Below the pieces are notes generated by a model that saw only the letters and a program-made list of their open reading frames with translations, was not told where the DNA came from and did no database searches. Both the position numbers and the translations under genes were made by a program. DNA of 64,000 nucleotides from Owenia fusiformis (taxonomy: Eukaryota > Annelida > Polychaeta > Sabellida > Oweniidae): assembly GCA_903813345.2 (NCBI GenBank), contig CAIIXF020000010.1:37189425-37253424 (forward strand), in the 5' to 3' direction. Positions 1-64,000 of the stretch are shown one piece after another; the first letter of the stretch is position 1; each line of letters begins with the position of its first letter.

Positions 1-1763
1 ACGCAATTTAAAGCCAGAAATCATCCAACCATGTGGCTATTAGTCACATGTGAAAGTGACCAAAATTTTTTAAAACTACTCAGAATCGCCCAGAATTGAA
101 GTTTATTAGTGTGGAACATATTTTGGACGGAGGCAAAAAGGGGAATTTTCATGAACAAATTTAATGTTTTTGCTGAATCAGCAGTTTTCGCTTTTTACCC
201 CAAAAACCACTGATTTTGACGATATTTGGCTACAATTTTGTCCTTAGTGACCCCTAAATGTCATTTGTTGTCGTAAATGGGGAAGCCAACGAGTTGCTAT
301 TCATAATAAAGATTGAATTTTCCATCTTATGGTTTCCAGTATAGAAAGAAGGTACATATCGGGGGTGCAGTCAGAAATTGGTGAGTTAAGTGTCAATTTT
401 TGATGTGTTTGTTCACTCTGAATGACTACATTCGAGCTAAAATATATCTCAAAAGTCCCAATTCTCTAGGCCAGAGTCAAAACTGATCAAATTTGTCGTC
501 ATTTTGCAAATCAGGAGGTTGTTGAATGGAAAAAAGTATGAAAAAGTGATGATTTTAGTAAGATTTTGCCAAAAAGTGGGCCAAATTTGTCCAATTTTCT
601 GGTTCACGGTTCAGTGATTTTGGCTAAAAATCGCAATATGCAATAAAATACTCAATTTCTTGACACGATAATGAAAAATGTCACCATCAGGCAGTGGATT
701 TCATGATGTAAATGAAAAACTAGTCAAATTTAAAGGAAAACCATTGGGTTCTTGGAAAAATGACCCCAGGGGTAATGAAGTAGCCATATTTTTCATAATT
801 GCTGTCAGAATATTCTTAAACTGCACAAAACTACTTGAAAAACTCTAGGAAATTGGAAAAACGCAATTTAAAGCCAGAAATCATCCAACCATGTGGCTAT
901 TAGTCACATGTGAAAGTGACCAAAATTTTTTAAAACTACTCAGAATCGCCCAGAATTGAAGTTTATTAGTGTGGAACATATTTTGGACGGAGGCAAAAAG
1001 GGGAATTTTCATGAACAAATTTAATGTTTTTGCTGAATCAGCAGTTTTCGCTTTTTACCCCAAAAACCACTGATTTTGACGATATTTGGCTACAATTTTG
1101 TCCTTAGTGACCCCTAAATGTCATTTGTTGTCGTAAATGGGGAAGCCAACGAGTTGCTATTCATAATAAAGATTGAATTTTCCATCTTATGGTTTCCAGT
1201 ATAGAAAGAAGGTACATATCGGGGGTGCAGTCAGAAATTGGTGAGTTAAGTGTCAATTTTTGATGTGTTTGTTCACTCTGAATGACTACATTCGAGCTAA
1301 AATATATCTCAAAAGTCCCAATTCTCTAGGCCAGAGTCAAAACTGATCAAATTTGTCATCATTTTGCAAATCAGGAGGTTGTTGAATGGAAAAAAGTATG
1401 AAAAAGTGATGATTTTAGTAAGATTTTGCCAAAAAGTGGGCCAAATTTGTCCAATTTTCTGGTTCACGGTTCAGTGATTTTGGCTAAAAATCGCAATATG
1501 CAATAAAATACTCAATTTCTTGACACGATAATGAAAAATGTCACCATCAGGCAGTGGATTTCATGATGTAAATGAAAAACTAGTCAAATTTAAAGGAAAA
1601 CCATTGGGTTCTTGGAAAAATGACCCCAGGGGTAATGAAGTAGCCATATTTTTCATAATTGCTGTCAGAATATTCTTAAACTGCACAAAACTACTTGAAA
1701 AACTCTAGGAAATTGGAAAAACGCAATTTAAAGCCAGAAATCATCCAACCATGTGGCTATTAG

Positions 1764-2226
1764 GCCAAAATGCCCTAATACGTCACTTCCGCTGAATAGA
1801 AAAAAGTAGTATTCAAAAATAAATGTAGTCCCAACACAATTGTGATCATGACGAGTCAGTAAGCTAGTATGTAGGCACAGTTGTAATCTTTTTGCAATGA
1901 CAACATGCCATTTCTTCTGAAAATGCGTTTATTTGGTTTATCTGAAGGAAAATTTCGAGTCAAGTGGCGTATTAATTTTGCCTTCATTTTTGTGAATTTC
2001 AATTTGTGTCTGCAGAGAGAGGGGGTAGTGTCACAATTGACCAATTATTTCAAAAAGTAGATGATTGGCCCCTATTGAGTTTAGTGTCAAGATGTAGCTT
2101 AGACATAGCTTTAGAACCTCAGATAGGCCAGTGAGGCCACATAAATCCATAACTCGAGATAAAAAGTCAGGCGTTTGCCCTTTTGCCCATTGACTAGTAT
2201 GGTGACGTGAATTAGGGCAGTTTTGC
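1764..2226. mobile_element. 463-bp TIR element (MITE) in satellite, copy 1
   Basis: A non-satellite segment interrupts unit 3. Its ends are imperfect inverted repeats: GCCAAAATGCCCTAA at the left, and GCAAAACTGCCCTAA when the right end is read in reverse complement, both followed by ACGTCAC. The satellite heptamer CTATTAG lies once in a normal unit but on both sides here (1757-1763 and 2227-2233), which fits a 7-bp target-site duplication. It has no transposase frame, so it is non-autonomous. The superfamily is unresolved: a TA duplication with slightly different ends is possible. Confidence 0.85.
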
Positions 2227-5200
2227 CTATTAGTCACATGTGAAAGTGACCAAAATTTTTTAAAACTACTCAGAATCGCCCAGAATTGAAGTTTATTAGT
2301 GTGGAACATATTTTGGACGGAGGCAAAAAGGGGAATTTTCATGAACAAATTTAATGTTTTTGCTGAATCAGCAGTTTTCGCTTTTTACCCCAAAAACCAC
2401 TGATTTTGACGATATTTGGCTACAATTTTGTCCTTAGTGACCCCTAAATGTCATTTGTTGTCGTAAATGGGGAAGCCAACGAGTTGCTATTCATAATAAA
2501 GATTGAATTTTCCATCTTATGGTTTCCAGTATAGAAAGAAGGTACATATCGGGGGTGCAGTCAGAAATTGGTGAGTTAAGTGTCAATTTTTGATGTGTTT
2601 GTTCACTCTGAATGACTACATTCGAGCTAAAATATATCTCAAAAGTCCCAATTCTCTAGGCCAGAGTCAAAACTGATCAAATTTGTCATCATTTTGCAAA
2701 TCAGGAGGTTGTTGAATGGAAAAAAGTATGAAAAAGTGATGATTTTAGTAAGATTTTGCCAAAAAGTGGGCCAAATTTGTCCAATTTTCTGGTTCACGGT
2801 TCAGTGATTTTGGCTAAAAATCGCAATATGCAATAAAATACTCAATTTCTTGACACGATAATGAAAAATGTCACCATCAGGCAGTGGATTTCATGATGTA
2901 AATGAAAAACTAGTCAAATTTAAAGGAAAACCATTGGGTTCTTGGAAAAATGACCCCAGGGGTAATGAAGTAGCCATATTTTTCATAATTGCTGTCAGAA
3001 TATTCTTAAACTGCACAAAACTACTTGAAAAACTCTAGTAAATTGGAAAAACGCAATTTAAAGCCAGAAATCATCCAACCATGTGGCTATTAGTCACATG
3101 TGAAAGTGACCAAAATTTTTTAAAACTACTCAGAATCGCCCAGAATTGAAGTTTATTAGTGTGGAACATATTTTGGACGGAGGCAAAAAGGGGAATTTTC
3201 ATGAACAAATTTAATGTTTTTGCTGAATCAGCAGTTTTCGCTTTTTACCCCAAAAACCACTGATTTTGACGATATTTGGCTACAATTTTGTCCTTAGTGA
3301 CCCCTAAATGTCATTTGTTGTCGTAAATGGGGAAGCCAACGAGTTGCTATTCATAATAAAGATTGAATTTTCCATCTTATGGTTTCCAGTATAGAAAGAA
3401 GGTACATATCGGGGGTGCAGTCAGAAATTGGTGAGTTAAGTGTCAATTTTTGATGTGTTTGTTCACTCTGAATGACTACATTCGAGCTAAAATATATCTC
3501 AAAAGTCCCAATTCTCTAGGCCAGAGTCAAAACTGATCAAATTTGTCATCATTTTGCAAATCAGGAGGTTGTTGAATGGAAAAAAGTATGAAAAAGTGAT
3601 GATTTTAGTAAGATTTTGCCAAAAAGTGGGCCAAATTTGTCCAATTTTCTGGTTCACGGTTCAGTGATTTTGGCTAAAAATCGCAATATGCAATAAAATA
3701 CTCAATTTCTTGACACGATAATGAAAAATGTCACCATCAGGCAGTGGATTTCATGATGTAAATGAAAAACTAGTCAAATTTAAAGGAAAACCATTGGGTT
3801 CTTGGAAAAATGACCCCAGGGGTAATGAAGTAGCCATATTTTTCATAATTGCTGTCAGAATATTCTTAAACTGCACAAAACTACTTGAAAAACTCTAGTA
3901 AATTGGAAAAACGCAATTTAAAGCCAGAAATCATCCAACCATGTGGCTATTAGTCACATGTGAAAGTGACCAAAATTTTTTAAAACTACTCAGAATCGCC
4001 CAGAATTGAAGTTTATTAGTGTGGAACATATTTTGGACGGAGGCAAAAAGGGGAATTTTCATGAACAAATTTAATGTTTTTGCTGAATCAGCAGTTTTCG
4101 CTTTTTACCCCAAAAACCACTGATTTTGACGATATTTGGCTACAATTTTGTCCTTAGTGACCCCTAAATGTCATTTGTTGTCGTAAATGGGGAAGCCAAC
4201 GAGTTGCTATTCATAATAAAGATTGAATTTTCCATCTTATGGTTTCCAGTATAGAAAGAAGGTACATATCGGGGGTGCAGTCAGAAATTGGTGAGTTAAG
4301 TGTCAATTTTTGATGTGTTTGTTCACTCTGAATGACTACATTCGAGCTAAAATATATCTCAAAAGTCCCAATTCTCTAGGCCAGAGTCAAAACTGATCAA
4401 ATTTGTCATCATTTTGCAAATCAGGAGGTTGTTGAATGGAAAAAAGTATGAAAAAGTGATGATTTTAGTAAGATTTTGCCAAAAAGTGGGCCAAATTTGT
4501 CCAATTTTCTGGTTCACGGTTCAGTGATTTTGGCTAAAAATCGCAATATGCAATAAAATACTCAATTTCTTGACACGATAATGAAAAATGTCACCATCAG
4601 GCAGTGGATTTCATGATGTAAATGAAAAACTAGTCAAATTTAAAGGAAAACCATTGGGTTCTTGGAAAAATGACCCCAGGGGTAATGAAGTAGCCATATT
4701 TTTCATAATTGCTGTCAGAATATTCTTAAACTGCACAAAACTACTTGAAAAACTCTAGGAAATTGGAAAAACGCAATTTAAAGCCAGAAATCATCCAACC
4801 ATGTGGCTATTAGTCACATGTGAAAGTGACCAAAATTTTTTAAAACTACTCAGAATCGCCCAGAATTGAAGTTTATTAGTGTGGAACATATTTTGGACGG
4901 AGGCAAAAAGGGGAATTTTCATGAACAAATTTAATGTTTTTGCTGAATCAGCAGTTTTCGCTTTTTACCCCAAAAACCACTGATTTTGACGATATTTGGC
5001 TACAATTTTGTCCTTAGTGACCCCTAAATGTCATTTGTTGTCGTAAATGGGGAAGCCAACGAGTTGCTATTCATAATAAAGATTGAATTTTCCATCTTAT
5101 GGTTTCCAGTATAGAAAGAAGGTACATATCGGGGGTGCAGTCAGAAATTGGTGAGTTAAGTGTCAATTTTTGATGTGTTTGTTCACTCTGAATGACTACA

Positions 5201-8200
5201 TTCGAGCTAAAATATATCTCAAAAGTCCCAATTCTCTAGGCCAGAGTCAAAACTGATCAAATTTGTCATCATTTTGCAAATCAGGAGGTTGTTGAATGGA
5301 AAAAAGTATGAAAAAGTGATGATTTTAGTAAGATTTTGCCAAAAAGTGGGCCAAATTTGTCCAATTTTCTGGTTCACGGTTCAGTGATTTTGGCTAAAAA
5401 TCGCAATATGCAATAAAATACTCAATTTCTTGACACGATAATGAAAAATGTCACCATCAGGCAGTGGATTTCATGATGTAAATGAAAAACTAGTCAAATT
5501 TAAAGGAAAACCATTGGGTTCTTGGAAAAATGACCCCAGGGGTAATGAAGTAGCCATATTTTTCATAATTGCTGTCAGAATATTCTTAAACTGCACAAAA
5601 CTACTTGAAAAACTCTAGTAAATTGGAAAAACGCAATTTAAAGCCAGAAATCATCCAACCATGTGGCTATTAGTCACATGTGAAAGTGACCAAAATTTTT
5701 TAAAACTACTCAGAATCGCCCAGAATTGAAGTTTATTAGTGTGGAACATATTTTGGACGGAGGCAAAAAGGGGAATTTTCATGAACAAATTTAATGTTTT
5801 TGCTGAATCAGCAGTTTTCGCTTTTTACCCCAAAAACCACTGATTTTGACGATATTTGGCTACAATTTTGTCCTTAGTGACCCCTAAATGTCATTTGTTG
5901 TCGTAAATGGGGAAGCCAACGAGTTGCTATTCATAATAAAGATTGAATTTTCCATCTTATGGTTTCCAGTATAGAAAGAAGGTACATATCGGGGGTGCAG
6001 TCAGAAATTGGTGAGTTAAGTGTCAATTTTTGATGTGTTTGTTCACTCTGAATGACTACATTCGAGCTAAAATATATCTCAAAAGTCCCAATTCTCTAGG
6101 CCAGAGTCAAAACTGATCAAATTTGTCATCATTTTGCAAATCAGGAGGTTGTTGAATGGAAAAAAGTATGAAAAAGTGATGATTTTAGTAAGATTTTGCC
6201 AAAAAGTGGGCCAAATTTGTCCAATTTTCTGGTTCACGGTTCAGTGATTTTGGCTAAAAATCGCAATATGCAATAAAATACTCAATTTCTTGACACGATA
6301 ATGAAAAATGTCACCATCAGGCAGTGGATTTCATGATGTAAATGAAAAACTAGTCAAATTTAAAGGAAAACCATTGGGTTCTTGGAAAAATGACCCCAGG
6401 GGTAATGAAGTAGCCATATTTTTCATAATTGCTGTCAGAATATTCTTAAACTGCACAAAACTACTTGAAAAACTCTAGGAAATTGGAAAAACGCAATTTA
6501 AAGCCAGAAATCATCCAACCATGTGGCTATTAGACACATGTGAAAGTGACCAAAATTTTTTAAAACTACTCAGAATCGCCCAGAATTGAAGTTTATTAGT
6601 GTGGAACATATTTTGGACGGAGGCAAAAAGGGGAATTTTCATGAACAAATTTAATGTTTTTGCTGAATCAGCAGTTTTCGCTTTTTACCCCAAAAACCAC
6701 TGATTTTGACGATATTTGGCTACAATTTTGTCCTTAGTGACCCCTAAATGTCATTTGTTGTCGTAAATGGGGAAGCCAACGAGTTGCTATTCATAATAAA
6801 GATTGAATTTTCCATCTTATGGTTTCCAGTATAGAAAGAAGGTACATATCGGGGGTGCAGTCAGAAATTGGTGAGTTAAGTGTCAATTTTTGATGTGTTT
6901 GTTCACTCTGAATGACTACATTCGAGCTAAAATATATCTCAAAAGTCCCAATTCTCTAGGCCAGAGTCAAAACTGATCAAATTTGTCATCATTTTGCAAA
7001 TCAGGAGGTTGTTGAATGGAAAAAAGTATGAAAAAGTGATGATTTTAGTAAGATTTTGCCAAAAAGTGGGCCAAATTTGTCCAATTTTCTGGTTCACGGT
7101 TCAGTGATTTTGGCTAAAAATCGCAATATGCAATAAAATACTCAATTTCTTGACACGATAATGAAAAATGTCACCATCAGGCAGTGGATTTCATGATGTA
7201 AATGAAAAACTAGTCAAATTTAAAGGAAAACCATTGGGTTCTTGGAAAAATGACCCCAGGGGTAATGAAGTAGCCATATTTTTCATAATTGCTGTCAGAA
7301 TATTCTTAAACTGCACAAAACTACTTGAAAAACTCTAGTAAATTGGAAAAACGCAATTTAAAGCCAGAAATCATCCAACCATGTGGCTATTAGTCACATG
7401 TGAAAGTGACCAAAATTTTTTAAAACTACTCAGAATCGCCCAGAATTGAAGTTTATTAGTGTGGAACATATTTTGGACGGAGGCAAAAAGGGGAATTTTC
7501 ATGAACAAATTTAATGTTTTTGCTGAATCAGCAGTTTTCGCTTTTTACCCCAAAAACCACTGATTTTGACGATATTTGGCTACAATTTTGTCCTTAGTGA
7601 CCCCTAAATGTCATTTGTTGTCGTAAATGGGGAAGCCAACGAGTTGCTATTCATAATAAAGATTGAATTTTCCATCTTATGGTTTCCAGTATAGAAAGAA
7701 GGTACATATCGGGGGTGCAGTCAGAAATTGGTGAGTTAAGTGTCAATTTTTGATGTGTTTGTTCACTCTGAATGACTACATTCGAGCTAAAATATATCTC
7801 AAAAGTCCCAATTCTCTAGGCCAGAGTCAAAACTGATCAAATTTGTCATCATTTTGCAAATCAGGAGGTTGTTGAATGGAAAAAAGTATGAAAAAGTGAT
7901 GATTTTAGTAAGATTTTGCCAAAAAGTGGGCCAAATTTGTCCAATTTTCTGGTTCACGGTTCAGTGATTTTGGCTAAAAATCGCAATATGCAATAAAATA
8001 CTCAATTTCTTGACACGATAATGAAAAATGTCACCATCAGGCAGTGGATTTCATGATGTAAATGAAAAACTAGTCAAATTTAAAGGAAAACCATTGGGTT
8101 CTTGGAAAAATGACCCCAGGGGTAATGAAGTAGCCATATTTTTCATAATTGCTGTCAGAATATTCTTAAACTGCACAAAACTACTTGAAAAACTCTAGTA

Positions 8201-11200
8201 AATTGGAAAAACGCAATTTAAAGCCAGAAATCATCCAACCATGTGGCTATTAGTCACATGTGAAAGTGACCAAAATTTTTTAAAACTACTCAGAATCGCC
8301 CAGAATTGAAGTTTATTAGTGTGGAACATATTTTGGACGGAGGCAAAAAGGGGAATTTTCATGAACAAATTTAATGTTTTTGCTGAATCAGCAGTTTTCG
8401 CTTTTTACCCCAAAAACCACTGATTTTGACGATATTTGGCTACAATTTTGTCCTTAGTGACCCCTAAATGTCATTTGTTGTCGTAAATGGGGAAGCCAAC
8501 GAGTTGCTATTCATAATAAAGATTGAATTTTCCATCTTATGGTTTCCAGTATAGAAAGAAGGTACATATCGGGGGTGCAGTCAGAAATTGGTGAGTTAAG
8601 TGTCAATTTTTGATGTGTTTGTTCACTCTGAATGACTACATTCGAGCTAAAATATATCTCAAAAGTCCCAATTCTCTAGGCCAGAGTCAAAACTGATCAA
8701 ATTTGTCATCATTTTGCAAATCAGGAGGTTGTTGAATGGAAAAAAGTATGAAAAAGTGATGATTTTAGTAAGATTTTGCCAAAAAGTGGGCCAAATTTGT
8801 CCAATTTTCTGGTTCACGGTTCAGTGATTTTGGCTAAAAATCGCAATATGCAATAAAATACTCAATTTCTTGACACGATAATGAAAAATGTCACCATCAG
8901 GCAGTGGATTTCATGATGTAAATGAAAAACTAGTCAAATTTAAAGGAAAACCATTGGGTTCTTGGAAAAATGACCCCAGGGGTAATGAAGTAGCCATATT
9001 TTTCATAATTGCTGTCAGAATATTCTTAAACTGCACAAAACTACTTGAAAAACTCTAGGAAATTGGAAAAACGCAATTTAAAGCCAGAAATCATCCAACC
9101 ATGTGGCTATTAGTCACATGTGAAAGTGACCAAAATTTTTTAAAACTACTCAGAATCGCCCAGAATTGAAGTTTATTAGTGTGGAACATATTTTGGACGG
9201 AGGCAAAAAGGGGAATTTTCATGAACAAATTTAATGTTTTTGCTGAATCAGCAGTTTTCGCTTTTTACCCCAAAAACCACTGATTTTGACGATATTTGGC
9301 TACAATTTTGTCCTTAGTGACCCCTAAATGTCATTTGTTGTCGTAAATGGGGAAGCCAACGAGTTGCTATTCATAATAAAGATTGAATTTTCCATCTTAT
9401 GGTTTCCAGTATAGAAAGAAGGTACATATCGGGGGTGCAGTCAGAAATTGGTGAGTTAAGTGTCAATTTTTGATGTGTTTGTTCACTCTGAATGACTACA
9501 TTCGAGCTAAAATATATCTCAAAAGTCCCAATTCTCTAGGCCAGAGTCAAAACTGATCAAATTTGTCATCATTTTGCAAATCAGGAGGTTGTTGAATGGA
9601 AAAAAGTATGAAAAAGTGATGATTTTAGTAAGATTTTGCCAAAAAGTGGGCCAAATTTGTCCAATTTTCTGGTTCACGGTTCAGTGATTTTGGCTAAAAA
9701 TCGCAATATGCAATAAAATACTCAATTTCTTGACACGATAATGAAAAATGTCACCATCAGGCAGTGGATTTCATGATGTAAATGAAAAACTAGTCAAATT
9801 TAAAGGAAAACCATTGGGTTCTTGGAAAAATGACCCCAGGGGTAATGAAGTAGCCATATTTTTCATAATTGCTGTCAGAATATTCTTAAACTGCACAAAA
9901 CTACTTGAAAAACTCTAGTAAATTGGAAAAACGCAATTTAAAGCCAGAAATCATCCAACCATGTGGCTATTAGTCACATGTGAAAGTGACCAAAATTTTT
10001 TAAAACTACTCAGAATCGCCCAGAATTGAAGTTTATTAGTGTGGAACATATTTTGGACGGAGGCAAAAAGGGGAATTTTCATGAACAAATTTAATGTTTT
10101 TGCTGAATCAGCAGTTTTCGCTTTTTACCCCAAAAACCACTGATTTTGACGATATTTGGCTACAATTTTGTCCTTAGTGACCCCTAAATGTCATTTGTTG
10201 TCGTAAATGGGGAAGCCAACGAGTTGCTATTCATAATAAAGATTGAATTTTCCATCTTATGGTTTCCAGTATAGAAAGAAGGTACATATCGGGGGTGCAG
10301 TCAGAAATTGGTGAGTTAAGTGTCAATTTTTGATGTGTTTGTTCACTCTGAATGACTACATTCGAGCTAAAATATATCTCAAAAGTCCCAATTCTCTAGG
10401 CCAGAGTCAAAACTGATCAAATTTGTCATCATTTTGCAAATCAGGAGGTTGTTGAATGGAAAAAAGTATGAAAAAGTGATGATTTTAGTAAGATTTTGCC
10501 AAAAAGTGGGCCAAATTTGTCCAATTTTCTGGTTCACGGTTCAGTGATTTTGGCTAAAAATCGCAATATGCAATAAAATACTCAATTTCTTGACACGATA
10601 ATGAAAAATGTCACCATCAGGCAGTGGATTTCATGATGTAAATGAAAAACTAGTCAAATTTAAAGGAAAACCATTGGGTTCTTGGAAAAATGACCCCAGG
10701 GGTAATGAAGTAGCCATATTTTTCATAATTGCTGTCAGAATATTCTTAAACTGCACAAAACTACTTGAAAAACTCTAGTAAATTGGAAAAACGCAATTTA
10801 AAGCCAGAAATCATCCAACCATGTGGCTATTAGTCACATGTGAAAGTGACCAAAATTTTTTAAAACTACTCAGAATCGCCCAGAATTGAAGTTTATTAGT
10901 GTGGAACATATTTTGGACGGAGGCAAAAAGGGGAATTTTCATGAACAAATTTAATGTTTTTGCTGAATCAGCAGTTTTCGCTTTTTACCCCAAAAACCAC
11001 TGATTTTGACGATATTTGGCTACAATTTTGTCCTTAGTGACCCCTAAATGTCATTTGTTGTCGTAAATGGGGAAGCCAACGAGTTGCTATTCATAATAAA
11101 GATTGAATTTTCCATCTTATGGTTTCCAGTATAGAAAGAAGGTACATATCGGGGGTGCAGTCAGAAATTGGTGAGTTAAGTGTCAATTTTTGATGTGTTT

Positions 11201-13413
11201 GTTCACTCTGAATGACTACATTCGAGCTAAAATATATCTCAAAAGTCCCAATTCTCTAGGCCAGAGTCAAAACTGATCAAATTTGTCATCATTTTGCAAA
11301 TCAGGAGGTTGTTGAATGGAAAAAAGTATGAAAAAGTGATGATTTTAGTAAGATTTTGCCAAAAAGTGGGCCAAATTTGTCCAATTTTCTGGTTCACGGT
11401 TCAGTGATTTTGGCTAAAAATCGCAATATGCAATAAAATACTCAATTTCTTGACACGATAATGAAAAATGTCACCATCAGGCAGTGGATTTCATGATGTA
11501 AATGAAAAACTAGTCAAATTTAAAGGAAAACCATTGGGTTCTTGGAAAAATGACCCCAGGGGTAATGAAGTAGCCATATTTTTCATAATTGCTGTCAGAA
11601 TATTCTTAAACTGCACAAAACTACTTGAAAAACTCTAGTAAATTGGAAAAACGCAATTTAAAGCCAGAAATCATCCAACCATGTGGCTATTAGTCACATG
11701 TGAAAGTGACCAAAATTTTTTAAAACTACTCAGAATCGCCCAGAATTGAAGTTTATTAGTGTGGAACATATTTTGGACGGAGGCAAAAAGGGGAATTTTC
11801 ATGAACAAATTTAATGTTTTTGCTGAATCAGCAGTTTTCGCTTTTTACCCCAAAAACCACTGATTTTGACGATATTTGGCTACAATTTTGTCCTTAGTGA
11901 CCCCTAAATGTCATTTGTTGTCGTAAATGGGGAAGCCAACGAGTTGCTATTCATAATAAAGATTGAATTTTCCATCTTATGGTTTCCAGTATAGAAAGAA
12001 GGTACATATCGGGGGTGCAGTCAGAAATTGGTGAGTTAAGTGTCAATTTTTGATGTGTTTGTTCACTCTGAATGACTACATTCGAGCTAAAATATATCTC
12101 AAAAGTCCCAATTCTCTAGGCCAGAGTCAAAACTGATCAAATTTGTCATCATTTTGCAAATCAGGAGGTTGTTGAATGGAAAAAAGTATGAAAAAGTGAT
12201 GATTTTAGTAAGATTTTGCCAAAAAGTGGGCCAAATTTGTCCAATTTTCTGGTTCACGGTTCAGTGATTTTGGCTAAAAATCGCAATATGCAATAAAATA
12301 CTCAATTTCTTGACACGATAATGAAAAATGTCACCATCAGGCAGTGGATTTCATGATGTAAATGAAAAACTAGTCAAATTTAAAGGAAAACCATTGGGTT
12401 CTTGGAAAAATGACCCCAGGGGTAATGAAGTAGCCATATTTTTCATAATTGCTGTCAGAATATTCTTAAACTGCACAAAACTACTTGAAAAACTCTAGGA
12501 AATTGGAAAAACGCAATTTAAAGCCAGAAATCATCCAACCATGTGGCTATTAGTCACATGTGAAAGTGACCAAAATTTTTTAAAACTACTCAGAATCGCC
12601 CAGAATTGAAGTTTATTAGTGTGGAACATATTTTGGACGGAGGCAAAAAGGGGAATTTTCATGAACAAATTTAATGTTTTTGCTGAATCAGCAGTTTTCG
12701 CTTTTTACCCCAAAAACCACTGATTTTGACGATATTTGGCTACAATTTTGTCCTTAGTGACCCCTAAATGTCATTTGTTGTCGTAAATGGGGAAGCCAAC
12801 GAGTTGCTATTCATAATAAAGATTGAATTTTCCATCTTATGGTTTCCAGTATAGAAAGAAGGTACATATCGGGGGTGCAGTCAGAAATTGGTGAGTTAAG
12901 TGTCAATTTTTGATGTGTTTGTTCACTCTGAATGACTACATTCGAGCTAAAATATATCTCAAAAGTCCCAATTCTCTAGGCCAGAGTCAAAACTGATCAA
13001 ATTTGTCATCATTTTGCAAATCAGGAGGTTGTTGAATGGAAAAAAGTATGAAAAAGTGATGATTTTAGTAAGATTTTGCCAAAAAGTGGGCCAAATTTGT
13101 CCAATTTTCTGGTTCACGGTTCAGTGATTTTGGCTAAAAATCGCAATATGCAATAAAATACTCAATTTCTTGACACGATAATGAAAAATGTCACCATCAG
13201 GCAGTGGATTTCATGATGTAAATGAAAAACTAGTCAAATTTAAAGGAAAACCATTGGGTTCTTGGAAAAATGACCCCAGGGGTAATGAAGTAGCCATATT
13301 TTTCATAATTGCTGTCAGAATATTCTTAAACTGCACAAAACTACTTGAAAAACTCTAGGAAATTGGAAAAACGCAATTTAAAGCCAGAAATCATCCAACC
13401 ATGTGGCTATTAG

Positions 13414-13876
13414 GCCAAAATGCCCTAATACGTCACTTCCGCTGAATAGAAAAAAGTAGTATTCAAAAATAAATGTAGTCCCAACACAATTGTGATCATG
13501 ACGAGTCAGTAAGCTAGTATGTAGGCACAGTTGTAATCTTTTTGCAATGACAACATGCCATTTCTTCTGAAAATGCGTTTATTTGGTTTATCTGAAGGAA
13601 AATTTCGAGTCAAGTGGCGTATTAATTTTGCCTTCATTTTTGTGAATTTCAATTTGTGTCTGCAGAGAGAGGGGGTAGTGTCACAATTGACCAATTATTT
13701 CAAAAAGTAGATGATTGGCCCCTATTGAGTTTAGTGTCAAGATGTAGCTTAGACATAGCTTTAGAACCTCAGATAGGCCAGTGAGGCCACATAAATCCAT
13801 AACTCGAGATAAAAAGTCAGGCGTTTGCCCTTTTGCCCATTGACTAGTATGGTGACGTGAATTAGGGCAGTTTTGC
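13414..13876. mobile_element. 463-bp TIR element (MITE) in satellite, copy 2
   Basis: This matches the copy at 1764-2226 base for base as far as I can read, lies at the same unit position, and has the same CTATTAG flanks (13407-13413 and 13877-13883). The distance between copies is 11,650 bp, which is 13 satellite units plus one element with its duplication. The simplest reading is one insertion copied with the surrounding satellite, not two independent insertions. Confidence 0.85.
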
Positions 13877-15627
13877 CTATTAGTCACATGTGAAAGTGAC
13901 CAAAATTTTTTAAAACTACTCAGAATCGCCCAGAATTGAAGTTTATTAGTGTGGAACATATTTTGGACGGAGGCAAAAAGGGGAATTTTCATGAACAAAT
14001 TTAATGTTTTTGCTGAATCAGCAGTTTTCGCTTTTTACCCCAAAAACCACTGATTTTGACGATATTTGGCTACAATTTTGTCCTTAGTGACCCCTAAATG
14101 TCATTTGTTGTCGTAAATGGGGAAGCCAACGAGTTGCTATTCATAATAAAGATTGAATTTTCCATCTTATGGTTTCCAGTATAGAAAGAAGGTACATATC
14201 GGGGGTGCAGTCAGAAATTGGTGAGTTAAGTGTCAATTTTTGATGTGTTTGTTCACTCTGAATGACTACATTCGAGCTAAAATATATCTCAAAAGTCCCA
14301 ATTCTCTAGGCCAGAGTCAAAACTGATCAAATTTGTCATCATTTTGCAAATCAGGAGGTTGTTGAATGGAAAAAAGTATGAAAAAGTGATGATTTTAGTA
14401 AGATTTTGCCAAAAAGTGGGCCAAATTTGTCCAATTTTCTGGTTCACGGTTCAGTGATTTTGGCTAAAAATCGCAATATGCAATAAAATACTCAATTTCT
14501 TGACACGATAATGAAAAATGTCACCATCAGGCAGTGGATTTCATGATGTAAATGAAAAACTAGTCAAATTTAAAGGAAAACCATTGGGTTCTTGGAAAAA
14601 TGACCCCAGGGGTAATGAAGTAGCCATATTTTTCATAATTGCTGTCAGAATATTCTTAAACTGCACAAAACTACTTGAAAAACTCTAGTAAATTGGAAAA
14701 ACGCAATTTAAAGCCAGAAATCATCCAACCATGTGGCTATTAGTCACATGTGAAAGTGACCAAAATTTTTTAAAACTACTCAGAATCGCCCAGAATTGAA
14801 GTTTATTAGTGTGGAACATATTTTGGACGGAGGCAAAAAGGGGAATTTTCATGAACAAATTTAATGTTTTTGCTGAATCAGCAGTTTTCGCTTTTTACCC
14901 CAAAAACCACTGATTTTGACGATATTTGGCTACAATTTTGTCCTTAGTGACCCCTAAATGTCATTTGTTGTCGTAAATGGGGAAGCCAACGAGTTGCTAT
15001 TCATAATAAAGATTGAATTTTCCATCTTATGGTTTCCAGTATAGAAAGAAGGTACATATCGGGGGTGCAGTCAGAAATTGGTGAGTTAAGTGTCAATTTT
15101 TGATGTGTTTGTTCACTCTGAATGACTACATTCGAGCTAAAATATATCTCAAAAGTCCCAATTCTCTAGGCCAGAGTCAAAACTGATCAAATTTGTCATC
15201 ATTTTGCAAATCAGGAGGTTGTTGAATGGAAAAAAGTATGAAAAAGTGATGATTTTAGTAAGATTTTGCCAAAAAGTGGGCCAAATTTGTCCAATTTTCT
15301 GGTTCACGGTTCAGTGATTTTGGCTAAAAATCGCAATATGCAATAAAATACTCAATTTCTTGACACGATAATGAAAAATGTCACCATCAGGCAGTGGATT
15401 TCATGATGTAAATGAAAAACTAGTCAAATTTAAAGGAAAACCATTGGGTTCTTGGAAAAATGACCCCAGGGGTAATGAAGTAGCCATATTTTTCATAATT
15501 GCTGTCAGAATATTCTTAAACTGCACAAAACTACTTGAAAAACTCTAGTAAATTGGAAAAACGCAATTTAAAGCCAGAAATCATCCAACCATGTGGCTAT
15601 TAATGTTCCAAGCTTCGCTTCAATCTA

Positions 15628-15637
15628 GCGCATGCGC
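15628..15637. promoter_or_regulatory. GCGCATGCGC palindrome (NRF-1-type site)
   Basis: This perfect 10-bp palindrome lies 25 bp past the end of the satellite in a short GC-rich patch (15603-15660). It matches the metazoan NRF-1 core found in many TATA-less promoters. It precedes the exon-like chain beginning at 16139 on the + strand, so it could mark a promoter. There is no direct evidence of transcription. Confidence 0.35.
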
Positions 15638-15804
15638 GGTGCCTCGAAGGAAAGGGAAGGGGAGGGGTTATCTTGAATTGAGTCATATGTTTTATTTGTT
15701 TGTACGCTTGTAAGATGTAGGGGTGTGAAGCAGTTTTAAAGCTCGCATCTAGGAGTTAAATATATAACTCAGAATTCTCGTTCCCATCTATCAGTCTATA
15801 CATC

Positions 15805-15880
15805 CACCATTTGCATTCGTTTGACTTCGCTTCTTAAAAGAGAGCGTCGTCTTCAATAGCAAGACTCTGCGCGCAGGGTA
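15805..15880 (+). mobile_element. ~76-bp dispersed mini-element, copy A
   Basis: This shares the interior (TTTGCATTCGTTTGACTTC at one end, AGACTCTGC...GCAGGGTA at the other) with the copies at 19115 and 58696. The flanks CTATACATC and CATCTATAC are similar but not a clean direct repeat, so the target site has decayed or the ends differ slightly. There is no coding capacity. Confidence 0.7.
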
Positions 15881-16138
15881 CATCTATACAGTCTATACGT
15901 AATGATATGAAGGGGCTGCTGGTCTTGGTATAATATGCTAGGTGTGTAATTATGCTTATTGTATAGCAGTGAAATGCTGTATCAATTGTATTATTTGTAC
16001 AGATCATAATATAAAATGTGTAGAATTGTATTGGGTTGTGTTGTATTGTATTACATTGCATTTTTTTGTATTGTGTTATATTTTATAGTGTATTTGAAAT
16101 TGATCGTTACTTATGTTCGTTTATTGTATACTTGGGCT

Positions 16139-17915
16139 ATGGTGGCTGATAAAGAACCCATCCAAGGTAGGTTTGCGCAATGTCTACTTGACGGTATTGT
16201 CCGTATATTGTACTGTTCACTATATGTTCGCAAATAGCATATTCAATAGAAGTTCTTGCTATTTCACTTTATTTTCCTCTGTGATCTCCAGTTTTGATTA
16301 CAATGCAGCCATTGTGACTCTTTCCGAACGGGTAGACTGTGGGTCTAAAACATAAATCAACAGTATCATTTCTATTTGATGCCAGTGTGGGTAGGATCAA
16401 GTCTGGCTAGCGTCAAAGATAATATGAAACCGAAAAGGAAAACGCTGCTATCGGCATTGAAGTTTGGGGTCATCATGTTCTGATAAAAAGTGATATGGAA
16501 ATATTTACGCGTTACTTTTCATGGTAGTGGAACTTTTCAAGAGAGTATGGGCTGAATGATGTACAAGTGACCTTGTGCACATTTTTTAGAGGTTCTAACT
16601 ATGAATTGATTCTGCAGATCCTCTCATGATAAAAACAACAAATGATTTAATAAATTCAAGATCTTATACTCTGATGATATTGATAATTTCTCCTAAAAGT
16701 GAACGCCTCCTTTCCCAATTTTACTTTCCAAAAAATGAAAATTCTCACAGCACAATTGTTGTTTTGTCTCGAAAATCTTAAAGCAAGTCTTATGTTATCT
16801 ACACATGGATAAATATAACATCCTTCAAAAAAGTGAACTATTTCCTTCAGTACCTCAACATAATAAGATAAAATGAATTTTAAAGGTTATACTCGTATTT
16901 TATACATTTTAAAACAAATTCAACAGTGATGAGACGAGCGTTGTTTCATCGATGACGTTTACATCAACTCGTGTTTATATGTTAGGATATGAACATCACA
17001 TTGTCATAGTGTTTTTGGCATTTACGCTAGCACTTGATCACATAACTGAACTTAAACATGTTAAATGACTTAGGTAGCCTTCGATTCGTAGTACACTCCC
17101 CTCAATAAGTTTGGAAACAGGAAGTTTTCATCGGAGAGCGTATCAAATCTTGTCAACGTTTGAGTCTTCATTTTGCTCCCTCGCTGTAATAGTTCAGAAA
17201 TTTATGACAAATTTGATGAAGTACTCTTAATTGCTAAATACAAACAGGCTCCAAAGCGCCATCCAGAGGAAGACAGTCGCTTTCCAAACTTAAAGAGGGG
17301 TGTACGTACTTCATGTGGAGTAGGACGTACTGGATTTTCTGCTTGTATAGTTTTGTTAGCACAGTTCAACATCAATTAACAGCGCATTTGTTTTTATACG
17401 CAGTACGGTGCCAGAACAGAGATTGTGGTAAACTTTGGGAACGAAATTGTAAGCGATACGGCAGCACAAGGCGTAACTGATACGTACGCTCTGGGCTATG
17501 CATTCCAGAAAGCTTGGGTAACTGGAGTTTTAGCTACTGCAGAACAGTAGATCAGATTATAAGACAGTCTGGCTCGGTGTTCGTTTAGAATCAGGCTTCA
17601 AGCAGGAACAACTGTGTATTTATAGAAATCTAGCGCAACGTCCATCCATTACGGACAGGTGAGCGAATTTAGACAAGGCGAGTTCTGTTATTTACATTAG
17701 TAGAAGAGGCCACTTTGGAAACAAATTAGGAACAGGGTTGATTATAGACGCTTAGAACTAGATCCACGAGAATACATTTATTGTTTCTGGACTGTAACTT
17801 TACTGTTTCGAGGATATTCGAAATCAGTATCTATTAACAAAACGTTAATTCACAGAATGGAATAAGAGACGAGATTAATGAGAGTGGTTGGATTAATGCG
17901 AACACGTTTGAACAG
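16139..17915 (+). CDS. putative spliced gene, five exon-like segments, unrecognised
   Basis: Candidate exons are 16139-16166 (ATG, then donor GTAGGT), 17198-17301 (acceptor TTCAG, donor GTACGT), 17404-17517 (acceptor TATACGCAG, donor GTAACT), 17626-17658 (acceptor TTTATAG, donor GTGAGC) and 17856-17915 (acceptor TTCACAG, donor GTGAGT). Reading phase is preserved: the first exon ends in phase 1, the others in phase 0. The peptide is open throughout and coding-like; it begins MVADKEPIQ, and the last exon ends WINANTFEQ. I recognise no domain. The next phase-0 acceptor could be at 18856, giving a short terminal exon, or at 19351, joining in frame to the 445-aa ORF. The coordinates give the outer span only. 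The model was assembled by eye, and any exon could be chance. Confidence 0.33.
17092..17124 (+). mobile_element. solo terminal repeat of a Tc1/mariner-like element
   Basis: TACACTCCCCTC followed by AATAAGTTTGGAAACAGG matches both termini of the MITE at 24696-24875. I see no inverted partner within the next few hundred bases, so it is a fragment or one end of a decayed element. It lies between exon-like segments of the putative spliced gene. Confidence 0.5.
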
Positions 17916-18881
17916 GTGAGTGATGATTCGGAAAAATCTAAATGGTCTCTTAGTCATATACAATCCCATGTGATCCCATCGAATGTCGAAACACACTCAT
18001 TATTTGCTGCACTATTTTCTTAAAAATTTGGTCGGGGATATAAATTACAACAACACATCAACGGGTGACATATATTCACAAGTCTAGCATCGCGTCTCTG
18101 ATCGCCCCATCCCCATCCCCTCCCCCACACGACCCCTCCCACATATTACCCCATTTCTACTACAGCTCTCACTACATTCCAGTACATTAGAGGAAAGGGA
18201 CCTAGGGCAAAGCACAGAGGGCAACAACAAGTAAAAACATTCTCAAAACATAATAGGAACTGTACAGATCATAGTGTACAACAACCCATTATATTTAACC
18301 ATATTTCTCCCATGGTTTTCAACTGTATTATAGATAGCCAGATTTAAATTGTTCTTATTATCGTTTATACATAAAACTGTTGTCTATTGATGCGTTCTGT
18401 ATTCAGTCTACATATGTTCAAATGATGATTCACTGATGACTCGGTGTGAGTTTTACTCATATCAAACTGATTTCTTGACCATGTCGAGACACCCTGCAGT
18501 TTTTGGCACATGAATTTTACACCCTGTAGTTCTTGGCCAAGGATCTAGCTGTACACCTGCGTGGTGGCTCATTAAAATGTATAATATCCATTTATTTACT
18601 TTCATCGTTTAACATGAACATTTGAAGATATATAATTTGGAAATTAATGATAGGTTGACAAAATCTAAGATTATCATTTTTAAAACCCACAATGTTTTTT
18701 CATTGATTGGTTTTGTTTTGTTTCTTGGTATGTCAAAATGATATATTACTTAAAACCATTTCCCAGTTTCAATTTGTGGAATGTTACAATGAGTTTTGAT
18801 TTGTTTTAATTATTTTGATTCATTAGATGATATGTCAGAGTTGTTATATTTTGCAGGATATTTTGTTTTTCCGATGACATA

Positions 18882-19321
18882 ATGTCAAAGGTACAAGAAA
18901 TCTTGTTTGTGTTAGATGCCAATACAAAACATCTTATGCTTTTTCGTCTAGATGTAAAAGCAAGAGCAGGAATGTTTAACTTTAATGGATGCCAAAGTTG
19001 CAGCAAAAATAACAAAAACTCACTTTTTCAAAAAGTTCTCATTTATTTTATGAATCATAATGTCAAAGAAACAGTTCTTATTTCTTCAAATATGTCAAAA
19101 GTTTAACGTTTTGTTACCCTTTGCATTCGTTTGACTTCACTTTTTAAAAGAGAGCTTCGTGTAGTTTAACTAGACTCTGCACGCAGGGTAACGTTTTGTT
19201 TAATTGATGTCAAAGAAAGAATAAGTTGTCAAAACAAGAATAAGTTGTTTTGTTTAATTGATGTCAAAGAAACAACACGTTCTGATTTATTTTCTAATGT
19301 CAAATCACATCAATTGTCTAT
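18882..19321 (+). repeat. degenerate ATGTCAAAG repeat upstream of the 445-aa gene
   Basis: ATGTCAAA recurs at 18882, 19060, 19092, 19207, 19261 and 19297. The copies at 19207 and 19261 share a longer context (TTGTTTAATTG before, AAGAAA after). Spacing is irregular, about 36-180 bp. The copy at 19261 continues AAACAACACGTTCTG and resembles the first codons of the gene at 19352. It is interrupted by the mini-element at 19115. Confidence 0.55.
19115..19190 (+). mobile_element. 76-bp mini-element with 9-bp target duplication, copy B
   Basis: TACCCT at the left end and AGGGTA at the right end form a short inverted repeat. ACGTTTTGT flanks both sides (19106-19114 and 19191-19199), a perfect 9-bp target-site duplication. 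The interior matches the copies at 15805 and 58696. A 9-bp duplication is typical of Mutator-like elements, but at this size nothing else can assign the superfamily. Confidence 0.85.
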
Positions 19322-19351
19322 CAAAAATACAATTTATATTTCAATTTTCAG

Positions 19352-20689
19352 ATGTCCAAGATACAACAAGTCCTGCGCTGGTTGAAGGAGAAGAAGGGTA
19401 CCACGGAGAACCGAGATTCAAAGGCTGACATGGAAGAGAGGGCCGCACTTTGCCCTACCCGGAGACAACTCCCACCTGTCCCAGCCACTGGCCGTCATAG
19501 CACTCTGATCAGCCAAAACGTGTATGAGGAAATTCCAGACGATAAAATATATTACGTCAGGACAAAATTCCCTTATGCGTATATTGAATCTCAAAATCTG
19601 TCCAAGAAACAAAATCCTCTATATAGAAGCCAAGACAATATTGAGCCTGACATCATCAGGGACGCTGAGAAGTCAGGGCCTGATTATAGAGATCACCCGC
19701 TTCTGTTTCAATGGTGCCCACGATGTAAAATACAGTGGTTTGGCGACTTCCAACTTTGTTTAAAATGTGGTGGTGAAAATGAGCCATTGAATCATTATGA
19801 AGGTGACCGGGTGCGGCACATGTACGAATGCATTCCGTACGAGGTCAGTCACGTGACTCCTTTAGATGGCGCCACTGGAGGTGATTCAGCAGACGGCAGG
19901 GTGTCGTATCTGCAACTCCCGGAGGATGAATTATTTCAAAGTAGTGATTTTCAATATCAGTTTGCCAGAGATAGGATAGCGTATAATATGCTACTAGGGG
20001 TCAATGAGGACACAAGGCCGCCACTTGTAGGGGATTCGAGGGCAAGTTACCCTCAAGCCGATGGTTATGATCACGCCATGTTAAAACCTAAACATAAATC
20101 CCAACCTCTTAGACACCAAGGATTATCTTTCAAAAACAAACCTCACTTAAAAGCTTTCCAACCCCTTATGGAAACAACAAACAGCGGTAGTCATGGTAAC
20201 GGTGGTTACTGGGAGCTGGATTCTTGCACCCCTCCCGCAAGTCCGGGTGGATATTTGATCCCAGCACAGAGTAAAACTAACATACCACAGTGTCAGGATT
20301 CTAGCTTTAATAGCAAACCCGATCACCGTCTTACCGAGTCATCCACTGATCTAAACAATTTCACATTCGTGGCCCCACGTGCAACTAGGTGCAAATCAAC
20401 ACCAAATTTCCACAACCGAAGTAGCGTGGTCAAGGGTGAGAATGGACGCATAAGTATGGGGAATATAAACATGAGTTATCACGAAATGGACCCCGAGGAT
20501 CGGCTATCCTGTAGGGCCACAAATTTTAAACTTAATAAACCACTAGCTAAGCCAAAAGTGACAATTGATAACATCAAATCGGATGAATACGATGAATATG
20601 ATTATAACGGAGGATCAGGCGACAGCTCGAGAGCTCTAAATAAAACACTAGAGTATCTCCTCCAGAGAAACTTTGACAGACTTATCTGA
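19352..20689 (+). CDS. 445-aa putative SH3/SH2-ligand scaffold protein with zinc ribbon
   Basis: I do not recognise a named family. Residues 1-16 form a short basic helix-like segment. R38-P44 (RQLPPVP) fits the class I Src-type SH3 ligand RxLPPxP. Y58-I61 (YEEI, in NVYEEIPD) fits the preferred Src-family SH2 ligand. C122, C125, C136 and C139 form a CxxC-x10-CxxC zinc-ribbon pattern. The middle (170-380) is low complexity with scattered PxxP and Tyr. 383-396 is DRLSCRATNFKLNK, shared with the paralogue at 25033-26748. The tail has an acidic Asp/Tyr stretch (411-418) and a Leu-rich helix (429-441). The ORF is uninterrupted. The ATG directly follows a splice acceptor (TTTTCAG at 19351), so a 5'UTR exon or upstream coding exons exist. 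The paralogue aligns from its own Met1, which supports this start. AATAAA at 21123 is a possible poly(A) signal. The signalling role is inferred from motifs. Confidence 0.85.
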   Translation: MSKIQQVLRWLKEKKGTTENRDSKADMEERAALCPTRRQLPPVPATGRHSTLISQNVYEEIPDDKIYYVRTKFPYAYIESQNLSKKQNPLYRSQDNIEPDIIRDAEKSGPDYRDHPLLFQWCPRCKIQWFGDFQLCLKCGGENEPLNHYEGDRVRHMYECIPYEVSHVTPLDGATGGDSADGRVSYLQLPEDELFQSSDFQYQFARDRIAYNMLLGVNEDTRPPLVGDSRASYPQADGYDHAMLKPKHKSQPLRHQGLSFKNKPHLKAFQPLMETTNSGSHGNGGYWELDSCTPPASPGGYLIPAQSKTNIPQCQDSSFNSKPDHRLTESSTDLNNFTFVAPRATRCKSTPNFHNRSSVVKGENGRISMGNINMSYHEMDPEDRLSCRATNFKLNKPLAKPKVTIDNIKSDEYDEYDYNGGSGDSSRALNKTLEYLLQRNFDRLI

Positions 20690-22611
20690 ACGATACATAT
20701 CCGCCACGCTTTGACGCATTTTCTGTAAATCAACGCTTCTAAGGGCATTCAATGTTAGCTGTACGTTTAACGTCCCTTCATTTTCCTCAAAGAATGAGAC
20801 ATTTTCTTTATATTTATGATCTAGAATCATATTAAACAGAATTCCTGGTTTAAAACAATTTTATCTCTGCTATCATATTGTTTTTATTAAATCGTTTACT
20901 CGAACGCAAAGGGCGTGTTCCATCATAACACACAAGAAACCCATTATGGCATATATAATACATGTTTCTTGTTAAATGCGTACCGTTTTTCACCTAAGAG
21001 TCTCCCCTCGCCAAAACGTTAAACATATAATTAACTTTGAATGACCTGATTAAAACGACGAATTGTATGAATAACAATGTGAATGTAAGCGTTTTTTCAC
21101 ATCCAGAATTATATACAGCGGAAATAAATAGAAACCTCTGCCAAATTGTTATTCAAATTCATTATCATTTAACACCATATCAAGAAAATTTCTATAAAAG
21201 AGTGTCCGACTGAGAAAGAAATGGTTTCACTAAATGTTGTTCAGGACGATAAATACATCCAATGTTCTATAAGATGGCGTTGGAATAGACTTAACTCAGA
21301 TTTTAGAATTGTATAAAATGGAAATAACTAGACACAACTTATGTGTTTCCACTTATGATGACACTTAGCGTCCAACTGAGCTCAGACTGAAGAATGCTTT
21401 GCACATCAGTCTATTAAATCCCTCCGAGTGTCAGAGGCCAGCGTGCTAGCAAAGTAAATGAAGCTTTCTTTTGAAGAAGTTAGATAAAACAATTGAAAAG
21501 GCTTTTGTATTCCTTCTGACTACCTTGACGAATCAAGATGACCAAGATTAACCAGAACACCAGGCTATGCATACGGTGCTGTACATAAACAAGCGGCGCG
21601 GATATCATGTGCGCATGGTGCATTTTCAAACTTAAATTCGTAATATTTCCCAAACAAAGGCATGCTGGGTACTCAGTTATATTCATACATGTGCACAAGC
21701 TCCCTGATAAGAGGAAATTGTGTCAATAGGTGTGTACTTCATTCTAGAGCGACACATCATGCAACAATACTCTCTCCTAAGCAAATAAAGTGACAGACAT
21801 CCGCACCGTTTGTTTAAAGGAAGCACATTTCCGAAAGGTGATTTCATTTTTTCAAAAATTCAAACAGAAAGTTTATGACTTTCAAAATTTAAACAAAAAT
21901 TAATATCGATACGTCATCTCGATCACCAATGCTGAATGAAGGCTGTAATTATAAACGGTGTCTTAAAGCGGCAGTTTCAATTGCTTTTGCTTTGGAGAAA
22001 AGATGAATGCTCAGTGCGTCATTAAAGAACAATGTACATAATTATAGACAAAATTTCCCTCCTATTACGTATCCCCTACAAATGGGTGAATATAATTGAG
22101 TACCAAAATGCTTTACGTGTAGTTCCTGAAATAACACAAACCAAATTAAAAAAATGACCGTTGAAGTCCGCATCGTGCGCTCGTGATATCCGCACCGCTT
22201 CTTTTCGTATAGCAAAGTCTGTATAGGGTGCAATATATCGAGTGCATTAGATGAAACTTTCTTTTAAAGAGCAAATTCAAACTACTGTACTCCCCACCAT
22301 GTCTTAAACAATTCAAGATAGATATATTAAATTTTCTATAAGCTATTTCATTAAAGTAAAGATGGCGCTGAAGTAGCCTTTTATTAATGTTTGCTACATG
22401 CACTATAACATAAAAGATGGCAGCATTATTCATCAGTTACATGAACGTTTACAAGAACGGCAAAGTCCTCTAGCGATCCACAGCGTCTACGGATTTATAG
22501 AAAATATTATCTATGCATATCTGAATGCATCTCGGCAGCACATCCAGGATTAGAAATAGGCGAGGCAAATAGAAACATAAATAAGGCAAATCTTAATTTA
22601 CAATAACTCAA
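20690..22611. other. intergenic, 3' side of 445-aa gene
   Basis: AT-rich sequence with no supportable gene. The reading frames here (for example 21480-21698 and 22146-22433 on the minus strand) have no recognisable motif and odd composition. TCCGCACCG occurs near 21799 and 22189 but has no extended similarity by eye. Confidence 0.6.
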
Positions 22612-22657
22612 CCAAGGTCATTCATTGAATGGTTGTCAAGGTGACAACTTGACTTTA
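22612..22657 (+). repeat. 46-bp dispersed repeat with hairpin, copy 1
   Basis: This is near-identical, with one A/G difference seen, to 55728-55773. Both contain GTTGTCA AGG TGACAAC, a 7-bp stem around a 3-base loop. Similarity fades on both sides, so this is the core of a short dispersed element. No target duplication is visible. Confidence 0.75.
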
Positions 22658-22796
22658 ACTTGATTCAAATTGATGCTTGACCAACTTGACCCTTGCGCAT
22701 CTCGTGCAAAGGTTGAAATAAAGCCTTTTTGAGGAATGATTCAGCCCATGATTCAGTCCACTAGGCCGATGATATCACACTCGGCCGTGCTCGATT

Positions 22797-23372
22797 CGAT
22801 GAATGCATCAAACTGAATGTCAAAGTTACGATGAATGCAATAAACTGAATGTTGAAGATACGATGGATGCATCAAACTGAATGTCAAAGATACGATGAAT
22901 GCATCAAACTGAAGGTTAAAGATACGATGAATGCAATAAACTGAATGTTGAAGATACGATGGATGCATCAAACTGAATGTCAAAGATACGATGAGTGCAT
23001 CAATCTGAATGTCAAAGATACGATGAATGCATCAAACTGAATGTCAAACATACGATGAATGCAATTAACTGAATGTCAAAGATACGATGAATGTAACAAA
23101 CTGAATGTTGAGGATACGATGAATGTAACAAACTGAATGTTGAGGATACGATGAATGTAACAAACTGAATGTCAAACATACGATGAATGCAATAAACTGA
23201 ATGTCAAAGATACGATGAATGTAACAAACTAAATGTTGAAGATACGATTGATGCATCAAACTGAGGGTCAGAGATACGATGAATGCATCGAATTGAATGT
23301 CAGAGATACGATGAATGTAACAAACTGAATGCTGAAGATACGATCAATGCATCAAACGGAATGTGAAAGATA
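22797..23372 (+). repeat. 32-bp minisatellite, ~18 copies
   Basis: Units of about 32 bp built on ATACGATGAATGCATCAAAC plus TGAATGTCAAAG repeat with point changes (CATC/AATA/GTAACA variants, GTCAAAG/GTTGAAG variants). Reading frames on the minus strand across the array (22753-22983, 23065-23259) translate the repeat and are not genes. Confidence 0.95.
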
Positions 23373-24695
23373 CGATACTTTGATGCCAGCAAGATAGTAA
23401 ACGTATACATTGAAATCGGTTCATGTTGTTTTTTCATTGTTTTTTATTATATAATTCAAGGCTTGAACAAGTCATACTTAATAACAAATAACCATCTAAA
23501 CATATTTATATCGCAAGCATTGCAATGATGGATCTTTCTGTTATTCTAGCATTTCTTAAAACGCATCCATATAGAGCCCATCATAGCAATGTTACATAAT
23601 CATAACATAACGATGTTAAAGTCACCCCAATTTCGACAAAACAAAAGGCTTGCACAATAAGCAGCTCTACAAAGCAGGTTGTCAAAATTACAAAATCAGA
23701 TAAAAAGAATGACACTATATTAGTCTAAACATTTGTTTGCAAGATTCGGTTTCACCAAATAAGCATCTGTTGTTCAAAGTTAGTATTTCATTTATTATAA
23801 ATATTTTATTTAATACAAATATAAGAATTTGTTTTACTGGTAAATAGGATGAATGATATTGTGTATTTGTTCAATGAACTATAACATAAACTAAAGTGTA
23901 TGCAATTTGGCATGCATTGTCGTGACATCTATCTATAGTATGAATGAGTACACATTCTAATACATTAGATCTATAATAAGTACACATTCTAATACTCTAA
24001 AATAAGAACACATTCTAATACTCAAGTCAAAACCAGAACAATCAGCAAAGAAGCATTGTCAAAGCGAAACTCAATAACATTTCTTGAAAATAACAAATAA
24101 TAGATCTACGATATAAGGCACACAAGGTTGGCTAAGCGTTACGAACCATTGACGTCAAAGAGATACTAAGGAGGTTAAGCTACTTGTACGTGAAGAAACG
24201 TGAAGCTTAATCTCCCTATTTACAGTTTAACAAATGTAAGCTCTAGATTTCAGAACCAGCTAACAGAGCTCTATGGCAAAATAAAGTTTAAGCTTATGTA
24301 AAACTAAACATGATGACTTAGAGCGCGAATTGAAACTAAAATTTGCACAGCAACGTGGCCGATAATATGTGAACGAGGTAGAGGCGACTCTCATTTATTA
24401 TGACATTTGCGTCAGAGAATTGTTGTATGTGACTTGATTTTGTGAAAACCTCTAGACCAGGGGAATAACCAATCATTTTCAGTCTCGAAACTAACCAGGA
24501 AATGAGTCGTTAGTATTATACACTAATCCCAGATGACTGTGCCGTTCTACTGTCTCATATAATCGGATTGAAAGCGTAGTAAATTAATCCACGATTTATT
24601 CCAATACTTTCGTCATTCAAGAAAATTGTTGCCATGGTGTCAGGTTTTCACAAAATAAAGGCTTTATATTATGAAGCATCTCTGACTGAGGATTA
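23373..24695. other. intergenic between convergent genes
   Basis: AT-rich, no gene seen. TTTATT at 24595-24600 (AATAAA on the minus strand) is a possible, rather distant, poly(A) signal for the gene at 25033-26748. Short TACACATTCTAATAC repeats occur at 23950-24020. Confidence 0.5.
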
Positions 24696-24875
24696 TACAC
24701 TTCCCTCCAAAAGTTTGACAATTGGAAGCCCCCATCTGGATCACTTGTCAAAGCTTCTTTCGTCCGAACGTTTGTTATAAAGAAACATAATCAAGATTCA
24801 AGCATTAAGAAGCCTTGATGCTATCATGCTATCCAATGGATATTCCAGGTTTCTAAACTTGTGGAGGGGAGTGTA
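24696..24875. mobile_element. 180-bp Tc1/mariner-like MITE
   Basis: Ends are TACACTTCCCTCCA on the left and TACACTCCCCTCCA read from the right, with similarity continuing through AAGTTT for about 30 bp. TA flanks each side (24694-24695, 24876-24877), consistent with a TA target duplication. It has no ORF. It lies about 160 bp downstream of the stop codon of the 571-aa gene, so it may fall in that gene's 3'UTR. Confidence 0.75.
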
Positions 24876-25032
24876 TATAAATGATTTAGTCAAGCCTTTT
24901 TAACTTCCATGACACCACTTGTCATAGAAGACTTGTCCAATTCAAGAATAAAGGTGCAAATTATGCAGTTAACCGTGACTTAAATATAATATTTAAATTG
25001 CAATAAATATCAGAAACACATTGATGTACATA

Positions 25033-26748
25033 TTACATAAACAGAAACGATTGTCTATGGTTATTCTGTCTGATCATATCAGATAACATCCGGTTGCTAT
25101 GTTGACGCTGTACGTTGGTATGGTTACCGTACATAGAACCATAAAGATCGTCTGATTGTGCTATCCCTGTGGATGTCAATGGTATTAGATTTTGGCGTAA
25201 TTTATTAGGGTTGTAGTTTGTCACTCTGCACGATAATCGGTCCATTCTATGAAACGCTCCTGTTGTTTGTGCATTGATTGTTGTGTCATCTTTGGAAGAC
25301 GTGATGTTCGAATGATCGGGCTCATCCAAACTTAAAATTTCCTCAAGTGTTTTTCGTGTTTGTTTCTCTTTCCGTTTTTCCGCTTTATGTGAAACAGTTC
25401 GTTTTGAAGTTGAGGTTAACGTAGAGGCTCTATGAATGTCAGTGTCATTTACAGAATGTGTCTGTCTTGGGCTACCAGGCTTCGGATGGGATGCCTCTTG
25501 GCTCCCTTTCTTTCGAAACATTCTTGATTCTGCATGTAGTTTTTTTGGATGTCCCGACTCATTTTCTAACTTCGATGGACTAGAAAACGGAGGGATAGTG
25601 TCGATATCTGTTGAAATGGACGCATGCGCTCTGGATAACTTTTTCGATCGTGAGCGACAATTGGTTGGTAAAGTATGAGATACACTCTCATTGTCGCTAT
25701 TATCAGTTGAGCTTTTTATCAACTGAACCACTTGTTGTTTTAACGTGTGATTCTGGTGTACTTTTGCAAGGAAATAATCGTACTCCGCGTCGGATTTATC
25801 AGAATATTGCTCAGCTATCTCCGCCTGGTAGCATTGACTACACTGGCAAAAATTCAAATTATTAAAATATTTTTGGTCACTGGTCTTGGCCTCGTTATCG
25901 TACAAGTGATATTCCCGAGTGCGCATTCGCGAATCTTCAATATCCCCAAAGCTGCCACCGCTGTCATGGAAACCATCAGATGGCGAAAATGTGTACGCAG
26001 TGTCTATATCGTCCATGTTATCCAAATCGGCATTGATATCGTATTCATTGAATGTTCCATTACTTGCATTTCCTAAACTGTTTCCGCTTTTTATTGAGCT
26101 TCGTTTACTACTGGTTGGGCTCGTTGAACTAAGAGCACTACCGTAGCTATCACAAGAACCATTGTAATCGCTGCTAGAGATATCCGCTGAATCAACACTT
26201 TTTGTAGACTCACGAGCTGCTTGAAAAAATACGTCATTGACTTGAAAAGATTTCTTAGGCTGGGATTGGAGGTCAGTTCGAGATGCAGTTTTCTTTGGTT
26301 CCACTCGATGATTTAACTCGGGTTTGAACTCACCCATAGAACTCCTTTTTGAGGTACTTTTGTGCAAATCCTCATTATTTGAGTTTGTCTGAATATTGTC
26401 TTTGTGTTTGGCTACATTACTATTTTCAGTTGTTATTATGTCACCTATAGATGGCACTCTGTCAGAGTCAAGAGATGTATCTCCTACGGGAGATCGTTTT
26501 GCTTTATTTCTGCTCCTTGTTGTCACAGTAGGAACAATGAAATCGGGGATTTCTTCGTAGATATGAGCCGGGCTATCACATACTCTTGGTTTGCGTTTTC
26601 CATCTGCGCCAAATCCATACTCGTCTATGTAGTGAGGTGGGAGAGGTGGTAGCGCTCTGTTCGCGTGTTTTATGTCGCTATCAGAATTCTCACGCAGTTT
26701 CTTCGTTTTGTCTCTCAATCGTTTCAATAAGATCTGAACTGCAGCCAT
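25033..26748 (-). CDS. 571-aa putative SH3/SH2-ligand scaffold, paralogue of 445-aa protein
   Basis: Unrecognised family. It shares ordered blocks with the protein at 19352-20689. Residues 1-18 are a basic helix-like segment (AVQILLKRLRDKTKK). R31-P38 (RALPPLPP) is a textbook class I Src SH3 ligand. Y64-I67 (YEEI, in HIYEEIPD) is a Src-family SH2-type ligand. C301, C303 and C306 form a reduced cysteine cluster without the second CxxC of a zinc ribbon. 503-516 is DRLSCRVTNYNPNK. The rest is Ser/Thr/Asn-rich and probably disordered, with Ser-rich tracts at 180-230 and a basic Lys/Arg stretch at 449-466. The coding region is one exon. On the minus strand a polypyrimidine tract and CTCCAG acceptor lie 43 nt upstream of the ATG, and an in-frame TAG just after it supports this Met as the start. 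A second acceptor (TTCCACAG) is 4 nt upstream. The genes are convergent, so they look like an old inverted duplication. Confidence 0.87.
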   Translation of the reverse strand: MAAVQILLKRLRDKTKKLRENSDSDIKHANRALPPLPPHYIDEYGFGADGKRKPRVCDSPAHIYEEIPDFIVPTVTTRSRNKAKRSPVGDTSLDSDRVPSIGDIITTENSNVAKHKDNIQTNSNNEDLHKSTSKRSSMGEFKPELNHRVEPKKTASRTDLQSQPKKSFQVNDVFFQAARESTKSVDSADISSSDYNGSCDSYGSALSSTSPTSSKRSSIKSGNSLGNASNGTFNEYDINADLDNMDDIDTAYTFSPSDGFHDSGGSFGDIEDSRMRTREYHLYDNEAKTSDQKYFNNLNFCQCSQCYQAEIAEQYSDKSDAEYDYFLAKVHQNHTLKQQVVQLIKSSTDNSDNESVSHTLPTNCRSRSKKLSRAHASISTDIDTIPPFSSPSKLENESGHPKKLHAESRMFRKKGSQEASHPKPGSPRQTHSVNDTDIHRASTLTSTSKRTVSHKAEKRKEKQTRKTLEEILSLDEPDHSNITSSKDDTTINAQTTGAFHRMDRLSCRVTNYNPNKLRQNLIPLTSTGIAQSDDLYGSMYGNHTNVQRQHSNRMLSDMIRQNNHRQSFLFM

Positions 26749-27420
26749 CTTGCTGTGGAATATGCTGTTACCGTAACTTCTTTGTGACTACCTGGAGATA
26801 CAAAAGAGAAATAAATTTAAACACTGTTGGAGGGAAAACATATATGTAAATATCCTGCATGAAGACCCTGTATAGTCTATCATTCACAATCTCTTGTCAG
26901 GCTCGTGCACGACAGCACATGCGTGCCATCATTAAACGATAATGGACGAAATGTGATCACATCGTCACTACGCATGATATACATTGATATAGCATTATTT
27001 AGCAACCGATGTCGTTAATTGCTACATTTTACATAGCGCATCCGGACATGATTGCGCTGCAACTGGCGGAGTGATCTGACAAGGTGAGACACGTGACATA
27101 TCATTTTGAAATGGACATCCGTGATTGATTAGTTCCATTAGTTGACTCACTTGTTAATATAAAATGACCAACTGAACCAATGATCCATTTGCTTTTTACA
27201 TTAATCACTGCATGAACTTTCACTGATATTGTTTCATTTGAGTGTTACCTCTTGTGAATGTTTGTTATTTGAAATATGTTATCATTGATTGCGTGTGTTC
27301 TAACGGTTGAATAATATGATGGTGAAGTTGGTGACACTAAAGCTAGAATATGAACCTATCCGAACTCAATTAAATCGATGGCATCCTACTGTTTAAGTAA
27401 GTATTCAAAACGAAATACTC

Positions 27421-27490
27421 GTGACAATTCCAATATTGTGAAAGTTAGAATATTGTGACAGATACAATACTGTGACAAGTAGAATGTCAC
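27421..27490 (+). repeat. 17-bp minisatellite, ~4 copies
   Basis: GTGACAATTCCAATATT is followed by three diverged 17-bp copies (GTGAAAGTTAGAATATT, GTGACAGATACAATACT, GTGACAAGTAGAATGTC). It is short and degenerate. Confidence 0.7.
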
Positions 27491-30400
27491 GACGGGTACA
27501 TCTGTGACAGGTACTTTGTAGAATTCAAAAAAGCCTGACAATGGGAGGCCAAGGGACATCTGTATGTTTAATAAAAATGTAGATTAAAGACAATGGAGTA
27601 TTGATGATGGCAACATTTATATTTTGTTGATATTTTTTAATGACAGAGGTCAGTCGACTCAATTATGGGGAAGTAATGATAAGGTTCTTGTCTGAGTTGA
27701 TGGATGGGAGATCAGGGTGAACTTTGCTAGTTTAATTGTATCGACTAAACTACCGTTGTTCTTTTATCATTTAGCATTTCATTTAATGGTACAAACTCCA
27801 TTTAGAGATAATTAAACAGTTGTGGTTTTGAAAACCTGTTTTTCATTTTTGACATATTTCATATCAGAGCAATAATTTGTTTTAATGATCGTGGTTTTTC
27901 TGAGTCAGTGTCTAGGCGTTGAGTTGTATTTTAGAACTGGACAATAGCAACGTTTTGTTAAATGTCCAAGTCAATATTAGTCTAAATGGAAACAATAATC
28001 TAATTTCTGTGTAAATAAGATAAGTAATGATAAGTGCGGAGACGGGTGGCTATCTTAATAATCTTAACAGCGCTTATCCAAATAATTCACACGTTAACAA
28101 AAATAGTCTCAAATGTGACACGAGATATAAGTAGCATTCCAGGCTTTTTGGAGACATGTCGACTGCTAAACTCAACCTAAATACCCAGTTTAGTTATTTT
28201 TAAAAGTATAAATTCATTCAATGTGCTTTATTTTAATAACAGATTATTATGCCATTGGATTTTAAAACACGCATTATAAGTACCACTTTGTCTTCGTTTT
28301 TTGTAACTTCCTTTTACCCTTTCAGCACCTTTTTAAATAGTTTGATTTGGTCTTTTAAAAAAGCGCTCCACTCAATGTTATGGGTATTGCCCTAGTGGTG
28401 ATCTTTTTAGGGAGACGGTCGTCAAATCAAGTTGAAGACGACCGAATATTTACTTATACTGAATGTTTTACGTTTGTGCAATGTATCCATCATACAACAT
28501 CATGGATTACCATGGTTACCAGTGTTGCATTACCCGTGGTATTATTTTAGCCTTACCCGTGGTAAGAAAAGATGTGATGAGAACATACAACAGTATGACA
28601 ACAAATGTTTTATCAGATGTACTGAATCAATATGATATTCCACATCAATAATAATCAACCACATCATCTTTGTATACGCTCAAGACACCAGAAAGATGAG
28701 ATTTTGCGATAAACTAGACATCAATAGCACGACACAATTACAAACCCGGGGTTACAAAACTGAATCACTTTGACTATGTCATTTGATTAACCCCCTTCTA
28801 CACACAATTAACAAACCGTCAAATGTATTCATATGCGTGCGCTAAGTAGGTGATGAAAAAATGGTAACTGAAACAGATTTTTATTTGTTAATCAATTTTA
28901 ATTCAAATACGATTAATTACATTAAAGCTGTCCAAACGTCCAGATTAAAGCTGTTTAAACTTCCAATAAGCATGATAAGTATAACATCTGAAATGATACA
29001 TACTTCAATAAACGTATTTTTACTTGAAATAAATACCCTTTGAGAGGACTCAATTGACTGAAGATGAAATAAAATATATGAACAGGCATGGATAGGATAC
29101 TTGTCTATCCCCGGCAGGAAAATGCAGTAATAACATATTTTCTCAGTTCTTGTTTCATATCCATTATAGTACATCGTTTTCATCTTATAACTTGTCTAAA
29201 TATTATCCAAAATGTTGACATTTGATATTTTATTCCTGGGTCTCGTCCCCATCGCCATATTTTCTGTCTACTCACCTGTACTTCCTGATCTAAACATATG
29301 AGTTCCATATCCATATCCAAATAATATAATTGTGTACTACAATCCTAGCTGTGCAAACCTATGACTAGTAAATGTCTAACTGTAATTCACTCTAATACAC
29401 TTGCCATCAATGAACTCGTCTCACGAACTCTAGAAATGATATAAACCAGTTGACCAGAACGCACGCATATCACGACATGCTTTGACCACTTTCCGGTTAT
29501 CCTTAATCAAAAATAATAATATCCCGTTAGTATACTTAATCAAGCACAACTGAGAAAGACACTTTAATTACTAGAACTTAATTAACTCTGTAAATTAAGC
29601 TTCTAATTGTACTGTCTAATGCACAGTGTAATCAGGATGTCCTTTGCGTGCTTGGTAAAACAACCTAGTAAAATATTTTCTTAGCGGGGCTTTAATCAAA
29701 GTGGTGTTAGGGAAATGTGTTCCAATTATTTCCTGTGGAGAACGATTCACCTGTGCCCTTTTCGTCCAATCAACTTCAGTCTAGGCCACTTTTCTTTATA
29801 TGGAAAATGTCGGAATCAGTGGACTACTTTCTCTGAAAATTGCGCTATTTAGCATGGACAATGTTATCTTAGTTGTACTAAAACCTTTCGTCTAAATTCT
29901 GATTGCAAAAAAATATATAATTAGTCCACTTTGATTCACTTACGTGCCTAGTCGTTATCTTGCTTTTCTTACTACCTCCAGCAATATTCATTCAATGCTG
30001 TATTCAAAGGACAAAATCCCGGGGCAGGTTAGTATTTGAGGCCATTTGAGAACTTGTCACGAAATGCACAAACCGAGTTAATCTTTAGTTACCAAAAGTT
30101 AACAGATGATTCCCCTGAAGTTCCAAGTTGGTAATACTTGTATTAACCATATTGAAATAATCCCCGTTAATTTGGGATAATTCCATTGATCTCCAAGGTG
30201 GTAGGATTTTTGATCATAAAACGCTCGAGACAATAAAGGTGTGTCCAGACAATTACTGTGATCACAGGACCTTCGGCTGAATATTAAAGCCGGATCACGC
30301 ACAATGTCCTCATTGCTAATTGAAATATCTTGTATTCATTTGCTCTCTTGAAGTATCTAGCGGGTCGACTAGCAAACAAAGCGTGATCCGGAGACAAGAA

Positions 30401-30787
30401 ATAGGAACCTCAGGTACTATGGTTAACTACGGGGTACTTATCCATCAACGAATGAATTCATATTAGTCTAAGAGTAATATTCACATGCACCTGTTGAAAG
30501 ATGGACTGAACCTATATTACTATTAGAACGTTGTTATGAGAACCAAGGATATCCAGACCTCAAGTGACATATGGGCCTACAATTTAAGATGGAATATTCA
30601 AAGGAGTTTACCATTGTGGTGAAACATTACTTTGTTTTCATTGTATTCGGGGCTACCCTAGTGACAACATTTATTCATTTTAATGGTGATAGCATGCGGT
30701 GTAGAAGAAATACAAACCCAGCACTTGTGGCAATGTGACCTACAACGTCCGTACACCTTTTAAACTAAGTTCCTAACCTGTTAAATG

Positions 30788-30833
30788 TAACCAAGCCATC
30801 TTTTAAACAGCTTAGTCAAACGAATGCAAACGG
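30788..30833 (-). mobile_element. fragment of the ~76-bp mini-element, inverted
   Basis: Read on the minus strand, CCGTTTGCATTCGTTTGACT, followed by a TTTAAAAGA-type segment, matches the left half of the copies at 15805, 19115 and 58696. The right half with AGGGTA is missing, so this is a truncated, diverged copy. Confidence 0.5.
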
Positions 30834-31463
30834 AATATAATATATGATTTTTACTGCACCATTAATAGACTTGGTCCTTCTTTTCTTATTAGAATAAATT
30901 AGAAAACTCTCCACTGCCTTTTAGAAATATGAAAAGTATACACCTTGTATCATCTATACATGCGCCAATTATTATGTGAGCATGCAACTCCCCCTGAAAA
31001 TATGCAGATTGTTCCAAATTTAATTATTGCAGCTTGAAAGTTAGATATATAAGAGACAGTGTCCCTTTAAGTCCGCAAACTAATATTACATTATTTCTCC
31101 CAATTTGGAATTGTTAGACGTTTCCTTCTTCACTTTAAAGATGAAATGACAAGAGCTCTTCAGAGTTATGGATTAAACTGACACCTGTGTTTCGGAGGAG
31201 CCCTCAATCAAACGACTTACTGGAAAATAGAAAGTACCCTCACATGTCGGTAAAGTACCATCCGTGAATGCTGGGAAATGATGCAACGTGTTCGATGACG
31301 TGATGATTGCCCTAATGGACGCTTAATATCACTATGAACATTTTAAATCGCAATCAATATCGCAATCAAACTATCCACACAATGAGGGGAGATTTTGTTA
31401 AACTAGAATCGATGAGAAGCGACGTCGTCACCAACTATTCATCTTCTTAACTTAAAAATAATC

Positions 31464-31537
31464 ACCATTTGTATTTGTTTGACTGAGTTTCTCAAGATAG
31501 CATCGTCTTAATTTTAATTAGGGCTAAACTCAGGGTA
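31464..31537 (+). mobile_element. diverged copy of the ~76-bp mini-element
   Basis: CACCATTTGTATTTGTTTGACT at the left and CTCAGGGTA at the right correspond to the ends of the family, with several substitutions between. No target duplication survives. A second GCAGGGTAA-like remnant, CAGGGTAACA, follows at about 31546. Confidence 0.55.
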
Positions 31538-33847
31538 ACAGTCATCAGGGTAACAATACGACGGAAGCCCCCGTTGAAACACAACGACTATCTTAGGATC
31601 GTTCAGAACAGTATTTACATAACTGAAATTACAGTTTTGAAAACGGTAGAATAAAGAAAGCGTCTGGAATGATTTCATCCAGAAAACAATTTATGTTTTT
31701 TTCTTCCATAGAAATTGATTATCTTTCAATAGATCTTCCCATCCCAAGTTCTTAGATGCGCTAATTGCTAATTCTTATTCCCCTCGGCTACTAAACTGGA
31801 AAAATGGAAAACACATCGAAATTCTCACGCTTGAGGGCAGACTATTCGTATCTTTCAGCCCATCCCATTGCTATGCAGAGATAACCCACAAAGGTGCCAA
31901 AACAGCGTTCAAAATTAAATCCAAGACTTCCCATCTGTGAGACCCTCTCTTGGATATGCTGACTGAACTTGGTGAACAGGTAAACGAGTAGGACTGAGGA
32001 TACCCAACAAAGGGCCAGACCAACGAACTAGCAGAAAATGAATCCGGACAAATCTCAGCATAGTAAGGATTCTGACTCAACATTTTGACCTAGAAATGTA
32101 TAAGTGAAAGGGAGCTTTTTAGTAGTCAATATTTGACAGCAAAATACATCAATTCTCAAAGTCGGCCATCATTGTCTCAACTTTACAATTTAAATCAGGT
32201 TAAGGAATGCATTTTGTTTATGTTATGGTCTTTCATGTTCTACTTCTTACAATGAAAATATTGTTGTCGATTATAAAAATAGTTTTGTTATTCTACCCAA
32301 TATCTCATTAAGAACGATTGGAACCTCTCACCATAGAATCATCCTATAAAAAGTTCAATAATCGCGTGTTAAAATGTCGATGATGTTACAAAGTGTGAAT
32401 TAAGTCTCTAAAACCTAAGATGGGTGCGTATTGCGAATTTTTGTCTCATCTGATCATGCCCTGTTTTGGACTCTTTTTGAAATAAAGACCCTTCGTTGTG
32501 ATAGTTACTTACGTTAAATTCGCCGAATGTGCTGATACAAGAGAATCCCTTGCGGGTGGTTTCATTTGTTTGTTTCTCCTCAAGCCCTCAAGCTAAACAG
32601 TAAACACAGATTGACATTCAGTTGGACTATGTCAGCGTTCTATAGATACAAATCTATTGAATATGTTCTTTTATATCTTCACGATTGGTACACAAAATGA
32701 TTTCTATTTTATGTATCCAAAGAGATTCACAAAGTCCTGTTTAAATATTAAATACGTTATTATATACCTGCCTAAAGCTTTCAAATGACGAAAACGTCAA
32801 TATAAAGTAAATGTTTGTCGGTGTTGAACTGAAGATCTTCAAGGAGTCTTTGGTGATCAATATACTGATATAATACCATATAAATCTCCACTTTATTATG
32901 GCTATATAATATCCATATACATGTACGTATGCAATAAACTGTCAAATGATAATTGTAGCCATCAACACATCAAATTTCAAATCTCCGTAATCTATTACAG
33001 GTCATATACATACTGTCGGATAATAGCTGCGGAATATGCTGATGTCAAATCATATCTTATTATATCCAATCTCATTCTCAATTACGATGCTTTCATTATA
33101 TGCTTCTTAAAAATGTCCACCGCTATGACGTCTCAATTTCTCATTAACAAAGCGATCGTCTGAATAGAATATCAGGTTACGTATACTGTGAAATGACTTT
33201 GTATGAGGAAAAGAAAATATGACCATTTGGTTTAATAAATTGATATCCTCTTCACTCCCCGAGCTCATAGTTCACACTGGTCTTTCTCCAATGGCTTATT
33301 AATCGACTATAATAACCGAGTGAGTTTTCTGACACGAGTAGCTATAGACCCTTGAATAAAATTTGAAACATCGTGGCGTTTTCCTAGACACGGAACAGAG
33401 TATATGTGAGGAACAAACGAGGAATTGAATAAACAGGTTCAGAGTGTCTACTCTACTCTAGTGAGAAAATTCCCAAAAAGTGTTTGTTCAAAAAAAATTA
33501 GTAATTAATGTGACACGTGAGTGTACGACGCCGTGAAAATGATGAAAAAATGAAAAGAGTCAAATAAAACATAGCGAGGTTACAGTTTAGAGACAGTTTA
33601 CATTGTTTAAATGTAACAATTTTGATTTTTACAAAAACTGATGAATTTAGCTGTCACCAAATTCGAGATATATGGAATTATCCATTCTGATACTCATAGC
33701 ATCTCTCTCTGTTTCATCGCAGATGCTCTCCAGAAGGATAGAGATAGAGAGGGCGTGGCTTACCACGATGGGAATTATCGGGAATAGATATAGGTTAAAA
33801 CATTAATTCGTAAAAAGTAGCATATTTTGTCTCATCGTGTGTTAAAT

Positions 33848-34050
33848 TTATAGCATGTGCATAAGAGGTTCTTCATTCAAGATGTATTGAAAACAGTTGC
33901 TTTTCAATAATCGCAAAGGGGGATGTTCTTTTGATTTCACGACAGACGGCATGAAATGGACAACATTCTCAAAGAACCGCCCCAACCAAAGAAAATCAAT
34001 GTAGCTACTAATCACGCAAGACATTCGCCCCAAAGCCAGACAAAAAGGTC
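33848..34050 (-). pseudogene. possible pogo/Tigger-like transposase remnant
   Basis: The minus-strand frame contains DFLWLGRFFENVVHF followed about 10 residues later by KEHPPLRLL. This loosely resembles the part of pogo/Tigger DDE domains where a WxxxF helix precedes a P(V/L)LLxxD strand. The expected Asp and the DNHxSH context are absent (LLKSN instead), no other conserved blocks are visible and the frame is short. If it is a transposase it is dead. It may equally be chance. Confidence 0.2.
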
Positions 34051-34750
34051 GGGAACACGGTAGGTCTAAAGGAAGTACAATCAAAAGATTGTTACTCTAT
34101 TAATTCCTTTATAGAGAATTTGACGAGGTCAAGTTTAACCTGGGGGAAAACGAAGACACGATGAAAAAAGTCGATTTGGGAAATTGGCCAGAAATAATAT
34201 ATAAACAGATCAATTCGAAGAATATCGAAGTCGTCTCTTTCCGTCGTCAATCAGAGGTTCTCTGTAACCCAATTGATTGTTTTCACGGGAGTCTACAGTA
34301 TGTATCTTCTAATTTTGCTACGTGTGTTTTTGTGACAAGTGTAAAAATTAGGCATTATGATGATGAAAACATGGCGGCACCAAGAACTTATTTCCCCTTA
34401 TTTCGCAAATGGCATTGTTTGTAAACCACTTAAAGATAAGATTACATCAAATTGCGATGAAATAACGATCCGATTTGCAATAAATAAACATACTGACTTG
34501 CTTTATAATTGAAAGGCTATAGGAATAAAGATTGTACTTTCCTTTATTATAATCACTAAAATATCAGATTTCTCTACATTCCCCTTGGCAAAGACAGGTC
34601 TGAGAGTTGATTATCATAAGCTACATGTATAAATGTTCAAATGTATATGCTAGTGTATTTATTTACGAAATATGCCAATCAATAGTTTCTTATCCATAAC
34701 AGGCACTCAATTTTCTGAATGAATTTAACGATTTGTGACTGTACAACTTG

Positions 34751-35130
34751 ACGTTCGGTAATTATATGCACTACGTGCACATTCGGTAATTATGCACTCC
34801 GTGCACGTTTATAAATAATATGCACTAGCTACGCGAACGTTCGCTATTTGTTGGCACGATGAGAACATGCGGTAATCATATGCACTATCTTAGCACTCGG
34901 TAATCGTAAACACGTAAACGTTCTTTAATCGTAGGAACTATGTGAACGTTCGCTATTCGCTATTCGCATAGACTACCTTAATGTTCGCAATTCATATGCA
35001 CTGTGTAAACGTTCGCTATTTGTATGCGAGAAGTGAACATTCGGTAACCGTATGCACTACGTGCACGTTCGGTAATATAGAATTCGTAAACGTTCGCTAT
35101 TCGTATGCACTACGCGAACATTCGGAAATT
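34751..35130 (+). repeat. degenerate ~36-bp tandem repeat (GTTCGGTAAT / TATGCACTACG)
   Basis: About ten imperfect copies of a unit containing ACGTTCGGTAAT (or TTCGCTATT) and TATGCACTACGTG. Many copies include palindromic cores such as ACGTGCACGT. Heavy divergence suggests an old array. Reading frames across it are not genes. Confidence 0.8.
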
Positions 35131-38019
35131 GTTGAAACAGACAGAAATTTCGAAAATATGAATGCTCCGTTTACTTTCATAATCGTTGAAGTGATCTGAG
35201 AAAAGACTGATATGGTCTGACCATGACGGTACAAAATAGATAAATTAATTGATAAAGAGAAAATAAAGAATGTCGAGTATCTATTTATCATTTCAATGTA
35301 TAACACTCCAAAGAGATGAAAAGAAGAATATCGTCTTTTACCAAGGCTGTCAAATTGTATTTAGCATTTGTTAAAGTTAATAAAATGGTCAATAATTTGC
35401 TTTCAATGGTCTAAACAGCTGTTGAAACTTTTACCAGGATCACATTTTGACAAAGGGATCGTAATTGCATTCGATTGGTTGTCTTTAGAAGAGAATTTAG
35501 ACCAACTAAAGTGAAGTCTAAAGTAACTAAAGTTAGTTATTGACACACATGATAAAGGTGTCAACAATTTATAATTGCTTACTAGACCTTATCAGAGACT
35601 ATACGCCTTTATTCCTAACACAAACAATTCGTATTCTTTTCAGCATTAACTTTATATGTAAATGTCAGAGCCTGATTATCTCTAATTTAAAGAAGCAAAG
35701 TATTTGAAAGGGGAAGAACAGTAGAAAAAGCGATTGGAAAATAGGATGATGCGGTAGAATCCGGGGGTAGAATTTAGATTTATACAAAAAATCATTATTT
35801 TCTGAAATGTTGCTGAGTGGCATTGGAATGTGTCGGAACTTTAAAGACAATGGAACGTTCATAAAAGAGTGAACCTCGGGGGATTCGTCTCTAGCGGATC
35901 ATGTCTGGCATTCAATATGAAGTTTGATTCAAACAAACCATTACGAAATTAATTGGTATGGAATGTGGGATTATCAGTCATCAAATACCCCTAGAGAACT
36001 ATTGAAAAGTAGACAAAAATGTAGTTACGTCGTGTATCTATTCAATTACTAGTATGCAGTTCCGCACTGAATTATTTTGAAACATTTTATAAAGCAGATT
36101 ATATTAAATATCAGATGCGATCACGATAGATCCAAAAATTGATGTACGAGTTTTAGCTATCTCATCCTTCTTCAAAGGACTTCATTTATGCTTAGATTTA
36201 AGTAAAATACTTAAAAGTTTATATACCCTGCTGCAGGGATGCAGCTGGCTCAGGGCTATTTTGGGATTCCCTTGTTCCAACCAACCTTTGCACTGTGCCA
36301 TTAATATCCGTGCTTTGGTACTGGTAAGGTACATATATACCCTTTAGTACACCTAATACAAATATGATATATTGAGCGGATAGGGATGGATCGATATATA
36401 ATGCAATCAAAATACGATATAAAAATATTGGCAGATGCGGACGTACTTGTAGATCAAATCTTTCCAAACATTTGTGTTTTATGACAAGTATATTTGTTTT
36501 TAATTGCGTGTTACACAATGCTGTCTGGCGGTTTCATTTTTATCCTGTCTCGTTTTAGATAAAATCTATACTTTTATAGAACAAGTTGGCAAGAAACTAA
36601 ACAGATCAGTTGCCTAAGGATATAAGTCTTAAATCATGAAGCGAACAACCTTCGGATATAGAACAGAACGAATAAAAAAAACATGTGAAATTTTGTACTA
36701 AGAGCTTAAAGTCTGAGAGGACAAGGCTTTCTTTTAAAAACCCGATTTCAAACTTTTTAACACCCATATGCATGTGTCTGTCATTGGGTATGCTCCAAGA
36801 CCGACCACAGACTAGTTATATGCAATTTACCCCAATTTTTTTCGAGGTTATGGCCATTAGACCATAGATTCGTCAACTCATAATTTCATTTACAAAGTTT
36901 TTGGTAAACGTAATTCGAGAAACAGACAGAAACTACAGGTAATAACAACAGAGCGCCCTAAATCTGATCAGTTTGCCCAAAATTCAAATCTCTCAACAGC
37001 TTGGAGTTTAGAGTTTATTCAATACAGCAGTTAAAACACTTACTTTAGAACTGAGCCCGTCATCTGCTCACCATGTTGAGTTTCAATAATCAAAATATAA
37101 AATACGTCCAAACGAGTGACCGGTATTAATCCAAGTTGTTCAATGCCCAACAGTTAAAGTCACAATGTCCAATGCAATCAGCCAATATACACCCGTACAT
37201 GGTGGTACACACGGTACCCCAGAAAAACAAAGACTCCCAAGTAGTAAAACCAACATTAGAGATCAAATATTGACGAATGATTAGGTTTGGTTTCACTCCT
37301 TTAGAAACAATGATTCTCCATGTAGTAGAGAGCCCCAGTTTCATTGAATACAATAAACGTATAATCCACTGTGAAAATATTCGCACTTCCTTCGATTTAG
37401 AGCTGAACAAATATCAACAACACCTCAGTCCGTTAATTATTCCTTCCATTCTAATGTGATAATCTTTTACTTGGTTGATTTATCAGGTGGCCTTTCAGTT
37501 AATAACAATTGATTGGATAAAGAGCCGTGGAATTTGTACAAGTGTGACATTATATATTTAATACCCGGATGTAATACAAGAGGTTCCTACTCAAGACTAG
37601 ATTTGACAGATGAGTACTTAATTATCGCAGGGTCTTATAACAATGCCATCCGATCGTAATGCGTTCTCAAACGTTACGTCTTGGATGGCGAAAAACGAAA
37701 TGGATCACTAATTTAAACGCTCACCTATGAACCCCTAACAGTAGGGGACCCCGGCAAATAAATATGATCTATGATCAAAAATATATTTGAAATCTATGTT
37801 TTACAGAGGGGAATGCAAGGTATGCTCAATAAATCCATGTACCAATAAATTAAGAGATTTGAACGTGTTCTTTCCTCTTTTAACTTCACATATTAGGAAT
37901 AATTCACATATCGATTAATAGATTAAGCATATATTTCTGTGACTTCAACACATCTTTTATATTTTTTTTACTGAACGTTTCTTTGATGTTTAGTCTGTTG
38001 TATTATAATTATGCCATAT
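35131..38019. other. intergenic, nothing recognised
   Basis: AT-rich sequence with only short, motif-free reading frames (for example 36219-36518 and 37126-37410 on the minus strand). I see no repeat array, TIR pair or splice-supported exon chain. Confidence 0.5.
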
Positions 38020-38081
38020 CGTCAACAAAACATGTGTACACGTCAACAAAACACATGTACACGTCAACAAAACATGTGTAC
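38020..38081 (+). repeat. 21-bp tandem repeat, 3 copies
   Basis: CGTCAACAAAACATGTGTACA occurs three times head to tail, with a GTGT/CATG variant in the middle copy. Confidence 0.85.
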
Positions 38082-38814
38082 TTATTGGAGTTACGCAACT
38101 AATTTCAAACGTGCGTAAAAGCCTGTAGAGCGATCTAGCATATTGAGACTGCAAGACAAACACTGGGAGGCGACATGGGCTGGTAGCGGAGGTTTGTTCA
38201 GCGCCTAAGACCTCCACTTACGGATATTGCACAGTCTCCGCATACCATGGGCTTTCAAAAGAAGCCCATGCACATTGCACATACCAATGCATGAATGTTG
38301 CATATGCGGTCTTTACGACGAGAGCCCGACCGAGGGGAAGTACATCTCACCCTGAGAATTATATATTCGCGAGAGAGACCTCGGGGAATAATATCATTCT
38401 GATATTCAGACCATCTCACCACTGTTAAAATTGCTCCTAGAACGGAACTGAATGAAGACTGTGTTTTTTCACGATGATATGATATATGTCTGGTTGTTTA
38501 TATTCATGACCAGCTGTGTACCTGTTCGCCAGATCTAAGAGGAATTTGTTAATTTATGATCATTAATGAGTATTTTGATTTGTGGCCAAAGCATGAATCA
38601 CTGCGGGACTCTGCACGAAGCCAAGTTCTAAAACCATCAATTAGAAAAACCTAAAACACATTTGGCTTCAATTTGTTTTGGCTCATAATTCATATCACTG
38701 TTGCTTTGATCGTATGGTTAATTAATAATGAATGCCAGATTGTTTTACTTTGATAAATACATATATTTGAGCTGCATGGGTTCTCCACAGGAGTTCCACA
38801 GGAGGTACAAATAA

Positions 38815-38972
38815 TACTTTCATAGCTGCACTCGTACTTTAATAGCTGTACTCGTACGTTAATAGCTGCACTCGTACTTTAATCGCTACACTCGTACTTT
38901 CATGGTTGCATTTGTTCTTACACCCTACACTCGTGCGCTAATACAACAGTCGTTTTCTTAGACTACACTCGT
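38815..38972 (+). repeat. ~20-bp minisatellite (GCTGCACTCGTACTTTAATA)
   Basis: About seven to eight copies. The first four to five are near-perfect 20-mers and later ones are diverged and of uneven length (CCTACACTCGTGCG, GACTACACTCGTTC). Confidence 0.85.
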
Positions 38973-39888
38973 TCTCCCAAATTTTTGTTATTATATCATT
39001 TTTATATCATCGGTCATAAAATGGCCCTTTTCCTTTTTCAGAGATCATTCTGTTGTAAAAAGGAAGTTGAGATGAGTACCAGAATGACGGAAGAAAATAC
39101 GAACTTAGCAGGCTAAATAGTTTGAACTAAAATCTCTATTTATACTTACCACTGTTGATGCATGACGTAAACGGCAACAACATTTACCGAAACGTGTAAG
39201 TAAAGATGACGTGATTCCGATAATAATATGATAATGTACGATATGGTATATCAATCCATAATAATACTACATGTAGTACTTTCTCTCATCAACTAGTCAA
39301 ACTGCACCTCAAGTTCTATGTTTACACGAATATCCAATTTTAATTCAAAAGTTGAATAACTGAGAATTCCAATATACAACTCAATATCCGAGAGCCATAT
39401 GATAAGTGTACGTGTACTGACCAAGAATCTAACGATCTCAACTTGTACAGATACTGGTGCTAAAACTAATAAACAGTTGATAATGCCGATCTCAATCACC
39501 TGTTATGGCGATCCCATGATTGCACCTGTGCGCAGGGACCTGGTATTCTGAACGAACCACAAATGCTACTTTCATTTCAATATGATCGGTCAACTCTTAA
39601 GTTAATCAAAAATTAAGAACTTTATTCGTACTAAGGTTAATATTAGAGGGCCATAAATGTATTTGAATCTTTGGGAGGGGAAATATTTTGAAGAATTAAT
39701 CTTTCAAAGAATAGTTATTGTTGTCGCTTAATGTGCAGAATGACAGGTGACCGACACATTGAGCGATTGCCAAAAGCAGCAACACTGCAATCACATCACC
39801 AGAATGCACCAATTAAACAATTTGTTAATTGAATACATGTGTTTTTTCAAGGGCCTCCGGCAAAATGTTACCATCAAAAACATATGTG

Positions 39889-39953
39889 TGTTAGTCATTT
39901 TGTTTTTGGCCAATGTGTATTTATCATATTTAAAACCTTAAGTTTTGAAAGTG
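39889..39953 (+). repeat. 65-bp exact direct repeat, left copy
   Basis: Begins TGTTAGTCATTTTG and ends TTTTGAAAGTG. I see no mismatch with 40913-40977, exactly 1,024 bp downstream. Sequence outside the 65 bp does not match, so this could be a small duplication or the ends of a short insertion. It contains no LTR hallmark (TG...CA). Confidence 0.85.
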
Positions 39954-40912
39954 ATTTTTGAGATGATACCTTCATAGATAGACTAGATTGCCCAAGCGCA
40001 ATCGTGATTCTGCGCAATGCACAAAGCTAAAGTTTCCTCTTTTAATCTATCCCATGACTGTTTGCAACTTTTTTTGTCCGAATACAATCTATCTAAAAGG
40101 ATTAATTTCACCCAGATACACCATATGTCATCTTATTTCACCTCAATCATTGTTATGTATGTGCTAGTTGAGAACGATGAGACAATGATGAGCATCAATG
40201 TGTATTTTTGAATACAATCTTTACTGTTATGAAACACGTAATTACTCCACCGTCTCATTTACATGAAAATATAATTATTCCCTATAGTCCCATGATGCTT
40301 CAGGTTTCAAGTTTATAAGCTAATGAATTCAGACAAGTTGACATAATATGTTGCATTGAGCGTTGTTCTGAAGTTTTAGCTCACGTCATTAACGATGTCG
40401 TCTGCTTCCTCGTCTACTTTTGCGCAAAAACAGAAAGGGATGAGAAGTACTATGACAATAGTCACGTAATTAAGTGAACTCTGATAAATCATTCGATGAA
40501 AACAGGCTAACATGTGGAAAATGCCAGATCAGATGAAGTGTTGGTTCCGCGCATGCACACATTGTCCTACTACAAAGTGAAATAAATTAATAACTCGGGG
40601 ATATTCGTTTCAAGTAGATATCGTTGTTTCGTGTCATGAATTAATGAACAGTTAGTAAGTTTGATGTCTGTCACTTTTTATAAACAGACGAAGTTCCTAG
40701 TTTGTTGCTAAACGTCAATATTGACTCAAGTCACTTCAAACATTATTTGCGACATTTTATTCCCAGTGTTTCACAGAGGGAAATCGATCGTAACACTTAT
40801 ATCAATGGAATATGACCATTGGGTATGGGTATTAAGTAGCAATGATATTCCAGAAAAATTGAGTACTGCGAAAGCGTTCAAATGTATGTTTTTATTGAAA
40901 ACGCCAACGTGA

Positions 40913-40977
40913 TGTTAGTCATTTTGTTTTTGGCCAATGTGTATTTATCATATTTAAAACCTTAAGTTTTGAAAGTG
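40913..40977 (+). repeat. 65-bp exact direct repeat, right copy
   Basis: Partner of 39889-39953. The 959 bp between them carry no recognised coding sequence. Confidence 0.85.
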
Positions 40978-42750
40978 TATAGAACTCCCTCCCCAATAAC
41001 GAAATTTCATCCCATCACAGAGAACCCGGCCTTTCGTCTCATATTCAAGGACAATGTCAAGCACTGAGAATGGTGGATCTACTTTTATGTTCTTGCATTG
41101 ACTTAAATAATTGATATTAGTTTTCTTCAATTATAAACACAAATTTGAGAAATGAACTCGCTATAATCTAGCTTTTGAATAGAAATTGTTAATGTTCATT
41201 ATGGCAATATTGTAGGGATTAAGTATTTGGCACATTCTCTCAAAAGTACTCTCGAAAGTGTCCTCAACTTAGAATGACATCACAGATCACGTGATTGTAT
41301 AGTAAATTACAATGGTGTCACGAGAAGTGACACGGTGACTCAATGTCAACTGGTCACAGTCAATCATCATAACCACAAAACCAAAAATGTTTTAGTAAAT
41401 TAAAAGAAACGTATCGAAAATCAACAACTGATACCGTGAAGTATAATTTATAACTGATTGTAAATTGTATAAGTCTTTAGAAAAACCAGGCACTGCACTT
41501 AAACTTGGCGTTAGAGAGGGTTAGCTATTTATGGCAAGTGAATGTCCCCAATGTCGTGAATAATTTAAGACCAGTGCTATATTTGTCACTCTTAAACAAT
41601 ATAAATGTATAGGAAGAGATTTACATTTGGAGAGAGTTAAAATTGTACACTACTCATAATCATCGTCTAAATAAACCAGAAAAATGATTGGGAATGTCGG
41701 TTGAACCGGAGACCCTAAATATCGTCATTTGTCCCCGTTATCACAAACGGGACTATAGTTCTTTTTCTGAATGATATTCAATATAACGTTTCCCCCGCAA
41801 GAGGGATCAAATAAGGACCCGAGTAAAGTGTCCCATTGACTCATTATGACTGAGATATTATTTTAGAAAACATTCCAAACAAACCTCCACACAAATATAG
41901 TGTTAGCAAAAACCTTAAAATAACAAACAGATTATGATCACGCTTGTTTCCATTCGAACACTGACAATATACTGTATTGTGTTCCTTATTAAAATAAATT
42001 GAAACTCATATTTGGCAACATTTGGAGCTTGCACAATTTTGCTTTAGATGAAGTGTTTTTCAAAGATTTTCCCATAAATGTTCATCCAGAATGACTATAT
42101 TTAGATTAGTGTTGCATATTGCTATGGCAACGCTGATGATGACGATGGTGATAATGATGTGAGAACATTTGGTTCATCGTTATAACAAGAGAAAAAATGC
42201 TTTGGTCCCTTTGAAAAAGAAAGCAATTTTCTAAATAAAATTAGTTTTCCAAAATGGGTTCTTGAAAGCCCATGGATATCTAATGAAGAATCAGTAGCAA
42301 CATGTTGCCCAGTGTATTGTTTTAATCAGTTACTAATTAAGAGTTGAGAAAGCATACTTTAATAGGCCTATTTGTTCATACTTTTCATCATTAGACACTT
42401 TTCATATCATCCCCATTATGATTTCTTTCTGCCATGTCAGTTCAAGAAAGCTTGGACGCTATGTCTCGATATCTTAAATTACCAATAAGGATGAAACAAC
42501 GATCTACACTTCAAAACATCTACAAGAACATTTCCCCTTGGCACCGATTATTTGTAGAATAACTCATTGAACGTTTGGAAGAATGGGATTTTCCAAGTAC
42601 AGTCAATAAACAAGTATTTAATACCAACATAAGATCCAGTGAAAGGAGCACAAACACTCTACCAGAGTCAATACTACTGGGGGGTAAACCTGGTCATAAA
42701 CAACCCAATATGTTGCAACTAACCATTTATTCTGCTAGAAAAAAAATAAT
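40978..42750. other. intergenic, nothing recognised
   Basis: No gene or array seen. A TCACGTGA palindrome near 41288 and the self-complementary GTGTCACGAG/AGTGACAC segment near 41313-41332 are the only notable short structures. The frame at 42575-42775 has no motif. Confidence 0.45.
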
Positions 42751-43205
42751 AACGCCATTTATTCACTTCCAATGATATTGTGTTGCAAATGAACATACGA
42801 ACGCCATTTATTCACTTCCAATGACACTGTGTTGCAAATGAACATACGAACGCCATTTATTCACTTCCAATGATATTGTGTTGCAAATGAACATACGAAC
42901 GCCATTTATTCACTTCCAATGACATTGTGCTGCAAATGAACATACGAACGCCATTTATTCACTTCCAATGACATTGTGCTGCAAATGAACATACGAACGC
43001 CATTTATTCACTTCCAATAACACTGTACTGCATATGAACATACGAACGCCATTTATTCACTTCCAATGATATTGTGTTGCAAATGAACATACGAACGCCA
43101 TTTATTCACTTCCAATGACATTGTGCTGCAAATGAACATACGAACGCCATTTATTCACTTCCAATAACACTGTACTGCATATGAACATACGAACGCCATT
43201 TATTC
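42751..43205 (+). repeat. 49-bp minisatellite, 9.3 copies with three-unit pattern
   Basis: Units start at 42751, 42800, 42849, 42898, 42947, 42996, 43045, 43094 and 43143, with a partial at 43192. Each begins AACGCCATTTATTCACTTCC. Three variants are seen in the middle: GATATTGTGTTG (A), GACATTGTGCTG (B) and AACACTGTACTGCATAT (C). The last units run B-C-A-B-C, so a 147-bp trimer was duplicated. Confidence 0.95.
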
Positions 43206-45855
43206 AGCCATAATGTGTCGAAACAAACTGAACGGATTTTTTTCTGCTTGAACATTAAAATATTTATTTAGCTCTAAAATAATTGTTTCAGCACAACTGT
43301 TTTGAGTTCTGATCTTCAATTTTACGCATGTAGGATGGATACGCCACCATTTTGTAATGTATCACGGAATTAATGCCACTTTTTTTACAAAGGCACTTGT
43401 GAAGTGCACGCGAAGACTATCAAAACTAGAGATAAAAATGGTTGAATATCAGGCAGTGCTCGGGTCAGTTAATCCAGGGGCGAGCTACAGTAATCCCCAC
43501 TCTAGAGAGGTATAATCCTACCACACTTAGTCCGGTTGCGGACTCTACACTCTCTTGACATTCCAAAACTGTATTGGTTCCATGAAAGTTTTGTCGATTC
43601 CCCGTGAATAAAACGTCGCACGGGGCACGTTCTTTAAACATGCAATGGAGATTAAGTAATTAATAAATAATTTTGTTACCCACGAATTACATTTAGGTTA
43701 GAATCTTAGAAATTATTCAGTATAATATACTTCTTGAGATTCTTCAAGAAAAAATAGATTATCTATCGAAAGAAGTTACGGAATTATCCGCGTAACAATA
43801 AAAGCGCAAACATTGCTTGTTCAGTTTAGTACTTTTAAGTGCTTGTTCATAGAATACATGATACAGAGAGACCCTCGATATAAATACCATCTCTTGGATC
43901 ATGTTTTCATGTTATATTTCTTGATATTTGAATTCAATTTTTCACTTTGCGCATTTGAACATAATAAATAATGAACTTTATGTTTCATCCTTTTCTTCGT
44001 TGAATTCTTCAATATTTGCACTCTATTTCGAATATTCAATCTATGACTCGCGTTACATTTATCCCCGAGTGTTTCCCCGGGAATATCCCCTGCAATGTAT
44101 TGTCCGATTTGACTCTCCCGGGGTGCTCTTCAATGACTCTTAGAATTTCCACTTGAGTGCCACAACTAAGAGTAGGTTTATTGATTTGATGTGTCCATCC
44201 TTCAACTCCATTTTCTTGGAAGACTCTGGTCGACTTTAGCCCGATATCTAAACCCCCTCACTCACAAAGCAAACCATCCACCCTTCTTTCACATTAATCT
44301 CGTTCGGCAATGTAAAAGTAATACGAACATTATTGAAATAAAATTATGAGCGAATCTGATCATTAACTTGATATTATTGTGATTTCAAATTGGAATGGTA
44401 CATTGGAGTCGAAGTGCGTGTGTACTTTTATTCAAGAATTCGTAGGCTGTTTGATTTCTCATTAGAGTGCTTGCTATACGTGTCTAGAAAGGTTATTTCT
44501 AAACTAACCTCTTGTATAACGTGTTGTAACACATGGCATATTAAAACCACGATCATTTTTTTCAACCGTCTATCACCCACAAACTTACGGCGAATTCGAA
44601 AATCATATCATCTAATTAAATAAATATTTTATATAAAGTCCTTCGTAATGAATTTGATTTGTGCTTTTAATTTACCTCCCGTCGAAGAAAATTTTTCCAT
44701 AATAACACTTTATAAATAACAGATCAAGTACAAAAACCAAAAATGATGGTTAACAGCGCCGAGATGAAAATCAATCTCTTACCTTTATTTTGTTGTTTCT
44801 GTTTTCCAAGTAAACTCCAAATCATTTTCTTCAATTTTCACCTCATGATTATTCTTCATTTCTCAATACGCTGTTCAAGTTGACTTTATGCTAAGTTCCC
44901 AAGATGGATATTCATAAAACATTATCTAGGTGTTAACTTTAAATCCAATATGCGAGGTTCTAGGGTCGTTCAGTGCCTACAATTTGCATTTCACTAACTA
45001 TGCAAATCAAGCCGAAGAATGACGTAAATATTAGAATTGTTCCGTCGGTCAACAGTTCCCAGAGGCAAATCTCGTTGTTTATTTTGCTATTTTAAGCTTA
45101 TTTTGTCCTACATACCCAAGTGTGGAAAAATGCTATTATGAGTTTGTGATGATAGCCTTTGAGAGCGCACAATGACTGAATGTTGTTACAGCGACATAGC
45201 ACACACGCGCACTGCCAGACTAAACTTCACGCCAATCATCGTAGTAAGGATCGATCGTTCTGAGTAACACATACCTGCGCAGTTTAATACCAAGGCGGTC
45301 TTTTTTAATCAAAAGAAAAGTTAGACACTGTGGTACAAGCAGGAAATTAACTACACAAGCACATACTTAATATTACAAATTATATTGAAATCCATGAAAA
45401 TTATATATCCCCAGTCAAGTTTTAGAGAAATCAAGGCGGAAATATGCATTACCCTGACGACATTTCAGAACGAGGTCACCCCTACGGCCCACGATTCCAC
45501 TTTGTCGAGGAGCTTTGTCCAGTTGAAAACCTGAACATAAAGTCAACATCTTATGCGATGTTCTAACCTTATTTGAAAGTAATAATCAAATTATTTGAAT
45601 AAATAATTGAGTGGCCGACTACTTTATAAAATTGTATTATACGCCTGGTTTAAAGTTGGTTCAAGAGTTTTAAATCTTATGATAGTCTTTCTCACTGCTG
45701 TTAGAATTTTTCCAATACTTATGATCTGACTTTTCGTGATGTTTCAATACCATAATCAAAAACGCTCAGTTCGGGTGACAGCATTCGAATACTCTCCATC
45801 CCCTGTTAGAACTGTTTAAACAGGATGTCCAATAGTAACATTGTCGCAACATGAC
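43206..45855. other. intergenic, nothing recognised
   Basis: AT-rich. The reading frames at 43928-44143 and 44390-44623 have no motif or splice support. I found no repeat array or TIR pair. Confidence 0.45.
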
Positions 45856-46075
45856 AAGTGAGAAACATAATGTCAAATGGAAGCATGGAGAAACATAATG
45901 TCAAATAGAAGCATGATGTCAAGGCAAAACAAGAAATGGGAAATGAGAAACATAATGTCATATAGAAGCATGATGTCAAGGCAAAACAAGAAATGGGAAA
46001 TGAGAAACATAATGTCAAATAGAAGCATGATGTCAAGGCAAGACAAAATATGGGAAATGGGAAACATTATGTCTA
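45856..46075 (+). repeat. 57-bp tandem repeat abutting fold-back element
   Basis: Units carry GAGAAACATAATGTCAAATA followed by GAAGCATGATGTCAAGGC and an AAGAAATGGGAAAT tail. Full units start near 45889, 45946 and 46003, after a truncated one. The core also occurs in the array at 52545-52915, in the same orientation. Frames on both strands (45806-46086) are translations of the repeat. Confidence 0.9.
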
Positions 46076-46311
46076 TAGACGAGTAGGAAAATCCTCCAAA
46101 GCCTTAAAATAAGGGAGTTTAATATTTTACTGACCCCCAGCAAAATATTGGTACCATCAGAAAGCTCTGATATCATGCATTGCAAATTGGAGCTTTAATA
46201 GAATTTTGACTCGGGCCGTTACCATGGAAACGGACGCTATAAATAACTCCCACTTTTAACGAGTGTTAATACGATAAAATATGTATTCCCATATATTTTT
46301 TTTATTTTCTA

Positions 46312-46990
46312 TCAGATAATTATAATATGGGTATCAAATGAAAGCTTGTGATGATATCTTTACAATGAGGTATGAATTATGCAAATTAGCTCATTTACAT
46401 AACCATTGTGACGTCATAACTGACAATTTTTAAAAGATTTTAACATAAAACTTAGCTGTGTACCTATATAAAGGTCCCGTTATTTAAAATTACGATGTAT
46501 TTTTTCCGTTTTTCATATTCATTTGAAAGAGCATGACACCAGCTTTAAAATAATGTATAAAATATGCCATTTCGGTCTTATAAATTTTTTTATTGAGCTC
46601 CAAAAGGGAAACTGATCCTCTTTGAAAGAAATATCAAAAAGAAGGCTCATGGTATGTTTTATCTTGGTGTATCGCTTTCGTTTTTCGTCAGATAATTTAA
46701 TATTTGGTATCAAATGAAAGGTAATGCTTTTTCCTTTTTGATGAAGTATAATTTATGCAAAATAGCACATCAGCGTTTCAATTGTGACGTCATTACTGAC
46801 ATAATTGACACAAAAATGTCAGAGTAGTCAAATCTATCTCATTTATGTTAAAAGGTATAGAATTGTTATTTTCTATCGGATCTTAATGATTAAAGTATCA
46901 TCTGTATACTTGTCATTCATTCCTTTTTAAAATATATATCAAAAAGATCTAGTGAATTGTGATTGAATAAGAGCCTTTTAGTCATTATTC
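46312..46990 (+). repeat. 376-bp direct repeat within the left fold-back arm
   Basis: TCAGATAATT...GGTATCAAATGAAAG...TTATGCAAA...GTGACGTCAT recurs with a 376-bp offset (TCAGATAAT at 46312 and 46688; TGACGTCA at 46409 and 46785). A third partial copy may begin near 46870 (TTTTCTATCGGATC). The right arm shows the same organisation inverted, with TGACGTCA at 51298 and 51701. Confidence 0.7.
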
Positions 46991-48020
46991 GTGTATTTAG
47001 CTCTTTTATAATTAAATTCAAATATTAACCCTAAACCTAACAGAGAGTTAAATGTGTGTTTTCCCAATTTTGCAAGAAACAATATCACACCACTTTTTCA
47101 ATAGCCACAAGACACATTTTAGTACAAAAAAAAAATTGATGAAGGGGGTGGGGGGTCAGTAGTTATTTACGCATGTAGTAGGGATTTGAGACAGGGAATA
47201 TCACAAGGATGATATTCATATCATCCAAGTATTACTCATATCACCCCGACATCCTGATAGATGAATATCGACACTTTATTATGGTCAAAAGCAATATGTA
47301 CCAAAAAACAAACAATGAGAAATAACATTGGAACAAAAATAAAAATAGTTTGCATCTTCACTTTCTCAAAGTCGAAATTATTTTATCATCTCTAGGAGTG
47401 CTTTTCCTGGAGGTAATGTATTGGTCTAACATGCACCTGTTTAAATCCTTAGAAAATAGCCAAAATCCAACATATGACTGTCCGAAATCTGTTGCGATAC
47501 TTTCGCTCCCCCTTTGCATAATGGATGATATGTATATCAACTCGATATCATCAGATCATCCCGCTTATTCTAATATCATCCCAATATCAGTCTTGATCCC
47601 AAATATGTGATTCATCATTTGCCGTTACAAACCTGATATTGCTTTGACCATATGGTATGATACAAAGGAATACCATAAAATTGGTACATGTACTTTGTTA
47701 TTAATCCCTTGGTATCTCGGAATGATATATCATATTTTTATCCACTCATTGAAATTGATTTGTGATAATCATTCATATTCATCCAATGGTTTATTTAAAA
47801 AGAGAGTGACATTCCATCAAATATGGCCTTTTACTCTAAAGTTCCTAGCCTGATTGTTGAAGTGAGCATTAGTGTTGAAGGAGCTCTGTTATATGTGCAC
47901 TCATACAAAGACAATGGCATGCACGTACACACCACAGCCTTGTATACGCATTGTGGACCTTTATGCTATATTTTAGTATATTCTAAGGTCAGGGTGCATG
48001 TTTGGAATCTTACTGCAACC

Positions 48021-48337
48021 CTCAATAGGATCACATGTTATTTTTCAAATCTGAATCTCTCCTTCCCCACAGTGTCTACATCTCTCACCTTTCCACAACG
48101 AGTGCACTCATGTACCTAGAAAATAATTCAAAGAAGAATGTTTTGATAAAATGTATAAAAACAAGAAAATTCCGAAAAAATTTTCACTGAATTTTTTCGT
48201 TTTTATACATTTTACAAAACAAATCTTCTCACCAGTCTTTTCCTAGGCACATAAATGCACTCTTTGTGCAAAACTGGAAGATGTAGACAATGTGTGGAAG
48301 GAGTGATTCCTGTTTGAAAAATAACATGTGACTCAAT
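48021..48337. mobile_element. ~317-bp palindromic MITE-like hairpin inside the fold-back element
   Basis: Two arms of about 145 bp face each other around the loop near 48186 (CGAAAAAATTTTCACTGAATTTTTTCG region). TCACATGTTATTTTTCAAA on the left pairs with TTTGAAAAATAACATGTGA on the right, and inner sequences (CTTCCACA, TGTCTACATC, CCTAG) also pair. The single strand would form a long hairpin. No coding capacity. Confidence 0.85.
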
Positions 48338-49339
48338 TGGGGAATGCAGAAAAATTTCGAACATGCACCATGGCGTTAAGAGTTAATGCCTTAGTCCAAT
48401 ACAACCAAAGAGGAGATAAATCGATTGGTCCAAGTGCGTCATTTTCACAAACGATAGATGCAGAGGCATTTCACGATTTGAAACACCTACTGTATACTAA
48501 TACTGCAACTCAATGAGAGTCTGGGAAGATGGGAACATTTTCAATAGAATAAAAGGGGTTTACGAAAAGCGACCTACCCCGCCGACCACTGACCGGTGTT
48601 TTCCACTGGTAGCCCCAAAACAGGGTTTGAAGAAAATGTGTAAAATACCGACCATATCATGTAAAAATCGACCACATTTGTAGCCTTTAAATCATTCATA
48701 ATCCAATTTTGAATGTCAATCGTAGGCAACGGTTTTTACCGATTTTGTTCCTTTCAAGGAAAGGCAAGCAAACAAATTGGGCATGACTGTCTCCTCGCGA
48801 TTTTATTGCCCTGCCTTAAAGGTTTCTGGTCTACCATTAACAAACCCACCGTTTCTATGGGAATCTATCCTAATTTTTTACTGGAATCTAACGTACAATT
48901 TCGAAATAAAAAGGATTTGTTATTGTCATAGCCTACTGAATTCTGAACACGATGTAATGTTACGTGGGTTCCCTTATCGGGATTAAAAGTGACTAACCAT
49001 TTCACCATTAGAAACCTTTTTTTGTCATGGTGAATGTAGTTTTTACAAGTTGACGTTTAACAACTGACGAATCAAACATTGCGTTACGTCGTGAACATCG
49101 ACAATGTAAGTGTGTTTTTGTTATTGCGTTTCATATTAATGAACGTAATGCAATGTTATGTGCGTTTTCTCATCGTAATCCAAACTGACTAATAAGAATG
49201 AAATTGGTCTTAATTGAGACATTGTCAACATAATCTTCTTACTTAAGCACAGTGGTCTGTCTAGCTGTCCAGCTCCAAGACAGGTTGATCTTGGGCCCTC
49301 ATACTTTGGCATCATACTAATTGGGTCGGTGGTCATACA

Positions 49340-49640
49340 AGGTCAGGATCATCTCAAGGTCAAAGGTCAATATCTAGGAATTTGCCTTTCTAAGACCCCT
49401 GGTCTGTGCTGTGACCCTTGGCGTAATTAAGTGACCCGAGGTCAAGGTCAACTTTATTGGTCAAGGTCATCCCAAGGTCAAAGGTCAATATCTTGGTATT
49501 TGGCGTTTTAATGCATCCGGGGGCTGTAATGACCCTTGTTGATCAATTATTAGGTAACCTGAGGTCAATGTCATTCCTTGTGATGCGCTGTGACCCTTGG
49601 TGACCAAGGGTAAGGTCACCTGAGGTCAATTTCCTTTATA
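49340..49640 (+). promoter_or_regulatory. cluster of AGGTCA half-sites incl. two perfect DR1
   Basis: AGGTCA occurs at 49340, 49357, 49364, 49439, 49445, 49464, 49475, 49482, 49562 and 49623, with TGACCC/TGACC on the other strand between them. 49357-49369 and 49475-49487 are exact AGGTCAAAGGTCA, the DR1 element bound by RXR/HNF4-type nuclear receptors; 49439-49450 is a DR0. They lie in a degenerate tandem repeat, so repeat origin is likely and function is unproven. Confidence 0.5.
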
Positions 49641-49699
49641 GGCCAAGGGTCAATGTCTATTTATTTAAGAAAATTACTATAGAATAACTAGGTTATTGA

Positions 49700-50640
49700 T
49701 GGTTGTGATGGAATATGAATTCTTTCCTTGAGAAAATATGATAAAGGCATCGGAAAATATCATATTGACACTCTATCGCCCTAGGTCAATATTATATTTT
49801 CCTTGGTCAATATCATATTTTCCCTCGGAATAGAATTCATATTCCATCCCTCCCATTAATAACCTTTATTTATTCCATAATAACATGTTTTCCCTTGAAA
49901 TAAACAGGGAATAGAATTGATATTCAAAAAATCCTGTATCAGATCTCGTATCAGCCAAAATCCCGTATCAGATCCCGTATTGAATCCCGTATCAGCCAAA
50001 TATATGTTATTTACTGGGAGGGATTGAATATGGGTTTTATTCCGAGGGACAATATGATATTGACTAATGGAGCGCAATATCATATTTTCCGAGAAATAAA
50101 ACACATATTCAATCTCGACCAGAAATAACTGATTTATTCCATAATAAACATGCTCCAATACGATTTTTCTAGGGAACAATGCGATGTTTTCGTGCAATAC
50201 GATCCAATACGATTTTTTCCCGGGGACAATACGATTTTTTCGTGCAATACGCTCCAATACGATTTTTCTCCCGGGGACAATACGATTTTTCACGTAACAC
50301 GATTCAATACGAATTTTATTCCTTCAAATTTCCCTGGGAAAACAGTAGTATTATGGAATAAAATCCCATATTAATATAACTTTTCTTAGGGATCTCTTTT
50401 AGGGTTTTTCGCTCTATTTTAAACTTGTTCATTAGAATCCATATTCCGTCTCTCCCATTAAATAACCTCTATTTATTCCATATTAACATGTTTTCCCTGG
50501 GAAATAAACAGAGAATAGAACGAAAAAACCAAAATAGATTCCTGAGAAAAGTTGTATTAATACGGGATTTTATTCTATAATATTATCATCCTGGGTATAT
50601 GTTCCCAAGGAAATTAAACCCAATCCACTGTTGAGTATAG
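49700..50640. repeat. palindrome-rich repeats (AATATGATATTGAC / CAATACGATTTTT)
   Basis: GGAATATGAATTC, GAAAATATGATA and its inverse TATCATATTTTCC recur in both orientations. CCGTATCAGATC/CCGTATCAGCC repeats occur at 49930-50000. At 50150-50310 a ~30-bp unit, CAATACGATTTTT plus CCCGGGGA, repeats four to five times. The frame on the minus strand at 49856-50293 is a repeat translation, not a gene. Confidence 0.7.
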
Positions 50641-52544
50641 TACTCTCAAAGGGAAAGGAGCATAACAGTGAGTGATAACAGTTACCAATTGCTTTATAAA
50701 AGGACTTCCAGTGATATTTCTAGTCATCATTTTTCGTGTTTTAACAGTTATATACATGTTATGCATGTATTCTCAATATTTCCAAAATTGTTTATTGTTT
50801 TTACATCTATCAGGTGATTTTTGTGGTATATGTTACTCTTGACCTCGGATGGGATATCATCCTTGCGATATTCCCCATATCAAATCCCCCCACATGTAAA
50901 TAACTACTGATCCCCCTCTCCATTTACTTGTTTTTTGCACTAAATAATAAATATGTCTTTTATCTATGGCTTTTGAAAAATGGTGTTATATTGTTTCTTG
51001 CAAAAAGTTATTTTGGAAAAACAGATTTGACCTTCTGTCAGCTTTAGGGTCAATATTTGAACTTGATTACTAAAGAGCTAAATGCACGAATAGTGACTTA
51101 AAGCTATTATTAAATTACAATTCACAATGAATAAACATGCAGTTATCTACTAGATATTTTTTACATATGTTTACAAAAAGGAATGAGGTACGTACTTATA
51201 AATAAACATTAAGATCCGATAGAAAATGATAATTCTATTTAACTTTTAACACATGGATGTGATTACTTTGACTTTTTTGTCTCAATTATGTCAGTTATGA
51301 CGTCATAATTAAAACGCTTATGAGCTATTTTGTATAAATTATACTTTATCAAATAGGAAAAAGCATTACTTTTTATTTGATACCAAACATTTAATTATCG
51401 GACGAAAAATGAAAATGATACCTCAAGATAAAACATACCTCGAACCTTCTTTTTTGATATTTCTTTCAAAGAGGATTAGTTTCAAAACAATTTTTGTTTG
51501 TGCATGTTACACCCTTTGGTCTCATAAAACATGTTATTGGACCGAAATGGCACATTGCATACATCATTTTAAAGCTGCTATCATACTCTTTCAAATTGAT
51601 ATAAAAAGTGGAAAAAATACATCATGATTTTAAATAATGGGACCTTTATATAAGTACATAACCATTTTTTACATAAAAATATTTTGAAAATTGTCAGTTA
51701 TGACGTCACAATTGCTATGTTAACGAGCTAATTTACATAATTCATACCCCATTCTAAAGATGGCATCATAAGCTTTCATTTGATACCCATATCATAATTA
51801 TCTGATGAATGATAAAAAAGATACATGCAAATACATGTTTTTGCTTATTAAAGGGATGTTAAAAATGGTCGTTATTTATAACACCCGTTTCCATAGCAAC
51901 GGCCCGAGTGAAAACTCTATTTTTCCTCGAAATCCTGAAGTATGGTATTGGGGTTTTTCAATAATACCAAAATTTCGGTGGGGGTCAAAAAAAATATTAA
52001 ACTCCCATTTTTTTCTGAATTCCTACTCGTCTACTAATAGTATAGTTTCCATATAGCTTTTGAAATCTCGCTAAATCTCGTTTTTCGTGAGATTTTAAGA
52101 GATTTACATATTGGACCTCTAATGACTTACATTACCTTCTTTTAAATGGCATATCTGAATTCAGTGAAATGTTTTCTCCTATATTAGCTTTGATTTCCAC
52201 AGTTATGTAATTTGAATAATTTTCTATGACAATTTAAAAAAACTTGGGCCAAATCTCCATAGATGCAATGTTAAAATTCTTTAATACCTTAGATTATTTG
52301 TATATCAACCAACATTTGCATGTTTAATCACAACATGTACATAAACAGGGTCATCATGTGGTATATCGTTTAAGTTTTATATAGATTCAACTAAGACTCT
52401 TTGATAAATCATGATATTAAGCCGCTTTTCCAAGATTTTAGCATGTAAGTGAATGGAACTCAAAGCCCAAATTCAAAGCTGGATAAAAGATGGCAGCACT
52501 AGATTCCATTGCTTTTTCTGCTATTTAGAAACTATCCTATTGAA

Positions 52545-52915
52545 ACATTATGTCAAAACATGACGGGAAATGAGAAACATATGTCAAATAGAAGCATGAT
52601 GTCAAGGCAAGATGTCACAACATGACGAGAAATGAGAAACATAATGTCAAATAGAAGCATGATGTCAAGGCAAGATGTCACAACATGACGAGAAATGAGA
52701 AACATTATGTCAAATAGAAGCATGATGTCAAGGCAAGACAAAATATGGGAAATGAGAAACATTATGTCTATTTGAAACATTATGCCAAAAAATGACGGGA
52801 AATGAGAAACATAATGTCAAATAGAAGCATGATGTCAAATCATGACAAAATATGGAAAATGAGAAACATTATGTCAAATAGAAGCATGATGTCAAACCAT
52901 GACAAAATATGGGAA
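52545..52915 (+). repeat. ~63-bp tandem repeat, sibling of the 45.9-kb array
   Basis: Contains the core ATGTCAAATAGAAGCATGAT followed by GTCAAGGCAA, as at 45856-46075, plus an added ATGTCACAACATGACGAG segment that lengthens the unit. Later copies are irregular (CAAATCATGACAAAATATGG). It lies about 510 bp outside the right end of the fold-back element, in direct orientation to the left array. Confidence 0.9.
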
Positions 52916-53859
52916 AGTAGGGTTTATCATAAAGTGTCAATTGTTTCAGGTCTCTCTGAACCTAGTTGAAAGGGTAAATATATTTCAAGTCTTACTTGAT
53001 ACTTTACAACATCGGACTTCATAGCAACAGACGTATAATCAGTTTCAAAATCAAGTTCAAAACTACTTCCACCTGTTTTATGATCATAGGAGTTCTTATT
53101 TGCATATGATTGTTGTTGAGCATTGTTCAGATTCATTAGCAATTTGTTGATAAAATAGTTTAAAATTGAAGTATGTTGAGTCAGAAAAGTCTATTATATA
53201 TTTTATTGCTCATACAATCGATTTTATGAGCTTCGTAACCATTAAATCTTTTTCAAAACATACAATAATGTATTGAATCTATTGCGGATTGGATTAAACT
53301 ACAAATATAAATGTAGAAATAATAAATTTCTAATGACAACATCTACTTTTATGTTGGTACAAAATACACAATGAGTACAGGTAGGAGTTACAAAAGCATC
53401 GAGATTGAATTGCATGTTTTGTGTCACCTTTTGGTGGTTTTATTTGTTAAAAAGCAAGACAATTCAAAGATATGGCGAGCAATGCGTCATTGTTCTGAGC
53501 CAACTAAAGGTATAAGAATGTTTGGCACAACCAAAGCCAAAATAATTGACATTGAAAGAATGTAATGCCAGTGGGTCGATGGTTTCATTGTGTTGAACAT
53601 AGTTTTAACAATGAAAAAACGAAAAGAACCGCTTTTATAAATACTCATGTTTCAATTCTAAAAAAAGATTGTTGGCTTTTTGTTCTGCTTTTGTTGAAAG
53701 TGCAATGAAGACACGTTCTATTCAAATTAAGTAGAAAAGACCTGGATTTTAACAATTCAAACATTTCTAAATTCAACTTCTTTTTTAATAAAAAAGCTTC
53801 AATTGTAACCCTGGGAAATAAATAAATAGTTCTAGTTCCTTGGTTTCATGGGATTATTG

Positions 53860-54297
53860 TCTTTAAGGCCCTTGTTCTAGACTAACAATTCTCATTTAGG
53901 CCGATTGTCGTTTTGGCCCTTGTTCAAAACTGATGATTCTCGTTTGGGCCCTTCTTCAAAACTAATAAGTATAATTTAGGCCCTTATTTCAGACAGCTCA
54001 ATATCAGTTGTTCCAAACTGATGATTCTCGTTTAGGTCCTTTTTCGGTCTGATGACTGTCTGAGGCCCTTGATCCAAGCTGATAATTGTCGCTAGGCCCT
54101 CATCATGATAAACCATAACATCTCAATTCTTCTCAGCCCTGAGATGTTTCAGGTGAAACAGAAAGATGCTATGAGTATCAGAATGCCAGGCCCTTGTTCC
54201 GAACTAATGGTTGTCGGCTTTTGTTCCAAACTGATGATTTTGGTTTACACTCTTGTTTCAAACCGATAATTGTCATTTACGCCCTTGTTACAAATTG
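53860..54297 (+). repeat. degenerate ~36-40-bp minisatellite (GGCCCTTGTTC)
   Basis: Units contain TTTAGGCCCTTGTTC then AAACTGATGATTCTCG, heavily diverged and of uneven length. The array resumes at 54813-54850 on the far side of the LINE fragment, showing that the LINE inserted into it. Confidence 0.85.
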
Positions 54298-54307
54298 ATT
54301 GTTGTTG

Positions 54308-54802
54308 TTTTGTTTTTTTTATATTTAAAATTTATTTTCATATCATTTTAAAATTTTGCAATTACAATACTATGTTTCTTTTATCAAGTTCTATTTTAAA
54401 ATTATGTAAGATATTATTATTTTGGTACAATTCCAACTTTTGCTTGTGGATTGTCCACTTAGCAACAATTATTACTTGATTAAGATACTCTTTTCTTTAC
54501 CTAAAATACCTTTAAAGATGGTTTGTTCATTTAAACTTATTTCACAATTGTTTCTTATAAAGTCCCATATTGGGAGTACAAAATTGCATGTTATAAATCT
54601 GTGAGTTAAATCATCTTTGTTTTCATTACAAAAATTACAATTTGGCGTTTCCTTTATTTTCATTTTAAAAAGTTTATCATTTGTTATCACAATATTGTGT
54701 AAAAATTTCCATTGAAAAACTATTAACTTAGTCTCTCTAGTGACATTATGTGCTAAGCACCAATAAAAGTATTTATCTACATCTGTATCATCCTTTAATA
54801 AA
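54308..54802 (-). pseudogene. 5'-truncated LINE, 3' end of ORF2
   Basis: The minus-strand frame (ORF 54472-54864; LINE part up to 54802) contains KLIVFQWKFLHNIVITNDKL and then a CNFC...HRFITC motif, the zf-RVT-like Cys/His region found near the C terminus of many LINE ORF2 proteins (CxxC-x8-H-x4-C). After the stop near 54472 the same kind of sequence continues in another frame, so the copy is frameshifted. An A-rich tail lies at the 54308 end. ATTGTTGTTG flanks both sides (54298-54307, 54803-54812), a 10-bp target duplication of the kind left by target-primed reverse transcription. Only ~495 bp of 3' end is present, so it is dead on arrival. The clade is not determinable. Confidence 0.85.
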
Positions 54803-55727
54803 ATTGTTGTTGATGATTTTCGTTTAGGCCCTTGTTCTGGACTGATTATTGTTAAATCAGACAAACACTTTTTTATATTTTTTGGATATTATGATGAATA
54901 GACTAACAATAGTCATTAATGTATTTAATTTAAGACAAACACTGTGAAATTGATCAAAGAAAGAGAGTGGTTATTCATGGTTTTCAACATATTTACATGA
55001 ATGGCACGTTTTTTTCGTTTTTTATATACGTGGCATTTGCTTCAAATGTTATATACACAATACAAAGAGTTAGATTACGCTTTGACTTACTTTGATTGGC
55101 ATATTGATTAAGAAAATAAAATAAAGCAGAAGTATCTAAGCTCTATAGAGACATAGCGTGGGTTATAAAAATAGGGAGATTTTAATCCTAATGACTATCA
55201 AAACATTTAGTGCACATGTCTGACCTGAACATAAGGAAAAACGGGAACAGAATCAGGCCGGAGGCTCAAGGATGATGTATATTTTTATATCAAAGTAACC
55301 ATGGCTTGATTATGCTTCACAAGCAAACATATAAATGGTGTCACCGACTTCGTTTTTTACTTAAAGCTAACATTTTGATCTCAATGTCAGGGAAAAGGAG
55401 AGTAGGGGATTAAGATACTCTATCAGAGAGGTTATTCTTCACGTTTTTATGAGAAACTGGGAGTCATAAAAATAAACGTTAACATAAAAGTTCCCTTAAA
55501 TATATGTATTGTAATCTATATATTATCTTAAAAAGTGAAAAACATTTTTTTTATTTGTGCACACTTTTTAATAATTTTAAGAAAATAAGATATAAACACC
55601 GATTTCGTTATTTTGTTTTTATCTAATGTGTTACTAATGTACCAAAGGGCAACAAAAATACATTTAATACTAGGTATAATTCTTTAAATCGATCACACTT
55701 GTATGTATCAATATGAATTTAACCCAC

Positions 55728-55773
55728 CCAAGGTCATTCGTTGAATGGTTGTCAAGGTGACAACTTGACTTTA
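55728..55773 (+). repeat. 46-bp dispersed repeat with hairpin, copy 2
   Basis: Matches 22612-22657 with one visible substitution and contains the same GTTGTCA/TGACAAC stem. Confidence 0.75.
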
Positions 55774-56587
55774 CAGATTGAAATTGATGAAAAATGTACA
55801 GTATATACCTAAAGAACACTCGTCAAACCATTGCTATGCTGCAGAGCCATCTATTTCTACTCTACTATATTATACATGTATGCATTATGTTTCGTCCGGT
55901 GTACTACACCTGGGTTGGAGAAATAAATAGTACCATGGAAACTGGGCTGTAACGTGATAGTGGTTTCGGTATAATTGGCAGTCATATTAAATTCTGAATG
56001 TTCATTGGTATTATATATGAGAACATTTTAATGATTTCAATGTAAATCGCAGCAATAATTCATGATCTTGGCTGCAAACAAGAAAATGCAGCAAACTCCT
56101 CGAGTCGAGGTCTCCAAGTCAAAAAAAATCCTGACCCTATAATATATCTGTTGATTATCCTGTTTATAACTGATTCAAGAGCGTGGCACTGAACGAACCT
56201 ATATGCCTATTTGTTATTTGTTTAGTTGTTGGTTGGGTAACATGTTTATGACGTCAAAAATGATGCGAAGAATCTTTAAACCAATCAGTGAAGTCTATAT
56301 TAATTGTTTGTTTAGTTGTTGATGTGGCAATACGTGTCTGACGTCACAGGTGATTGCATCATATTCCAGTAACGCCATTTTACGACATTGCATAGTTTTA
56401 GCTGATTTTGGCTTCATTTCACTTTATTTGAAAGACTTTTAAAAATATAATAATGAGTCAGTATTTTTTCTTATAAATATTAATAATTGAATTTGAGGTC
56501 AAAGTCCGAAAATTTGATCAACTGATTGAAATCACATTTTAAAGAGGTGAAGAAGTGAATAATTACAGGAGCAAACGTGATCAATGG

Positions 56588-56656
56588 TTCGAGGTCTCCC
56601 GCAAAGTAGTCGCTACGCTCCTACTTCGCGCTGCCTTCGGCAGAGGAGACCTCGAA
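56588..56656. repeat. 69-bp inverted repeat (TTCGAGGTCTCC stem)
   Basis: TTCGAGGTCTCC at the left and its exact complement at the right enclose a GC-richer loop with inner self-complementary parts (GTAGTCGCTACG, CTGCCTTCGGCAG). It stands out in base composition from its AT-rich surroundings. A related TCGAGGTCTCC half-site is at 56105-56115. Confidence 0.8.
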
Positions 56657-56839
56657 AAAAATGGTAGCCATTTTGAATTTACCAAGAATTTGTGCCGTTA
56701 TTACATACGAGAATATATCTGTAGATTTTAATACATTTTAAATGAAGTTTGTTTGACTAGTTCTCACTTGCTCGGCTTTGACAGTAATTATGAAGACTTT
56801 TCCATTTAAAATAAACAGCAAATATATATATATTTAGAG

Positions 56840-56955
56840 GTTATGTCACTATGACGTGAGTGAAATATGCCTGAGTTCTCCCAATATAGGCCGACCTTGG
56901 AAGGCTCTATATTTGGGCAAGAACGAAGGCATATTTCACGTCATAGTGACATAAC
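56840..56955. repeat. 116-bp hairpin with TGACGTGA near the ends
   Basis: GTTATGTCACTATGACGTGA at 56840 pairs with its complement ending at 56955. Pairing continues inward through GAAATATGCCT and GTTCTCCCAATATAG with two small bulges, about 48 bp of stem in all. It looks like a miniature fold-back element. TGACGTCA occurs nearby at 57004. Confidence 0.85.
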
Positions 56956-57173
56956 TGATGTATTACATGCCTTTGTTCCCATGGTTACTTTGTATCAATG
57001 ACGTGACGTCATGATATTATCATGGTTATTAAAGAAATCTAATATCAAAACGAGGTAAGCGGGCTATATCGGGGTAATCGGGCAATATCGGTGGATATAG
57101 CTCGCTAACTTTCCCATTGACTTCCATACAAATGCTTCGCTAGGTATGTAATACATATCGTTATATGAAGTTA

Positions 57174-57333
57174 TAAACATAAAACATATTTGATTATCTT
57201 ACTCAGTTCTACTCACTGGCTTCTTCCAGACGTATAAAGCTACGCGACAAATGATGACGTACTTACGTACACAAAAATAAAATATAATGGATTTATAAGC
57301 ACACTATAAGTGAGTTGCAAAATCACTCTATTA
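57174..57333. repeat. ~160-bp inverted repeat, left arm
   Basis: In reverse complement this matches 62220-62393 along its length: outer TAAACATAAAACATAT, then ACTGGCTTCTTCCAG, GCTACGCGACAAATGATGAC, TAAGCACAC and an ATCACTCTATTA-type inner end. The arms lie 5.2 kb apart. They are either termini of a non-autonomous element or two oppositely oriented copies of one MITE. Confidence 0.85.
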
Positions 57334-58695
57334 CATATACAACATATTACAGTAAGTGTGTGTACAAAATAATTTTCAAAAATGAATCAGTTTTTAAAAT
57401 GCAATCAGCTAAATGATAAATGCTGGTATTGTTCTGCTTTAACATCTAGTAAACATTAACAAAACACTATTATATCGTATACTATTATATCGTATATCAC
57501 ATCATTTGACTGAGTGTGTCAGTCATCAATGATCAAAGGACACATCGTTTCTGATCAGATGTCAAAATGTTCGCCATTTGTCACTCTTGTTATTATTTAC
57601 CACAATTGTCATCATTAAATGATCAAATGATGACAAATTATGAAATAGGTGTCATATCGAGAGGCTCCATTGCAGCAACTCGTCCAAAAGACATGATTGA
57701 ATATGCATCGATTAACTGCTTCCTGACCGATATCTAAGTCCGTTCTTAGCAGTTATTAAAATGCATTTACAAATGTGTACATTAATTTAATACGTTGGTT
57801 ATGCCCTGTAAATTCTCATTATATTTGAAAAAATATTGAAAGTCCGCATGCTAATTTTGAGATCACTTTCACTGATATCTGGCAATCTAATTGAAAATGT
57901 AATTTGAGACTTCATATTGTATTATATAGTTGCACGCAATTGTGAAACTCGATTGCAAATACAGTTTGAGCTATTAATTGTTTTTGTGGTCAATCAGGCG
58001 TAAGGCAGACGTCATTTTAGACCCGTACATTAACTCAAAATTAACGTGCGTCATTAACGCCTCAACGCCGGGGATTTAGGTCTACATATTGCGTAAACAA
58101 ACATGCGTGTACGTTATCATTCGGGTTGTTCGCCAAGTATAGAAAGCACATTAATTCTAATATACATTACAGCTTTATCTCACGAAATATTGTTTTGGTT
58201 ATTGAAGAACAGATCTAGATGATTACAAAGGCTTTGCAATGGCTTATGATTACATTACTAATATTTTTGACATTTCCGAGATATTAATTATACTTAATTA
58301 TAACTTTTCAGTTTTCTCTTGCCCAATGACTACTATTCAGATTTTCTCCTGAATTTTTTATATGCTTATTCAAAGACGATGCAATTATTTGAGAAAAATG
58401 GATCAATGTTTTTGAAATGGAGTAGCAGTCTAGTAAACTCATGTTGCCATAATGAAGTGCCACAGTCCGGAAATTAATGCTTTTTATCAAGTCATGTGAC
58501 GTTTTTCTTAATTATATATCTTAAATGATTGAAACTTAGTATAGTATAGTTATAATGTTGATATAACAGCAGGGGGGTTACCCCCGGGTGTCTATTTCCA
58601 GTGTTTCTAATCCAGGGAGTTATCCCTCGGGCACATTATATGCATCCACTTCGTTCTGTGGTCACATGTCTATTCTTGTGTATTCAATGACAAAG

Positions 58696-58775
58696 TACCA
58701 TTTGCATTCGTTTGACTTCACTTCTTAAAAGAGAGCTTCGTCTTTGTAGTTTAACTAGACTCTGCACGCAGGGTA
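58696..58775 (+). mobile_element. 80-bp mini-element with 9-bp target duplication, copy C
   Basis: TACCAT...AGGGTA ends, with ATGACAAAG at 58687-58695 and again at 58776-58784. The interior is nearly the same as 19115-19190, with a 4-base TCTT difference. The perfect duplication indicates recent activity or transposition in trans. Confidence 0.85.
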
Positions 58776-58830
58776 ATGACAAAGAAAACTTACCAGAAAC
58801 AAAATTATCAATTCAAGTCCTGTATGTTCT

Positions 58831-58880
58831 GTCTAAACATGGGCATTCAACTAGTTGAATTTAATGCCCATGGTCTAAAC
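58831..58880. repeat. nested palindrome CATGGGCATT...AATGCCCATG
   Basis: CATGGGCATT and AATGCCCATG enclose CAACTAGTTG, itself a palindrome, giving a near-perfect 35-bp hairpin. GTCTAAAC appears as a direct repeat just outside both ends. Confidence 0.8.
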
Positions 58881-60544
58881 GGGATCCCTAAAACCTGGTA
58901 AGACTGGCTTGCATATCGGGTATTGAGTTAAAATTAGGTAGAAAATTCATTTCGAGACCTTCATTTCCTATGTCCATGGACGTCTTAATTTAGATGCACT
59001 TTTGTTAATTGTTAAGATTTTCCCATGCAATGAGCCACACATTGGATATATTTCAATAAAATAAAAAATAATGCGACACTGAGACGTCTGTTTTGAAATT
59101 TATTACGGCATCAAAAGAGTTAAATCTGCCAAATTCAATTCAGAAAGATGTAGAGAAACTGCCTTTGACATTTAACATTAGTGTCAATGTAATGTTGTGC
59201 CAGCACCCCAGCGAGAAACACAGTCTTTCAATTAAAATATGCGTTCCGATTCAATTAATAAAATTATAACATGTATTTAAAGGTGTCACACCACCATGTA
59301 GATTATGATTTTCTCACGAATGCTCGCACTTTTGAAGTGCCTGGAGTTTTTTTGCAAAAGCTTTCTTATTGTTTATTTAAACGAGAATTGTTGTTTCAGC
59401 TCTTCTTGCAGTTGTGTTTTATTATCATCAAATTGTATTGCTTAACATCATAATTGTAACGCATGGATTTAAACAATACAACGAGAAAGAGCATAGCAGT
59501 GCCCAATTTGCAAGATATAATAGAATAATTAGACACTTTTATTTTTAAAAGGATATGTAATGCTTAACTCCATTCAAATCAGCTTGATTCATTTTATTTT
59601 ATTAGTTGCACAACGAAAACCATTGGGTGTCCAGTATCATGTTGTTCTGTTTATAAAACAATGACTTATTAGAGCAACGTTACATTAAGAAAACATTCAG
59701 ATAACCACAACTCTACACTAAAAACTCAGGACCATAGCAGAGGGGGACGGGGTCGGGGGGACGGAATTATTTTGCTCCCCCCCCCCCCTTCTTGATTTTC
59801 GGAGCCATCACTGGTGTCTTGTAAATAATACCCTTGACAATACGAAATGAAGTTAGTTTAGCATGCCATCGTAAATCATACGTTTAACTTTAAATTGCAA
59901 GCAGGAATATTAACAATGAATTCAAAATTTAAAAGGAAATAAATTACTTTACCCTTTGCTATACCAATTACTATAATCAATAGTATTGCTCAATTTTATA
60001 GTCAACCTCTTGATAACGTTAGGATATTCACGAGAATTCGGACTGAGATTTGTTAAGAAATACGATTTAGGAAATGCTGGGGATAATCTCGTTGTTTAAA
60101 TATTTATTTCATGAGAATTAAAAGTACGAATCAAAACAATATATGAGATCCTGTTACTCTTTTCAATTTCCATGACTGAGCTATCAGGTAGAGTATAGTG
60201 ATTCTGACGACCCGCCTCTTCAATTTTCAGAAAAATATCATCATATTAGTTTTTGAAACAATGGTCAAAACCTTCTTAAGCAAGGCTTACCATGTTAACA
60301 TGTTCACAGGGGGGAAATGAAAACTTCAACAATATTACTGTGTGGTAACTGTTAAACGGTGGCGCAAATTGCAGTGGTTGTTTAACAACAACGCTCAAAG
60401 ATAGATGGCACTGTCCAAAAACCCACAAGAAACATGATCCTCTTACATGGAACAGGAATGAAACAACCAACTCGTAGGCTACCGCCATCTTTATGAGTTA
60501 ATAAGACGGGATGAGATGTTTTTGAATTTATCCTTTAATCTAAG

Positions 60545-60838
60545 AATGACGCATGCCCGATTGGGGGACGTCAGTGTGCGGCATACAAAATATAAAATGC
60601 TACCACTCACATGTTACGTATCCCAAGGCCATGAATGACGCATGCCCGATTGGGGGACGTCAATGTGCGGCATACAAAATATAAAATGATACCACTCACA
60701 TGTTACGTATCCCAAGGCCATGAATGACGCATGCCCGATTGGGGGACGTCAATGTGCGGCATACAAAATATAAAATGATACCACTCACATGTTACGTATC
60801 CCAAGGCCATGAATGACGCATGCCCGATTGGGGGACGT
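60545..60838 (+). repeat. 89-bp tandem repeat, 3.3 copies
   Basis: AATGACGCATGCCCGATTGG begins units at 60545, 60634, 60723 and 60812 (partial). Units are nearly identical (GTCAGTGTGCGG versus GTCAATGTGCGG; ATGCTACC versus ATGATACC), so expansion is recent. Confidence 0.95.
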
Positions 60839-61270
60839 TGAGTGAAATATTTGAGTCTTTCTAGTCTGCCAATGATTAAACTTAGCATTATTCATACCAT
60901 TTATGGTTTTAAATGTTTTGCCATTTATATCTACCAATGAAATGTTTTTATAGAGTCAATTATCATTTATTTTCATGGCGACATCTATTTGTCATTGATT
61001 TCAATACTTTTTCTAAAATTCTTATTTAGGGGTGTCCTGCTTTGGTCATGGCGCTTATATATATTTTATTTTTCAAATGAATCACGAGTGTATTTGTGAT
61101 AATTCGTTTGTGATTTTGTGATTGATGGATTTCTTTAAAGGGATGTTTCATCGGGAATAAATGACCATATTTTCAAGTTGCATGGGGATCAACTTCCCGA
61201 ATTTTTATGAAGGTATAGCCATTGCAAATCAATTGAAAGATGATATTATACTCTAGGAACTTTTCATTGT

Positions 61271-61367
61271 GATATCATTTTAATCCACTCGTTGATATCA
61301 ATATCTGCACTCATTCGCTACGCTCCCCCGTCCAGATATTGATATTAACTCGTAGAAATTATATCAC
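61271..61367. repeat. ~97-bp imperfect hairpin (GATATCAATATCTG)
   Basis: GATATCA...CCACTCGTTGATATCAATATCTG at the left pairs imperfectly with CAGATATTGATATTAACTCG...ATATCAC at the right, around a GC-richer loop containing CATTCGCTACGCTCCCCCG. Confidence 0.65.
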
Positions 61368-62219
61368 TTTAAATCATATCCTACATACACGGCAACACTT
61401 TCACAGTTTCGGTCAAAACTTGTTTTCTGGAATTCCTAGAGATATTTTTCCAGAAGTTTTCATTTGCCTCATATTATAATTAGCTACGAATATGTTTGGT
61501 GTAAAGAAATATTGGCCTCGCTATTGGCCATACATATTATATATCTAAAAACAAACAAGTGCTAGTCGTTTATCTATATCCCCACATACAAATAATCCTA
61601 TCTTTTAAGATAAACTACTATATGTCACTCTCGAACAGGACATTCTATGAAATAAATCATTGATTTTGCACTTAACATACCTTTATTCAAAAGAAGTTCC
61701 ACGTTTTTATATGTTGTTAAAGGTTCTTATAATTATTCTCTTGAAGTGTTCTTAATACTTAGAATAGTCTATAACCATTTTTGAGTATAAGTAATGCGTA
61801 AGAAGAAGGAATATGCACCCATCGTCCCTTAGTCCTATCTAGATGTAAACATATGAAAGGAGGATCATTTCTATGTTGACTAAAACCATGTAGAATATAA
61901 GTTCAAAACACTTTGATCACTTAAAACTTAAAAGTTAAAAGCTATGAATCCTTAAAATTGAATATGATCAGATTGTCGTCAGTGAAGCGGAATGGAAATT
62001 CCAATCAAAATACGCATGCAAAAGATGACATGATGAAGATGTTTATAATTGCTGCTGCTGCCTGCAATACGACGACTTCCAAATTGATAAGAAAACTATT
62101 TCTGAATGAACAAGTGTTTCATGCTTCAATGATTACAGAAAATGTCAAAGTCTGTTGTGTACGTTGTAGATTATTATGAATTTAAAATATTTTATGGTTA
62201 TTTAGAATGGGAATTTTAA

Positions 62220-62393
62220 CTAATAGAGAGATTTTACATCTCACTTATATCGTGTGCTTATAAATCCATTATATTTTATTTTTGTGTATGTAAGTACGTC
62301 ATCATTTGTCGCGTAGCTCTATACGCCTGGAAGAAGCCAGTGAGTATAACTTGTTTTGTATAAGTGAGTAATCAAATATATGTTTTATGTTTA
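62220..62393. repeat. ~174-bp inverted repeat, right arm
   Basis: Partner of 57174-57333. It ends just before the 34-bp tandem array. The outer terminus reads ATGTTTTATGTTTA; no convincing target duplication is visible next to either arm. Confidence 0.85.
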
Positions 62394-62434
62394 GACATAA
62401 TTATTGGTCTGGAATAACAGTGATAATTGTCATA

Positions 62435-63319
62435 AAGTCATAGTAGTATCCATTCGACAATATTAACAAAGTCTTAGTAGTATCCATTCGACAATATTAA
62501 CAAAGTCATTGTAGTATCCATTCGACAATATTAACAAAGTCATAGTAGTATCCATTCGACAATATTAACAAAGTCTTAGTAGTATCCATTCGACAATATT
62601 AACAAAGTCATAGTAGTATCCATTCGACAATATTAACAAAGTCATAGTAGTATCCATTCGACAATATTAACAAAGTCATAGTGGTATCCATTCGACAATA
62701 TTAACAAAGTCATAGAAGTATTCATTCGACAACATTAACAAAGTCATAGTAGTATCCATTCGACAATATTAACAAAGTCATAGTAGTATCCATTCGACAA
62801 TATTAACAAAGTCATAGTAGTATCCATTCGACAATATTAACAAAGTCTTAGTAGTATCCATTCGACAATGTTAACAAAGTCATAGTAGTATCCATTCGAC
62901 AATATTAACAAAGTCATAGTAGTATCCATTCGACAATATTAACAAAGTCATAGTGGTATCCATTCGACAATATTAACAAAGTCATAGTAGTATTCATTCG
63001 ACAACATTAACAAAGTCATAGTAGTATCCATTCGACAATATTAACAAAGTCATAGTAGTATCCATTCGACAATATTAACAAAGTCATAGTAGTATCCATT
63101 CGACAACATTAACAAAGTCATAGTAGTATCCATTCGACAATATTAACAAAGTCTTAGTAGTATCCATTCGACAATATTAACAAAGTCATAGTAGTATCCA
63201 TTCGACAATATTAACAAAGTCATAGTAGTATCCATTCGACAATATTAACAAAGTCATAGTAGTATCCATTCGACAATATTAACAAAGTCATAGTAGTATC
63301 CATTCGACAATATTAACAA
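62435..63319 (+). repeat. 34-bp minisatellite, 26 copies
   Basis: Unit AAAGTCATAGTAGTATCC continues ATTCGACAATATTAAC. 885 bp divides into 26 units. Variants (GTCTTAG, GTGGTATCC, ATTCATTCGACAACATT) recur with a 272-bp spacing: GTGGTATCC at 62681 and 62953, GTCTTAG at 62573 and 62845, ACAACATT at 62729 and 63001. Eight-unit blocks were therefore duplicated. There are no spacers, so it is not a CRISPR array. Confidence 0.97.
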
Positions 63320-63477
63320 GGGATCTGGTTGAGAAAACTTTTCATTTTCCATGAAAATGATATAAGAACTGGTTGATAAAATGTTTGTCGACGAGTAAAA
63401 GTATTCTTTAAAAAAATGATAATAAACAAGTTATACTTTCACTTATAAACAAAATCACTTTATTAGAAGAGAACAAC

Positions 63478-63663
63478 TACACTCTTAAAAATGAATTACT
63501 TGAGTATTTCCCAAGTATAAAAATTACTTAAAGTTAAATACTTAGTTTTACTTCATTTTACTTAGGTTTTACTTATATTGTCATTTTGAGTTTTTTTTTA
63601 CTTAAAATTAGTAGTACAAGTTCTCAATATAAGGAAATCCAAGTAATATTTTTTAAGAGTGTA
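63478..63663. mobile_element. 186-bp MITE with CACTCTTAAAAA termini and TA sites
   Basis: TACACTCTTAAAAAT at the left and its complement ATTTTTTAAGAGTGTA, one base longer, at the right. Removing TA from each end leaves CACTCTTAAAAA inverted repeats with TA target duplications, as in Tc1/mariner-type MITEs. The interior repeats TACTTAG/TTTACTT motifs. No ORF. Confidence 0.85.
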
Positions 63664-64000
63664 CTTTTAGTGTTTGAATACTTTTTAATACATAATTATA
63701 TTTCACGTTCTCGTTACAATTTGCTCATGAAATTCACTGAATTCATTTCGTTGTATTGTTAGTTTATTGTGTTGCACAGTTTAAAGTTTAATATAGTTTA
63801 TTTTTGTGTCACAAGCATGTTAAAATACATTTAAAACATTTTAAAAACATTTGCTTCCAGCCGATGTCGGCTTATGAGACACCATATGGTACATGTATAC
63901 AAAATATTCATTTTTCAACAAAATATTCAATTTTCAATGTAAACTTACTAAATGCAAAATAAACAGTCATAGAGACCATGTATACAAAGTTCATTGTTCC
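63664..64000. other. right edge, nothing recognised
   Basis: AT-rich sequence with no gene or array. CCAGCCGATGTCGGCTTATG near 63858 is a short self-complementary segment (GCCGATGTCGGC). Confidence 0.4.

What the first reader, a model, noticed from the sequence alone, without database searches (positions are those of the whole stretch)
19352..26748. Convergent paralogue pair carrying adjacent Src-type SH3 and SH2 ligand motifs
Seen: 445-aa and 571-aa proteins share RxLPPxP (38-44; 31-37) followed by YEEIPD (58-63; 64-69), then a Cys cluster and DRLSCRxTN, in the same order, while the rest has diverged. Known: RxLPPxP is the class I Src SH3 consensus and pYEEI the optimal Src-family SH2 ligand. 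Inference: conserved bidentate docking for a Src-type kinase in two disordered scaffolds I cannot assign to a known family. The pair looks like an inverted tandem duplication.
Basis: partly seen in the sequence, partly recalled or inferred. Interest (0 to 1): 0.72.

Follow-up and report, generated by a model that had tools for sequence, protein, structure and literature searches.

The report
Paired disordered proteins with Src-docking motifs
Two neighbouring, unnamed genes in animal-like DNA encode mostly unstructured proteins that share little beyond two short blocks, one of which carries textbook docking sites for a Src-type signalling enzyme, so they may be a pair of natural Src scaffolds, although no binding has been tested.

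Summary
The central observation holds. Protein A (19352-20689, +, 445 aa) and protein B (25033-26748, -, 571 aa) are convergent paralogues. Detectable similarity is confined to an N-terminal block (basic start, RxLPPxP, [VI]YEEIPD) and a DRLSCRxTN block; silent sites in these blocks are randomised while residues are kept. One detail fails: the two 'Cys clusters' are not alike beyond chance.

B's RALPPLP equals the core of the Src-SH3 peptide RLP2, and pYEEI is a high-affinity Src-family SH2 ligand. FAK uses the same order, R-to-Tyr spacing 29; here it is 20 and 33. Best reading, inferred from motifs: disordered adaptors that dock, and may open, a Src-family kinase through SH3 and SH2 together.

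Pfam, NCBIfam and PDB searches of the full proteins gave no match. I rate it a new member of a known kind (FAK/Cas-type Src docking), of moderate interest.

The parts
19352..20689 (+). Gene A coding sequence, 445 aa, uninterrupted
   Evidence: no Pfam, NCBIfam or PDB match
19333..19351 (+). Putative 3' splice site (pyrimidine-rich tract ending CAG) directly before the ATG of gene A: possible intron in the 5' leader
   Evidence: sequence read directly; inference, no transcript data
19352..19396 (+). A residues 1-15, basic N terminus, similar to B, helical in the model
   Evidence: A1-35 vs B1-30: 2 of 2000 shuffles reach the score; helix 2-15 in a low-confidence model
19463..19483 (+). A residues 38-44, RQLPPVP, class I SH3 ligand motif
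   Evidence: class I consensus from PMC4877006 passages
19523..19540 (+). A residues 58-63, YEEIPD (preceded by V), Src-family SH2 ligand motif if phosphorylated
   Evidence: ligand data from PMC5547543 and PMC4140816 passages
19715..19768 (+). A residues 122-139, CxxC-x10-CxxC, possible zinc knuckle, in A only
   Evidence: two short strands between the Cys pairs in two low-confidence models; no Pfam match
20498..20524 (+). A residues 383-391, DRLSCRATN, conserved block of unknown role
   Evidence: A370-400 vs B490-520: 0 of 2000 shuffles
20624..20683 (+). A residues 425-444, predicted C-terminal amphipathic helix; resemblance to B's tail not significant
   Evidence: low confidence; helical moment rank 3 of 432 windows; tail comparison reached by 654 of 2000 shuffles
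25033..26748 (-). Gene B coding sequence, 571 aa, uninterrupted
   Evidence: no Pfam, NCBIfam or PDB match
26792..26815 (-). Putative 3' splice site (pyrimidine tract ending CCAG) 43 nt before the ATG of gene B
   Evidence: sequence read directly; inference
26695..26748 (-). B residues 1-18, basic N terminus, similar to A
   Evidence: its helical moment is unremarkable from residue 1 (rank 132 of 558) and higher from residue 4 (rank 24 of 558)
26638..26658 (-). B residues 31-37, RALPPLP, identical to the first seven residues of Src-SH3 ligand RLP2 (RALPPLPRY)
   Evidence: PMC4877006 passages
26542..26559 (-). B residues 64-69, YEEIPD (preceded by I)
25831..25848 (-). B residues 301-306, CQCSQC; not detectably related to A's Cys cluster
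   Evidence: 943 of 2000 shuffles
25216..25242 (-). B residues 503-511, DRLSCRVTN

Best explanation
A and B are paralogous, largely disordered cytoplasmic adaptors whose N-terminal block is a two-site docking module for a Src-family kinase. RxLPPxP would bind the SH3 domain. The tyrosine of [VI]YEEIPD would be phosphorylated (hydrophobic residue before Tyr, acidic residues after it) and then bind the SH2 domain. Engaging both domains would release the closed kinase, as described for FAK, and hold it on the scaffold so that it could phosphorylate further tyrosines there (22 Tyr in A, 17 in B). The basic N terminus may add membrane or partner binding, and DRLSCRxTN would bind another, unknown factor. 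Shown here: paralogy, retention of both motifs with silent sites randomised, order and spacing, no recognised domain. Inferred: phosphorylation, Src binding, kinase activation, cytoplasmic location, the roles of the N terminus and of DRLSCRxTN.
For: Similarity is limited to the blocks: PxxP-YEEIPD stretch 0 of 2000 shuffles, DRLSC stretch 0 of 2000, middle 252 of 300. Of 33 identical residues counted in the blocks, 12 share the codon against 12.9 expected from codon usage; five of the six YEEIPD codons and seven of the eight identical DRLSCRxTN codons differ silently. RALPPLP is the first seven residues of the Src-SH3 peptide RLP2 (PMC4877006, passages). A pYEEI tail binds the Hck SH2 domain about 150-fold better than the natural tail motif (PMC5547543, passage). 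YEEIP was built into the tails of Src, Fyn, Hck and Lyn to allow tail autophosphorylation and a down-regulated state, and pYEEI is described there as binding SH2 much more tightly than the natural tail (PMC4140816, passages). Avian FAK has RALPSIP at 368-374 as its Src SH3 site (PMC6528292, passages), and pY397 binds the Src SH2 domain (PMC7072507, passages). R-to-Tyr distance: 20 in A, 33 in B, 29 in FAK. Low structure: mean pLDDT 30.3 for A; both proteins on the disordered side of the charge-hydropathy line, A narrowly; no transmembrane-like stretch (maximum 19-aa hydropathy 0.18 and 0.32).
Against: Only two sequences exist for comparison, and the blocks were picked after seeing them. Within RxLPPxP four of the five identical residues keep the same codon, so the silent-site argument does not hold for that motif taken alone. 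Many SH3 domains accept class I motifs (recalled); [RK]xxPxxP alone arises in 26517 of 100000 shuffles of A and 14711 of 100000 of B. No expression, phosphorylation or binding data. DRLSCRxTN is as conserved as the docking motifs and has no Src explanation. The low pLDDT of A rests on a two-sequence alignment and would also occur for an unfamiliar fold; B was not modelled.
Confidence: 0.5

Rival explanations
1. The two motifs serve different partners: an SH3 protein other than Src (for example a PI3K-, Abl- or endocytic-type SH3) at RxLPPxP, and a separate SH2 adaptor or kinase at pYEEI. The proteins are general tyrosine-phosphorylated adaptors, not dedicated Src scaffolds.
For: Class I motifs are widely shared among SH3 domains (recalled). 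The spacer between the motifs differs by 13 residues between paralogues (14 and 27 from the last P to Y), as expected if no fixed two-site geometry is needed. Both proteins have many other tyrosines.
Against: The combination of near-ideal Src-type SH3 and SH2 ligands in the FAK order, kept in both paralogues, is more specific than either alone.
Confidence: 0.27
2. YEEIPD is not a phosphotyrosine site. It is part of a constitutive peptide motif, such as a YxxPhi adaptor-binding signal or a short folding element, and LPPxP binds a WW, EVH1 or similar domain.
For: YEEI also fits YxxPhi (recalled). Conservation extends to P and D after YEEI, beyond what the SH2 core needs. The N-terminal block remains similar without YEEIPD (A1-57 vs B1-63, 0 of 2000 shuffles), so it may be one larger interaction surface.
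Against: No transmembrane-like stretch that would make a sorting signal meaningful. Acidic residues at +1 and +2 are unusual for AP-2 signals (recalled). Engineered YEEIP tails show that this context works as a kinase substrate and SH2 ligand.
Confidence: 0.15
3. Coincidence or non-genic: the ORFs are decayed mobile-element proteins, and the shared motifs carry no signalling function.
For: The window is repeat-rich (satellites, foldbacks and a reverse-transcriptase fragment), and no transcript data are available.
Against: Two intact long frames, silent-site randomisation with residue retention, putative splice acceptors before both ATGs, tblastn of each protein against the window finding only itself and the other gene, and no mobile-element family match.
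Confidence: 0.05

Closest known systems
Focal adhesion kinase (FAK) FERM-kinase linker
   Same: Class I Src-SH3 motif RALPSIP (368-374) followed by a tyrosine SH2 site (Y397), 29 residues from R to Y; lies in an interdomain linker; docking displaces both inhibitory contacts of Src (passages of PMC6528292, PMC7072507, PMC4140816).
   Different: FAK is a FERM-kinase-FAT enzyme that autophosphorylates Y397. A and B have no recognised domain. Their SH2 site is YEEI.
p130Cas Src-binding domain
   Same: RPLPSPP and YDYVHL as paired binding sites for the Src SH3 and SH2 domains in a docking protein (PMC5556061 passage).
   Different: Cas has its own SH3 domain, 15 YxxP repeats and a C-terminal homology domain. 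A has one YxxP and B none, and neither has an SH3 match in Pfam.
Laboratory ligands: RLP2 (RALPPLPRY) and YEEIP-tailed Src-family kinases
   Same: B's RALPPLP is identical over seven residues to RLP2. YEEIP is the sequence engineered into Hck, Lyn, Fyn and Src tails.
   Different: Those are a synthetic peptide and engineered tails. Here both kinds of site lie near each other in natural open reading frames.

Membership tests
Src-family bidentate docking adaptors (a functional kind) | Class I or II SH3 ligand near a Src-type pY-x-x-I/V/L SH2 ligand in flexible sequence | tested here: met
   Motifs and spacing; low predicted order
Src-family bidentate docking adaptors (a functional kind) | Demonstrated binding to Src SH3 and SH2, with phosphorylation of the tyrosine | not testable with these tools
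   No binding or phosphoproteome data held
Src-family bidentate docking adaptors (a functional kind) | Both motifs retained among homologues | tested here: inconclusive
   Retained in the one paralogue pair; no metazoan collection; 0 relatives confirmed among 80 pattern-matched stretches of viral contigs and 64 of genome contigs
FAK/Pyk2 family | FERM, tyrosine kinase and FAT domains | tested here: not met
   No Pfam family at E up to 1 for either full protein
Cas family (p130Cas/NEDD9/EFS) | N-terminal SH3, YxxP substrate repeats, C-terminal Cas homology domain | tested here: not met
   No Pfam match; Y..P count 1 in A and 0 in B
Zinc-ribbon or RanBP2-type zinc finger proteins (A only) | CxxC-x10-CxxC plus family-specific residues | tested here: inconclusive
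   Spacing present at A122-139; no Pfam match for the 51-aa fragment at E up to 10; low-confidence strands

The most novel reading that the evidence does not exclude
A previously undescribed, probably invertebrate, family of intrinsically disordered Src activators. It is a natural counterpart of the laboratory RLP2 and YEEIP ligands, in which SH3 and SH2 docking sites sit side by side near the N terminus. Two neighbouring paralogues would use different spacers (last P to Y, 14 and 27 residues) to tune how strongly the kinase is opened, coupled to a second conserved DRLSCRxTN module that localises the kinase or links it to another partner.
Probability: 0.2. Interest if true: 0.6.

Novelty: new member of a known kind. 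Interest (0 to 1): 0.42.

Why it matters
If true, it would add a scaffold family without recognised domains to the proteins that dock both regulatory domains of Src at once, as FAK and Cas do. The two paralogues, with different spacers between near-ideal ligands, would be a natural experiment on how linker length controls Src activation. It would also give a first functional hypothesis to two anonymous open reading frames, and it defines DRLSCRxTN as a conserved motif needing a partner.

Tried and rejected
Family assignment: Pfam, NCBIfam, PDB sequences by phmmer and by two-sequence profile gave nothing for A or B, apart from one sub-threshold Pfam row for the B tail fragment (DUF2783, E 0.12, 12.5 bits against a cut-off of 25). 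PHROGs gave one row for B 291-340 (phrog_31922, E 0.0051, unknown function). I treat both as chance. Scans of viral contigs and genome contigs with the pair alignment confirmed no relative among 80 and 64 pattern-matched stretches; these collections hold viral, bacterial and archaeal DNA, so this says nothing about animals. PADLOC and the phage, plasmid and E. coli collections were not searched.

Cys-cluster homology was tested and rejected (943 of 2000 shuffles). C-tail homology was tested and is not significant (654 of 2000), although the model shows a helix in A. DNA-level evidence for the duplication was sought and not found. Resemblance of the start of gene A to an upstream ATGTCAAAG-type repeat (window 19260-19284) scored 30 against a shuffle maximum of 32 in 200 and was rejected. 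Structure searches against libraries were not run because both models are low-confidence (mean pLDDT 30.3 and 48.8). B was not modelled.

Literature: strings from the two proteins were searched in the held papers (2 papers hold any of the five strings, both only RALPPLP). Searches (15 listed of 271; 9 of 9; 10 of 66; 10 of 14; 8 of 16; 3 of 3) looked for docking literature. I saw no listed title or abstract start that describes these proteins, but most listed papers were not opened, and most hits of the two largest searches were not listed. Eight papers were seen as passages only (PMC4877006, PMC6528292, PMC10939263, PMC4140816, PMC5556061, PMC2956669, PMC7072507, PMC5547543); the passages of PMC10939263 and PMC2956669 added nothing used here. 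The rest were seen as search listings.

Slips: the 'SD' block was registered one residue off in B; it still counts one identical D pair and does not alter the conclusion. The motif text column printed empty; the positions are given.
Full report
What is there. The window is AT-rich DNA (GC 0.28-0.38 in 2-kb steps), rich in tandem and dispersed repeats, for which no genome is held; I infer a eukaryote, probably an animal. Of 7 ORFs of at least 100 aa only two exceed 150 aa: gene A, 19352-20689 on the + strand (445 aa), and gene B, 25033-26748 on the - strand (571 aa). They are convergent, about 4.3 kb apart. In 20 first-order simulations of the non-satellite 48.5 kb the longest frame was 161 codons, so frames of this length are very unlikely by chance. 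Both ATGs follow a plausible 3' splice site, directly in A and 43 nt upstream in B; I infer a leader intron and an uninterrupted coding region in both. That A and B align from residue 1 supports the chosen starts.

Are they paralogues? BLASTP's two best segments are colinear, E 6e-4 (A1-72/B1-78) and E 1e-3 (A375-396/B498-516). In 1000 shuffles that kept regional composition, neither the N-terminal score (65) nor the C-terminal score (63) was reached, while the best whole-length score was reached 9 times. Stretch by stretch: residues 1-35/1-30, 2 of 2000 shuffles; the PxxP-YEEIPD stretch, 0 of 2000; the DRLSC stretch, 0 of 2000; the middle, 252 of 300; the C-tail, 654 of 2000; the Cys regions, 943 of 2000. 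So the proteins share two blocks and nothing else that I could detect.

Constraint. Of 33 identical non-Met, non-Trp residues counted in the blocks, 12 have the same codon, against 12.9 expected from the genes' own codon usage. Silent positions are therefore about as different as unrelated codon choice would make them, while the residues stayed. Two limits: the blocks were chosen for similarity, so this speaks to age and protein-level retention and not to the number of conserved residues; and inside RxLPPxP four of five identical residues keep their codon, unlike YEEIPD (one of six) and DRLSCRxTN (one of eight).

The motifs. A has R38-QLPPVP-44 and Y58-EEIPD-63; B has R31-ALPPLP-37 and Y64-EEIPD-69. 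Each is the only RxLPPxP, the only [RK]xxPxxP and the only YEEI of its protein. The ordered pair within 50 residues did not occur in 100000 shuffles of either protein; the loose SH3 consensus alone occurred in 26517 and 14711 of 100000, so the specific RxLPPxP form and its neighbour carry the signal. RALPPLPRY is the class I Src-SH3 peptide RLP2 of structure 1RLP (PMC4877006, passages). A pYEEI tail binds the Hck SH2 domain about 150-fold better than the natural tail motif (PMC5547543, passage), and Src, Fyn, Hck and Lyn have been given YEEIP tails that autophosphorylate (PMC4140816, passages). The residue before Tyr is V in A and I in B; the Src-optimal substrate peptide quoted in PMC5547543 also has I there.

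Comparison with known systems. FAK carries RALPSIP at 368-374 and Y397 and binds the Src SH3 and SH2 domains through them (PMC6528292, PMC7072507, passages), which disrupts both inhibitory contacts of Src (PMC4140816, passage). R-to-Tyr spacing is 29 in FAK, 20 in A and 33 in B. p130Cas pairs RPLPSPP with YDYVHL (PMC5556061, passage). A and B work, on this reading, like these docking sites, but they belong to neither family: no FERM, kinase, SH3 or other Pfam domain was found in the full proteins, and YxxP is nearly absent.

Rest of the proteins. The two-sequence AlphaFold2 model of A has mean pLDDT 30.3, with a helix at 2-15, short strands at 127-130 and 133-136 between the two CxxC pairs, and a helix at 425-444; the Cys fragment alone again gives two short strands, at low confidence. 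B was not modelled. Both proteins lie on the disordered side of the charge-hydropathy boundary, A narrowly, and have no transmembrane-like stretch. A's C-x2-C-x10-C-x2-C is suggestive of a zinc knuckle, unproven. The N terminus is basic in both, but its amphipathic moment is only high in A from residue 1 (rank 13 of 432) and in B from residue 4 (rank 24 of 558; rank 132 from residue 1). DRLSCRxTN is as strongly kept as the docking motifs and its role is unknown.

Verdict. The Src-docking reading is the most economical one (0.5) but rests on motif identity and one paralogue pair. The rival readings are separate SH3 and SH2 partners (0.27), a non-phosphotyrosine role (0.15) and no signalling function (0.05).

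Noticed in passing
window 34-15033: Satellite of 860-bp units, 17 copies of a 300-bp reference stretch at 99-100% identity. Two intervals are 1330 instead of 860 bp and lie 11,650 bp apart, which suggests a higher-order repeat (12 x 860 + 1330). The two 105-aa ORFs at 2031 and 13681 are also 11,650 bp apart.
   Followed up: partly
window 54475-54888 (-): Fragment with a reverse-transcriptase zinc-binding region: Pfam zf-RVT, E 2.5e-11; probably a non-LTR retrotransposon remnant (inference).
   Followed up: partly
window 46076-47215 and 50854-52033: Inverted pair of about 1.2-kb sequences, 75.5% identical, with related minisatellites near each (45888-46073; 52550-52916).
   Followed up: no
window 47984-48378; 49674-49883; 50006-50129; 50346-50585; 56840-56955: Imperfect palindromes of 116-395 bp, foldback/MITE-like.
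   Followed up: no
window 15806-15880, 19115-19191, 58696-58776: Dispersed element of about 80 bp, 84-93% identical; one copy lies about 160 bp upstream of gene A, in its putative leader intron.
   Followed up: no
window, + strand: The 8-mer ATGTCAAA occurs 29 times on the + strand and 3 times on the - strand; it is part of several minisatellite units and also recurs upstream of gene A.
   Followed up: partly
window 25729-25878 (-), B residues 291-340: Weak PHROGs match (phrog_31922, E 0.0051, unknown function) over B's CxCxxC region, probably chance.
   Followed up: no
window 20585-20605 (+), A residues 412-418: Acidic tyrosine cluster EYDEYDY in A, about 30 residues after the start of DRLSCRxTN; B has LYGSMYGN about 33 residues after. 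Possible further phosphotyrosine sites.
   Followed up: no
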